Shown: positions 1 to 39,917 of the stretch, piece by piece
Layout of the letters: the number at the start of each line of letters is the position of its first letter
Numbering within the stretch: the stretch's first letter is position 1
Source: Desulfocapsa sp.
GTDB lineage: Bacteria > Desulfobacterota > Desulfobulbia > Desulfobulbales > Desulfocapsaceae
DNA: 39,917 bases
Assembly: GCA_013792135.1 (NCBI GenBank)
Contig: VMSP01000183.1
Span: 1-39,917 of the forward strand
Reading direction: 5' to 3'
Notes under the pieces: generated by a model
Databases searched by the model: none
Told to the model about the DNA's origin: nothing
What the model saw: the letters and a program-made list of their open reading frames with translations, nothing else
Position numbers and translations under genes: made by a program

Positions 1-137
1 ACGGCGCTGATCATGCAGGCACATGCCCAGATTCCAACCAGGGCTGCCATGGTGATTCCGGTTCCCATTGCAAACTTAGAAGTTTCGTATCCGGTATCGA
101 CGTTTGTTTCTCTGGTGGTCAGTGTGTTTGTTCTCAT
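1..137 (-). CDS. Small membrane protein, N-terminal part only
   Basis: The reverse strand has an ATG at 137 preceded by a good ribosome binding site (GGAGAAC, 141-147). It stays open to the window edge, giving 45 visible residues starting MRTNTLTTRETN. The polar N-terminus is followed by a hydrophobic stretch (FAMGTGITMAALVGIWACAC) that looks like a transmembrane helix, so a short single-span membrane protein is likely. The rest lies outside the window. I have a weak impression that small proteins of this pattern are common in Desulfobacterota, but I cannot assign a function. The overlapping plus-strand frame at 13-204 has no comparable start signal. Confidence 0.6.
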   Translation of the reverse strand, partial: MRTNTLTTRETNVDTGYETSKFAMGTGITMAALVGIWACACMISA

Positions 138-280
138 GATGTTCTCCTTCATCTGGTTGATTTTCCCTCTTTTTTTTTATTCTTTACCTTCTTTAAAGCA
201 TTAATGATGCCAGTTTGTCATTATATGGCAAAATAGTGTTTTTATTTTTATTACATATTGATTTTATTGTAGAAATAGGT

Positions 281-299
281 AAAAAAAGCCTTCGGCTTT
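281..299 (-). terminator. Possible hairpin terminator reading leftward
   Basis: AAAGCC (285-290) pairs with GGCTTT (294-299) around a TTC loop. On the minus strand the stem is followed by a T tract (complement of the A run from 281). This is the form of a short intrinsic terminator for leftward transcription, but the stem has only six pairs and no gene ends just upstream of it in that direction. It may be a relic. Confidence 0.3.
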
Positions 300-487
300 C
301 TCATTATGAGCTTGCTACAGAAGTGAGGTGTGGCGCGAAGATAACGGCATAAGCGTGGTGTTGAGAATAAAGAGTGTGGCGCAGTTTCTACGTAAGTGTG
401 GTGAGCTTTTGTGGATAGGTGATGAAGTGTTGTGCGTAAGCTATTTGCACAATGAAGATGATTACGTTAAAAGGTACTATCGAAGTA

Positions 488-515
488 TTGAAACATATTT
501 TCGTCTGCTTATTAT
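488..515 (+). promoter_or_regulatory. Possible sigma-70 promoter for the radical SAM gene
   Basis: TTGAAA (488-493) and TATTAT (510-515) are separated by 16 bases. They lie about 65 bases before the preferred start codon at 581. The match is fair, but such matches arise by chance in AT-rich DNA. Confidence 0.3.
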
Positions 516-580
516 GATTGCAGGGTGAAGCTGATTCCCTGAATCACCATGCTGATTTTTCAAGATACCCTCAGGATATT

Positions 581-2644
581 ATGAGCAAGAAGAGTTTATT
601 TCCCACCGGTGGATCCCTGCTGATCTACCCGCCTTTTGCCGATCCCACCTGGCCCTATGTGAGTCTGCCTACCCTTAAGGCATATCTGGGCAGGCGGGGA
701 ATCCTGGTGACAGTCAGGGATTTGAATGTTGAGGCTTTTTCGGTCCTGACGGCTAAATCCACCATTGACGAGTGGCAACAACAGTTGTCGGCGCGGTTTC
801 AGGCCTTGAATAGTCAGGACAGTTTGATTCTTTCCGAGCAGATGGAATATCGGCGAGTGGCAGAGGCCCTCCCTCTGTTTCAGGATTTTGCTGCGCTCAT
901 GACGGTGATGCGGGATGAGCGCAGCTTTTATGATCGGGCCGCTTATTCTGCGGGACGTGATGGTATTGAAGATATCTTTCGGATCATGGAGGCGGTTTAT
1001 TTCCCTTTTCGCTTCAACTGCAATCGGGCAGATCACCTGGTGTCGCCTTGGGATTTTAACCTTCTGGACTCCTATATCACTAATCGTATAAGTCCACTTG
1101 ATCGTTTTTATCGCAGTCAGTTGGCCGAACTTGAACCTCCTGGTTTTGTCGGGATCTCACTGACCTTTGTCTCCCAGATCCCCGAGACTTTTTATCTCTG
1201 CCGTCTGCTCAGGAAGGCCTTCCCAAACTGTTTTCTGATGCTGGGTGGGGCCTGTGCGGATCTGATGGTCCGTCATGGTAGCCCAGAGGTGGTGGAGCAG
1301 ATTTTAGGCTACGTGGATGCCATAGGCATGCAGGAAGGGGAGAAGACCCTGGAGCAGCTTCTGTCCTTACTTGCTGAGGGCCTTCCTGATCAGAGACAAC
1401 TGCTTACTATCCCGAATCTGATCACCCGTGATAAAATCAGCGGCATCATTCATCGGGGTGCCTCCTCCGTTTTGGATCTTGCAGAGAGCGCAGCGCCTGA
1501 TTATTCCGATCTCGACTTGAAACTGTACCTGGCGCCCTCGCCCATGCTTCTCTACAGTCCGACCAGGGGTTGCTACTGGAATAAATGCTCTTTCTGCGGT
1601 TATGGCTTTAATCAATCTGCAGCTCATGCCTACAGGGAGATTCCGGTGCAACAGGCAGTGGCCGATTTGCGGGCTCTGCAGGAGCGATTTGGGGTTGCCA
1701 ACTTTTACTTCTCCTGTGATGTCCTCTCTCCTGATTACGCTTTCCGTCTGGCCCAAGAGATCCTCGATAGTGGGCTTGAGATTTACTGGTCAACGGATCT
1801 GCGCATTGAGGCGGCCTATACCTCTGAGCGCTGCCGTCTGCTCTACCGGGCGGGACTGAGGGCTGTGGCCTTCGGGGTTGAGAGCTGTTCGCAGGCGGTC
1901 CTGCGCCTCATGCATAAAGGGATAACTCCTGAGCGTGTTAGGTCAGTCAATCGTAGTTTCCATCAGGCCGGAATTTCCACTGCCTGGATGACCTTCCTCG
2001 GTCATCCAGGCGAGGGATTCAAGGAGGCCAAGACGACGTTGGACTTGTTATCGGCAGAAAGAAAGGTCGTAGATCAGTTTATCGTCGGCACTTTCGGCCT
2101 GACTCCGGGCTCCAGGATTGCCTGCCAGCCGGAAGAATTTGGTATTGATTCCATCTACTTTACGGCAGGCGACGTGTTCAGGCTCTTCCCGCTTTATACT
2201 GTTCCCACTGCCGGGACAACTATCAATGATCGTCAATCTGCCCAACTGGACGCGCAGATTGACGATCTCTCCTCCCGCTATCAGCTTGATCATTACCCCT
2301 GGGCCGGGGCCATTTCCACCCATCATTCTTTTTTGTATCTGCTTCGCTATGGACAAAGGGTTTTTGCCAAGGCATGGCCTTTGCCTGCAAAAAGAAAAAT
2401 GAAGGCTGGGTCCGGAAAGAAGATTCGTTCCCGTTTCCCATTGACCGAGCTGCGTCGACGGGAAGAGCAGTTTATGGGCCAATATTTGGAAGAAGCCCTT
2501 CAACTTGACCAGGATGCAGGCCAGGGACGGTCCAGAGTTGCGGGCGCCAAGGACGGTACAGGAGTGACGACGGGCCTGACACCTCTCTGTTTTGATCATT
2601 TTCAGGAAGCACTGGCCCGAAAGTGTGGTGGAAACAAGAGGTGA
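581..2644 (+). CDS. B12-binding-type radical SAM protein
   Basis: A 687-residue protein. The ATG at 581 is preferred over one at 518 because AGGA lies just upstream and the extra 21 residues look unlike the family. The N-terminal half resembles a cobalamin-binding domain (LPTLKAYLGRRGI near the start; LGGACADLMV and IGMQEGEKTLEQLL further on). The radical SAM core follows, with RGCYWNKCSFCGYG carrying a C-x4-C-x2-C cluster motif at Cys331, Cys336 and Cys339. This spacing is common in B12-type radical SAM enzymes, against the classic C-x3-C-x2-C. Later motifs such as WSTDLRIE and FGVESCSQAVL fit the family. The substrate cannot be read from sequence, and the neighbours do not form a biosynthetic cluster. 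Residues about 645-664 are encoded by a copy of the intragenic repeat (2513-2569), which extends a basic C-terminal tail. Confidence 0.88.
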   Translation: MSKKSLFPTGGSLLIYPPFADPTWPYVSLPTLKAYLGRRGILVTVRDLNVEAFSVLTAKSTIDEWQQQLSARFQALNSQDSLILSEQMEYRRVAEALPLFQDFAALMTVMRDERSFYDRAAYSAGRDGIEDIFRIMEAVYFPFRFNCNRADHLVSPWDFNLLDSYITNRISPLDRFYRSQLAELEPPGFVGISLTFVSQIPETFYLCRLLRKAFPNCFLMLGGACADLMVRHGSPEVVEQILGYVDAIGMQEGEKTLEQLLSLLAEGLPDQRQLLTIPNLITRDKISGIIHRGASSVLDLAESAAPDYSDLDLKLYLAPSPMLLYSPTRGCYWNKCSFCGYGFNQSAAHAYREIPVQQAVADLRALQERFGVANFYFSCDVLSPDYAFRLAQEILDSGLEIYWSTDLRIEAAYTSERCRLLYRAGLRAVAFGVESCSQAVLRLMHKGITPERVRSVNRSFHQAGISTAWMTFLGHPGEGFKEAKTTLDLLSAERKVVDQFIVGTFGLTPGSRIACQPEEFGIDSIYFTAGDVFRLFPLYTVPTAGTTINDRQSAQLDAQIDDLSSRYQLDHYPWAGAISTHHSFLYLLRYGQRVFAKAWPLPAKRKMKAGSGKKIRSRFPLTELRRREEQFMGQYLEEALQLDQDAGQGRSRVAGAKDGTGVTTGLTPLCFDHFQEALARKCGGNKR
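2513..2569 (+). repeat. Intragenic repeat copy A (in radical SAM gene)
   Basis: This is the reference orientation of the repeat family: GATGCAGGCCAGGGACGG, then TCCAGAGTTGCGGGCGCC, then AAGGACGGTACAGGAGTGAC. It is read in frame as DAGQGRSRVAGAKDGTGV near the C-terminus of the host protein. By hand alignment without gaps it matches copy B at 45 of 57 positions and copy H at 42 of 57. Confidence 0.85.
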
Positions 2645-2691
2645 TCTCGCGATTGAGACGGGCTGTGCGGTTCTTTTTTTATGGATTTACC

Positions 2692-2742
2692 TTATTCCCA
2701 TGCGCTGCATGGGAATAGAGCTCTGGATGCGTTGCATCCAGA
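2692..2742. repeat. Two adjacent, related perfect hairpins
   Basis: ATTCCCATGC (2694-2703) pairs with GCATGGGAAT (2707-2716) around GCT. Five bases later TCTGGATGC (2722-2730) pairs with GCATCCAGA (2734-2742) around GTT. Both share the core ATGCGYTGCAT with different outer stem bases. The pair lies between the radical SAM stop codon and mobB. It could be a REP-like paired element or a transcription attenuator, but no T tract follows directly. Confidence 0.7.
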
Positions 2743-2860
2743 TTACCTTTAACCCTTAACGAGTGTCTGTTCATAAATAGGGATTTTTGTTTGATATCAA
2801 GGAATGCGAAACAAATAAGAGCAGGTATCTTGATGATATTAATAGCATTATTTGTTGGGG

Positions 2861-3436
2861 ATGACTCAGGTAGCGGACCAAAAGACCATGTATGGCCAGG
2901 CACGAACTATCGACTTTCCTATGCTTCCTATTATTACCTTTATCGGCTGGCACAACAGTGGCAAGACAACCTTGGTGACCAAGGTCGTCACCCATCTGAA
3001 ACAGCGTGGCTATCGGGTGGCGGTGATCAAATCGACCAAGGACCGAGGGATCAGCTTTGGTGCACCGGGCACCGATACAGCCAGGCATCGTCAGGCCGGG
3101 GCTGATACGGTGCTTTTGGTGGCACCCGACCAGATGACCATGATCACAGAAAATAAGGGCAAGTCTCTGGAGGATCTGGCTCACGGTTTCTGCTCAGATG
3201 TCGATATTGTTATCGGTGAAGGATTTAAAGGGGCGGATGGGGTGCCCAAGATCGAGGTCAGAAGGGAGACAGATCAGCCTTTATTACGGGAGCAGGTGCA
3301 GGGAGTCATAGCTGTGGCCACTGACCTTCTTCTTCCTGGTGATCCAGGATGCGCTCTGTTCAGGCTTGATAAGGATTTTGAAATTGCTGATTTTATCGAG
3401 AAATATTTCCGTTTGGATGGTCATACCAGAGTCTGA
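2861..3436 (+). CDS. mobB: Molybdopterin-guanine dinucleotide biosynthesis protein MobB
   Basis: About 191 residues. The P-loop GWHNSGKTTL sits in the typical MobB opening (MLPIITFIGWHNSGKTT), followed by VTHLKQRGYRVAVIKS and later DIVIGEGFKGADGVPKIEV, a hallmark of the family. MobB is a GTP-binding accessory protein that aids conversion of molybdopterin to the guanine dinucleotide cofactor used by DMSO-reductase-family enzymes. The start is uncertain. The ATG at 2861 is used here, but TTG at 2852, ATG at 2888 and the ATG of MLPIITF are all possible, and none has a strong ribosome binding site. No other cofactor gene is adjacent. The next gene converges on it with a nine-base gap. Confidence 0.9.
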   Translation: MTQVADQKTMYGQARTIDFPMLPIITFIGWHNSGKTTLVTKVVTHLKQRGYRVAVIKSTKDRGISFGAPGTDTARHRQAGADTVLLVAPDQMTMITENKGKSLEDLAHGFCSDVDIVIGEGFKGADGVPKIEVRRETDQPLLREQVQGVIAVATDLLLPGDPGCALFRLDKDFEIADFIEKYFRLDGHTRV

Positions 3437-3445
3437 TGTGGGGTT

Positions 3446-4762
3446 TCATCTAAACCAGAAATTACAGACAAGTACCGAGGCGATGATACCGGCCGCATCG
3501 GCGCAGAGAGCAGCGGGCAGAGCATGTCGGGTCCGGCGGATACCCACGGCCCCGAAATAGACGGCCAGTACATAGAAGGTGGTCTCAGTTGAGCCCTGGA
3601 TGACTGAAACCAGATCAGCAAGAAAGCTGTTTGGTCCTTGATTGACAATCTCGCTCATGAGGCCAAAGGCGCCGCTTCCGGAAAGGGGGCGCATGAGGGC
3701 CATGGCCAGGGCCTCAGCCGGCATTCCCATCGCGGTTGTTACCGGTGACAGAATGGTGATCATGATATCCATGGCACCACTGGCCCGGAACATGCCGATG
3801 GCCACAAAGATGGCCACCATGAAGGGAATGATGCGCACTGCTGTGCTGAAGCCCTCTTTGGCGCCATCGGTCAGGGCCTCATAAACCTTGACCCCGCGCA
3901 GATAGCCAAAGATCAGCAGGCCCGAGATGAGCATCGGAATCAACCAGCTGGACAGGGCATTCAGGCTGGCAGCCGAAAAGGCAAAGGGTTCTGAGGACAT
4001 ACTGAGCTGATATCCGATACCGCCGAGAAAGGCGGCAATCATCAGCCAGATAAAGATCCGGCCTGCCGGCCCGGGAGGAACCAGTTCCGACATGGTCTCC
4101 GGCGCAACATTGGGATCTAAAAGCGGCGGCCCCGCTTTTGCCTGTTGCTCTCTATCTTTCGCCGGCCCGCGTTCTCTGGCTGCCAGGATCTTGGCCATGG
4201 TAATTGCCACCAGGGTGGAGCAGCAGGTGGCGATCAGAGAGGGGATGAAAATCGAGGCCGGATTTGTGGAGCCTGCCGCCGCCCGCACCGTTATGACTCC
4301 CAGCGGCAGGATGGTGACGCAGGAGGTGTTGATTGCCAGAAACAGACACATGGCATTGGTGGCCGTGCCTTTCTCCGGGGCGAGCTTTTCCAACTCCTGC
4401 ATGGCCTTGATGCCCATGGGTGTTGCTGCATTACCAAGCCCCAGGGCATTGGCCGCCATATTCATGATCATGGCACTCATGGCCGGATGATCGTGGGGAA
4501 CCTCCGGAAAGAGCCGCACCATCAGGGGCCGCACCCGCCGGGCAATGATCTGCATGAGACCGCCTGCCTCGGCCACCTTCATGATACCTAACCACAGGGC
4601 CATGGGCCCGATCAGACCAATAGCCAGAACCACCGCGTCCTTGGCCGACTCAAAGGAGGCCTTGGTTAGGGCGTCCATCTTTCCCGTATAGGCGGCGGTT
4701 ACCGTGGCCAGCACGACCATGGCCAGCCAGATGATATTGATTGCTGACGGTTTTTGTTTCAT
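3446..4762 (-). CDS. Nucleoside recognition (SpmA-SpmB fused) membrane protein
   Basis: A 438-residue polytopic membrane protein made of two gate domains. The N-terminal half is SpmA-like (LGNAATPMGIKAMQELEKL, FLAINTSCVTILPLGVITVR). The C-terminal half is SpmB-like (FSTAVRIIPFMVAIFVAIG, PLSGSGAFGLMSEIV, IQGSTETTFYVLAVYFGAVG). The split versions are named for spore maturation in Bacillus, but the fused form is found in many non-sporulating Gram-negative bacteria, where its substrate is unknown; transport of a nucleoside-like solute is an inference from the family name. A linker near residues 200-230 is rich in charged residues. The ATG at 4762 has GGAAG upstream. The gene follows the diguanylate cyclase on the same strand but is separated from it by an inverted repeat. 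Confidence 0.85.
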   Translation of the reverse strand: MKQKPSAINIIWLAMVVLATVTAAYTGKMDALTKASFESAKDAVVLAIGLIGPMALWLGIMKVAEAGGLMQIIARRVRPLMVRLFPEVPHDHPAMSAMIMNMAANALGLGNAATPMGIKAMQELEKLAPEKGTATNAMCLFLAINTSCVTILPLGVITVRAAAGSTNPASIFIPSLIATCCSTLVAITMAKILAARERGPAKDREQQAKAGPPLLDPNVAPETMSELVPPGPAGRIFIWLMIAAFLGGIGYQLSMSSEPFAFSAASLNALSSWLIPMLISGLLIFGYLRGVKVYEALTDGAKEGFSTAVRIIPFMVAIFVAIGMFRASGAMDIMITILSPVTTAMGMPAEALAMALMRPLSGSGAFGLMSEIVNQGPNSFLADLVSVIQGSTETTFYVLAVYFGAVGIRRTRHALPAALCADAAGIIASVLVCNFWFR

Positions 4763-4779
4763 TTCATTTCTAACTTCCA

Positions 4780-4812
4780 GCCTTTTTTGAATTCGTAAGA
4801 ATTCAAAAAGGC
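4780..4812. repeat. Inverted repeat between cyclase and SpmAB genes
   Basis: GCCTTTTTTGAATTC (4780-4794) and GAATTCAAAAAGGC (4799-4812) form a long stem around GTAA, with one unpaired T. It lies just after the cyclase gene and just before the start of the next leftward gene. The stem itself holds T and A runs, but no T tract follows. Transcription termination is plausible but not proven. Confidence 0.6.
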
Positions 4813-4858
4813 ATCATCTTGTCACCCACGCCCAGGCGGGGCCGGTATTTTTTACTAG

Positions 4859-5977
4859 TTATATACTGCATGGCTCTGAGGCTTCGCAATCTTCCGCGTC
4901 GCGGGAATGAGGATTTGTTACGATCTCATCATTGAATATGTGTGGTTGCGCGGTCTGATGCGAACCTCGCTGAGCGGTGCAGACTGTATTACGCCCGACC
5001 TTTTTGGCTTCATAAAGGGCGTTGTCTGCCAGTTTCAGGCATTCCATCTCGGTTTCTCCTTCATTTATCTCTACCACCCCTACAGAAATAGTCACCGATC
5101 GTTCGGCTAGCAGTGCGCTTTCATCAATCTGCTGACGAAGTTTCTCCGCCAGTTTGATACCGGCCGCAAGATTCGCATCCATGGCTATCACCACAAACTC
5201 ATCGCCGCCAATACGGTACAGGCTGTCGGTGATGCGAATCTTGTTATGAATGATATTGGTTACCTGGCACAGGATCTGATCACCTGTTGCATGACCGAAG
5301 GTGTCATTGATGGATTTGAGAAAGTCCAAGTCTACCACCAGTAAGGATACGGGCTGCCTGTTGCGCTGCCTGGCCACGAGAATTTCATTGATTTTTACAT
5401 CGAAGGCGCGACGATTATCGGCGCCGGTCAGGGGATCTTTCGTGGCCAGGAGCATAAGTCGCTGATGCTGCTTTCTGGTACGGTTCGCAAAGATATAGGC
5501 GGAAAACATGGACAGAAGCATGGTGACCAGAATGGTGGCAAGTTCTATCTTGGGTATATGAGGCAGCAGGACCGGCACCAGCGCTGCCATGGCTAGAAGG
5601 CCGACAATGACCGCCTCATGTGGCCGGAGAAGAAAGAAGGTTATCGCCATTACCGGGTATGCCCAGTAGAGCAGGGAGGGCCCCTTGAGGTGGACAACGG
5701 CAATCAGGCCGGCCATGCAGAAGACCGCCAGGAGGAAGGAGGCAAGACGGACCTTCCTTTTCTGCCAGACAAAGAGGCCAAGCGAAATTGTTGCCATGAC
5801 AAGAAAAGAGTCGATACCTGCAAGCAGCCACTCCTGGCCTAGCAGACGAATGACGGCAAATGGTGCAATGCTCAACGTCGCACAGGCGCAGATTGTCAGC
5901 AGGATGTATTCCTCTGAGTTGCGTCTTATGTATGAATCGTTTTTATCGACTGTGAGCATAGGTGAAGGGCAGATCAT
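4859..5977 (-). CDS. Membrane-anchored GGDEF diguanylate cyclase
   Basis: About 372 residues from the ATG at 5977; a TTG at 6010 would add 11. The N-terminal half has about five or six hydrophobic segments (for example ILLTICACATLSIAPFAVI and LLATILVTMLLSMFSAYIF-like stretches) forming a membrane sensor. The GGDEF domain follows, with DPLTGADNRRAF at its start and an intact active-site motif GGDEF at residues 257-261. Five residues upstream is RITD (248-251), the RxxD inhibitory site, so product feedback is likely. It should make cyclic di-GMP from GTP. An AGGAGG sits 15 bases before the ATG, which is longer spacing than usual. It works opposite to the HD-GYP protein encoded at 11349-12449. 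Confidence 0.9.
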   Translation of the reverse strand: MICPSPMLTVDKNDSYIRRNSEEYILLTICACATLSIAPFAVIRLLGQEWLLAGIDSFLVMATISLGLFVWQKRKVRLASFLLAVFCMAGLIAVVHLKGPSLLYWAYPVMAITFFLLRPHEAVIVGLLAMAALVPVLLPHIPKIELATILVTMLLSMFSAYIFANRTRKQHQRLMLLATKDPLTGADNRRAFDVKINEILVARQRNRQPVSLLVVDLDFLKSINDTFGHATGDQILCQVTNIIHNKIRITDSLYRIGGDEFVVIAMDANLAAGIKLAEKLRQQIDESALLAERSVTISVGVVEINEGETEMECLKLADNALYEAKKVGRNTVCTAQRGSHQTAQPHIFNDEIVTNPHSRDAEDCEASEPCSI

Positions 5978-6137
5978 TGTTTTTGCGTTTAGCCTCCTAG
6001 GTAAGGACAAATCACTGCTTACAGCACCTCTTGCAAAATTACAGAAAGTGCCATTGCTCTAGATAATACTTTGAAATGTTTAATCTTATCCCTTCCGGTT
6101 TCTTATGCTATTAATTTATGATATTACAATCAGGTAA

Positions 6138-7547
6138 TCAGATAACAAACGACTGCAACGATTCAGGAATCACCACATTTTGCAGACCCAGCTGGGTTCG
6201 TAGATCATTGGCCAGAGTATGCGATGCCTCCTCTTCGCCGTGGACAATGAAGGTATGTTCAGGCTTTTTGTCCATAACCTGCACAAAATTCATAAGCCCG
6301 TCATGGTCGGCATGACCGCTGAAGCCCGTCTCTACTTCAACATGGGCCCTCATCTGATATTCATCCCCATAAATACGGACGATCTCCTCTTTTTCGACAA
6401 TCTTGCGGCCAAGGGTATTTGGGGCCTGCCAGCCGGCAATAAGAATCGTGTTGCGGGGATTCTCGATACGGCTGCACAGATGATGGAGGATGCGGCCGCC
6501 TTCCATCATTCCGCTGGCGCTGATAATGACCATCGGCCCTTTCATCTCGTTCAGTGCCTTGGATTGCTCAACAGACTGGGTATACTTAAGTCGGCCAAAA
6601 CCAAACGGATTGTTGTCGTCATCACTCAGGAGAAATTCTCGGATCTCAGCATCATAGACCTCTGGATGGAGACGGAAGATATCAGTGGTCCGAGTGGCCA
6701 GGGGGCTGTCGACAAAGATGGGCAGGTCAGGGATGGCCCCGCTGCTGTGCAATTTATGCAGGGCATAGACCAGTTGTTGAGTCCTGCCCACGGCAAAGGC
6801 TGGAATCAGCAGGGTACCGCCTCGCTGGGCGGTTTCGTTGACGATGCGCTCCAGTTCCTTTTCCGATTCAAAATAAGGAGGGTGAGTTCGGTTACCATAG
6901 GTACTCTCCATGATGAGGATGTCAGCGCCGGCGGTGAGAGGAACAGGGTCGCGGATGATGGGAATACCCGGCCTGCCGATGTCACCGCTGAAGACCAGAC
7001 GCCGGGATTTTCCGGTATCCTGATCTTCAATATCGAGGATGACATGGGCGGAACCCAGCATATGGCCGGCGTCCATCAGGGTCAGCTGCACCCCTGGAAA
7101 AAGCTGATGGCTCCGGTTATAGCTCAACCCCACGAATTGCTCCATGGACCTGGCCACATCTTCCTTGGTATAGAGCGGCTCAAAGGGGTTCTGCCTGTTC
7201 TTTCGGCGCCGTTTATTGACAAATTCGACATCCTTCTCCTGAATGAAGGCACTGTCCATGAGCATGATGGCGCATAGATCACGGGTGGCGGAGGTGCAGA
7301 TAATATCACCTCTGAAACCGTTTTTGACCAGACAGGGAATGCGGCCAGAGTGATCGATATGGGCATGGGAGAGGATGAGCACGTCCACCTCCTTGCCCCG
7401 GCAGAAATCGCTGCGGTTGCGCTCAAAGGCTTCTTTGCGCTTTCCCTGAAACAGGCCGCAATCGAGCATGATGGTTTTGCCGTTGACTTCAATAAGATGC
7501 AGGGAGCCGGTAACAGTCCCAGCTGCTCCATGGAAAGTGATTTTCAT
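6138..7547 (-). CDS. Beta-CASP metallo-beta-lactamase (RNA-processing type)
   Basis: A 469-residue protein with the full set of family motifs. The metal site SHAHIDHSG is near residue 60. GHMLGSAHVI, FSGDIGRPG and ESTYGNRTHP follow, then the beta-CASP part (IPAFAVGRTQQLVYAL, DSPLA, SASGMMEGGRILHHL) and a C-terminal RMMBL segment (GFSGHADHDGL, FIVHGEE). Members are related to CPSF73-like ribonucleases and act on RNA; the exact role of this bacterial branch is not known to me. The ATG at 7547 has AGAGGA at good spacing. It follows the histidine kinase gene by 20 bases on the same strand and may be read through from it. Confidence 0.92.
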   Translation of the reverse strand: MKITFHGAAGTVTGSLHLIEVNGKTIMLDCGLFQGKRKEAFERNRSDFCRGKEVDVLILSHAHIDHSGRIPCLVKNGFRGDIICTSATRDLCAIMLMDSAFIQEKDVEFVNKRRRKNRQNPFEPLYTKEDVARSMEQFVGLSYNRSHQLFPGVQLTLMDAGHMLGSAHVILDIEDQDTGKSRRLVFSGDIGRPGIPIIRDPVPLTAGADILIMESTYGNRTHPPYFESEKELERIVNETAQRGGTLLIPAFAVGRTQQLVYALHKLHSSGAIPDLPIFVDSPLATRTTDIFRLHPEVYDAEIREFLLSDDDNNPFGFGRLKYTQSVEQSKALNEMKGPMVIISASGMMEGGRILHHLCSRIENPRNTILIAGWQAPNTLGRKIVEKEEIVRIYGDEYQMRAHVEVETGFSGHADHDGLMNFVQVMDKKPEHTFIVHGEEEASHTLANDLRTQLGLQNVVIPESLQSFVI

Positions 7548-7567
7548 TATTTCCTCTTGTTTCTTAG

Positions 7568-10500
7568 TTATTTGCTTACAGAATGTAAGGTCTTGAGTGC
7601 CGCTTCAAAATTGAATGCCTCAATTTGTTGCGATAATTCGTTAAAGTGTGCCCCCATGGCGGGACGTAATAACGGGGCTGCATCCCTTATCAGCAGGCTG
7701 GCTCGGCCGTTGTTTTCTGTCAGCAGCTCTTCCAGCTCGGTGAATATCTGTTGCAACCGGACCGGATCTGCTTGGGCGATTTCTGCGGAGTCTGTTTTTG
7801 TTGCTCCTGCACCGTCCTTGGTACCCGCGACACTGGGTCGTTCCTGACCTGCATCTTCAGGCAAGGCAAGAATTGCCGTATTTAACAGCGTTTGCTCACG
7901 GGCAAGGGCTTGGAGTAAGGGATCAGTTACGCTGGCTGGCTGTTCCTCTCTGCAGGCTGTTTCCAGTTGGGTCGCAAAATCTCGTACAAGGTTTGCCCCC
8001 AGGGTAGCGGCAACCCCTTTCAAGCCATGGGCGATATCCCGGCTTTTTGAAAAATTACCGGTGTTCAGCAGTTCAGTAATCCGTGCTGCATCATTGGTAT
8101 GAGACAGGGCAAACTGGCGTAATATTTTGACATAGATAGCTAAGTTGCCATGTAAATTTGACAGGCAGAGCGTTGGGTCAAGGTTAGGAATATGCCCTAA
8201 CAGTTCATGCAAGCTACTCTCTTTCGGAATCATGGCTTTGTCAGCATAATGGGCAGGGAGCGGGCATGTCTGTCCCGGGAGCCATTTTGACAGGGAGGCA
8301 AACAATATCTTGGGCTCCACCGGTTTAGGAATGAAGTCATTCATCCCCGCCGCCAGACAGGCATGACGGTCTTTATCGCAGGTGTTAGCGGTCATGGCCA
8401 GGATAGGCAGCTTCATACAGTTCGGCAGCAGGCGAATTTCCTGCGTGGCCTCCAGGCCATTCATCTCCGGCATTTGTATATCCATCAGGATCAGGTCGTA
8501 AGTGGTGCTGCTGGTTTTCTCCAAGGCTTCACGTCCGTTTTCCGCGGTATCTACTTCAAACCCGGCCCCGTGCAGCATTTCCAGTATCACTTCCTGATTG
8601 ATGGCATTATCTTCGACCAGCAACAGATGGGCACCACCATGGCGTTGCCGTATTGTAGCCTCGGTATGCATCTCGGTTACAGCTACGGTTGAATGCATGA
8701 TCTCTTGGCCTCGTTCTAGTCTGGCGGTGAACCAGAAGGTACTGCCGTGGCCCGGTTCACTGTCAACACCTGCCTCGCCACCCATCATATGCGCCAGCCG
8801 GGAGGTGATGGCCAATCCAAGGCCGGTGCCGCCGTGCTGGCGGGTGGTTGAGACATCCGCCTGTTCAAAGGCGTGAAACAGGCGGGGCAACTGCTCGGCA
8901 GCGATGCCGGTTCCGCTATCCTCTACCTCAAAACGCACCAGCACTTCATTATTACTTTCTTCCACCAGCCGGGCACGCAGGGTGATGACACCGTGTTCGG
9001 TGAACTTGATGGCATTTGTGGCGTAGTTGAGTAAGGCCTGATTGAGCCTGGTTGCGTCACCTCGCAGCTGGGGGGGAACATTGGTTGTGTCCACTTCAAT
9101 GCTGAGTCCTTTGCTCCTGGCCTGTTCCGCGATCAGGGAGCGGACATGCTTTACTACAGTATCCAGGGAGAAGTCTGTTGATCTCAGCGGCAGCCGACCG
9201 GCCTCAATCTTGGAGAGGTCGAGGATGTCATTGATGATGGTTAGCAATTGGTGGGTGGCAGCGGTGATCTTGGCCAATTTATTCTGTTGTTCTGAGTCAT
9301 GGCTGTCGCGTTGCAGCAGATGGGTCAGTCCGACAATGGCGTTCATGGGAGTCCGGATCTCATGGCTCATATTGGCCAGAAAAGTACTCTTGGCCAGATT
9401 GGCGGCCTCAGCGCGTTCACGTGCATCTGCCAGTTCTGTTGTTCGCCTCTCTACCAGCTCTTCCAGATGATGACGGTGGCGGTCCAGTTCCTCACCCATC
9501 AGTTTTCTCTCGGTGATATCCTCTTTTATTGCCATGTAATGGGTGATACGCCCATCTGTCTGCCGGATGGGCGTGATAGTGGCAAACTCGATGTATTCGC
9601 TGCCATCTTTACGTTTGTTGTAGAACTCGCCTTTCCATGTCTGGCCTTGGTTCAGAGTATCCCACATAGCCTTATACGTTGCAGGTGAAGTCTTCCCGGA
9701 ATGGAGAATACGTGGGTTCCTGCCGATCACCTCTTCGGAGGTGTAACCGGTGTTGTGGATGAAGGTCTCGTTCACGTATTCGATGTTGGCAGCGAGATTG
9801 GTGATAACGATGCTTTCCGGGCTCTGTTCCACCGCCAGAGAAAGTTTGTTGATTCTCTCTTGTTCAATTTTGCGTTCGGTGATGTCTTCACCTGAACTGA
9901 GGGTGCCAACAATCCTGCCCGTATTGTTCTTGTAATAAGTATGGTGCCAAGTAATTAACCGCTGACTGCCGTCCCGGCATAATACCGGGTTCTCAAAATA
10001 TTCGGCGGTTGGTAAGTTGCCATTCATGATCTGTTGGAAGAGAGGAAAAACCGTCTCCAGTCCTTCAGGCTGCGGCAGGCATGTTGTAAACCAATGGCGG
10101 CCCAGGAGGTCGTTTTCTTTGTAGCCCAGCAGTTCACACCCTTTGTGGTTAATCATGGTGATCTGACCCTGATCATCCAGCTCAACCATCAAGGTCTGCA
10201 CCGTATCAAGATATCGCTGGTTGCGCTTACACTCCTGTTGCAGTGCCGCCTCAGCCTTCCGTCTCTCGGTGTCATCGCGGAATGCCAAGACTGCACCTAA
10301 TAATATACCATTGGTCTTTCTGATTGGTGTGATGTTGTTGTGGATCGGAATCTCTCGGTCATCACGTGCCAGCAGGAGAGCTTGAATGGTAAGACTTGCT
10401 AGTTTATCGGAGGCCAGGATTTTTTTTACCGGATTATCGATGGGTTCACGAGTCTGTTCATCGATAATTTTGAAGACCGTCATTAGCGGTTGACCAACTG

Positions 10501-11257
10501 CTTGCTGACATGTCCAGCTGGTCAGATATTCTGCTTGCGGGTTAAGAAAGGAGATGTGACCACGGCTGTCCGTGCTGATGACCGCGTCCCCTATACTGGC
10601 CAGGATTACGGCCTGGTATTGCCGACTCGCTTCCGCCTGCTCTCGCGTTTTGAGCAGTACTTCACTCAGGACACTGATGAGAACGCCATTGATAATAAGA
10701 AGGGCCAACTGGAAAAGACCCTGTTGATGGGCGATCCAGAATGTATGAGACGGCGGAACAAAATATGCGGTGCTGGCGGTAGCGATTCCAGTTGCGGTCA
10801 GACCGGGACCAAGACCTCCTAATATTGCACTCAGGATGATGGGGAACATAAAAATGAGGAGTAGTGGCCGTTCGTCAGATGGAAAAACGATGCCCATGCG
10901 TATCAGGAGTACGGCCCAGGTCACTGTCACGGCAAATACATAGAACTGCCAGCGTGGCCAGGAGACCAAAGCTGCAGATCCTCCAAGATCTTCAATGTTC
11001 ACATTGGATGACCCGGGCAAACGCTGTAATAATTTATAGAGCAGCAGCGTGGTAACGGCCACAAATAACCATCCCTTAAGGGTACTGGCCAGAATGATCT
11101 GGGCAGGATCGGTGAACAACCAGGCCATGATCTTGTCGGAGAGCAGTATCCACAGGGAGGAAAAGACCGCATAGATCAAGACAATACGGTAGATGTCGAG
11201 GGTCATGTTTTGTCCCGACGGGAGGGAATGTGCAGGAGATTCTGGATCTTGCATCAT
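7568..11257 (-). CDS. Hybrid sensor histidine kinase with PAS, REC and Hpt domains
   Basis: A 1229-residue protein. Residues 1 to about 215 hold several transmembrane helices. Three PAS modules follow to about 590 (each ending with ITERK or DTERRK). HisKA has the phospho-acceptor His632 in NMSHEIRTP. The ATPase domain has GTGIA and GGTGLGLAI. A receiver domain has Asp926 in LMDIQMPEMNG. A C-terminal Hpt domain has His1077 in IAHGLKG. All sites needed for an internal His-Asp-His relay are present. Residues 1135-1153, in the linker after the Hpt helices, are encoded by intragenic repeat copy B. The gene follows the HD-GYP regulator by 91 bases, and that regulator is the likely final phosphate acceptor. 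The start is uncertain; another ATG lies 17 codons downstream. Confidence 0.92.
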   Translation of the reverse strand: MMQDPESPAHSLPSGQNMTLDIYRIVLIYAVFSSLWILLSDKIMAWLFTDPAQIILASTLKGWLFVAVTTLLLYKLLQRLPGSSNVNIEDLGGSAALVSWPRWQFYVFAVTVTWAVLLIRMGIVFPSDERPLLLIFMFPIILSAILGGLGPGLTATGIATASTAYFVPPSHTFWIAHQQGLFQLALLIINGVLISVLSEVLLKTREQAEASRQYQAVILASIGDAVISTDSRGHISFLNPQAEYLTSWTCQQAVGQPLMTVFKIIDEQTREPIDNPVKKILASDKLASLTIQALLLARDDREIPIHNNITPIRKTNGILLGAVLAFRDDTERRKAEAALQQECKRNQRYLDTVQTLMVELDDQGQITMINHKGCELLGYKENDLLGRHWFTTCLPQPEGLETVFPLFQQIMNGNLPTAEYFENPVLCRDGSQRLITWHHTYYKNNTGRIVGTLSSGEDITERKIEQERINKLSLAVEQSPESIVITNLAANIEYVNETFIHNTGYTSEEVIGRNPRILHSGKTSPATYKAMWDTLNQGQTWKGEFYNKRKDGSEYIEFATITPIRQTDGRITHYMAIKEDITERKLMGEELDRHRHHLEELVERRTTELADARERAEAANLAKSTFLANMSHEIRTPMNAIVGLTHLLQRDSHDSEQQNKLAKITAATHQLLTIINDILDLSKIEAGRLPLRSTDFSLDTVVKHVRSLIAEQARSKGLSIEVDTTNVPPQLRGDATRLNQALLNYATNAIKFTEHGVITLRARLVEESNNEVLVRFEVEDSGTGIAAEQLPRLFHAFEQADVSTTRQHGGTGLGLAITSRLAHMMGGEAGVDSEPGHGSTFWFTARLERGQEIMHSTVAVTEMHTEATIRQRHGGAHLLLVEDNAINQEVILEMLHGAGFEVDTAENGREALEKTSSTTYDLILMDIQMPEMNGLEATQEIRLLPNCMKLPILAMTANTCDKDRHACLAAGMNDFIPKPVEPKILFASLSKWLPGQTCPLPAHYADKAMIPKESSLHELLGHIPNLDPTLCLSNLHGNLAIYVKILRQFALSHTNDAARITELLNTGNFSKSRDIAHGLKGVAATLGANLVRDFATQLETACREEQPASVTDPLLQALAREQTLLNTAILALPEDAGQERPSVAGTKDGAGATKTDSAEIAQADPVRLQQIFTELEELLTENNGRASLLIRDAAPLLRPAMGAHFNELSQQIEAFNFEAALKTLHSVSK
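7799..7855 (-). repeat. Intragenic repeat copy B (in histidine kinase)
   Basis: Read on the minus strand this copy begins GATGCAGGTCAGGAACGA and ends GGACGGTGCAGGAGCAAC. It is in the same orientation and frame, relative to its gene, as copy A. It encodes DAGQERPSVAGTKDGAGAT. It sits where related kinases have a short Pro/Ala linker after the Hpt domain. Confidence 0.85.
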
Positions 11258-11348
11258 GGGTTTACATGTTTGGAGTGAAAGTAGTTATGTTGCTGTCACT
11301 GCAGGCAACAGGTGGGAGGAGAGAACCTGGAAGGGTCAAACCTAATAG

Positions 11349-12449
11349 CTATTGGCCTTCCGTATCACTGTAGCGGGTGGCAATGATCTCAAAGATGTCG
11401 AAAATGGCGAGAAAGGCCTCCACCACATCCGGGTCGAACTGACGGCCGGTTTCAGCCGCAATAATATCCTTGGCCTCGGAAAAGGATAAAGGCTCTTTAT
11501 AAACACGGCGATTAATCAGGGCATCAAAGACATCGGCCAGGGCCATCAGGCGTGCCGAGACCGGGATGTCATCTCCAGCCAGCCCATCCGGATAGCCGCT
11601 TCCATCCCAGCGCTCGTGGTGCCAGTGGGCTATTTCTTTAGCCAGCACCAGAAACTCCACAGGCTTGGTGATCTCACGTTCAGCGAGTTCGATGGCCGTG
11701 CTGCCAAGTTGGGCATGGGTTTTCATGATTTCCCACTCTTCCGGGGTAAGTTTACCGGGTTTGAGCAGGATGTAATCGGGAATGCCTACCTTGCCGATAT
11801 CATGCAGGGGTGCGGACTTGGCCAGAAGTTCGATATTGGCCGTGGTCAGGAGTGCGGAAAATCGGGGGTGGTTTTTCAGGTGATCAGCAAGGGCGTGGAC
11901 GTAGCCTTGGGTGCGGCGCAGATGGTTGCCTGTCTCCGGGTCGCGGGTTTCGGCCAAATGGGCGAGGGCCAGGATGCTTACATCCTGGATCAGCAGGTTC
12001 TCTCCCATACGCCTGGCCACCTCCGCTTCCAGAAAGTCATTCTGGTTGCGTAGCCAGTCACGTGCCTTTTTCAGTTCCAGTTGGGTGCGAACGCGAGCCA
12101 GGACAATAAGGGGAACAATCGGTTTGGTGATGTAGTCCATTGCGCCTGCTTCCAGACCGCGCATCTCTGCCTCGGTGCTGTTCATGGCGGTGACGAAGAT
12201 AACGGGAATGTCGCGTGTGCGCAGGTCGGCATGCAGGTGAGTGAAGACCTCATAGCCATCCATACCCGGCATCATGACGTCGAGCATGATCAGGTCCGGC
12301 TCGGGAGTCGTGACGGCGAGTCGCAGGGCCTGTTCGCCTGAAGTGGCAATCCGTACCCGGTAGATTGGCTGCAAGAGTTCGTTTAAGACGGCCAGATTCT
12401 CAGGCGCGTCGTCGACGATCAGGATTGTGGATAAGGGTTCGTTCACCAA
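11349..12449 (-). CDS. REC/HD-GYP two-component response regulator
   Basis: A 366-residue protein of the RpfG type. The receiver domain has Asp57 in MLDVMMPGMDG and the opening ILIVDDAPEN. The output domain has His216-Asp217 in PLHDIGKVGIPD and the GYP signature in HHERWDGSGYPDGL. HD-GYP proteins hydrolyse cyclic di-GMP, here presumably under control of the histidine kinase next in the operon. The start is a GTG at 12449 with AGGCGG upstream. The end is close to the kinase gene, supporting co-transcription. Confidence 0.93.
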   Translation of the reverse strand: MVNEPLSTILIVDDAPENLAVLNELLQPIYRVRIATSGEQALRLAVTTPEPDLIMLDVMMPGMDGYEVFTHLHADLRTRDIPVIFVTAMNSTEAEMRGLEAGAMDYITKPIVPLIVLARVRTQLELKKARDWLRNQNDFLEAEVARRMGENLLIQDVSILALAHLAETRDPETGNHLRRTQGYVHALADHLKNHPRFSALLTTANIELLAKSAPLHDIGKVGIPDYILLKPGKLTPEEWEIMKTHAQLGSTAIELAEREITKPVEFLVLAKEIAHWHHERWDGSGYPDGLAGDDIPVSARLMALADVFDALINRRVYKEPLSFSEAKDIIAAETGRQFDPDVVEAFLAIFDIFEIIATRYSDTEGQ

Positions 12450-12649
12450 GATAACCGCCTAATGGGTTGGGGATGTTCAGCTACCCGTGCATGCTGTGGT
12501 GATCCGGGTAGAGAAAGCGTATCTTTCAGAAATGGTAGAGAAATTTAACTTCTTTTCTACCATAAAAAAAATGGCTTACCAAGAAAAAATATCATGAGCT
12601 TGCAGAGGGTAGAGAATGAACGACATTTCTGAGGAAATTTGCTGAAAAT

Positions 12650-13834
12650 TCAGGATACTCTTCCTTCTTTTCCTGCAAAAAAATTGGTGGGAGGGAGCGT
12701 TCTTTTTTTCATGGAAAAATGGATTGAATCTGTTGGACAGACCTCTCTGCACGCGTAGCAGGCAAAACAATCCGGTATTGTTTTTTTATCCTGTTTCAAA
12801 ATAGCGCTCATTACCGTTGAAGGACAGGCTGTCGCGCACTTCTGACAGGCAATGCACGTATCATAGTTGACATGGATGTGAACAAGGCTCGTTTTTTCAA
12901 CAAGCCAACTCACCAGTCCAAAGGGGCAGAAAAGGTGGCACCAGGGCCTGTAGATGAACAGGCTTGTCAAGAGAAGTACGGCCAGAAAGATGAGTCCCGA
13001 AACCTCGAGATATGTCGGTTTATAGATTTTGAAAGGGTCTATTGAGTCGATGATATCAAACCCCAGTGAAAAAGTGACAAGGGTAAACAGGCATAAAAAG
13101 AGAATCCGCACGCTGTTGGTGAGGACAAAGGGTAGTTTTATCTGTCTGCCGATAATGGCCTTCTGTTTATCCGTCTGATTGATCTGGAAAATCAAATCTT
13201 GCAGAGTGCCGATCTGGCAACCCCAGGCACAAATATATTTATTGGCCAGAAAGACGATGGCCAGAAAGATTCCCAGGGCGATCATTCGAGGAGGAAAAAT
13301 AACATGGGCGGTACTATAGAGATGAATGGCATCCTTGACTGTGCCCATCGGGCTCGGGTCTGCCCCCAAGGCAATACCAAATATTAAAACCGAGAGGAAA
13401 AGCAGCCATTTCCTGATCCCTGAGACAATCTTTCGCTTTTTCATGAGGATGAAAATTACGGATAAAAAGATAAACCAGAGAGCAAATTTCAGCGGGATTT
13501 TTATCCAGTTCTTGCCGGCATGTTCTGAGGCTAAGGCCAGTTTCTGAGTAACCTTGGCAGCAATTTGATCTGATGTGCCGTATTCCTGCAAGCTTTTTTC
13601 CAGGTCGGTTTTTGCTTTCAGTTCAAAGATCTCTTTCAACATTGAATTTGACAAATCGTTTGCCTGGCCGAACTGGACGAGCGTCATCTCCTGCACCATG
13701 ATCAGCTTGTTCGGTGTTGGTAACTGTTCGGGTTTTCCACCCCATATTTGAGTGGAGATGATTGATAAACCAAGAACAAGAACAACGATGCAGACAAATA
13801 ACAGCGATGTTTTTAAAGGTGAATCTTTGAGCAT
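12650..13834 (-). CDS. NapH-like membrane polyferredoxin (4Fe-4S)
   Basis: About 394 residues. The ATG at 13834 is chosen because AGAGGA lies eight bases upstream; an ATG at 13873 would add 13 residues. One N-terminal helix is followed by a soluble segment, then at least four more helices. Between them are CAWGCQIGTLQD and PWCHLFCPFGLVSWLVE, typical of the NapH/CcoG/RdxA-like family. Two 4Fe-4S motifs close the protein, CIACQKCATACP and CFACYACREVCP. Such proteins pass electrons between quinol and periplasmic or cytoplasmic partners, but no partner oxidoreductase is adjacent. The soluble loop near residues 45-110 (VQEMTLVQFGQANDLSNS) looks like a periplasmic domain seen in a subset of the family. 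Confidence 0.85.
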   Translation of the reverse strand: MLKDSPLKTSLLFVCIVVLVLGLSIISTQIWGGKPEQLPTPNKLIMVQEMTLVQFGQANDLSNSMLKEIFELKAKTDLEKSLQEYGTSDQIAAKVTQKLALASEHAGKNWIKIPLKFALWFIFLSVIFILMKKRKIVSGIRKWLLFLSVLIFGIALGADPSPMGTVKDAIHLYSTAHVIFPPRMIALGIFLAIVFLANKYICAWGCQIGTLQDLIFQINQTDKQKAIIGRQIKLPFVLTNSVRILFLCLFTLVTFSLGFDIIDSIDPFKIYKPTYLEVSGLIFLAVLLLTSLFIYRPWCHLFCPFGLVSWLVEKTSLVHIHVNYDTCIACQKCATACPSTVMSAILKQDKKTIPDCFACYACREVCPTDSIHFSMKKRTLPPTNFFAGKEGRVS

Positions 13835-13991
13835 AATTTCCTCTGTGTTTCGTTGATGACTTGATTTTTCCACGTGATGTTACGAAACCGGATGCTTTAG
13901 CATCTTTTTCGATTTTTGACCACTTGTGCGTTGTTTTATAGCACAGACTCTTCTATAAACATCAAAGATGTTCCGACAAAAATCGATAGTA

Positions 13992-15827
13992 TTATCCAGA
14001 AGATGTCAGCATTGCATGCAGGCCGCTGGAACGACTGATGGTGCGATTGAGCGCAGCATGAAAAATGGTCTGGTCACTGGCAATCAGCACCCTCTTTTGG
14101 GCGCGGGTGACGGCGGTATAAATCAACTCCCGGGTCAGGAGGGGGGTGTCGGTGCCGGGCAGGACCACCAGGATCTCGGCAAACTCGGAACCCTGACTTT
14201 TGTGAATAGTCATGGCAAAGACTGTTTCACACGCCGGCAGTCGATAGGGCTGGTATCCCTTGACGCTGCCATCTTCACGCTCAAACCAGACTTTGAACGT
14301 GTCGGGATTATTGTCGTTGGAGAGGGCGGTCCGTTCCGGCAGGCAGATCCCGATATCCCCATTGAACAGGTTCAGATTATAATCATTATTCAGGATTATT
14401 ACCGGTCGTCCTGGATACCAGTCGCCGACCAGGGACGGTCCAGTGTCGCGGCGGCCAGGGATGGCAGAGGAGCGACCGCCTGGCTGACATGGAGATCCGC
14501 TAGCTGCGAGACCCTGTTCCATCTGTCGGTTGATGGTCTCAACGCCGCCGGTCCCGCGTCTGGTGGCGCAGAGAATCCGAAACCGCTTGAAGCAATGAAA
14601 AAGCTCCCGGATTTCGTCTTCCTTTCTGTCATCATCATGCACGGCCAGGGCCTGCTGCAGGTAGCAAGAATATCGGGTGGCAATAAAGTCCGCCATTGGC
14701 TCATGGAGTAAGCTCACCGCCGTCGTTTCATGATCATCACGATTGAGCATGGCCCAGGCGGCACCGCTGTCGTTTTCGTTCACGGCGCGGGCAAAGGCGC
14801 TGATCTCCTGGTTGAAACGGTAGCTTTTCCGTAGCGTTACCGTATTCTCGGGCAGGGATTGGATACAATCTGCCAGTACCGCTCCGGATTCAACTGAGGC
14901 GAGTTGATCCTTGTCTCCCAGCAGGATCAGTCTGGCGCCTGCTTTCAAGGCATCCACCAGTTTACTCATCATGGCCAAATCCACCATGGATGCCTCATCT
15001 ACCACCACTACATCCCAAGGCAGGGGATTGGTATGATTGTGGCGAAAATGGGGGGAATTGTGGCGTACTCCCAGCAGGCGGTGCAGGGTGGAGGCCGTGG
15101 TGGGAATCTTCTCCTTGATGTCTTCTGAGAAGGGCAGACCGGCAAGGCTTGCCGCTATGGATTCTTTGAGCCGCATGGCTGCCTTGCCCGTCGGGGCTGC
15201 CAAGGCGATTTGTAAGTCAGGCCCCAGCATCAGGAAGAGCAGACCAAGAATTCGTACGACGGTGCTGGTCTTGCCGGTACCCGGGCCGCCGGAAATAAGG
15301 GCCAGGTGTCGTGTCAGCGCCATTTCCGCTGCCCGGCGCTGCCAGTCTATCTCCTGCTCCTTGCCAAAACAGGTATCAAGCTCAGCTTTACACTGCGGGA
15401 CTACGCATTGTTCCCGTGCCAGTCTCTTGAGCTGCCCGGCCAGTCGTAATTCATAGCGAAAGTAGCGCTGAAGATAGAGCCTGCTCTGCCAGAGGACCAG
15501 CGGGGTGGTGATGTCTGCGGAGATAAGGACGCTCACACCATTCTTGGATCCCGCTGCATTAGGACATCCCTGTCCGTCAGTGTCGCCGGTTGTACTCAAA
15601 AACTGTTCTTCTGCACTAGTCAGCGGCAGGCAACTATGCCCATCGGTGAGGGAGGCTGAAAGTCGTTTGATCAGCAGTTCAAATCTGTCAGCCGCTGTTC
15701 CCGACAGGCCGGAGCGTCTGGTCATGAACCGGGCGAACTGAGTGTCGAGGGGAGAAAAAATTTGCGACGGGTTGGGATGGCCCAGTGTTGGAGGTGCCAT
15801 GGACGACATTGGAGTGAACTCATCCAT
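13992..15827 (-). CDS. recD: Exodeoxyribonuclease V alpha subunit RecD
   Basis: About 611 residues. The start is the ATG at 15827, eight bases after a strong GGAGG, and it overlaps the recB stop codon as ATGGATGA. The 5'-3' helicase motifs are present: Walker A GGPGTGKTST with Lys186, Walker B VVVDEASMVD, and the C-terminal MTIHKSQGSEF and YTAVTRA. RecD forms the RecBCD complex that unwinds and degrades broken DNA ends and loads RecA after Chi. The gene carries three copies of the intragenic repeat: at about residues 4-21, 84-99 and 451-467. The third separates EQGLAASG from WYPGRPVIILNNDY, which in other RecD proteins are close together. Confidence 0.95.
   Translation of the reverse strand: MDEFTPMSSMAPPTLGHPNPSQIFSPLDTQFARFMTRRSGLSGTAADRFELLIKRLSASLTDGHSCLPLTSAEEQFLSTTGDTDGQGCPNAAGSKNGVSVLISADITTPLVLWQSRLYLQRYFRYELRLAGQLKRLAREQCVVPQCKAELDTCFGKEQEIDWQRRAAEMALTRHLALISGGPGTGKTSTVVRILGLLFLMLGPDLQIALAAPTGKAAMRLKESIAASLAGLPFSEDIKEKIPTTASTLHRLLGVRHNSPHFRHNHTNPLPWDVVVVDEASMVDLAMMSKLVDALKAGARLILLGDKDQLASVESGAVLADCIQSLPENTVTLRKSYRFNQEISAFARAVNENDSGAAWAMLNRDDHETTAVSLLHEPMADFIATRYSCYLQQALAVHDDDRKEDEIRELFHCFKRFRILCATRRGTGGVETINRQMEQGLAASGSPCQPGGRSSAIPGRRDTGPSLVGDWYPGRPVIILNNDYNLNLFNGDIGICLPERTALSNDNNPDTFKVWFEREDGSVKGYQPYRLPACETVFAMTIHKSQGSEFAEILVVLPGTDTPLLTRELIYTAVTRAQKRVLIASDQTIFHAALNRTISRSSGLHAMLTSSG
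14427..14477 (+). repeat. Intragenic repeat copy C (in recD)
   Basis: The plus strand reads GACCAGGGACGGTCCAGTG, then TCGCGGCGGCCAGGGATGG, then CAGAGGAGCGACC. It is antisense to recD and is translated as GRSSAIPGRRDTGPSLVGD. This frame differs by one from that used by the other antisense copies. Confidence 0.85.
15531..15578 (-). repeat. Intragenic repeat copy D (in recD)
   Basis: A more diverged copy in the sense of recD: GACGGACAGGGATGTCC, then TAATGCAGCGGGATCC, then AAGAATGGTGTGAGC. It is read as DGQGCPNAAGSKNGVS, the same frame as copies A and B. The TAATGCAGC middle is shared with copy F, so D and F form a subfamily. Confidence 0.75.
15766..15817 (+). repeat. Intragenic repeat copy E (at recD start)
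   Basis: The plus strand reads GACGGGTTGGGATGGCCC, then AGTGTTGGAGGTGCCATG, then GACGACATTGGAGTGA. It begins only about eight bases after the recD start codon and is antisense to the gene. It encodes TPMSSMAPPTLGHPNPS, aligned with the peptide of copy H (APAPSLAPTTLDHPWSA). Confidence 0.75.
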
Positions 15828-18800
15828 TTTCTGATCCTCCACAGTGCTGATTGCCGGAGTGACCGCCGGAGCGAGCAAGGCAGCGGTCGAGCTGTTCCAG
15901 GGTTGTAAGATCGGGCAGATCAAAATAGACCCCGCTTCCGGCCATGCCGGGTTCCATGCCCCGGACAAACAGGTACATTATGCCGCCAAAATGAGTTGCA
16001 TATGTATAGTCGGTTAAGGTGGTCTGCAGATAGCGGTGGAGTATCAGGGTATACAGCCAGTATTGCAGGCCGTAGTTGTGGTCGTGCATGGCATGTTCCA
16101 GGGCTTTCCGGCCGTAATCCGACAGGCGGTTACCCAGCCAGTTGCTCTTATAGTCCATGATGTAGAATTTACCCTGATAGCGGCAGACAAGATCAATAAA
16201 ACCGGTGAGGTAACCATTTATGGTCTTCGGTGTGACCGGGCTTACCGTAGGTGATCCGACCAGGATACTATTGATCTGATCGGTGGAGCCGGATTGAAGC
16301 CGAAAATAAAAGGGCATCTCCCTGATGGTCTCGGCTTGTTCAAGATCGGCCAGAGAGAATGAGGCGGCTGTGCTTGCAGATAAGGGTGTCCTGACCACTT
16401 TTTGGAGCAGGGCAGCCATCTTGGTGGGACTCACCTCAACACCGAACCATGTGCACTGCTGTTTGATGGTCTCTTCAAAGCCATTGCCCACCGCCAGAGT
16501 GGCAAAAGAAATGTTTTCCAGCAGACCATGCACCACATTGCCCATCGGTGCTCCTTTCGGGAGATCTGGAAGGATGGGCTCGCTGCTTGCCTGGGGCAGG
16601 TCAACGCTGTCAAACTTCTCTGACCAAGGGGTTTGGTTGTCGGATTGATGGGACAGGGATGAATAACTGTGCAGCAGCCAGTCGGTGTGCAGATGACGAC
16701 CGGTGAATGACAGGGGCATGAGCTCATCCGCTCTTGCCTGCAGATTGCTTATCATTGTCAATTCATCATGATCGGCGGCAAGAAGTTCATAGGCCACAGA
16801 GTTGTCTGCAGCTTGTGTTTGCAGGGTTTTTATCTGGGATGCAAATTCCTTTTTCTGTTCCAGGGATAAGAGCCAAGCCAGGGCCGAATCCCGGGAATCA
16901 GTGATAAACCTGTTACCCTTCACCTCGGCCCAGAGGGCGTAACAGCGGCAGCGGGCCCGGGTCAGGGCCACATAGGCCAGTCGTAGCTCTTCCGCCAGTT
17001 CTTCCTGCAGTGCCTGTACTTTACGTTTTTCAAAAAGGGGGGAACCCAGATCCATGATCAGGTCTCTACCGGTTCCTTCGGCACTGTCATGACATGTTAT
17101 GCAATCCTTTGCCGTTTTGATGTAATTGCCGCGATGCCAGAGAAAAGGGCAGAAGACCACAGGATACTCCATCCCCTTGGCACTGTGCATGGTGACAATC
17201 TGGACTGCTTCTTCGTCGCTTTCCAGTCGCAGTTCGGTATTCTCCATCCCATGTTTTTCTTCTTTCATGGCCTGCAGCCACTGCAGGGTTTTGGTCGGCC
17301 CCATGCTCTCGTCCGTTTCTGCTGTTTGAATCAACTCAAGGAGGTGGTGGATATTGGAGATCTTACGCTCGGCCAGAGGTTGCCGTGTCAGATTGATCAA
17401 GATTTTTTCCATTTCAAGGAGACGGGTCATCATCGCCAGAAAGCCGCGTTCCTGCCAGAGCAGATGGTAGTCATGGAAACGGGTCAACCAGTGATCCACC
17501 TGCTCCGGGTCCTGCCAGGAGGCATACAATTCCATTCCATTCATACCAAACCAGGAACTGGTGAGTGCGGTCTTCAGGAGCATGAGGTCTCCAGGGGAGC
17601 AGAGGGCCTGCATGAGCAGAAAGAGATCATGGCATTCATTGGTGGTGAATACCGATTGCTGACTGGCTATGACCGCAGGAATTCCGGCAAGGGCCATGGC
17701 GGTCTGAAATTGTTCCGCCTGCTTATGACTCCTGACCAGAATGGCAATGTCTCTGGGTACCAGCGCTTGCTGCTGCAAGAGATTCTCTTTTGTGGCAGTC
17801 AGCATGATGGGATGCTCAGATCGCAGCAGACGCACGATCTCTGTGACCACATAAGAGACAATCTGCTTTGTTGCTTTGCCGGAACTCCATCTGCCGTCTT
17901 TGGCATCTGAGGCAGCCAGTTCGCAATAGACCATGACGGCCATAGTCTTTTGATCATCCAGCAGTTGGCCATCTTCCACGTGTTTAGCTGGAAGGACAGG
18001 GTGATAGGATAGCTCTTTGGAGGCGAAGGCATCTTCCCGTAACAGGAACAGCTGGTTGACGGCCTCAACCAGAGCTGGATGGGAGCGGTAGTTTTTTGCC
18101 AGGTTCAGGTGGATATCCGCCTGCTCACTGGCCTTGAAATAGGAGTAGATGTCCGCCCCCCGGAAGGTGTAGATGGCCTGTTTGGGGTCGCCGATGAGGT
18201 ACAGATAATGGGAAGAATCGGTAAAAAGGGCGGAAAAGATGGAGTACTGCGCATTATCCGTATCCTGAAACTCATCAATCAGGGCAGCCTGATAGCGGTC
18301 GCTGATGATCTGCTGCAGTTCCGGCCCTTGATTGCTCTGCAGAGAGTGCTCCAGTTGGGAGATTAGATCATCAAAGGAGAGCAGGTTTTGACGGCGCAGG
18401 ACATGGGTCAGTCCGGTTGCAAGTTCATGGACAAGGCCCATGCGGAAGGCCAGGGTCACATCCTGCCAGGCTTGGCAAAAGTCGGCAAGCTCCTGTTCCG
18501 GCAGGGGCAGGGTGGCGATAAAGGCCTCTTTTTTTTCTTCGCTTCCCTGTCCGACCCCGGCCCTGAACTTGTGGCCATTGAGCGCCTGCAGTATCCAGGC
18601 TGTGCTGAGAAACTCCATGTTGTCGGGTAGATGCAGGCTGTTGTGGCAGAGAAAGTCATCCATCTGCTGCCACCAGCCGGAAAAATTGTTCTGCAGCTCT
18701 GTCTTGAATTTTCCCTCGCTCAGGGCCTGTTCCAGAGTAAGGCGCAGAATATCCGCTCTGGTCTGCCACCAGTTGGAGAGGCGGTGTAGCTGCTCATCAA

Positions 18801-19470
18801 AACAATCCAGGGCATCATTTACTGTTTTTGCCTGTGGTTCAATCCGGGCGACCTGTTTTTCCGTGCCCCTGACACTCTGGTATAGATCATCAGGGGTCTT
18901 GTATATCCCGGTGATCAGGGCGCAGTGAAGGGGAGAAAGGGGATAGGCCATGCGTCGCCAGTAATCTTGGATGACTTGATTGCGCTGGTTGCTGAGATCG
19001 GTAGTCAGGGTAAAGTCAAAGAGTTGTCCGCTCTCCAGTGCCTGTTCCTGGAGCATACGCTGACAGAAACCGTGGATGGTGAAGACGGCGGCAAGGTCCA
19101 TATCGAGCAGGGCCATCTCCAGCCGCTCCCGGGCAAGGTGTTCGCTAATCCCATGCTCGGCGAGTCCGGCGTGCCAGGACGTAAGTGCGGGATCACTCTG
19201 GTTGCAGATATCGGGCCTGTGGATGTGGTCAAGGAGTTCCCGGGCCGATGCCAGCCGCGCGCGGATCCGTTCTTTAAGTTCTTCGGTGGCCGCCTTGGTA
19301 AAGGTCACCACCAGGATCTTCTGCAGGGGGAAACCAAATTCAGTGACAAAGCGCAGGACCAGCATGGCGATGGCAAAGGTCTTGCCTGTTCCGGCGCTGG
19401 CCTCAACCAGATTGACCCCTTGGTGCAGACGGTCGGTGGCGGCGTCAAATGTTTCTTGAGGAATATTCAT
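15820..19470 (-). CDS. recB: Exodeoxyribonuclease V beta subunit RecB
   Basis: About 1216 residues from the ATG at 19470, which has AGGAG eight bases upstream and overlaps the recC stop as ATGA. UvrD-type helicase motifs are clear: VEASAGTGKTFAIAM with Lys30, LIDEFQDTDNAQYSIF, GDPKQAIYTFRGAD, VTMHSAKGMEYPVVF and LRLAYVALTRARCR. The C-terminal nuclease domain is present (GYLTGFIDLV and YIMDYKSNWLG, with the catalytic Asp and DYK motif). RecB supplies the 3'-5' helicase and the only nuclease of RecBCD. Unlike recC and recD it contains no copy of the intragenic repeat that I could find. Confidence 0.96.
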   Translation of the reverse strand: MNIPQETFDAATDRLHQGVNLVEASAGTGKTFAIAMLVLRFVTEFGFPLQKILVVTFTKAATEELKERIRARLASARELLDHIHRPDICNQSDPALTSWHAGLAEHGISEHLARERLEMALLDMDLAAVFTIHGFCQRMLQEQALESGQLFDFTLTTDLSNQRNQVIQDYWRRMAYPLSPLHCALITGIYKTPDDLYQSVRGTEKQVARIEPQAKTVNDALDCFDEQLHRLSNWWQTRADILRLTLEQALSEGKFKTELQNNFSGWWQQMDDFLCHNSLHLPDNMEFLSTAWILQALNGHKFRAGVGQGSEEKKEAFIATLPLPEQELADFCQAWQDVTLAFRMGLVHELATGLTHVLRRQNLLSFDDLISQLEHSLQSNQGPELQQIISDRYQAALIDEFQDTDNAQYSIFSALFTDSSHYLYLIGDPKQAIYTFRGADIYSYFKASEQADIHLNLAKNYRSHPALVEAVNQLFLLREDAFASKELSYHPVLPAKHVEDGQLLDDQKTMAVMVYCELAASDAKDGRWSSGKATKQIVSYVVTEIVRLLRSEHPIMLTATKENLLQQQALVPRDIAILVRSHKQAEQFQTAMALAGIPAVIASQQSVFTTNECHDLFLLMQALCSPGDLMLLKTALTSSWFGMNGMELYASWQDPEQVDHWLTRFHDYHLLWQERGFLAMMTRLLEMEKILINLTRQPLAERKISNIHHLLELIQTAETDESMGPTKTLQWLQAMKEEKHGMENTELRLESDEEAVQIVTMHSAKGMEYPVVFCPFLWHRGNYIKTAKDCITCHDSAEGTGRDLIMDLGSPLFEKRKVQALQEELAEELRLAYVALTRARCRCYALWAEVKGNRFITDSRDSALAWLLSLEQKKEFASQIKTLQTQAADNSVAYELLAADHDELTMISNLQARADELMPLSFTGRHLHTDWLLHSYSSLSHQSDNQTPWSEKFDSVDLPQASSEPILPDLPKGAPMGNVVHGLLENISFATLAVGNGFEETIKQQCTWFGVEVSPTKMAALLQKVVRTPLSASTAASFSLADLEQAETIREMPFYFRLQSGSTDQINSILVGSPTVSPVTPKTINGYLTGFIDLVCRYQGKFYIMDYKSNWLGNRLSDYGRKALEHAMHDHNYGLQYWLYTLILHRYLQTTLTDYTYATHFGGIMYLFVRGMEPGMAGSGVYFDLPDLTTLEQLDRCLARSGGHSGNQHCGGSENG

Positions 19471-22400
19471 GGATTTTTCTCTCCTGCTGCCCAGATGGGG
19501 CCAAGGAAATCCTGACACAGCCGCTGGAATTCCGGGCCAAGCAAGGTGTCCGGATCACAATCACCATAGAGCAGGGCCAGCTCGGGTTCATAGCCCTGTT
19601 CCAGGCTGTTGGCAAGAGCTGTTATTGCCGCTTGCAGTGGCGGTGTTCTGGCCCGGAGCTTGTCCTGCTGCTGGATAAAGGTCCAGGCTGGTTCCACCAG
19701 CAGGTGGCTGGGAGAAAAAGAGCCTTGCCTGTAAATTGCCATCAGCTCACCAAGGTGGAAAAATGGGTCAGCGCAGGGCGGAAAGCAGAGATCCAGGTCT
19801 TTGGTCAGCAGATGGGTGGAGGTGGACGTTGCGGCAGCGGCGACGGCCAGGGATGGCCTAATGCAGCGCGAACCATGGATGGCAGTAGCGGCGACAAGCA
19901 GATGATGAATCCAGGCCTTGAGCAGATCTTTGCCCTTGCACTCTGTATAGCGGGCCAGCAGGATGCCGTTTTCATGGAGATCTGCAAGTTGGCCTACAAG
20001 GCGATATTCACCGATCTGCAGATCAATGAATAGATCCGGTAGCTGCTTGCCCATATTTTTGGCCTGGATCTGTACGGCAAAGGCTGACAGTTCCGGCAGC
20101 ATCCGGTCAAAGGCAAGCTGGCCGGGAGCACCCAGCATCCAGCGGCCCTGGGTTTTCAGTCTGGTGAGAACAGTTGCTTCCGCGTCAGCATCTGTCGCTA
20201 TCTCACCATCCAGGCATCTCTGGACCAGCTCTTGATTGATCAGATAGCGGTCAAGGCCGGACACGCTAAAGAGTTCACTGTTTACGGGTAGTTCGCTTTT
20301 GGTATCGAGCCGGATATTCAGCCTGTTGCGCACGAACCATTTTTGCGGATGGGCAAAGAAGCGGAATAGATCAACAAGGTTTACAGTAAAAGTGCCATCG
20401 TCGGGCAGCGATCCTGACCACCATGGCTCGGGGTTCTGTGTCTGTGGCGGGTGGAGCAGGGCCCTGGCCACTTCGCAATTATGCTCATTATAGCTGAACA
20501 GGCAGGACGCAGGCCAAGGATGGCTCAGTGTCGCGCGCTCCATGGATGGATGAAGCGGGACCTGGAAATAACGGGGGGAAAATGGTTGCAGGGGATGGGT
20601 CTGCATTGGATCTTCAATCCCGTAAGAGAGCCTGAGGGTCTCGATCAGTTCGGTGATCAGCACCGAGGGCGGGATACCATTTCCCGAGCGGTTCGACTGG
20701 CCTACATGGCTGAGATAGAGATACTTTCTGGCCGAGAGCAGGGCCTCAAGGAATTGGTAACGGTCATCGCCTCGTTTGGAGCGGTCTCCGGGGATGAATT
20801 TCTCACCCAGCAGATCAAAGGGCGGATGGCGGTCGGTTTTGGGAAAGACTCCATCGTTCAGCCCCAGCAGACAGACCGCTTGAAAGGGGATGGAGCGCAT
20901 GGGCAGCATGGAGCAGAAGGTGAGCTGGCCGCGCAGAAATCCGGCGCTGCTCTTGCTCTCCGAGGCCGTGGTCTCCAGCCAGGCCCGTATCACCTCAAGG
21001 GGGACATCGTGGTGGTGAAAGGCGCCAAAGCGACTGTCAAGAGTGGTCAGGATCTCCCGTAACTGGGCAAGATCCTCCATGTCCTGGCCAAACAAGGCAT
21101 CAACATAGGAGAGCAGAAGTGTTGACCAGGCAGAAAGCGGACGGGGCCGGGCAAGGACTTCTGCCGCCTGGGCCAGCAGTTCGATGAACTGGCACAAGCC
21201 GCCCAGAGGCCGGGCCTGACTTCCTTCGATATCGGGATAAGGCAGAATTCTGTCCACCGGCATATCCCAATCCATGGCATATCCCATGAGCAGCCGATCA
21301 AGTCCGGCCTGCCAGGTGACCTCTGCCTGTACGGGCGCAGACCAGGGATGGTCTAGTGTCGTGGGTGCCAGGGATGGCGCAGGAGCGACCAGGTCCAGGC
21401 TCTGCAGCTGTTTGCTTGAGAGCCCCCAGCGGATACCGGAGCTTGTGATCCAGTGCTGAATCAATTCGCAGTCGGACTCAGTAAGAGAAAAGGCAGGCAT
21501 AAGCTCCGGCCTTGCCAGCAGATCAATGACCTCAGACCAGGAGCAGCGGCTGACGGCCAGATCAAGAAATTGGAGAAACACTGCCAGGCTGGAGTTGTGG
21601 TGGCGCAGGCTGCGGTCGGCAATGGAGTGCTGAATATCATGAAAGATGGCCGGGATAATAGCGGCATATTCCTGGATGTCAGGGGCCATGACCACAATAT
21701 CCCGCAATTCCATCTCCGGGTTGGACTGGAGCCAGCGCAGGATCTGATCCTTGAGAACCATCACCTCTCGGACTGCAGAGTGGCAGGAGACGATGGTCAG
21801 GGAGGAATCAAGACATATCTTTTCATTGTCCTCCCTCTCTTTCCATCCGCCATCAAGCAGGTCTGATTGCAGGCGGTGGAGCAGGCAGGGTGTTTTCGTC
21901 TGCACCGGATCTTCGTAGCTGTCCGAGTCTATCAGGTTGTCAATACGATCAAGGAGCATGGCCTGAAAGTCCTGGCCCTGTTTTCCAAGGGAGTTCAACA
22001 GGGGGTGAATCTCAGGAATAAAAGGAATGGGTTCGAGATTTTCACCCAGTCGGCAAAGATTTTCCCGTATCAACTGCCGCTTGCCGGGAATGTCAAGCCA
22101 GTAGTTTTGACAGGGGGTGAGGAGATAGAGGTGGACCTCGCAATGGCAGGAGACGGCGTGCAGACAATCCAGCAGCAGGGGCGGCATACTGTGCAGACCA
22201 AAGACCGAGAGACGAGCGGGCAGGATGGCGGCAACGTCTTCAGGTCCCTGCAGCCGTTGGAGAAACCGGCGCAGCATCTCGCCCCGGTGCGGGGTGTTGT
22301 CAAGGGATTTGCGTAGTTGAGCCCAGAGGGCCATCTGCCATTCTTCCGCCGGATTGCTGCTGCTCAGCCTCTGCTGCTGCCAGCCATCGAGCATCTCCGT

Positions 22401-22841
22401 CCGCATAATCTGATACTGATCAAAGATATTGGCCAGTTGCTGGGAAAGTTGATAGCGTTTCAAGCCGCTCTGCTCCCCGCTCATATAGCGGAGAAGCGGC
22501 GCAAAGAGAGGGCTTGGCTTTTCCTGCCCCTGTTGCGTTATCTGCTGCAACAGGGCATCAATACGCCAGGAAAGCGCATCTCGGGCAAAGGCATCCGGAT
22601 TGATGACCATGTTCATCCGGTTGGCCATGAGATCGAAAAACCGGGTGGGCAAGAGATACTCAAAATTGCACCAGACCGTAAAGGCATCCGCCAGCCGCTG
22701 GGAGAGCATCCGCTCCATCCCCTGACTCTGGATGAGAAAATACTCCTTGGCAAACAGGTTGCGACGAGGCTCGTTGCGCAGGATCTCAACCAGCTGAGCG
22801 AGGAGATTTTCAGTCCTGTTGGAGAGATGGAGATAGAACAT
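19467..22841 (-). CDS. recC: Exodeoxyribonuclease V gamma subunit RecC
   Basis: A 1124-residue protein with family signatures: MFYLHLSNRTENLL at the start, AKEYFLIQSQGMERML, SVFGLHSMPPLLLDCL, LGLNDGVFPKTDRHPPFDLL and RSKRGDDRYQFLEALLSAR. RecC scans for Chi and scaffolds the complex. It is the first gene of recC-recB-recD. No clear ribosome binding site precedes the ATG at 22841. Three copies of the intragenic repeat encode about residues 484-503, 761-779 and 982-1000. The second separates HPLQPFSPRYF from LFSYNEHNCEVARAL, and the third splits KDLLKAWIHHLLVA from the following segment; both pairs are normally only a few residues apart in RecC. Confidence 0.95.
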   Translation of the reverse strand: MFYLHLSNRTENLLAQLVEILRNEPRRNLFAKEYFLIQSQGMERMLSQRLADAFTVWCNFEYLLPTRFFDLMANRMNMVINPDAFARDALSWRIDALLQQITQQGQEKPSPLFAPLLRYMSGEQSGLKRYQLSQQLANIFDQYQIMRTEMLDGWQQQRLSSSNPAEEWQMALWAQLRKSLDNTPHRGEMLRRFLQRLQGPEDVAAILPARLSVFGLHSMPPLLLDCLHAVSCHCEVHLYLLTPCQNYWLDIPGKRQLIRENLCRLGENLEPIPFIPEIHPLLNSLGKQGQDFQAMLLDRIDNLIDSDSYEDPVQTKTPCLLHRLQSDLLDGGWKEREDNEKICLDSSLTIVSCHSAVREVMVLKDQILRWLQSNPEMELRDIVVMAPDIQEYAAIIPAIFHDIQHSIADRSLRHHNSSLAVFLQFLDLAVSRCSWSEVIDLLARPELMPAFSLTESDCELIQHWITSSGIRWGLSSKQLQSLDLVAPAPSLAPTTLDHPWSAPVQAEVTWQAGLDRLLMGYAMDWDMPVDRILPYPDIEGSQARPLGGLCQFIELLAQAAEVLARPRPLSAWSTLLLSYVDALFGQDMEDLAQLREILTTLDSRFGAFHHHDVPLEVIRAWLETTASESKSSAGFLRGQLTFCSMLPMRSIPFQAVCLLGLNDGVFPKTDRHPPFDLLGEKFIPGDRSKRGDDRYQFLEALLSARKYLYLSHVGQSNRSGNGIPPSVLITELIETLRLSYGIEDPMQTHPLQPFSPRYFQVPLHPSMERATLSHPWPASCLFSYNEHNCEVARALLHPPQTQNPEPWWSGSLPDDGTFTVNLVDLFRFFAHPQKWFVRNRLNIRLDTKSELPVNSELFSVSGLDRYLINQELVQRCLDGEIATDADAEATVLTRLKTQGRWMLGAPGQLAFDRMLPELSAFAVQIQAKNMGKQLPDLFIDLQIGEYRLVGQLADLHENGILLARYTECKGKDLLKAWIHHLLVAATAIHGSRCIRPSLAVAAAATSTSTHLLTKDLDLCFPPCADPFFHLGELMAIYRQGSFSPSHLLVEPAWTFIQQQDKLRARTPPLQAAITALANSLEQGYEPELALLYGDCDPDTLLGPEFQRLCQDFLGPIWAAGEKNP
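19842..19895 (+). repeat. Intragenic repeat copy F (in recC)
   Basis: The plus strand reads GACGGCCAGGGATGGCC, then TAATGCAGCGCGAACC, then ATGGATGGCAGTAGCGGCGA. It is antisense to recC and encodes part of AIHGSRCIRPSLAVAAAA. The TAATGCAGC middle links it to copy D. Confidence 0.8.
20506..20560 (+). repeat. Intragenic repeat copy G (in recC)
   Basis: The plus strand reads GACGCAGGCCAAGGATGG, then CTCAGTGTCGCGCGCTCC, then ATGGATGGATGAAGCGGGA. It is antisense to recC and encodes LHPSMERATLSHPWPAS, between two RecC segments that are normally adjacent. Confidence 0.85.
21334..21390 (+). repeat. Intragenic repeat copy H (in recC)
   Basis: The plus strand reads GGCGCAGACCAGGGATGG, then TCTAGTGTCGTGGGTGCC, then AGGGATGGCGCAGGAGCGAC. 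It is antisense to recC and encodes VAPAPSLAPTTLDHPWSA. The internal direct repeat CCAGGGATGG is perfect in this copy. Confidence 0.85.
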
Positions 22842-22887
22842 GGTTTGGTGTTTGCTGAGCTTATGTGGATGAGGGCTTAAGGCCGCA

Positions 22888-23091
22888 TCAAGTAGTTTTT
22901 AATTTCTGGCATGATGGTGTTTGCGGCGCATCTTCGCCAATCAGCACGGGCTTGCCGTTTTCCCAGATCACGGCATACTGGCCAAGCCGTTTTTTCTTTT
23001 CCAGGGCCTGAGCGACCGCCTGTTTCAGGGATTCGAGCATTTGCAGTGTGTCTGGTGGCGTGGCAGTTGTTGTACTGGATGTATGGTTCAT
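22888..23091 (-). CDS. Small conserved protein of unknown function
   Basis: A 67-residue protein. The ATG at 23091 follows a strong AAGGAGG at ideal spacing; the longer open frame to 23160 lacks one. After a Thr-rich start it has a helix-prone stretch (LKQAVAQALEKKKRLGQYA) and then VIWENGKPVLIGEDAP. I recall similar small proteins beside zeta-toxin-like P-loop proteins, and here the gene directly follows the stump of such a protein (23147-23212). That suggests a former two-gene module, perhaps toxin-antitoxin, but the role of this partner is not established from sequence. Confidence 0.75.
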   Translation of the reverse strand: MNHTSSTTTATPPDTLQMLESLKQAVAQALEKKKRLGQYAVIWENGKPVLIGEDAPQTPSCQKLKTT

Positions 23092-23146
23092 AAACCGGCC
23101 TCCTTGATTAAGTGTTGATACGGATCTTGATTGAAAATTGACAATA

Positions 23147-23212
23147 CTACTCCAGGGCAAAGGTAGTTTTGCCTGCGCCGTTCGGGCCGGCGATGATCCA
23201 GCAGCTAGGCAT
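23147..23212 (-). pseudogene. Stump of a zeta-toxin-like P-loop ATPase/kinase gene
   Basis: The minus strand has a strong AAGGAGG, then ATG at 23212 and only 21 codons before TAG at 23147-23149. The peptide begins MPSCWIIAGPNGAGKTTF, the N-terminal strand and Walker A motif of zeta-toxin-family proteins, which normally run to around 200 residues. The rest of the domain is missing; the next gene starts 55 bases later. An internal deletion that kept the start and joined it to a stop codon is the simplest reading. Translation of the 21-mer remains possible. Confidence 0.8.
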
Positions 23213-23255
23213 CAACGTGCCTCCTTGTCAAAGGATTTAAGGTTGATCTTTATGA

Positions 23256-23283
23256 GTCAAGTATAAGTCAAGTTTTCTGTCAA
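23256..23283 (-). promoter_or_regulatory. Three phased GTCAA/TTGAC boxes
   Basis: GTCAA occurs at 23256, 23267 and 23279, spaced 11 and 12 bases apart, that is about one helical turn. On the minus strand these are TTGAC boxes upstream of the P-loop stump, and one is the perfect TTGACA. They could be a -35 element with operator copies for the small module. A convincing -10 was not found. Confidence 0.35.
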
Positions 23284-23346
23284 GCGGGTTCGCATCCTAC
23301 AGTGAATTCCATCTATCCTTGTTCCGGATTTGTTTGTTTTGTATCA

Positions 23347-26214
23347 TTACGCTGCTATTCCTAAGACAAAGATTTCCACAAACTGTTTCATCTTCACCAA
23401 GATCCTCTCTCCAATCGTCCTCGCCTGCAACACACTGGGGCGGTTATCCAGACATTTAAAGATGTCATCGCGGAGCGGTTCCTGTTCGTTGAAGATATAT
23501 GTATCAATCAGGGCCTGAAACTGTTTCCGGTCGAGATGTTCTTCCTCGCATAACTGGCCCAGTGCCAGAACCTTCTGCTCCTGCCAGTATTTCTCAAAAT
23601 CATCGCTGATGGCATCCGCATCATCAATCTTGGGCAGATGTTCTTCGATAAACTTCTCAATGAGTTCCCGTTTGCTGCGGAGATCGATCATGCCGCCCAG
23701 CATGTCCAGAATGGCCTTCTTCTGCTGCCCTCTCTCCTTTTCATCCGCCTGTTTCAGCCTGGCGAGCAGCTTCAGGATGTAGGCCACATTGATCTCATCC
23801 CGATGGATCAGTTCCAGCTCAAAATCCACATCCTCCAGGATGGAGCTTTTTTCCTTCTGGTGATCGCTCTTGACCTTATCGTGCAGATCGAGATATTTGC
23901 TTTTGTAATCCTCAAAACTCTGCTCGCTCATGGGCAGGTCAGCCCAGCTGAAATCGGCAAAAGAGGTTAGTACATTGCGGAGACGCATCAACTCACGGAA
24001 GGCCTGGATAAAGGCCAATTGCTGATCTTCGCCGGCCAGATCGTCGACACTTTTTACGGTGGGGGCTATTTTCAGCAGGTCTGCAAAGGCGAGACTGAAC
24101 TTCCGGACAATGTCCTCATAGGGCGGCAGAAGGATGACCTCCTTCGCCTCCTTGTTGGAAAAGAGGACAATGGCATCATCGGTGGCCTTTTTGAGATTGC
24201 GGAAGCAGAGGATATTGCCATGGGATTTCTGCTCATTCAAAATGCGGTTGGTCCGTGAAAAGGCCTGGATCAAACCATGATAGCTCAGTCTTTTGTCCAC
24301 ATAGAGGGTGTTGACCTTCTTGGCATCAAAGCCGGTGAGGAACATATTGACCACCAGCAGGATGTCGAGCCGCTCTTTGTCCGGGAATCCTTCCTTTTCC
24401 CGCTCCTTGAGGCGCTTGCTGATGTCCTTGAAATAATTCTCAAATTGCTGGCCGTCCCTGGTGGAAAACCCGGTACGGTACATGCCGTTGTAGTCACCAA
24501 TAAATTGATCCAGTTTTTCACGGCTATGGCTGGTCGCATAGACGGGGCGGGCTTCTGCCGCCATGGCATAATCAGCGGGAAGCATGCCGTCGGCATCCTG
24601 ATCGTCTTCATTGGTGCCGTAGCTGAAGATGGTGGCAATCCGCAGATCGTGTTCCCCGGCCTCCTTCTTCCTTTGGAATAGTTCGTAATATTGAATCAGG
24701 CTCTCGATACTGCTCACGGCAAAGATGGCCGAATAGGCCCGGTTATGGGTCTTCTGGTTGTGATGGCTGATGATGTAATCGACAATCTTTTCCAGGCGGG
24801 CCGGTGAATCGAGCACCTCTCTGGCATCGATATCTTCCACCTCGATATCGATGAAGGTCTTACCTTTCTGTTTATAGCGCCCCAGGTACTCCACCGAAAA
24901 GCGCAGTAAATTCTGGTCACGGATGGCATCGGTGATCACATACTTATGCAGGCAGTCCCCAAAAAGGTCTTTGGTGGTGCGCTTGCCCAGCTGGTTCTTC
25001 AGGGCGTTGTCGGCAAAGATGGGGGTGCCGGTAAAACCGAAAAGCTGGCTGTTCGGGAAAAAATTGGTGATTCTTTTATGGGTATCGCCAAACTGGCTGC
25101 GATGACATTCATCAAAGATGAATACCAGACGCTTATCACGCAAAGGGGCCATGCCGGACTGGTAGCGCCCATTGCCGATGGCATTGTTCAGCTTCTGGAT
25201 GGTGGTCAAGATCAGCTTGCTGTCGTCGCCGAACTGCCGGACCAGAGACAGGGTATTGTCGGTCACATCGACGCTGTCTTTCTTGAAGCTGTTGAATTCC
25301 TTCATGGTCTGGTAGTCCAGATCCTTGCGGTCGACCACGAAAACCACCTTATGCACCTCGGGCTGATCCATGATGATCTGGCTGGCCTTGAAGGAGGTGA
25401 GGGTTTTGCCCGAGCCGGTGGTATGCCAGATATAGCCATTTTCGCGGCTGGTGTGGACCCGGTCGATAATGGCCTCGGCGGCATAATACTGATAGGGGCG
25501 CAGCACCATCGGAATCTTATGGGTCTCGTTGAGGACGATATACTGTCCAAGCATCCTGCCCAGATGATTGGGATTGAGGAATGCGGCGGTAAATCTGCTC
25601 AGATCGGTGATGTTCCGGTTGTGAACATCGGCCCAGCAAAAGGTCTGTTTGAAGGATTGCTTCCGGTTGTTGGCGTAATACTTGGTGTTGAAGCCATTGG
25701 AGATGACAAAGATCTGCACATACTGAAAGAGACCGCTGTTCACCCAGAAGGAATGGCGCTGGTAGCGGTTGATCTGATTGAAGGCCTCTTTGAGTTCCAG
25801 CCCCCGTCGTTTGAGCTCGATTTGCACCAGGGGCAGGCCGTTGATCAGCAGGGTGACGTCGTAGCGGGTCTTGTAGGCGCCGGCCACGTTGACCTGGCTG
25901 GTGACCTGGAAGAGATTGCGGCCCCGCTCCTCCGCATCGAAGAAGTGCACATAGAAGCTCTCGCCGTTGTCCCTGTTCAGCTGCAACCGGTCGCGCAGGG
26001 CCTTGGCCTTGCCGAAGACATTGCCCTTGGCCAGATGGTTGAGGATGGTCCCGAATTCCTTGGCGGAAAAGGTGGTCTCATTGAAGGCCCCCAGCTGGCT
26101 CTGCAGATTGGTCAGCAGGCTTTCTTCGTCTTGGATGGCGACATGACTATATCCCAGGCCGGTGAGCTGCTTAACCAGATCGCTCTCTAAGATAGCTTCG
26201 GCTTGGGTCGTCAT
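23347..26214 (-). CDS. hsdR: Type I restriction enzyme R subunit HsdR
   Basis: A 955-residue protein. The N-terminal nuclease region has DVTLLINGLPLVQIELKRRG (PD-ExK type, with the ELK part). The SF2 translocase has Walker A HTTGSGKTLTSF with Lys270, the DEAD-like FIFDECHRSQFG, GFTGTPIF and later VNMFLTGFDAKKVNTLYVDK and QAFSRTNRI. HsdR cleaves DNA lacking host methylation after ATP-driven translocation, in complex with HsdM and HsdS. It is the last gene of the operon; its ATG overlaps the rhuM stop as ATGA. Full length with all motifs intact suggests activity. Confidence 0.96.
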   Translation of the reverse strand: MTTQAEAILESDLVKQLTGLGYSHVAIQDEESLLTNLQSQLGAFNETTFSAKEFGTILNHLAKGNVFGKAKALRDRLQLNRDNGESFYVHFFDAEERGRNLFQVTSQVNVAGAYKTRYDVTLLINGLPLVQIELKRRGLELKEAFNQINRYQRHSFWVNSGLFQYVQIFVISNGFNTKYYANNRKQSFKQTFCWADVHNRNITDLSRFTAAFLNPNHLGRMLGQYIVLNETHKIPMVLRPYQYYAAEAIIDRVHTSRENGYIWHTTGSGKTLTSFKASQIIMDQPEVHKVVFVVDRKDLDYQTMKEFNSFKKDSVDVTDNTLSLVRQFGDDSKLILTTIQKLNNAIGNGRYQSGMAPLRDKRLVFIFDECHRSQFGDTHKRITNFFPNSQLFGFTGTPIFADNALKNQLGKRTTKDLFGDCLHKYVITDAIRDQNLLRFSVEYLGRYKQKGKTFIDIEVEDIDAREVLDSPARLEKIVDYIISHHNQKTHNRAYSAIFAVSSIESLIQYYELFQRKKEAGEHDLRIATIFSYGTNEDDQDADGMLPADYAMAAEARPVYATSHSREKLDQFIGDYNGMYRTGFSTRDGQQFENYFKDISKRLKEREKEGFPDKERLDILLVVNMFLTGFDAKKVNTLYVDKRLSYHGLIQAFSRTNRILNEQKSHGNILCFRNLKKATDDAIVLFSNKEAKEVILLPPYEDIVRKFSLAFADLLKIAPTVKSVDDLAGEDQQLAFIQAFRELMRLRNVLTSFADFSWADLPMSEQSFEDYKSKYLDLHDKVKSDHQKEKSSILEDVDFELELIHRDEINVAYILKLLARLKQADEKERGQQKKAILDMLGGMIDLRSKRELIEKFIEEHLPKIDDADAISDDFEKYWQEQKVLALGQLCEEEHLDRKQFQALIDTYIFNEQEPLRDDIFKCLDNRPSVLQARTIGERILVKMKQFVEIFVLGIAA

Positions 26215-27242
26215 TTTTTCTCTATTTTCTTAATCATCCGGTCAAAATCGGACTCAAGATTCCGGTCTTGGATAACCCGGTATTTTTCAAATTCATTGCC
26301 GGCAAACTCTTTGGCGATTTCAGCGGTTACCTTGCCGGAATCTTCTAATATGTCATATTCATTAAACTGCAAAAAAGCGTTAAGTTTTTCGGCCCAATCT
26401 TGCATGGACATTGCTATCCCTCTTACTGCCTGATTTTCTGCGTAATCCAGATACATCGTGACAATGCGATTAAGAGCTTTTAACTCTTTTTCGGAGAGGT
26501 AATTTTTGGCAATAACGACATCTGATTTTCTGATCGGGCTATCAGGAGCATTCTGCCAAGTGGTCAGGCCCATATGTTTTTTGGTGTGATCGGCTCGCGC
26601 AGTGATAACTTCCGCCGCCGTTTGTTGGGTGATACTGAAATGCAGTTTGTTTTGCACGCCGGCAAAAAAAGTTTTGGTCGTGGCCGCTTTGCTGTCATAG
26701 TCAATGCTGCATTGGGCGTAGATATCGGTGATTTTTTGATAGAATCTTCTCTCGCTACTCCGTATCTCCCGAATTCTTTCCAGCAGTTCATCGAAATAAT
26801 CTTTGCCGAATACCGGCTGCGGATTTTTGAGCCGTTCGTCGTCCATGACAAAGCCTTTAACAATGTACTCCTGCAAAATTCTGGTGGCCCATATTCTAAA
26901 TTGGGTGGCTCTTTTCGAATTGACCCGATAGCCCACCGCAATAATGGCGTCCAGATTATAAAATTCCACCTTCCTTTTTACATCTCTGCCGCCTTCATTT
27001 TGAACTGTTTCCAAAATGGAAACAGTTGCCCCTTTCTCTAATTCGCCTTCGTTATAAATATTATTGAGATGTTTGGAGATCGCCGGAATGTTGACATCAA
27101 AAAGTTCGGCTATCTTCTTTTGCGGCAACCAGATCGTTTCGTTCTGCAGGAGTACATCGACCTTAACCTCTCCATTTGCAGATTTATAAAGCAGGAACTC
27201 GGCAAAACCATCGTGGGCTGTGAGTTGATTTTTACCTTGCAT
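26211..27242 (-). CDS. RhuM-family protein within the hsd operon
   Basis: About 343 residues from the ATG at 27242, which has GGGGG eight bases upstream. Family landmarks are WLPQKKIAELFDVNIPAISK near the N-terminus (helix-turn-helix-like), the stretch VEFYNLDAIIAVGYRVNS and FRIWATRILQEYIVKGFVMD. RhuM (Virul_fac_RhuM) proteins were named from a Salmonella pathogenicity island, but they are commonly found inside type I restriction operons; their role there is unclear. The gene sits 13 bases after hsdS and overlaps hsdR by four bases, so it is an integral operon member. A DNA-binding or defence-accessory role is inference. Confidence 0.88.
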   Translation of the reverse strand: MQGKNQLTAHDGFAEFLLYKSANGEVKVDVLLQNETIWLPQKKIAELFDVNIPAISKHLNNIYNEGELEKGATVSILETVQNEGGRDVKRKVEFYNLDAIIAVGYRVNSKRATQFRIWATRILQEYIVKGFVMDDERLKNPQPVFGKDYFDELLERIREIRSSERRFYQKITDIYAQCSIDYDSKAATTKTFFAGVQNKLHFSITQQTAAEVITARADHTKKHMGLTTWQNAPDSPIRKSDVVIAKNYLSEKELKALNRIVTMYLDYAENQAVRGIAMSMQDWAEKLNAFLQFNEYDILEDSGKVTAEIAKEFAGNEFEKYRVIQDRNLESDFDRMIKKIEKK

Positions 27243-27255
27243 TACTATTCCCCCT

Positions 27256-28497
27256 TCACACAAAGAGCTGCTGGAGAAGGCCTTTTTTGAAGGTCCGGGT
27301 CTGGGCGAGTTGGGCTTTTACTACATCAAGTTTGGTTGTCAAATTCTCCAGAAAGAGACAAATCATATTTCTTTCTTCTTTGCAGGGGTAAGGAATTGGC
27401 ATTTTCAAGAAATCTGCATTTGTGATATTCATTCGATCATGCCTTGCCCCGAAGTTGGCAATGCTATGCATGTATGTATGCCATCCAGTAGTTTCAAAGT
27501 AGTATTCAAAATAATTGAGGCTTCCGGCATCAAAACGTAAAACTGAGTACAGAGGTGACATGACCCCTTTACCCAGCTTATTCCTTTTGATTGGGCCAAC
27601 AGGCGCGGAACTCGAGATCCTGGGATTGTACACAAAGTCATCTGTGTCCACGATATAGTATCCGCCAAGATTGTTCTGATTGGCAATATCCTTTAAAAAG
27701 TAATCTTGCTGACTGACAATCCCTTGTGTTGCTGAATTCGTAAGCACATTGGTAACGGTGCTGTTTTGGTTCTTTGTTGTTATTTTTTTAGCCAAAGTTC
27801 CTAACCGCTTCTCCTGCCAATCCGGATAATCCTGGCCATTCTCATCCTGAAAGCGGATCTCTCGGGAGAATATTTTTTGCAGCACCCCTTTCTTGTATTG
27901 CTCCAGCAGTTCCTTCTTGCGGTTGAGCTGCTGGAGCTTTTGGTCTATCGCGGAGAGGAAAGATGCTATTTTTTGTTGTTCGGGGAGGGTGGGGACAACA
28001 ATCTTAAACGAACGAATACTTTGAAAATTCAATCCTTCCCTGCCACCACCAGCTTGTCTCTGATAAACGAGTTTCTGACCTTTTGAGGAGCTCAAAAAAG
28101 ATTGATAAAAATTTGGTGATCGTCCATTTTTTAACCGGATGATACAGACGTGCTGGTTGACATTTCCTACCGTGAAATCTGCTGGCACAACACAACTTCT
28201 ACCGATTGAAGCACCAGTAATATTAAGAAGTATATCAGACGGATGAACCTCTGAGCTTTTCATCTGTTCATGAATTTCTTGAGAAATAAATGTAATATTA
28301 TTTAAAAGTAATCGATCACCGTGAACATTTTGACTTCGAATGAACACGATACCATCGTTTTGGTATACTTTTGACCCCCCTTTAGGAGTAACTCCGCTAC
28401 CTATTTTCAGGGAATTATTTCCGAGTTTAATCAAATCCCACGTCTCATCAAAACCAGGAAAACGTAGCTTCGGTACTCGTTTTATGCCCTTTTTCAT
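27256..28497 (-). CDS. hsdS: Type I restriction enzyme specificity subunit HsdS
   Basis: About 413 residues from the ATG at 28497; a GTG at 28506 is also possible. It has two target recognition domains. The first ends with VVPTLPEQQKIASFLSAIDQ followed by a long helical spacer (LNRKKELLEQYKKGVLQKIF). The second runs from about residue 215 and ends with MPIPYPCKEERNMICLFL and a second helical spacer (VKAQLAQTRTFKKGLLQQLF). The two domains set the bipartite target sequence, which cannot be read directly from the protein. Base composition is more AT-rich than in hsdM and hsdR, as is usual for exchanged specificity domains. Confidence 0.95.
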   Translation of the reverse strand: MKKGIKRVPKLRFPGFDETWDLIKLGNNSLKIGSGVTPKGGSKVYQNDGIVFIRSQNVHGDRLLLNNITFISQEIHEQMKSSEVHPSDILLNITGASIGRSCVVPADFTVGNVNQHVCIIRLKNGRSPNFYQSFLSSSKGQKLVYQRQAGGGREGLNFQSIRSFKIVVPTLPEQQKIASFLSAIDQKLQQLNRKKELLEQYKKGVLQKIFSREIRFQDENGQDYPDWQEKRLGTLAKKITTKNQNSTVTNVLTNSATQGIVSQQDYFLKDIANQNNLGGYYIVDTDDFVYNPRISSSAPVGPIKRNKLGKGVMSPLYSVLRFDAGSLNYFEYYFETTGWHTYMHSIANFGARHDRMNITNADFLKMPIPYPCKEERNMICLFLENLTTKLDVVKAQLAQTRTFKKGLLQQLFV

Positions 28498-28515
28498 ATT
28501 TTTCACGTCCCTGTC

Positions 28516-30075
28516 TTAAAAAGGGGCATTGATCTTTAGCTGCTGGCAATAATCCGCAATCGCCGCATCGGTTTCCTGCAACTCTCTGTCCAGGTACTTC
28601 AGCTCCTGAGACACCGCCTGCAGATCCACCGCTTCTTCTTCCTCAAAGGTGTCAACATAGCGGGGAATATTCAGGTTGTAGTCATTATCCCGCACTTCAT
28701 CCAGATTGGCCACGTAGCTGTATTTAGCTTCGGACTTGCGCTCCCGATAGGCGGTGACGATCTTGTCGATATCTGCTGGACGAAGAAAATTCTGATTTGT
28801 GGCCTTGTCAAAAGACTGGCTGGCATCGATAAAGAGGATATTGTCCGCCTGCTGCCGCTGCTTTTTCAGCACCAGGATACAGGTGGGAATAGAGGTGCCG
28901 TAAAAGATATTGGCCGGCAGCCCGATCACCGCATCCAGAGAGTTGCGTTCTTCAATCAGGTATTTGCGGATATGCCCTTCTGCCGCGCCCCGGAACAGAA
29001 CCCCGTGGGGCAGAACCACCGCCATGGTGCCGTTGTCGGCCAGCTGGTGAACCATGTGCTGGACAAAGGCAAAGTCCGCTTTTGATTTGGGCGCCAGTTT
29101 GCCGTAGGACGCAAAACGGTCGTCACTCATAAACAGAGGGCTGGCGCTCCAGTCGGCAGAAAAGGGCGGATTGGCGACAATGGCCTCAAAGCGCTGGTCG
29201 AGGTGCTGGGGATGTTCCAGGGTATCGTCGTTTTTGATGTCGAATTTGCGGTAGTGGACATTGTGCATGATCATGTTCATGCGGCACAGGTTATAGGTGC
29301 TGGGATTACTTTCCTGCCCATAAAAGCCGCCCACCTCCTTCACCTCTTTGGCCACCCGCAAGAGCAGGGAACCCGATCCGCAGGTGGGATCATAGACACT
29401 CTTCAACTTATCCTTGCCGCTGGTAACGATCTTGGCCAAGATCATGCTCACCTGCTGGGGGGTGTAAAACTCCCCGGCCTTCTTGCCGGCCCCGCTGGCA
29501 AACTGGCCGATCAGATATTCATAGGCATCGCCCAGCACATCGCTTTCGCTATCTTCCAGCCTGAAGTCGATCTGTTCCAGGTGGACCAGAACCTTGACGA
29601 TCAGCTCGTTCTTGGCGTTTTCGGTCTTACCCAGTTTGGCGCTGGTCAGATCCAGGTCTTCGAAGAGATGATCAAAATCCTCTTCACTGTCGGTGCCCAT
29701 GGTGGATTGGGCAATACTGTTCAGCACCTTGGTCAGGTCATCCAGAATGAACTTGTGCCTGCCGTCTCCATTACCCCGCCGCGCCATCTCACTGAACAGC
29801 TCGGATGGTTTCAGAAAATAGCCCAGCTTGTCGAGGGCTTCTTCCTTAATGGCTGCCAGATACTTCTGCCCTTCAGGAGTGTTTTCATCAAGGTCGGCGA
29901 AGAGCCGTCCATCCGGCTGCAAGATCTTGTCACCATAGGTGTGCATCTTCTCACTGAGGTACTTGTAGAAGATGAATCCCAGAATATAATCGCGGAAGTC
30001 ATCAGCCCCCATTTTCCCGCGCAGGGTATTGGCGATATTCCACAGCTGCTGTTCAAGGTGCTGTTTTTCGGTCAT
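28516..30075 (-). CDS. hsdM: Type I DNA methyltransferase subunit HsdM
   Basis: A 519-residue N6-adenine methyltransferase. The N-terminal HsdM domain (LWNIANTLRGKMGADDFRDY) precedes the AdoMet-binding motif DPTCGSGSLLLRVA and the catalytic motif NPPF at residues 302-305. ATG at 30075 has AAAGGA at good spacing. With HsdS it methylates and so protects the host target sites. The order hsdM-hsdS-rhuM-hsdR with short gaps shows one operon. Confidence 0.97.
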   Translation of the reverse strand: MTEKQHLEQQLWNIANTLRGKMGADDFRDYILGFIFYKYLSEKMHTYGDKILQPDGRLFADLDENTPEGQKYLAAIKEEALDKLGYFLKPSELFSEMARRGNGDGRHKFILDDLTKVLNSIAQSTMGTDSEEDFDHLFEDLDLTSAKLGKTENAKNELIVKVLVHLEQIDFRLEDSESDVLGDAYEYLIGQFASGAGKKAGEFYTPQQVSMILAKIVTSGKDKLKSVYDPTCGSGSLLLRVAKEVKEVGGFYGQESNPSTYNLCRMNMIMHNVHYRKFDIKNDDTLEHPQHLDQRFEAIVANPPFSADWSASPLFMSDDRFASYGKLAPKSKADFAFVQHMVHQLADNGTMAVVLPHGVLFRGAAEGHIRKYLIEERNSLDAVIGLPANIFYGTSIPTCILVLKKQRQQADNILFIDASQSFDKATNQNFLRPADIDKIVTAYRERKSEAKYSYVANLDEVRDNDYNLNIPRYVDTFEEEEAVDLQAVSQELKYLDRELQETDAAIADYCQQLKINAPF

Positions 30076-30086
30076 GTTTTCCTTTA

Positions 30087-30359
30087 TTATGCAGCCTTTA
30101 AATCTGATTCGTCGAGTGCCATTCTCGTGTAATCTAAATTGTCATAGTCACATTTTTGGTGAAGGGCCTTCCCCATCTTTTTTAGCGTCTGCTGGTCCCA
30201 ATAGATTTCGTAGATCCACGTTTCATCATCATCTAACATGATTTCATCAATACGGCCAGACCATCCCCCGATGTCAAAGCCATAATCCGGGTCTTTCGTT
30301 CCTGCGCAGATTGTGACGTTCTGGCCAGAAAAAAATTTGCTTTGTATCATTTTCATCAT
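30087..30359 (-). CDS. Small SH3-like hypothetical protein upstream of hsdM
   Basis: About 90 residues, ending 11 bases before hsdM. The open frame continues upstream, but that part is a shadow of the AsnC-domain gene, so I start at the ATG near 30359; no good ribosome binding site is visible. The sequence has SGQNVTICAGTKDPDYGF, then GGWSGRIDEI and a C-terminal half with IYEIYWDQQTLKKM and YTRMALDESDL. It resembles SH3/KOW-like small domain proteins I have seen in many bacteria as unannotated genes. The function is unknown, and the link to the restriction system rests on position only. Confidence 0.65.
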   Translation of the reverse strand: MMKMIQSKFFSGQNVTICAGTKDPDYGFDIGGWSGRIDEIMLDDDETWIYEIYWDQQTLKKMGKALHQKCDYDNLDYTRMALDESDLKAA

Positions 30360-30393
30360 GGGTGTGATGTTGGGGAAAATGGCAGGAGTGTAT

Positions 30394-30672
30394 TTACTCC
30401 ATTCCGATTTGGAACATGGTCTCCAGATCATGACGGGAATAGGCCTTGAAGGCGAGCATGGTCTCTGATTTGAGAATGAAATTGATGCCCAGCAGTTTTT
30501 TGGTAACAAGATCGGCCAATTCCTCATTGGAGGCAACGCGGGCAATGGCGATAAGATCGTAGTTCCCACTCACGGAATAAACCTCTGAAATCCCATCCAG
30601 CCCGGCTATCTGTTCCGCCACCTCGTTAATCCTGGTTCTTTCTGCATTGATGAGAATAATTGAGGTAACCAT
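30394..30672 (-). CDS. Stand-alone AsnC/Lrp-type ligand-binding domain protein
   Basis: A 92-residue protein. The ATG at 30672 follows AAGGAGG at ideal spacing. It consists only of the ACT-like effector domain of the Lrp/AsnC family (SIILINAERTRINEVAEQI, VYSVSGNYDLIAIARVAS, GINFILKSETMLAFKAYS) and lacks the N-terminal helix-turn-helix. Such single-domain proteins are thought to bind small molecules such as amino acids and may tune full-length Lrp proteins. The gene lies 34 bases before the next leftward gene and may share its transcript. Confidence 0.88.
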   Translation of the reverse strand: MVTSIILINAERTRINEVAEQIAGLDGISEVYSVSGNYDLIAIARVASNEELADLVTKKLLGINFILKSETMLAFKAYSRHDLETMFQIGME

Positions 30673-30812
30673 GTTTGCCTCCTTGTTGTTGTTTTGTTGT
30701 GAGATTAGGGTAACTCCCTGACATGTCAAGAGTCGCAGGAAGAATCAGGAACAGATTGTTATGCATGTAAGCCTCTGCATCAAAGTAACTTTATCCGCTC
30801 TTTGCCGTTTTG

Positions 30813-31955
30813 TCATGCTGCAAGCTCCGCCAACCACTTTGCTCCCTTGAGAATGGACACCGGGCGGCGGTATTCTTCCTGGCGCAGCTCACGCACCAGT
30901 TGAATTGCCTGCGCCTCTGAGAACTGTTCGGCAAACTTGACAAGGGTGGATGTCGGGCTGTTGTCCGTGTGTTTGCATTCGATCAGGTGGGTCGGGGTAT
31001 CATTTTCAGACAGGACAAAATCGATCTCGGCCCCATCTTTTGTCCGCAGGTAATGCAGACCACTCTCTTTGCCCAAGGTGTCCTGCTCAAAATGGATGTG
31101 CTTGAGCAGCATGGTGGCACAGGCATTTTCCCACTTCACTCCCTCATCGCCCAGCACATAGCCGGTATCAAAGAAATAGACTTTGGGTTCTTTAAGGATT
31201 GCCCGGGCGACATTACGATGATAGGGGCGCACCAGAAAGATAATGTACAGGGCCTCCAGAATTTCCAGGTATTTGGTCACGGTATTGGGGGCAGTCTGGA
31301 GATCACGGGCCAGAGAAGCGATGGAGAGCGGTGAGCCGACACGGCCGCGCAGCAATTCTACCAGCAGACGCATGACCTTGATTTCGTGAATCCTTGAAAA
31401 TTCCAGCACGTCTTCGCGAACCAGATCGGTAAAGTATTGTCGACGCCAGCGCTCGGCCTCAACCGTATTTTCGGCCAGAAAGGGTTCCGGCATGCCGCCT
31501 CGCTCAAGTAGACGGTCAAGTGCGTCATCCGGCGTGGCATCGGTCCGAGAGACCCACTCGCGTACTGAAAAGGGATGCAGCCGCAGCTGAAAGTAACGTC
31601 CGGCCAGAGATTCTCCAGATTGCCGGAAAGTCTCCATGCGAGCGCTTCCCGGCACCAGGATGGCCTGCCCAACGGTGCGTCCATCAAAAATGCCCTTCAG
31701 ATATGTCTTCCACTCTGCCATTTTGTGAATTTCATCCAGCACCAGCAGATCGGTGCGCAGGCCCCAGCTCTGGTCAAGAAGCATGCGGTGATCGGGAGCC
31801 ACATCCCAGTTTAAATACTGCGGATGCTGGAAAATGGCCATCATCTCTTTTGCCAGAGTTGTCTTCCCTACCTGTCTCGGGCCGGTCAGCAGCACCATTT
31901 TCTTTCCAAGATCAGCATGAATTATGTCAGCAAGATACCTTTTCATGACGACCAT
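30813..31955 (-). CDS. AAA-type ATPase with DUF4143 domain
   Basis: A 380-residue protein. The N-terminal ATPase has Walker A LLTGPRQVGKTTLA near residue 25 and Walker B LLVLDEIHKMAEWK. A winged-helix-like middle follows (SIASLARDLQTAPNTVTKYL), then a DUF4143 C-terminal domain with KVYFFDTG and the nuclease-like DGAEIDFVLSE and LIECKHT. These proteins are widespread and variable between strains; the family function is unclear, though the C-terminal part looks like a PD-(D/E)xK fold. The ATG at 31955 lacks a clear ribosome binding site; one at 31946 is an alternative. Confidence 0.88.
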   Translation of the reverse strand: MVVMKRYLADIIHADLGKKMVLLTGPRQVGKTTLAKEMMAIFQHPQYLNWDVAPDHRMLLDQSWGLRTDLLVLDEIHKMAEWKTYLKGIFDGRTVGQAILVPGSARMETFRQSGESLAGRYFQLRLHPFSVREWVSRTDATPDDALDRLLERGGMPEPFLAENTVEAERWRRQYFTDLVREDVLEFSRIHEIKVMRLLVELLRGRVGSPLSIASLARDLQTAPNTVTKYLEILEALYIIFLVRPYHRNVARAILKEPKVYFFDTGYVLGDEGVKWENACATMLLKHIHFEQDTLGKESGLHYLRTKDGAEIDFVLSENDTPTHLIECKHTDNSPTSTLVKFAEQFSEAQAIQLVRELRQEEYRRPVSILKGAKWLAELAA

Positions 31956-32063
31956 TGTGAGAGATTATGAAAAATAGTCAAGACTTTTTGTGTTTATCGT
32001 GCAAAATAGTCGGATTCATCCGCGGCGCGGAGGAAATAAAAGGCTACATTTAGTAATTTACGT

Positions 32064-32083
32064 GAAATATGGTTGGTTATTTC
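32064..32083. promoter_or_regulatory. Possible HipB-type operator
   Basis: GAAATA (32064-32069) and TATTTC (32078-32083) form a perfect inverted repeat with an eight-base spacer. The E. coli HipB operator has the same geometry (five-base half-sites, eight-base spacer) with different bases. It lies about 20 bases upstream of the likely -35 element of the HipB/HipA pair. Only one copy was noticed. Confidence 0.35.
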
Positions 32084-32102
32084 CAGCTTAAATGGCTTTT
32101 TT

Positions 32103-32131
32103 TTGATATAAAACAGGTTTTGTGCTATTTT
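32103..32131 (+). promoter_or_regulatory. Likely sigma-70 promoter of the hipB-like/hipA pair
   Basis: TTGATA (32103-32108) and TATTTT (32126-32131) are separated by exactly 17 bases. Transcription would start near 32138, just before AAGGTGG and the ATG at 32154. Confidence 0.5.
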
Positions 32132-32153
32132 AAAAAGAAAAAGGTGGAATTTC

Positions 32154-32450
32154 ATGGAAAAAACTGAATTATTAGGTCAGCTCGGGCTGTTATACCGGAA
32201 AAGGCGAATCGAGCTGAAAATCAAGCTGCGGACGCTGGCGATCAGGTGCGGGATCTCTATTGACACTCTGCGGTCGATCGAACGGGGGAGTGCGAGCGTG
32301 AAGATCGGCTCCTGGTTTGCGGTGGCCGATGCCCTTGGCTTGGCCGAAGTCTGGAAGGGGCTGCTTGCGGAAACGGTTGATCCCTTCGAGGAATATGACC
32401 GCAGACAGGGGCTTGAAGAAAAAATTCTGAAAACGCGGGTCCGGTCGTGA
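32154..32450 (+). CDS. XRE-family regulator, HipB-like antitoxin
   Basis: A 98-residue protein with a good ribosome binding site (AAGGTGG). A helix-turn-helix is clear in IKLRTLAIRCGISIDTLRSIERGSASVKIGSW in two parts: IKLRTLAIRCGIS and IDTLRSIERGSA. The C-terminal tail (DPFEEYDRRQGLEEKIL) is typical of regulators paired with HipA kinases. Its stop overlaps the GTG start of the downstream kinase gene. It probably represses its own operon and restrains HipA. Confidence 0.88.
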   Translation: MEKTELLGQLGLLYRKRRIELKIKLRTLAIRCGISIDTLRSIERGSASVKIGSWFAVADALGLAEVWKGLLAETVDPFEEYDRRQGLEEKILKTRVRS

Positions 32451-33688
32451 AGAGCAACGATGCGATATCATTATATGTCTCCGCGGTCATGCCTGACGGA
32501 GAAGTGGTCTATGTGGGCCGGTTGTTGTCGCGCAACCTGCACTCTTCCGACCGGAAAGAAGGTTTTTTTAAGTACGATGAAGGATACCTGAGAAGGCAGG
32601 ACGCCTATCCTCTTGACCCGATTCATCTCCCGCTTGGCCCCGGGATCTTTGAGGCCAGACGTGGGGAAACAGGAGTGCATGGGGTCTTTGATGACTCTCT
32701 GCCCGACGCTTGGGGCCGAACCATTCTGGCGAAACGAGCCGGACTGGACAAATCCCGATTGACTTCCGCTCGCCTTCTGGCGGCCTTGAAGGGCTCGGGC
32801 TTAGGCTGCTTGCTTTATGCGGAAAAATATCCTGCAAAGGTTCGTTGTGTCGATCAAAGTATCGACTTCAAGCGTATCAGCGCCGCCATTGGCGAGGCGG
32901 GGGTGCTTGAGGCCAATATCGACACGGGAAACAAGGAGCTCAAACATATCCTTGCCTGCGGCAGTTCGGCCGGTGGGGCGAGACCCAAGGTGCTTGTCCG
33001 TATGGAGGACCACCTGTGGCTGGCCAAGTTCTCCAGTATCCGCGATATTGGACCCGCGCTTTTTGTCTCCCTCGAACAGGCAGGAATGCTTTTGGCACAG
33101 GAAGCGGGGCTGAAAATCCCGGAGCTGAAACGAGTCACCGTTGAGAACCGGGAAATCCTGCTGGTGAAACGTTTTGATGTGACAACGGCAGGTGGGCGTA
33201 ACGCCATCGTGAGCATGCGTACCCTGACCGGCGAAGAAGATCCGTATCTGGTGTCATATGCGGATGTTGCGGGCGTCATCCGGCGCATATCCGACCGCCC
33301 GGATGTGGATCTGGAAAGCCTTTTCCGCTGGATGCTGGTCAACGTGCTGCTGCAGAATACGGACGATCATCTGCAGAATTTTTCGATGCTGCATACTGAT
33401 TCGGGGTGGATGCTCTCTCCCGCATATGACATCACGCCGAATATCTATCAGGAAAGCCATATCCTGCAAATCAACGGTAAAGACGGCATGTTCACCCGCG
33501 AGGACATCGTCAGTGAAGGGCGGCGATTTGGTTTATCACCACAGAAATGTCGCCGGTTGCTTTTGGAGGTGTATGCAAAGCTGGCAGGGTGGGAAGATGT
33601 TTTTGAGCAGTGTGGAGTGCCGGGGCAGCACACGCAAACATTACGAGAAAGTATCAAGCAGAAGCGGAAGCTGGTGCTAACCACGTAA
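32447..33688 (+). CDS. hipA: HipA-family serine/threonine kinase toxin
   Basis: A 413-residue protein starting with GTG that overlaps the regulator's stop codon. The N-terminal coupling domain (VVYVGRLLSRN, GVFDDSLPDAWGR) precedes the kinase domain. Key elements are present: CGSSAGGARPKVLV (the phosphate-binding loop region), LAKFSS, the catalytic NTDDHLQN with Asn304, Asp306, His308 and Asn311, and the metal-binding LSPAYDITPN. HipA proteins phosphorylate glutamyl-tRNA synthetase or other translation factors and slow growth. All visible catalytic residues are intact, so an active toxin is likely. The target is not predictable. Confidence 0.92.
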   Translation: MKSNDAISLYVSAVMPDGEVVYVGRLLSRNLHSSDRKEGFFKYDEGYLRRQDAYPLDPIHLPLGPGIFEARRGETGVHGVFDDSLPDAWGRTILAKRAGLDKSRLTSARLLAALKGSGLGCLLYAEKYPAKVRCVDQSIDFKRISAAIGEAGVLEANIDTGNKELKHILACGSSAGGARPKVLVRMEDHLWLAKFSSIRDIGPALFVSLEQAGMLLAQEAGLKIPELKRVTVENREILLVKRFDVTTAGGRNAIVSMRTLTGEEDPYLVSYADVAGVIRRISDRPDVDLESLFRWMLVNVLLQNTDDHLQNFSMLHTDSGWMLSPAYDITPNIYQESHILQINGKDGMFTREDIVSEGRRFGLSPQKCRRLLLEVYAKLAGWEDVFEQCGVPGQHTQTLRESIKQKRKLVLTT

Positions 33689-33730
33689 CCTGTTTAACGT
33701 GTTCATGTTCACGGTCGCACGCTCCGCTCC

Positions 33731-35458
33731 CTACACAGTAACGGTCTCCTCCGGTTTTTGCTGTTCCTCATCGATGAGTTCCTTCATGTCCATGGCATGG
33801 TCAAATTCGCGGATCTCCTTCTCGGTAAGGAGCAGATCTTTGAGGGCAAATACCTGGAGCCGGCTGGACTGGCTGAAGAGTCGGTTGGCCATGAGCAGGG
33901 AGGCGATTTCCAGTTCATTAATCTCTCCAGCGGCGGCCCTCTTCATCACCATCTGGATGCACTGCTTGTCCATCTGCTCAATGTGAACCACCGTCCGCAG
34001 CAGACTACGGTATTGTTCCTGCGGATTGTCAATCGCCTGGAAGCGGTTGATGTCATGGTACAGTTCCACCAGGCGGCGGCGAAACACTTTGTACTGCTGA
34101 TTCAGGTATTCATTGTCGGAGCTCTCAAACTCGTCCATGTCACTTTTCATCCCCTTGGTGTTTTTGATGGAGTTCATGATATTGCGCGAGGCATAAATCA
34201 TCCGCTCCAGTTCTTTGGCCTCTTTCTTTGCCAGTTGGGCACTGAGCAGCTTAGCGTAAAACTCGATGATCTCACCGTGGAGGAGCTTCACATTTTCATA
34301 AAAATCAGGGAGTGTGCCGCGTTTGGGTAAGTTTTTCTCAAAGGGCAGGGTGTGGTCAAAGATCAACTTGTCGTCGATATTGAAAGTTCTGAGGCTGTAT
34401 AGCTGACACTCTTCAAAAAGGTGAAGGATCTCATTACGCAGGGAGGCAGTGGCCGCATCCGTAACTTCCGTGGGGGTATTGTTGAGATAGACGGTCAGCA
34501 CCTCCTTGCGGTCGGGAAAGGTGCGGACCAAAAAACGAGCAAGAATCCCGATAAAGGGAAAAAAGATGATCACGCCCATGACGTTGAAAAGGGTATGAAA
34601 GAGGGCCAGGGCCATGACCGCGTCGGTGGAGATATCAATGAAACGGGAAACCAGCCACGACAGGGGTTGCAGGGCGGCAAAGGCCACGATGCCGGTCCCC
34701 AGGTTAAAGACCAGATGGCTGGTACTCACCCGTTTCTTGGACTGGATCCCTCCGATGGAACCGAGAAGTACGGTAACAGTGGTGCCGATATTGGCGCCGA
34801 TGACCATGGCCAGTGAGCTCTCAAAGTTGATCAGGCCGGTGTTCAGTCCGGTAAGGACGATGGCGATGGAGGCCGAGCTTGACTGCATCAGGGCCGTGAC
34901 CACAATGCCGAAGACAAGATAGAGCCAGAGCCCGTAATCGGCAATGGTACTGATGTCGATATGCTGGGCAAAGTTTTCCACACTGGTCTTCATGAAATCG
35001 AGACCGAGAAAGAGAAAGCCGAAACCGATCAGCAGCCTGCTGCCCTGAAAGAGCTTGGAAGAGGGGCCGAAGACAATGAAAATGAGCCCTCCGGCGGCGA
35101 CCAGAGGCAGGGCAAAGGCCTCGATCTTCAGTTTAAAGCCGAAAACAGCTACGATCCAGGAGGTAAGGGTGGTGCCGATATTGGCGCCCATCATTACCCC
35201 GATCCCGTTTTCCATGGTCATCACTCCTGCCCCGACAAAGGCCAGGACCATGAGAGAGACCGCCGAACTGGACTGGAGGATCCCGGTGATAAAGGCGCCG
35301 CTGCCGATGGAGCGCAGGCGGCCGTTGGTATAATACCTGATCATCTGGCGGAAGGCCCTGCCGGACATGGCCTTGATGGCATCCTCCAGGAGAAACATCC
35401 CGTAGAGGAAGATGGAGAGACCGGCCAGCAGTTTCCAGAGATCTAAGGAATCATTCAT
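33731..35458 (-). CDS. Na/Pi cotransporter family protein with PhoU-like domain
   Basis: A 575-residue protein. The membrane half has the two internal QSSSA motifs of the family (GILQSSSAVSLMVLAF and ALMQSSSASIAIVL), each followed by GANIGTT. Residues from about 340 form a soluble helical domain like PhoU (LRNEILHLFEECQLYSL, LERMIYASRNIMNSIKN). The family imports phosphate with sodium, or exports it in some bacteria. There is no good ribosome binding site before the ATG at 35458. It overlaps the stop of a 48-codon ORF (ATGAATGA), so translation may be coupled. It converges with hipA. Confidence 0.93.
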   Translation of the reverse strand: MNDSLDLWKLLAGLSIFLYGMFLLEDAIKAMSGRAFRQMIRYYTNGRLRSIGSGAFITGILQSSSAVSLMVLAFVGAGVMTMENGIGVMMGANIGTTLTSWIVAVFGFKLKIEAFALPLVAAGGLIFIVFGPSSKLFQGSRLLIGFGFLFLGLDFMKTSVENFAQHIDISTIADYGLWLYLVFGIVVTALMQSSSASIAIVLTGLNTGLINFESSLAMVIGANIGTTVTVLLGSIGGIQSKKRVSTSHLVFNLGTGIVAFAALQPLSWLVSRFIDISTDAVMALALFHTLFNVMGVIIFFPFIGILARFLVRTFPDRKEVLTVYLNNTPTEVTDAATASLRNEILHLFEECQLYSLRTFNIDDKLIFDHTLPFEKNLPKRGTLPDFYENVKLLHGEIIEFYAKLLSAQLAKKEAKELERMIYASRNIMNSIKNTKGMKSDMDEFESSDNEYLNQQYKVFRRRLVELYHDINRFQAIDNPQEQYRSLLRTVVHIEQMDKQCIQMVMKRAAAGEINELEIASLLMANRLFSQSSRLQVFALKDLLLTEKEIREFDHAMDMKELIDEEQQKPEETVTV

Positions 35459-35597
35459 AAGCGTGACCGACAGTGGAAAAACAATTGATTAATCCTTTCC
35501 CCATATGTCTTCCGTCTGATCTGATGCAAAGCAGCGAAGAGGGAAGATAAAAAAACATCAGCGACATGATCTTAAGAAGGTCAATTGAGATCGCCAT
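35451..35597 (-). CDS. Small leader-like ORF overlapping the transporter start
   Basis: A 48-residue frame with AGAGGA at good spacing before the ATG at 35597. The peptide begins MAISIDLLKIMSLMFFYL and is hydrophobic at the N-terminus, then polar. Its stop lies inside ATGAATGA, where the ATG is the transporter start. It begins 10 bases after the stop of the 98-residue membrane protein. The signals favour real translation, perhaps as a coupling peptide, but the sequence is not recognised and it could be a chance frame. Confidence 0.5.
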   Translation of the reverse strand: MAISIDLLKIMSLMFFYLPSSLLCIRSDGRHMGKGLINCFSTVGHAYE

Positions 35598-35607
35598 TGA
35601 TTCCTCT

Positions 35608-35904
35608 TTACTGGCCAACCCCTTTACCGGTATATTCAATAATTGCATGGACAAGACCGGCAAAAATTCCTATGGTGAAAAACAATCGAAAGCGGCGTTC
35701 CCATGACACCTTTTCGCCCTCGGACATGTATTGCAGCAGGGCGATGACAAACCATGTGACGCCGGCCACATAGGGCGCAGTCTGCAGGATCTGCCACAGG
35801 GTGGACTGCACGGTCACCGTCAGATCGGCACCAGGCCGCAGATTAAAAAGCAGGTAGCCTGCCGCCGTCAGATAAAATGATACTTTTTCCTTCACACTTT
35901 GCAT
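35608..35904 (-). CDS. Small membrane protein of unknown function
   Basis: About 98 residues from the ATG at 35904. It has three hydrophobic segments (VSFYLTAAGYLLFN, YVAGVTWFVIALLQYM and LFFTIGIFAGLVHAII) separated by short charged loops, and a basic loop SWERRFR before the last. The frame stays open upstream to 36093, but that part overlaps the divergent gene. It is probably the first gene of an operon with the small ORF and the Na/Pi transporter. Its ATG abuts that of the divergent gene as CATATG. I do not recognise the family. Confidence 0.65.
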   Translation of the reverse strand: MQSVKEKVSFYLTAAGYLLFNLRPGADLTVTVQSTLWQILQTAPYVAGVTWFVIALLQYMSEGEKVSWERRFRLFFTIGIFAGLVHAIIEYTGKGVGQ

Positions 35905-37035
35905 ATGAACACTCTTGATACGCTTTATTTCCCGGATACAGTTCTTCCCCTGTATCAGCAGTTGCCCCTGGCCCTTTTCTTCCATAGTGTCCATCTGCTC
36001 CAGCCCGTTGAACAGGAAGGGAAGGAAGAGCAGGACGCTTCTTTGATCCCAGAAAGTCATCTTTTCACGGAAACAGGGTTCTGTCAAGAACATACTCCTT
36101 TAGGGCTGGGAGTGGACCGGGATCGTTTTCTGCATCTCCTTCATGATATCAGGAACAGAAAAGATAATTATGTTGAGCAGTTGAATTATCTTTCTCTTGC
36201 CTCTCTGTCGGCGCCGCCCAGTCGTGGTGATAATTCCAAGCTGACGATTATCTCTTCACTTCTCCAGGGCATGGATAAAGACGCTGAGGGCCATGATGAG
36301 GCCCTGTGGCAGGCCCGGTTGGTGCTGAAGATCGCTGAGGTCCTTGACAGGGAAGAAGAAGAACTGGCCCAGCAACTGGCCGCTATCGATGATGAGGAAA
36401 TAGCCCTGTTCAGAAGTCTGCAGGGAGAAATCAGGGAGAGTGGGGACGAGGATGTTGTTGAGGAAGATCCTTTTATTGAACTCCTGGAACTGAAACAGAA
36501 GATGAATCAACCCCGGCCAGGGATGATCAAAAATCGTCTTCGTGCCTGGAGCAGACTCTATCTGTCAGGCCCCTTGCCGGAGAACTTCTGCTTGTGGACA
36601 ACCAGGCGTCAGGAGGCCGCGGATATCCTTCTGGAAAAGTATGAACAAGAATGTGGACAGGCACCGCTAACAGTTCTGCAGATTGATCTTCCAGCCAGGA
36701 TCAGCCAGGAGAATGCCGAGGCGGTACGAGAAATCGAGCAGTTCAGGGACGATATGCGGGCTCATCTGCAGGAGATGACTGCAGCCCTGGGCGAGCTGGT
36801 CAAGGCCGGAAACCTGAACGTCAGTGATCCGGCCTTGCTTCTGCCCCAGGCGGAGATATGGAAGGAGGTGTGGAACTCCAAGCTGGAATCCTCTTTTCCG
36901 GCCAGCCAATATGGGCGCACGCCTCTGACCCTCCATCTGTTGGCCGAGATGCCTTTTTCGGAGTTGATTGGAGAACCGCGTGGCACCGAGATGAAATCCC
37001 CTGCCCGCCATGCACTGCTGGCAGTCTGCGTTTAA
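35905..37035 (+). CDS. Hypothetical cytoplasmic protein, acidic and helical
   Basis: About 376 residues from the ATG at 35905; no ribosome binding site is visible, and TTG at 35899 is an alternative. It starts MNTLDTLYFPDTVLP and lacks a signal peptide. The middle is rich in acidic helices (VLDREEEELAQQLAAIDDE and ESGDEDVVEEDPFIELLE). The later part has LRAWSRLYLSGPLPENFCLWTT and a C-terminal helix-rich segment (REIEQFRDDMRAHLQEM). I have a faint impression of relatives in Desulfobulbales, but I know no function. It is divergent from the membrane-protein operon and convergent with rsmE, with eight bases between stop codons. Confidence 0.8.
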   Translation: MNTLDTLYFPDTVLPLYQQLPLALFFHSVHLLQPVEQEGKEEQDASLIPESHLFTETGFCQEHTPLGLGVDRDRFLHLLHDIRNRKDNYVEQLNYLSLASLSAPPSRGDNSKLTIISSLLQGMDKDAEGHDEALWQARLVLKIAEVLDREEEELAQQLAAIDDEEIALFRSLQGEIRESGDEDVVEEDPFIELLELKQKMNQPRPGMIKNRLRAWSRLYLSGPLPENFCLWTTRRQEAADILLEKYEQECGQAPLTVLQIDLPARISQENAEAVREIEQFRDDMRAHLQEMTAALGELVKAGNLNVSDPALLLPQAEIWKEVWNSKLESSFPASQYGRTPLTLHLLAEMPFSELIGEPRGTEMKSPARHALLAVCV

Positions 37036-37043
37036 GGGCGAGA

Positions 37044-37784
37044 TTACATATCGCCAGCCAGATAGCGAACAATAGAAACAGCGGCCACTGTGGCGGTCTC
37101 GGCCCTCAAAATACGCGGCCCGAGGGTGACGCTTTTATAGCCGGAGCGGCTGGCAAGCTCAACCTCCTCTTTGCTGAAGCCACCCTCAGGCCCCAGCAGG
37201 AGATGGATCTGCTCAAAATCAGTAAAGGGCGGCAGGTCGTGCAGGCTGGTTGCTTTTTCCTCTTCCCAGAACAGGATGCGCAGGGTGCGCTGCTCCGGAC
37301 TGGCAGAGGAACATAACTCGGTCAATGAAAGAGCATCTTTTAGTTCCATGGGGCGGGGTCGGGAACACTGTTTGCAGGCCGATTCCACGATCCGCTGCCA
37401 GCGTGGCTGCCGTTTGTTGCCACGCTGCTCATCATCCAGCTTTCCCTGGCAGCGGCTGCTGATAAAAGGGCTAAAGCTGGCGACTCCCAGTTCCGTACAT
37501 TTCTCAACGACAAAATCCATCTTGGCATTTTTCAGCATTGCCTGTTCCACATGCAGCATCACCCTTCCCTCCTGCTGATCGGCATCAGCCGTCAGGATGC
37601 GGGCAACAATCTGTCTGCCGATGTTGGTTATCTCAGCCAGATAACGCATCCCCGTACCATCAAAGAGCTGGATCTGGGAGCCAACGTGCAGACGCAGGGA
37701 CTTGGAGATATGACGTGATTCGGTCTCGGGCAACAGGACCTCATCGCCATTTCTATCAGCCTGTTCAAAAAAAAATCTACGCAT
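37044..37784 (-). CDS. rsmE: 16S rRNA (uracil-1498-N3)-methyltransferase RsmE
   Basis: About 246 residues. The start MRRFFFEQ at 37784 fits the family; a TTG at 37790 would add two residues. The N-terminal PUA-like part has HISKSLRLHVGSQIQLFDGTG. The SPOUT methyltransferase core has VEKCTELGVASFSPFISSR, the AdoMet-binding LLLGPEGGFSKEEVE and the knot motif VTLGPRILRAETATVAAV. It methylates U1498 of 16S rRNA using AdoMet. A MITE-like element lies 16 bases upstream of the start, so the promoter must lie in or beyond that element. Confidence 0.96.
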   Translation of the reverse strand: MRRFFFEQADRNGDEVLLPETESRHISKSLRLHVGSQIQLFDGTGMRYLAEITNIGRQIVARILTADADQQEGRVMLHVEQAMLKNAKMDFVVEKCTELGVASFSPFISSRCQGKLDDEQRGNKRQPRWQRIVESACKQCSRPRPMELKDALSLTELCSSASPEQRTLRILFWEEEKATSLHDLPPFTDFEQIHLLLGPEGGFSKEEVELASRSGYKSVTLGPRILRAETATVAAVSIVRYLAGDM

Positions 37785-37800
37785 TATCAACAGTCGTCTA

Positions 37801-37929
37801 GTGGATGGTTAAGTAAAAAAGCTCAAAGACAAGGCGCACAAATTCTGAGGAATGAGGCGTACAATAGGTACGTCGATGTGACGAAGGATGCAGTACAACG
37901 CAGAATTTGGGCTTTTTTACAACGCCATC
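37801..37929. mobile_element. MITE-like element with terminal inverted repeats
   Basis: The ends GATGGTTAAGTAAAAAAGC (from 37804) and GCTTTTTTACAACGCCATC (to 37929) are imperfect inverted repeats sharing GATGG and GTAAAAAAGC-like parts. A second inner pair, AAATTCTG and CAGAATTT, lies inside, with GTAC/GTAC near the centre. The unit is about 130 bases and has no coding capacity. I recall similar repeats (AAGGCGCA, GAATGAGGCGTAC, GGGCTTTTT, ACGCCATC) scattered in Desulfobacterota genomes. One end overlaps the ferredoxin stop codon, and the whole fills the gap between the ferredoxin and rsmE. Confidence 0.65.
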
Positions 37930-38113
37930 AAATCTCGGTGACGGTACAGGCCCCATTGGGACAAACCTCAACACAGGTCTCACAGCCGATACATTCGTCG
38001 GCGTTCACTGGTTCCGCCTTGCCGTTAATCAACTCATAGACGGCTGATGGACAGGCACTGATACACTCTTCACTTCCCTGACATTTATCTTTATCAACAA
38101 TGACTTCCCACAT
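37928..38113 (-). CDS. Two-cluster ferredoxin with a Ser substitution
   Basis: A 61-residue ferredoxin. The ATG at 38113 has AAGGAG eight bases upstream. The second cluster motif is complete (CIGCETCVEVCP). The first reads CQGSEECISACP, where the second cysteine of the usual C-x2-C-x2-C-x3-C is Ser. Related proteins often have Asp or another residue there, which allows a 3Fe-4S cluster or a convertible 3Fe/4Fe cluster. The likely role is electron transfer in anaerobic metabolism. No partner enzyme is adjacent. Confidence 0.93.
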   Translation of the reverse strand: MWEVIVDKDKCQGSEECISACPSAVYELINGKAEPVNADECIGCETCVEVCPNGACTVTEI

Positions 38114-38197
38114 GGCAATGCTCCTTGGGTTACTGGTTCGGTGGTTTATTTTTGACCATCATATATAAGGTACTCTCAAAAGGGATTAGCTGACACG

Positions 38198-39917
38198 CTA
38201 TTTCTTTCCATTATTCATTATAGCCGGCAGGAACATGGTCCAGGGAAAGCTGCTCTCAAACCTGGCACCGACGGACAGAGCTTGGTCAACTGTAATGACA
38301 CAGGTATCCTCTGTGCCTGAACAGGCCCCGGACCAGCCTTTGAATGTAGACTTGGCATCCGCTGTTGCGGTCAGGGTCACTTCCGTATTGTAATCATAGG
38401 TTTCGTCGCAGTCCAGACCGCAATCGATGCCTGTCGGGTCACTGGTAACTGTGCCATTGCCTTCAAGGAGGATGGAGAGACTATAGGTGTCAAGCGTGAA
38501 GGTGGCGGTCACCGTTTTCGCACTATCAAGACTGGTGAAGGAACATGTTGCCGCTGTTGTTGTCCCTCCGGTTGTTGTGCAGCCGCTCCACGCCACGGTG
38601 GAGCCGGTCTCCGCCGTGGCGGTAAGGGTGATGGCGCTGCCATGGTCAAGGAGCGATGATATCCCACTGCTTTCGGCCGGATAGGTAAAACTGATACCGC
38701 CCGTGTCAGAGGCTACCGTGCCGCTGCCGTTGCCGGCTGCGTTGGCGGTAACCGTGTACTGGTTCAGGGTAAAGGTGGCGGTTACTGTTTTTGCACTATC
38801 AAGACTGGCGAAGGAGCAGGTTGCCGCTGTTGTTGTTCCGCTTGTCTCTGCACAACCGCTCCATGTGACCGTGAAGCCGGACTCTGCCGTCGCTGTTAGG
38901 GTGATGGGAGTACCATGATCAAGGGCTGAAGATATTCCGCTGCTTCCGGCCGGATAGGAATAACTGATATCACCTACGTCAGAGACTATTGTGCCGTTGC
39001 CGTTGCCGGCAGCGTTGGCGGTAACGGTATACTGGTTCAGAGTGAAAGTGGCAGTTACTGCTTTTGCACTATCAAGGCTGGAGAAGGAGCAGGTTGCCGC
39101 TGTTGTCGTCCCTCCGGTTGTGGCACAGTCGCTCCATGTGACCGTAGAGCCGGTCTCCGCCGTGGCGGTTAGGGTTATGGCGCTGCCATGGTCAAGGAGC
39201 GAAGATACATCGCTGGACTTGGCCGGATAGGTATAACTGATACCGCCAGCGTCGGATACCACAGTGCCGCTGCCGTTGCCGGCAGCGTTGGCGGTAACTG
39301 TGTACTGGTTCAGGGTGAAGGTGGCGGTTACCGAACGGGCCTGGTCCATAGAGACAATACAGTCTCCTGAGCCGCTACAGGCCCCCGACCATCCGCTGAA
39401 GACAGTTTCCAGCCCGGGAGTGGCTGTGAGGGTGACCGACATGTTGGGATCAAAGCTTGCAGAACATTCTGAACCGCAGTCGATGCCTGCCGGGCTGCTG
39501 GTAACCGAGCCGTTTCCATTCCCCTCTTGGCTGACGCTGAGCCGTGTGTTAGTCATATATTCCACCGCTCCCATATCCACGGTGTCAACCTCACGCGGGA
39601 AGCCGCTGCCTCGCTGGTCAAGGGTCAGGTCCAAGGCATTACTGCCTGTGCTGATGCAGGGACTAATGTCCCTGAGGACATGGGTTTGCGTTGATCCACC
39701 GTAATTCCCTAAAGGGAAGAGTAAAGCCTCCTGGCCGACGATATTGTTATTTACGCCGTCGGTGATGGTATGGCCTGCGGCAGTGGCCACGAGGGAATGA
39801 TCGGCGTTGATGGTTGCACCATAACTGTAGATATCGGGAGCCGAGTTTGCGGCATTGTAATTATAACTGACAATCGAACTGTTCAAGTTCAGGATTCCAA
39901 AAGAGAGATGCAGTCCA
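38198..39917 (-). CDS. Repeat-rich surface protein, C-terminal part
   Basis: At least 572 residues; the frame is open at the window edge, so the start is missing. The first part ends a choice-of-anchor Q / beta-helix module (LGNYGGSTQTHVL, ISPCISTGSNALD, DTVDMGAVEY). Then come InlB-B-like or bacterial-Ig-like repeats: one with GNGNGSVTSSPAGIDCG and FSGWSGACSGSGDC, three closely related 91-residue units (38495-39313), and a last with EGNGTVTSDPTGIDCG. The protein ends FPWTMFLPAIMNNGKK, without a sortase or autotransporter signal that I can see. It is probably exported and acts in adhesion or polymer binding, but this is inference. Cys pairs in the repeats suggest disulphides. Confidence 0.88.
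   Translation of the reverse strand, partial: GLHLSFGILNLNSSIVSYNYNAANSAPDIYSYGATINADHSLVATAAGHTITDGVNNNIVGQEALLFPLGNYGGSTQTHVLRDISPCISTGSNALDLTLDQRGSGFPREVDTVDMGAVEYMTNTRLSVSQEGNGNGSVTSSPAGIDCGSECSASFDPNMSVTLTATPGLETVFSGWSGACSGSGDCIVSMDQARSVTATFTLNQYTVTANAAGNGSGTVVSDAGGISYTYPAKSSDVSSLLDHGSAITLTATAETGSTVTWSDCATTGGTTTAATCSFSSLDSAKAVTATFTLNQYTVTANAAGNGNGTIVSDVGDISYSYPAGSSGISSALDHGTPITLTATAESGFTVTWSGCAETSGTTTAATCSFASLDSAKTVTATFTLNQYTVTANAAGNGSGTVASDTGGISFTYPAESSGISSLLDHGSAITLTATAETGSTVAWSGCTTTGGTTTAATCSFTSLDSAKTVTATFTLDTYSLSILLEGNGTVTSDPTGIDCGLDCDETYDYNTEVTLTATADAKSTFKGWSGACSGTEDTCVITVDQALSVGARFESSFPWTMFLPAIMNNGKK
38495..39313 (-). repeat. Three tandem 273-bp coding repeats
   Basis: Units begin (minus strand) at 39313, 39040 and 38767 with codons for LNQYTVTANAAGNG, each exactly 273 bases (91 codons) long. 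They are highly similar but not identical. They differ mainly in short stretches such as YPAKSSDVSS, YPAGSSGISS and YPAESSGISS. The exact length suggests recent unit duplication, and copy number may vary between strains. Confidence 0.9.

Follow-up and report, generated by a model that had tools for sequence, protein, structure and literature searches.

Very small mobile units are familiar from cyanobacteria as small dispersed repeats, which the element described here resembles in its very small size. Small hairpin repeats that sit in-frame in conserved protein genes, and also between genes, have been described as RPE and their Wolbachia equivalents (PMC2229807). GTAG and CGTC REPs are likewise short hairpins, some of them intragenic, and genes for DNA repair, recBCD and uvr among them, are recurrent hosts (Di Nocera et al. 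2013; PMC3733652). Similar in fold is the TwoAYGGAY RNA (RF01731), two hairpins with AYGGAY loops, which is listed for the human gut, gamma-Proteobacteria and Clostridiales (PMC2864571) and was matched twice by a CsrA-site model (PMC4333381). Here we describe a 54-bp element with two head-to-tail hairpins carrying ANGGAY loops, found within and between genes in a genus of Desulfobacterota.

Repeat copies in the window

The window, a 39,917-nt stretch of a Desulfocapsa sp. genome, contains eight copies (A–H) of the 54-letter repeat (Table 1), with profile E values of 7e-18 to 4e-11, all eight being members of the set on which the profile was built. Copies A and B lie outside the interval 14427–21390 considered in the initial annotation, and C–H lie within it or start just ahead of it. 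The orientations given there relative to the host genes were confirmed (A, B and D sense; C, E, F, G and H antisense). Three frames are indeed used in the window, with one correction for copy F: AATAIHGSRCIRPSLAV belongs to the frame of copy C and not to the APAPSLAP frame, giving the sets A, B, D; E, G, H; and C, F. For the tolerated loops that the initial annotation expected the peptides to form, an AlphaFold model of RecD (6 rows) had a mean pLDDT of only 42 and was discarded.

Table 1 Repeat copies, hairpins of copy H and recBCD genes, in window coordinates
Feature	Position	Strand	Context	Other loci
Copy A	2515..2569	+	sense in radical SAM gene (ORF 518-2644 +), near C-terminus; frame a (AGQGRSRVAGAKDGTGVT)	
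Copy B	7799..7853	-	sense in hybrid histidine kinase gene (7568-11257 -), near C-terminus; frame a	
Copy C	14423..14477	+	antisense in recD; frame b' (RSSAIPGRRDTGPSLVG)	site 54 nt shorter in L055, L056, L058
Copy D	15525..15579	-	sense in recD; frame a	
Copy E	15765..15819	+	antisense, recD N-terminus (by hand-set gene start at 15830); frame a'	
Copy F	19841..19895	+	antisense in recC; frame b'	absent in L056-L059, L061
Copy G	20508..20562	+	antisense in recC; frame a'	absent in L058-L061
Copy H	21336..21390	+	antisense in recC; frame a'	absent in L056 (54 nt shorter), L057, L058, L061; shorter remnants in L055, L060
Hairpin 1 of copy H	21340..21353	+	stem GACC/GGTC, hexaloop AGGGAT; element positions 5-18	
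Hairpin 2 of copy H	21367..21378	+	stem GCC/GGC, hexaloop AGGGAT; enclosed by outer stem, element positions 23-27 with 50-54	
recD, exodeoxyribonuclease V alpha	13992..15830	-	TIGR01447 510.7 bits, cut-off 310.15; hosts C, D, E	
recB, exodeoxyribonuclease V beta	15820..19518	-	TIGR00609 851.8 bits, cut-off 696.05; no copy in window	L057, L059 orthologues have copies
recC, exodeoxyribonuclease V gamma	19467..22841	-	TIGR01450 724.1 bits, cut-off 582.9; hosts F, G, H	

Fold and distribution of the element

Hairpin 1 follows the pattern GNNC-ANGGAY-GNNC, and hairpin 2 has GCC-ANGGAY-GGC inside an outer stem, for example GTCGC/GCGAC or GCCGC/GCGGC. Copies usually start with CGCAGG, CGACGG, CGCCGG or TGACGG and end in GCGAC or near it. 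The stems of both hairpins strongly covary: three genomes gave 46, 17 and 4 compensatory cells where shuffling gave means of 17.0, 3.1 and 0.5, and a set of 24 sequences, of which 23 lay outside the genus set, gave 30 against 6.4. With a weaker measure, which counts pairs with any double change, the excess over shuffles was less clear, 61, 20, 32 and 40 of 500 scoring as high. An outermost pair of hairpin 2, joining columns 31 and 44, did not form in 6 of 14 copies and was dropped from the later structure. Alignment A8 was built without L228 and L234, for which the anchor failed, and L224, L240, L243, L244 and L248 were not entered. The GGA loops are strongly conserved, including in G014 with its 131 copies.

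The repeat is far more abundant than expected by chance, with 63 profile matches at E ≤ 0.01 in a 4.2-Mb genome (14 copies are the profile's own building set). Copies were present in 15 of the 17 genomes of the genus and in 12 of 395 searched genomes of the phylum outside it, as well as on one plasmid and five viral contigs. The plasmid search returned one Lonsdalea record with one query and nothing with the other, and two queries against annotated phages gave no match. All 29 host proteins scanned, out of 53 outside the window, contained a Pfam domain, and core-type hosts by domain were recBCD, MurG, FtsQ, MutL and Mfd. No Rfam family matched the window at the gathering cut-off, and RF01731 had no match at E ≤ 5 in 18 element-bearing loci.

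Orientation and reading frames in genes

In three genus genomes, represented by stretches around all copies at E ≤ 0.01 in G000 and around only the best-listed copies in G014 and G008, 65 insertion loci lay within called genes, 33 in sense and 32 in antisense; not all of them are independent because orthologous insertions were entered separately for each genome (for example MmeI in L073 and L139). Counted by copy, 45 were sense and 44 antisense; between co-directional genes, 17 were sense and 26 antisense. The host read frame a at 19 loci, b at 14, a' at 10 and b' at 22, and frames c and c' have no clear host case, although neither contains a stop in roughly two thirds of full gene copies. These frame counts exclude copies shorter than 41 nt (10, 3 and 7). 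Two copies (L160 4196 and L165 2566) were reassigned by hand to the frame shown by the peptide, and L110 2468, which carries an indel, was first set aside and then tallied as a', its position alone giving c'. In seven cases where the copy lies outside any called gene (L117, three in L130, L113, L125 and L091), the longest stop-to-stop ORF, of at least 150 aa, is in c or c'.

The initial annotation had expected entry into genes with little regard to direction; this is borne out for direction but not for frame, given the lack of clear cases in c and c'. More than one frame is in use across the 65 loci, as it had proposed, and the peptides of the four used frames are, in line with its description, mostly rich in Gly, Ala, Pro, Ser and Thr. 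A phase bias of the target was considered as the cause of the unused frames. Background target-like hexamers, a proxy only for the true target, fell into c in 76 of 428 cases and into c' in 193 of 531, so such a bias does not explain the absence.

Insertion sites and evidence for movement

Filled and empty sites were both found in recB, recC and recD, in up to eight genomes, the empty-site comparison covering recBCD only. The length differences ranged from 42 to 162 nt, each a multiple of 3 because the reading frames require it, and some of these sites look inherited or decayed. Between genes, the element is inserted at two points of a second repeat, X, whose core is intact in 17 of 17 genus genomes. 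At the first point the insert was exactly 54 nt in 42 of 44 copies; 37 of the 42 are in G014, where they were probably carried along by X and so do not represent independent jumps. A 54-nt insert occupied the second point in three copies, and rows L084 and L143 gave no clean fit. The insertion in X follows TTA. Tandem arrays at 54-nt spacing were found 13 times in genes and three times between genes, and steps of 51 nt also occurred in genes. With a unit of 54 nt between genes too, the reading frame is kept.

No regular target duplication is apparent, and the signal is weak. In 60 gene arrays, tandem remnants included, 3.07 of 6 letters at the element's start were alike in the 3' flank, compared with 2.89 after permutation (72 of 2,000 permutations as high). 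Site a in recB is a single case resembling a 7-bp repeat.

The small hairpins, the apparent lack of a regular target duplication and the TTA preceding the insertion in X would fit mobilization as a REP-type element, with a RAYT or another Y1 (HUH) transposase working on hairpins of single-stranded DNA, a reading that we hold to be possible but doubtful. Y1 genes are widespread (36 of 38 genomes searched), and published REPs also lie within recBCD and uvr genes (PMC3733652). However, Y1 genes are common in non-genus relatives too (19 of 21), nearly all of which lack the element. No mobilizing enzyme emerged from 20 stretches around Y1 transposase genes, part of the genus's complement: the 19 that were not chosen for a nearby copy held none, and the twentieth, with a copy 2.2 kb from the gene, was on a contig picked because a copy was listed there. 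In the stretches taken, no Y1 or RAYT gene was flanked by the element as in GTAG REPs. The GTAG tag is missing, copies lack a terminal GTAG or CGTC tetranucleotide, and the hairpins are arranged head-to-tail, an order described as absent or under-represented among GTAG dimers (PMC3733652).

A possible CsrA-type site pair

The element also has the layout of a CsrA site pair, with ANGGA in a hexaloop, a C-G closing pair and two sites spaced within 10–63 nt. CsrA bridges site pairs 10–63 nt apart, and its SELEX ligands mostly have six-base loops and short stems (PMC7652899). One reading is a CsrA/RsmA-binding RNA module, in which two ANGGAY hairpins 26 nt apart would bind one CsrA dimer and either regulate the host transcripts or act as a decoy, dispersal of the element spreading the sites. 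The C-ARGGAY-G loop and closing pair fit the SELEX consensus RUACARGGAUGU (PMC7652899), the similarly laid-out TwoAYGGAY is itself a predicted CsrA binder (PMC4333381), and the strong conservation of the GGA loops would be in keeping with binding. Against this, mRNA from the antisense copies (44 of the 89 in genes) does not carry the GGA loop, and between co-directional genes antisense copies outnumber sense ones. In addition, csrA was not found in the element-bearing G005, G007, G014, G015, G163 and G214 (drafts can miss a short gene), and G014 still retains the loops. The gene was present in 21 of 27 element-bearing genomes versus 12 of 19 element-free non-genus relatives (excluding G037, which had one weak match). 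We consider this reading unlikely, and orientation and the csrA-less genomes speak against CsrA as the keeper of the loops.

A broader scheme, which we put forward only as speculation, is that a selfish 54-bp element spreads a ready-made CsrA-type hairpin pair in-frame and in both directions through Desulfobacterota core genes, phages and restriction genes, with the fold read by an enzyme or an RNA-binding protein. One structure would then serve mobility, protein tolerance and possibly CsrA titration.

Stop codons in the six frames

According to the initial annotation, the element would have at least three stop-free frames, allowing it to enter genes largely irrespective of direction. Selection on the element itself to be stop-free is, on our data, improbable. 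A consensus built from all full copies has no stop in any of the six frames, and hosts use four, but six open frames were also obtained in 43% of dinucleotide-shuffled consensus sequences. Of 76 full-length gene copies, 49 have a stop in at least one frame; non-host frames contained one in 84 of 380 cases (22%), near the 199 of 822 (24%) for all frames of shuffled copies. These results do not support a general stop-free design. Between genes, at least one frame is interrupted by a stop in 56 of 61 copies, for the most part by a single TAG in frame b common to G014 copies.

The expected depletion of stops in non-host frames, which does not hold overall, was seen for a' and b'. Off-host stops occurred in 6 of 127 full copies for a' and 2 of 111 for b', where uniform mutation of the consensus predicts 17% and 10%. 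The independent-site expectation was 7.3 for a' and 13.1 for b', which explains the low count in a' but not fully that in b'. Both frames are stop-poor off-host partly because few sites can yield a stop: each has only two sites at which a single change creates one, and those of a' are conserved in a hairpin stem, which accounts for its scarcity of stops. The deficit in b' is not fully explained by host selection and site mutability. All these counts are non-independent because the copies share descent. Host-frame stops were absent from all 76 gene copies, an outcome that gene calling imposes and that is therefore no test for pseudogenes. Two copies between abutting gene calls look, on inspection, like gene junctions.

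Last, slippage, with a protein linker repeat expanding locally and no mobile element involved, would suit the 54- or 51-nt steps of the gene arrays and the similarity of some targets to the element's start, but as the sole cause it is refuted by the spread of one sequence through unrelated genes and intergenic DNA in both orientations and four frames, covarying as a structure, and we give it almost no weight.

Discussion

We conclude that the element is likely a non-autonomous, mobile, dispersed 54-bp hairpin repeat, kin to REP and RPE in kind but of a new family. Its single-strand fold, as ssDNA or RNA, would be recognized by an enzyme supplied in trans that copies or moves it. Insertions in genes would survive if the 18-codon (54-nt) unit leaves the frame intact and is translated into a peptide of the Gly/Ala/Pro/Ser type. 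The open frames probably stem mostly from host selection, composition and stem conservation, not from general stop avoidance, and occurrence in genes in either direction is mostly due to a length that is a multiple of three and to selection on the host gene. The strictly kept ANGGAY loops and covarying stems, also found in other families, on a plasmid and on viral contigs, point to a putative factor that reads the fold. Such a system allows measurement of which inserted peptides proteins tolerate, frames c and c' being without a clear case though often open.

In-gene hairpin repeats were already known from Rickettsia and from some REP families. The present case differs in its dozens of copies in many genomes of one genus, in the empty recBCD sites, and in that core-type genes host it in either orientation and in four frames. 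Like RPE, it is inserted in-frame in conserved protein genes. RPE measure 105–146 bp and have terminal inverted repeats (PMC2229807), whereas the 54-bp element has two direct hairpins with ANGGAY loops; these are separate and do not form one long stem-loop from terminal inverted repeats. REPs have stems of 5–13 or 8–9 bp, are tagged with GTAG or CGTC and occur mainly as HH dimers (PMC3733652); the element differs in its stems of 4 bp and of 3 bp plus 5 bp, its six-base GGA loops and its head-to-tail order. GACG, the complement of CGTC, precedes hairpin 1 in some copies, and GCAG or CGCC in others. Unlike TwoAYGGAY, the element is dispersed within genes, on either strand.

Reading frames used by host genes

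The eight full copies in the window lie in a radical SAM gene, a hybrid histidine kinase gene, recD and recC (the recBCD names passed NCBIfam equivalog cut-offs), with copies A and B falling outside the interval 14427–21390 that the initial annotation had assigned to the repeat. Three copies are sense and five antisense, as that annotation described. Copies A, B and D are read in frame a, giving peptides of the AGQG or DGQG type, copies E, G and H in frame a′ (the VAPAPSLAP frame) and copies C and F in frame b′ (the RSSAIPG frame), where unprimed frames are those of a host gene reading the element sense and primed frames antisense. The proposed three frames were thus recovered, with copy F moved to the set of copy C.

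Next, stretches around further copies were fetched from the window's genome (G000; 39) and from two genomes of the same genus (G014, 47; G008, 13). A profile search of these stretches and the window yielded 64, 68 and 40 matches, respectively, and genes were called by a hexamer model. Inside called genes we found 89 copies of at least 41 nt at 65 loci, counting loci common by descent once per genome. Four frames were in use across the three genomes: a at 19 loci, b at 14, a′ at 10 (one with an indel, which by position alone would be c′) and b′ at 22; c and c′ were used at none, although the gene caller may overlook odd frames. Under equal and independent frames, the chance of this absence is (2/3)^65, about 4 × 10^−12, or about 3 × 10^−6 for the 31 G000 loci alone. 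With the gene phases of target-like hexamers, a proxy for the real target (c, 76/428; c′, 193/531), the figure becomes about 0.002 in sense copies and 5 × 10^−7 in antisense copies. Another seven copies, outside called genes, fall within stop-to-stop ORFs of 150 aa or more that would read the element in c or c′. Peptides of frame c are RRPGMAQCRGRHGWRRSD-like and those of c′ SLLRHPWRPRHWAIPGL-like, with many Arg, Cys, His and Trp residues.

Stop codons

The idea that the element is generally kept free of stops was not borne out. Full-length gene copies carried a stop in 84 of 380 non-host frames (22%), and 49 of the 76 had one in some frame, as did 56 of 61 intergenic copies (44 of these in frame b). 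All six frames of the consensus are open, which also holds for 43% of its dinucleotide shuffles. Across all 137 full copies, stops occurred in 156 of 822 frames versus 199 (s.d. 9) in shuffles, a deficit that takes in the host frames, since these are stop-free by construction. In frames not used by the host gene, stops compared with uniform mutation of the consensus as follows: a, 29/115 (24% expected); b, 54/119 (36%); c, 30/137 (22%); c′, 35/137 (35%); a′, 6/127 (17%); and b′, 2/111 (10%). Only two single changes each create a stop in a′ and b′, the a′ pair lying in the hairpin 1 stem. With sites treated as independent, 7.3 stops are predicted in a′, in line with the six found, but 13.1 in b′ versus two. 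What survives of the claim is the b′ deficit, which could reflect linked subfamily changes or real avoidance. A G-to-T change able to make a b′ stop is common (13 copies).

A 54-nt unit

The element unit, whose length preserves the reading frame of a host gene, is 54 nt even at sites where no frame is at stake. At a first point in X, a separate larger intergenic repeat, the insert measured 54 nt in 42 of 44 copies, the others being 55 and 162 nt (three units); 37 of the 42 came from G014 and probably spread along with X. At a second point, three G000 copies carried a 54-nt insert. The intact X core was present in 17/17 genus genomes, and the reversed control gave no match. Tandem steps of 54 nt occurred 13 times in genes and three times between genes; further steps in genes were 51 (five), 66 (three), 39 (two) and 38 nt (one). 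Related genomes either had or lacked the copies in recB, recC and recD, and the length differences that were read spanned 42 to 162 nt.

Features observed in the window and fetched stretches (L-numbers)
Feature	Location	Strand	Observation
Lone hairpin of the element kind	window 6728	+	GGTC-AGGGAT-GGCC; no second hairpin listed beside it; antisense to its host gene, whose MBL/beta-CASP matches fall below cut-off
Gene near window end	window 38452–39297		Three direct copies, 273-nt spacing, 76–80% identity
Repeat X, about 100 bp	30 loci, L172–L201; e.g. L175 around 1430–1610		Inverted repeats, TTAGGAGCCGTTACGAAATAAC...ATTTCGTTACGGCTCCTTATGCCG...CAGCGGCTTA; 54-mer nested in some copies
51-nt subfamily, tandem	L102 2907–3056		TamB gene; subfamily outer stem CCGC/GCGG
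51-nt subfamily, tandem	L169 3734–3989		Another gene
symR match	L226 4640–4712 (Lonsdalea plasmid)	−	Below threshold (53.6 bits, cut-off 61); adjoins SymE-type toxin gene

A covarying fold

RNAalifold on 14 copies returned two hairpins plus an outer stem. In alignments that took no account of structure, paired cells made up 91.7%, 97.7% and 98.0% in G000, G014 and G008, and 46, 17 and 4 cells had changed on both sides versus means of 17.0, 3.1 and 0.5 in shuffles, which do not preserve relatedness. An outside set of 24 sequences, in which a single window copy was joined by 23 drawn from other families, a plasmid and viral contigs, gave 97.7% pairing (at most 49% with slid partners) and 30 double-changed cells versus 6.4 in shuffles. 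One of its hairpin 1 pairs appears as G-C, A-U, C-G and U-A. Counting pairs with any double change was less decisive: the 6, 3, 2 and 5 pairs (G000, G014, G008 and outside set) were reached by 61, 20, 32 and 40 of 500 shuffles. The loop 1 GGA is invariant in the outside set. Loops in G014 and G008 are equally conserved in sense, antisense and intergenic copies; those in G000 are somewhat less conserved, intergenic copies most so.

Because copies on both gene strands retain the covarying fold, one mRNA orientation is not what maintains it. Most likely, we infer, the fold has a role in the spread of the element, which it would serve as single-stranded DNA or RNA via an enzyme acting in trans. 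By kind, Y1 transposases are candidate mobilizers; none tied to the element was found in the stretches taken around Y1 genes. A CsrA role, attractive from the motif, is a weak explanation given copy orientation, which speaks against it, and gene content, with csrA detected in 21 of the 27 genomes bearing the element versus 12 of 19 others, and not in G014.

Distribution and hosts

The search profile, built from the sequence of 14 copies with no structure, found 63 matches (E ≤ 0.01) in the window's genome. With 150 candidates scored per genome, 15 of 17 genus genomes, including this one, had 13 to 131 matches each; the two lacking it have a completeness of 55% and 63%. Eight genomes representing the family's other genera gave no match in the profile search, and of 13 from the order's other families, one had three matches and one a weak match. 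Under stricter filters (E ≤ 10^−5), 14 of 395 genomes sampled across Desulfobacterota (Thermodesulfobacteriota in NCBI) matched, 12 of them outside the genus. Relatives sharing the recC gene were metagenome assemblies under the labels Desulfobulbaceae, Desulfocapsaceae, Desulfoarculaceae or Proteobacteria, and a Desulforhopalus isolate (39% identity), which suggests that the genus belongs in or close to Desulfocapsaceae. A Lonsdalea populi plasmid carries one copy, antisense in a DNA primase gene, and five viral contigs matched degenerate patterns of the element.

Host genes numbered 53 outside the window (57 with it). All 29 of the 53 scanned (22 from G000, 7 from G014) encode Pfam domains, from which their short names were assigned: MurG-, FtsQ-, MutL-, Mfd-, MutM-, RNase II-, LspA-, TamB- and IlvD-type, along with MmeI and HsdM. 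Restriction or DNA methylase-type genes recur as hosts (L073, L139, L110, L050, L222 and L224), with MmeI and HsdM named by Pfam and three hosts from genome G026 judged by eye only. Such genes, with the plasmid and viral-contig copies, may be carriers of the element between lineages.

Open-licence literature on Desulfocapsaceae repeats, and on CsrA with REP or sponge, yielded no description of this family. REPs inside recBCD and repair genes (PMC3733652) and RPEs inside Rickettsia genes (PMC2229807) have been published. In-gene hairpin repeats are a known kind, within which the present family appears to be a new variant.
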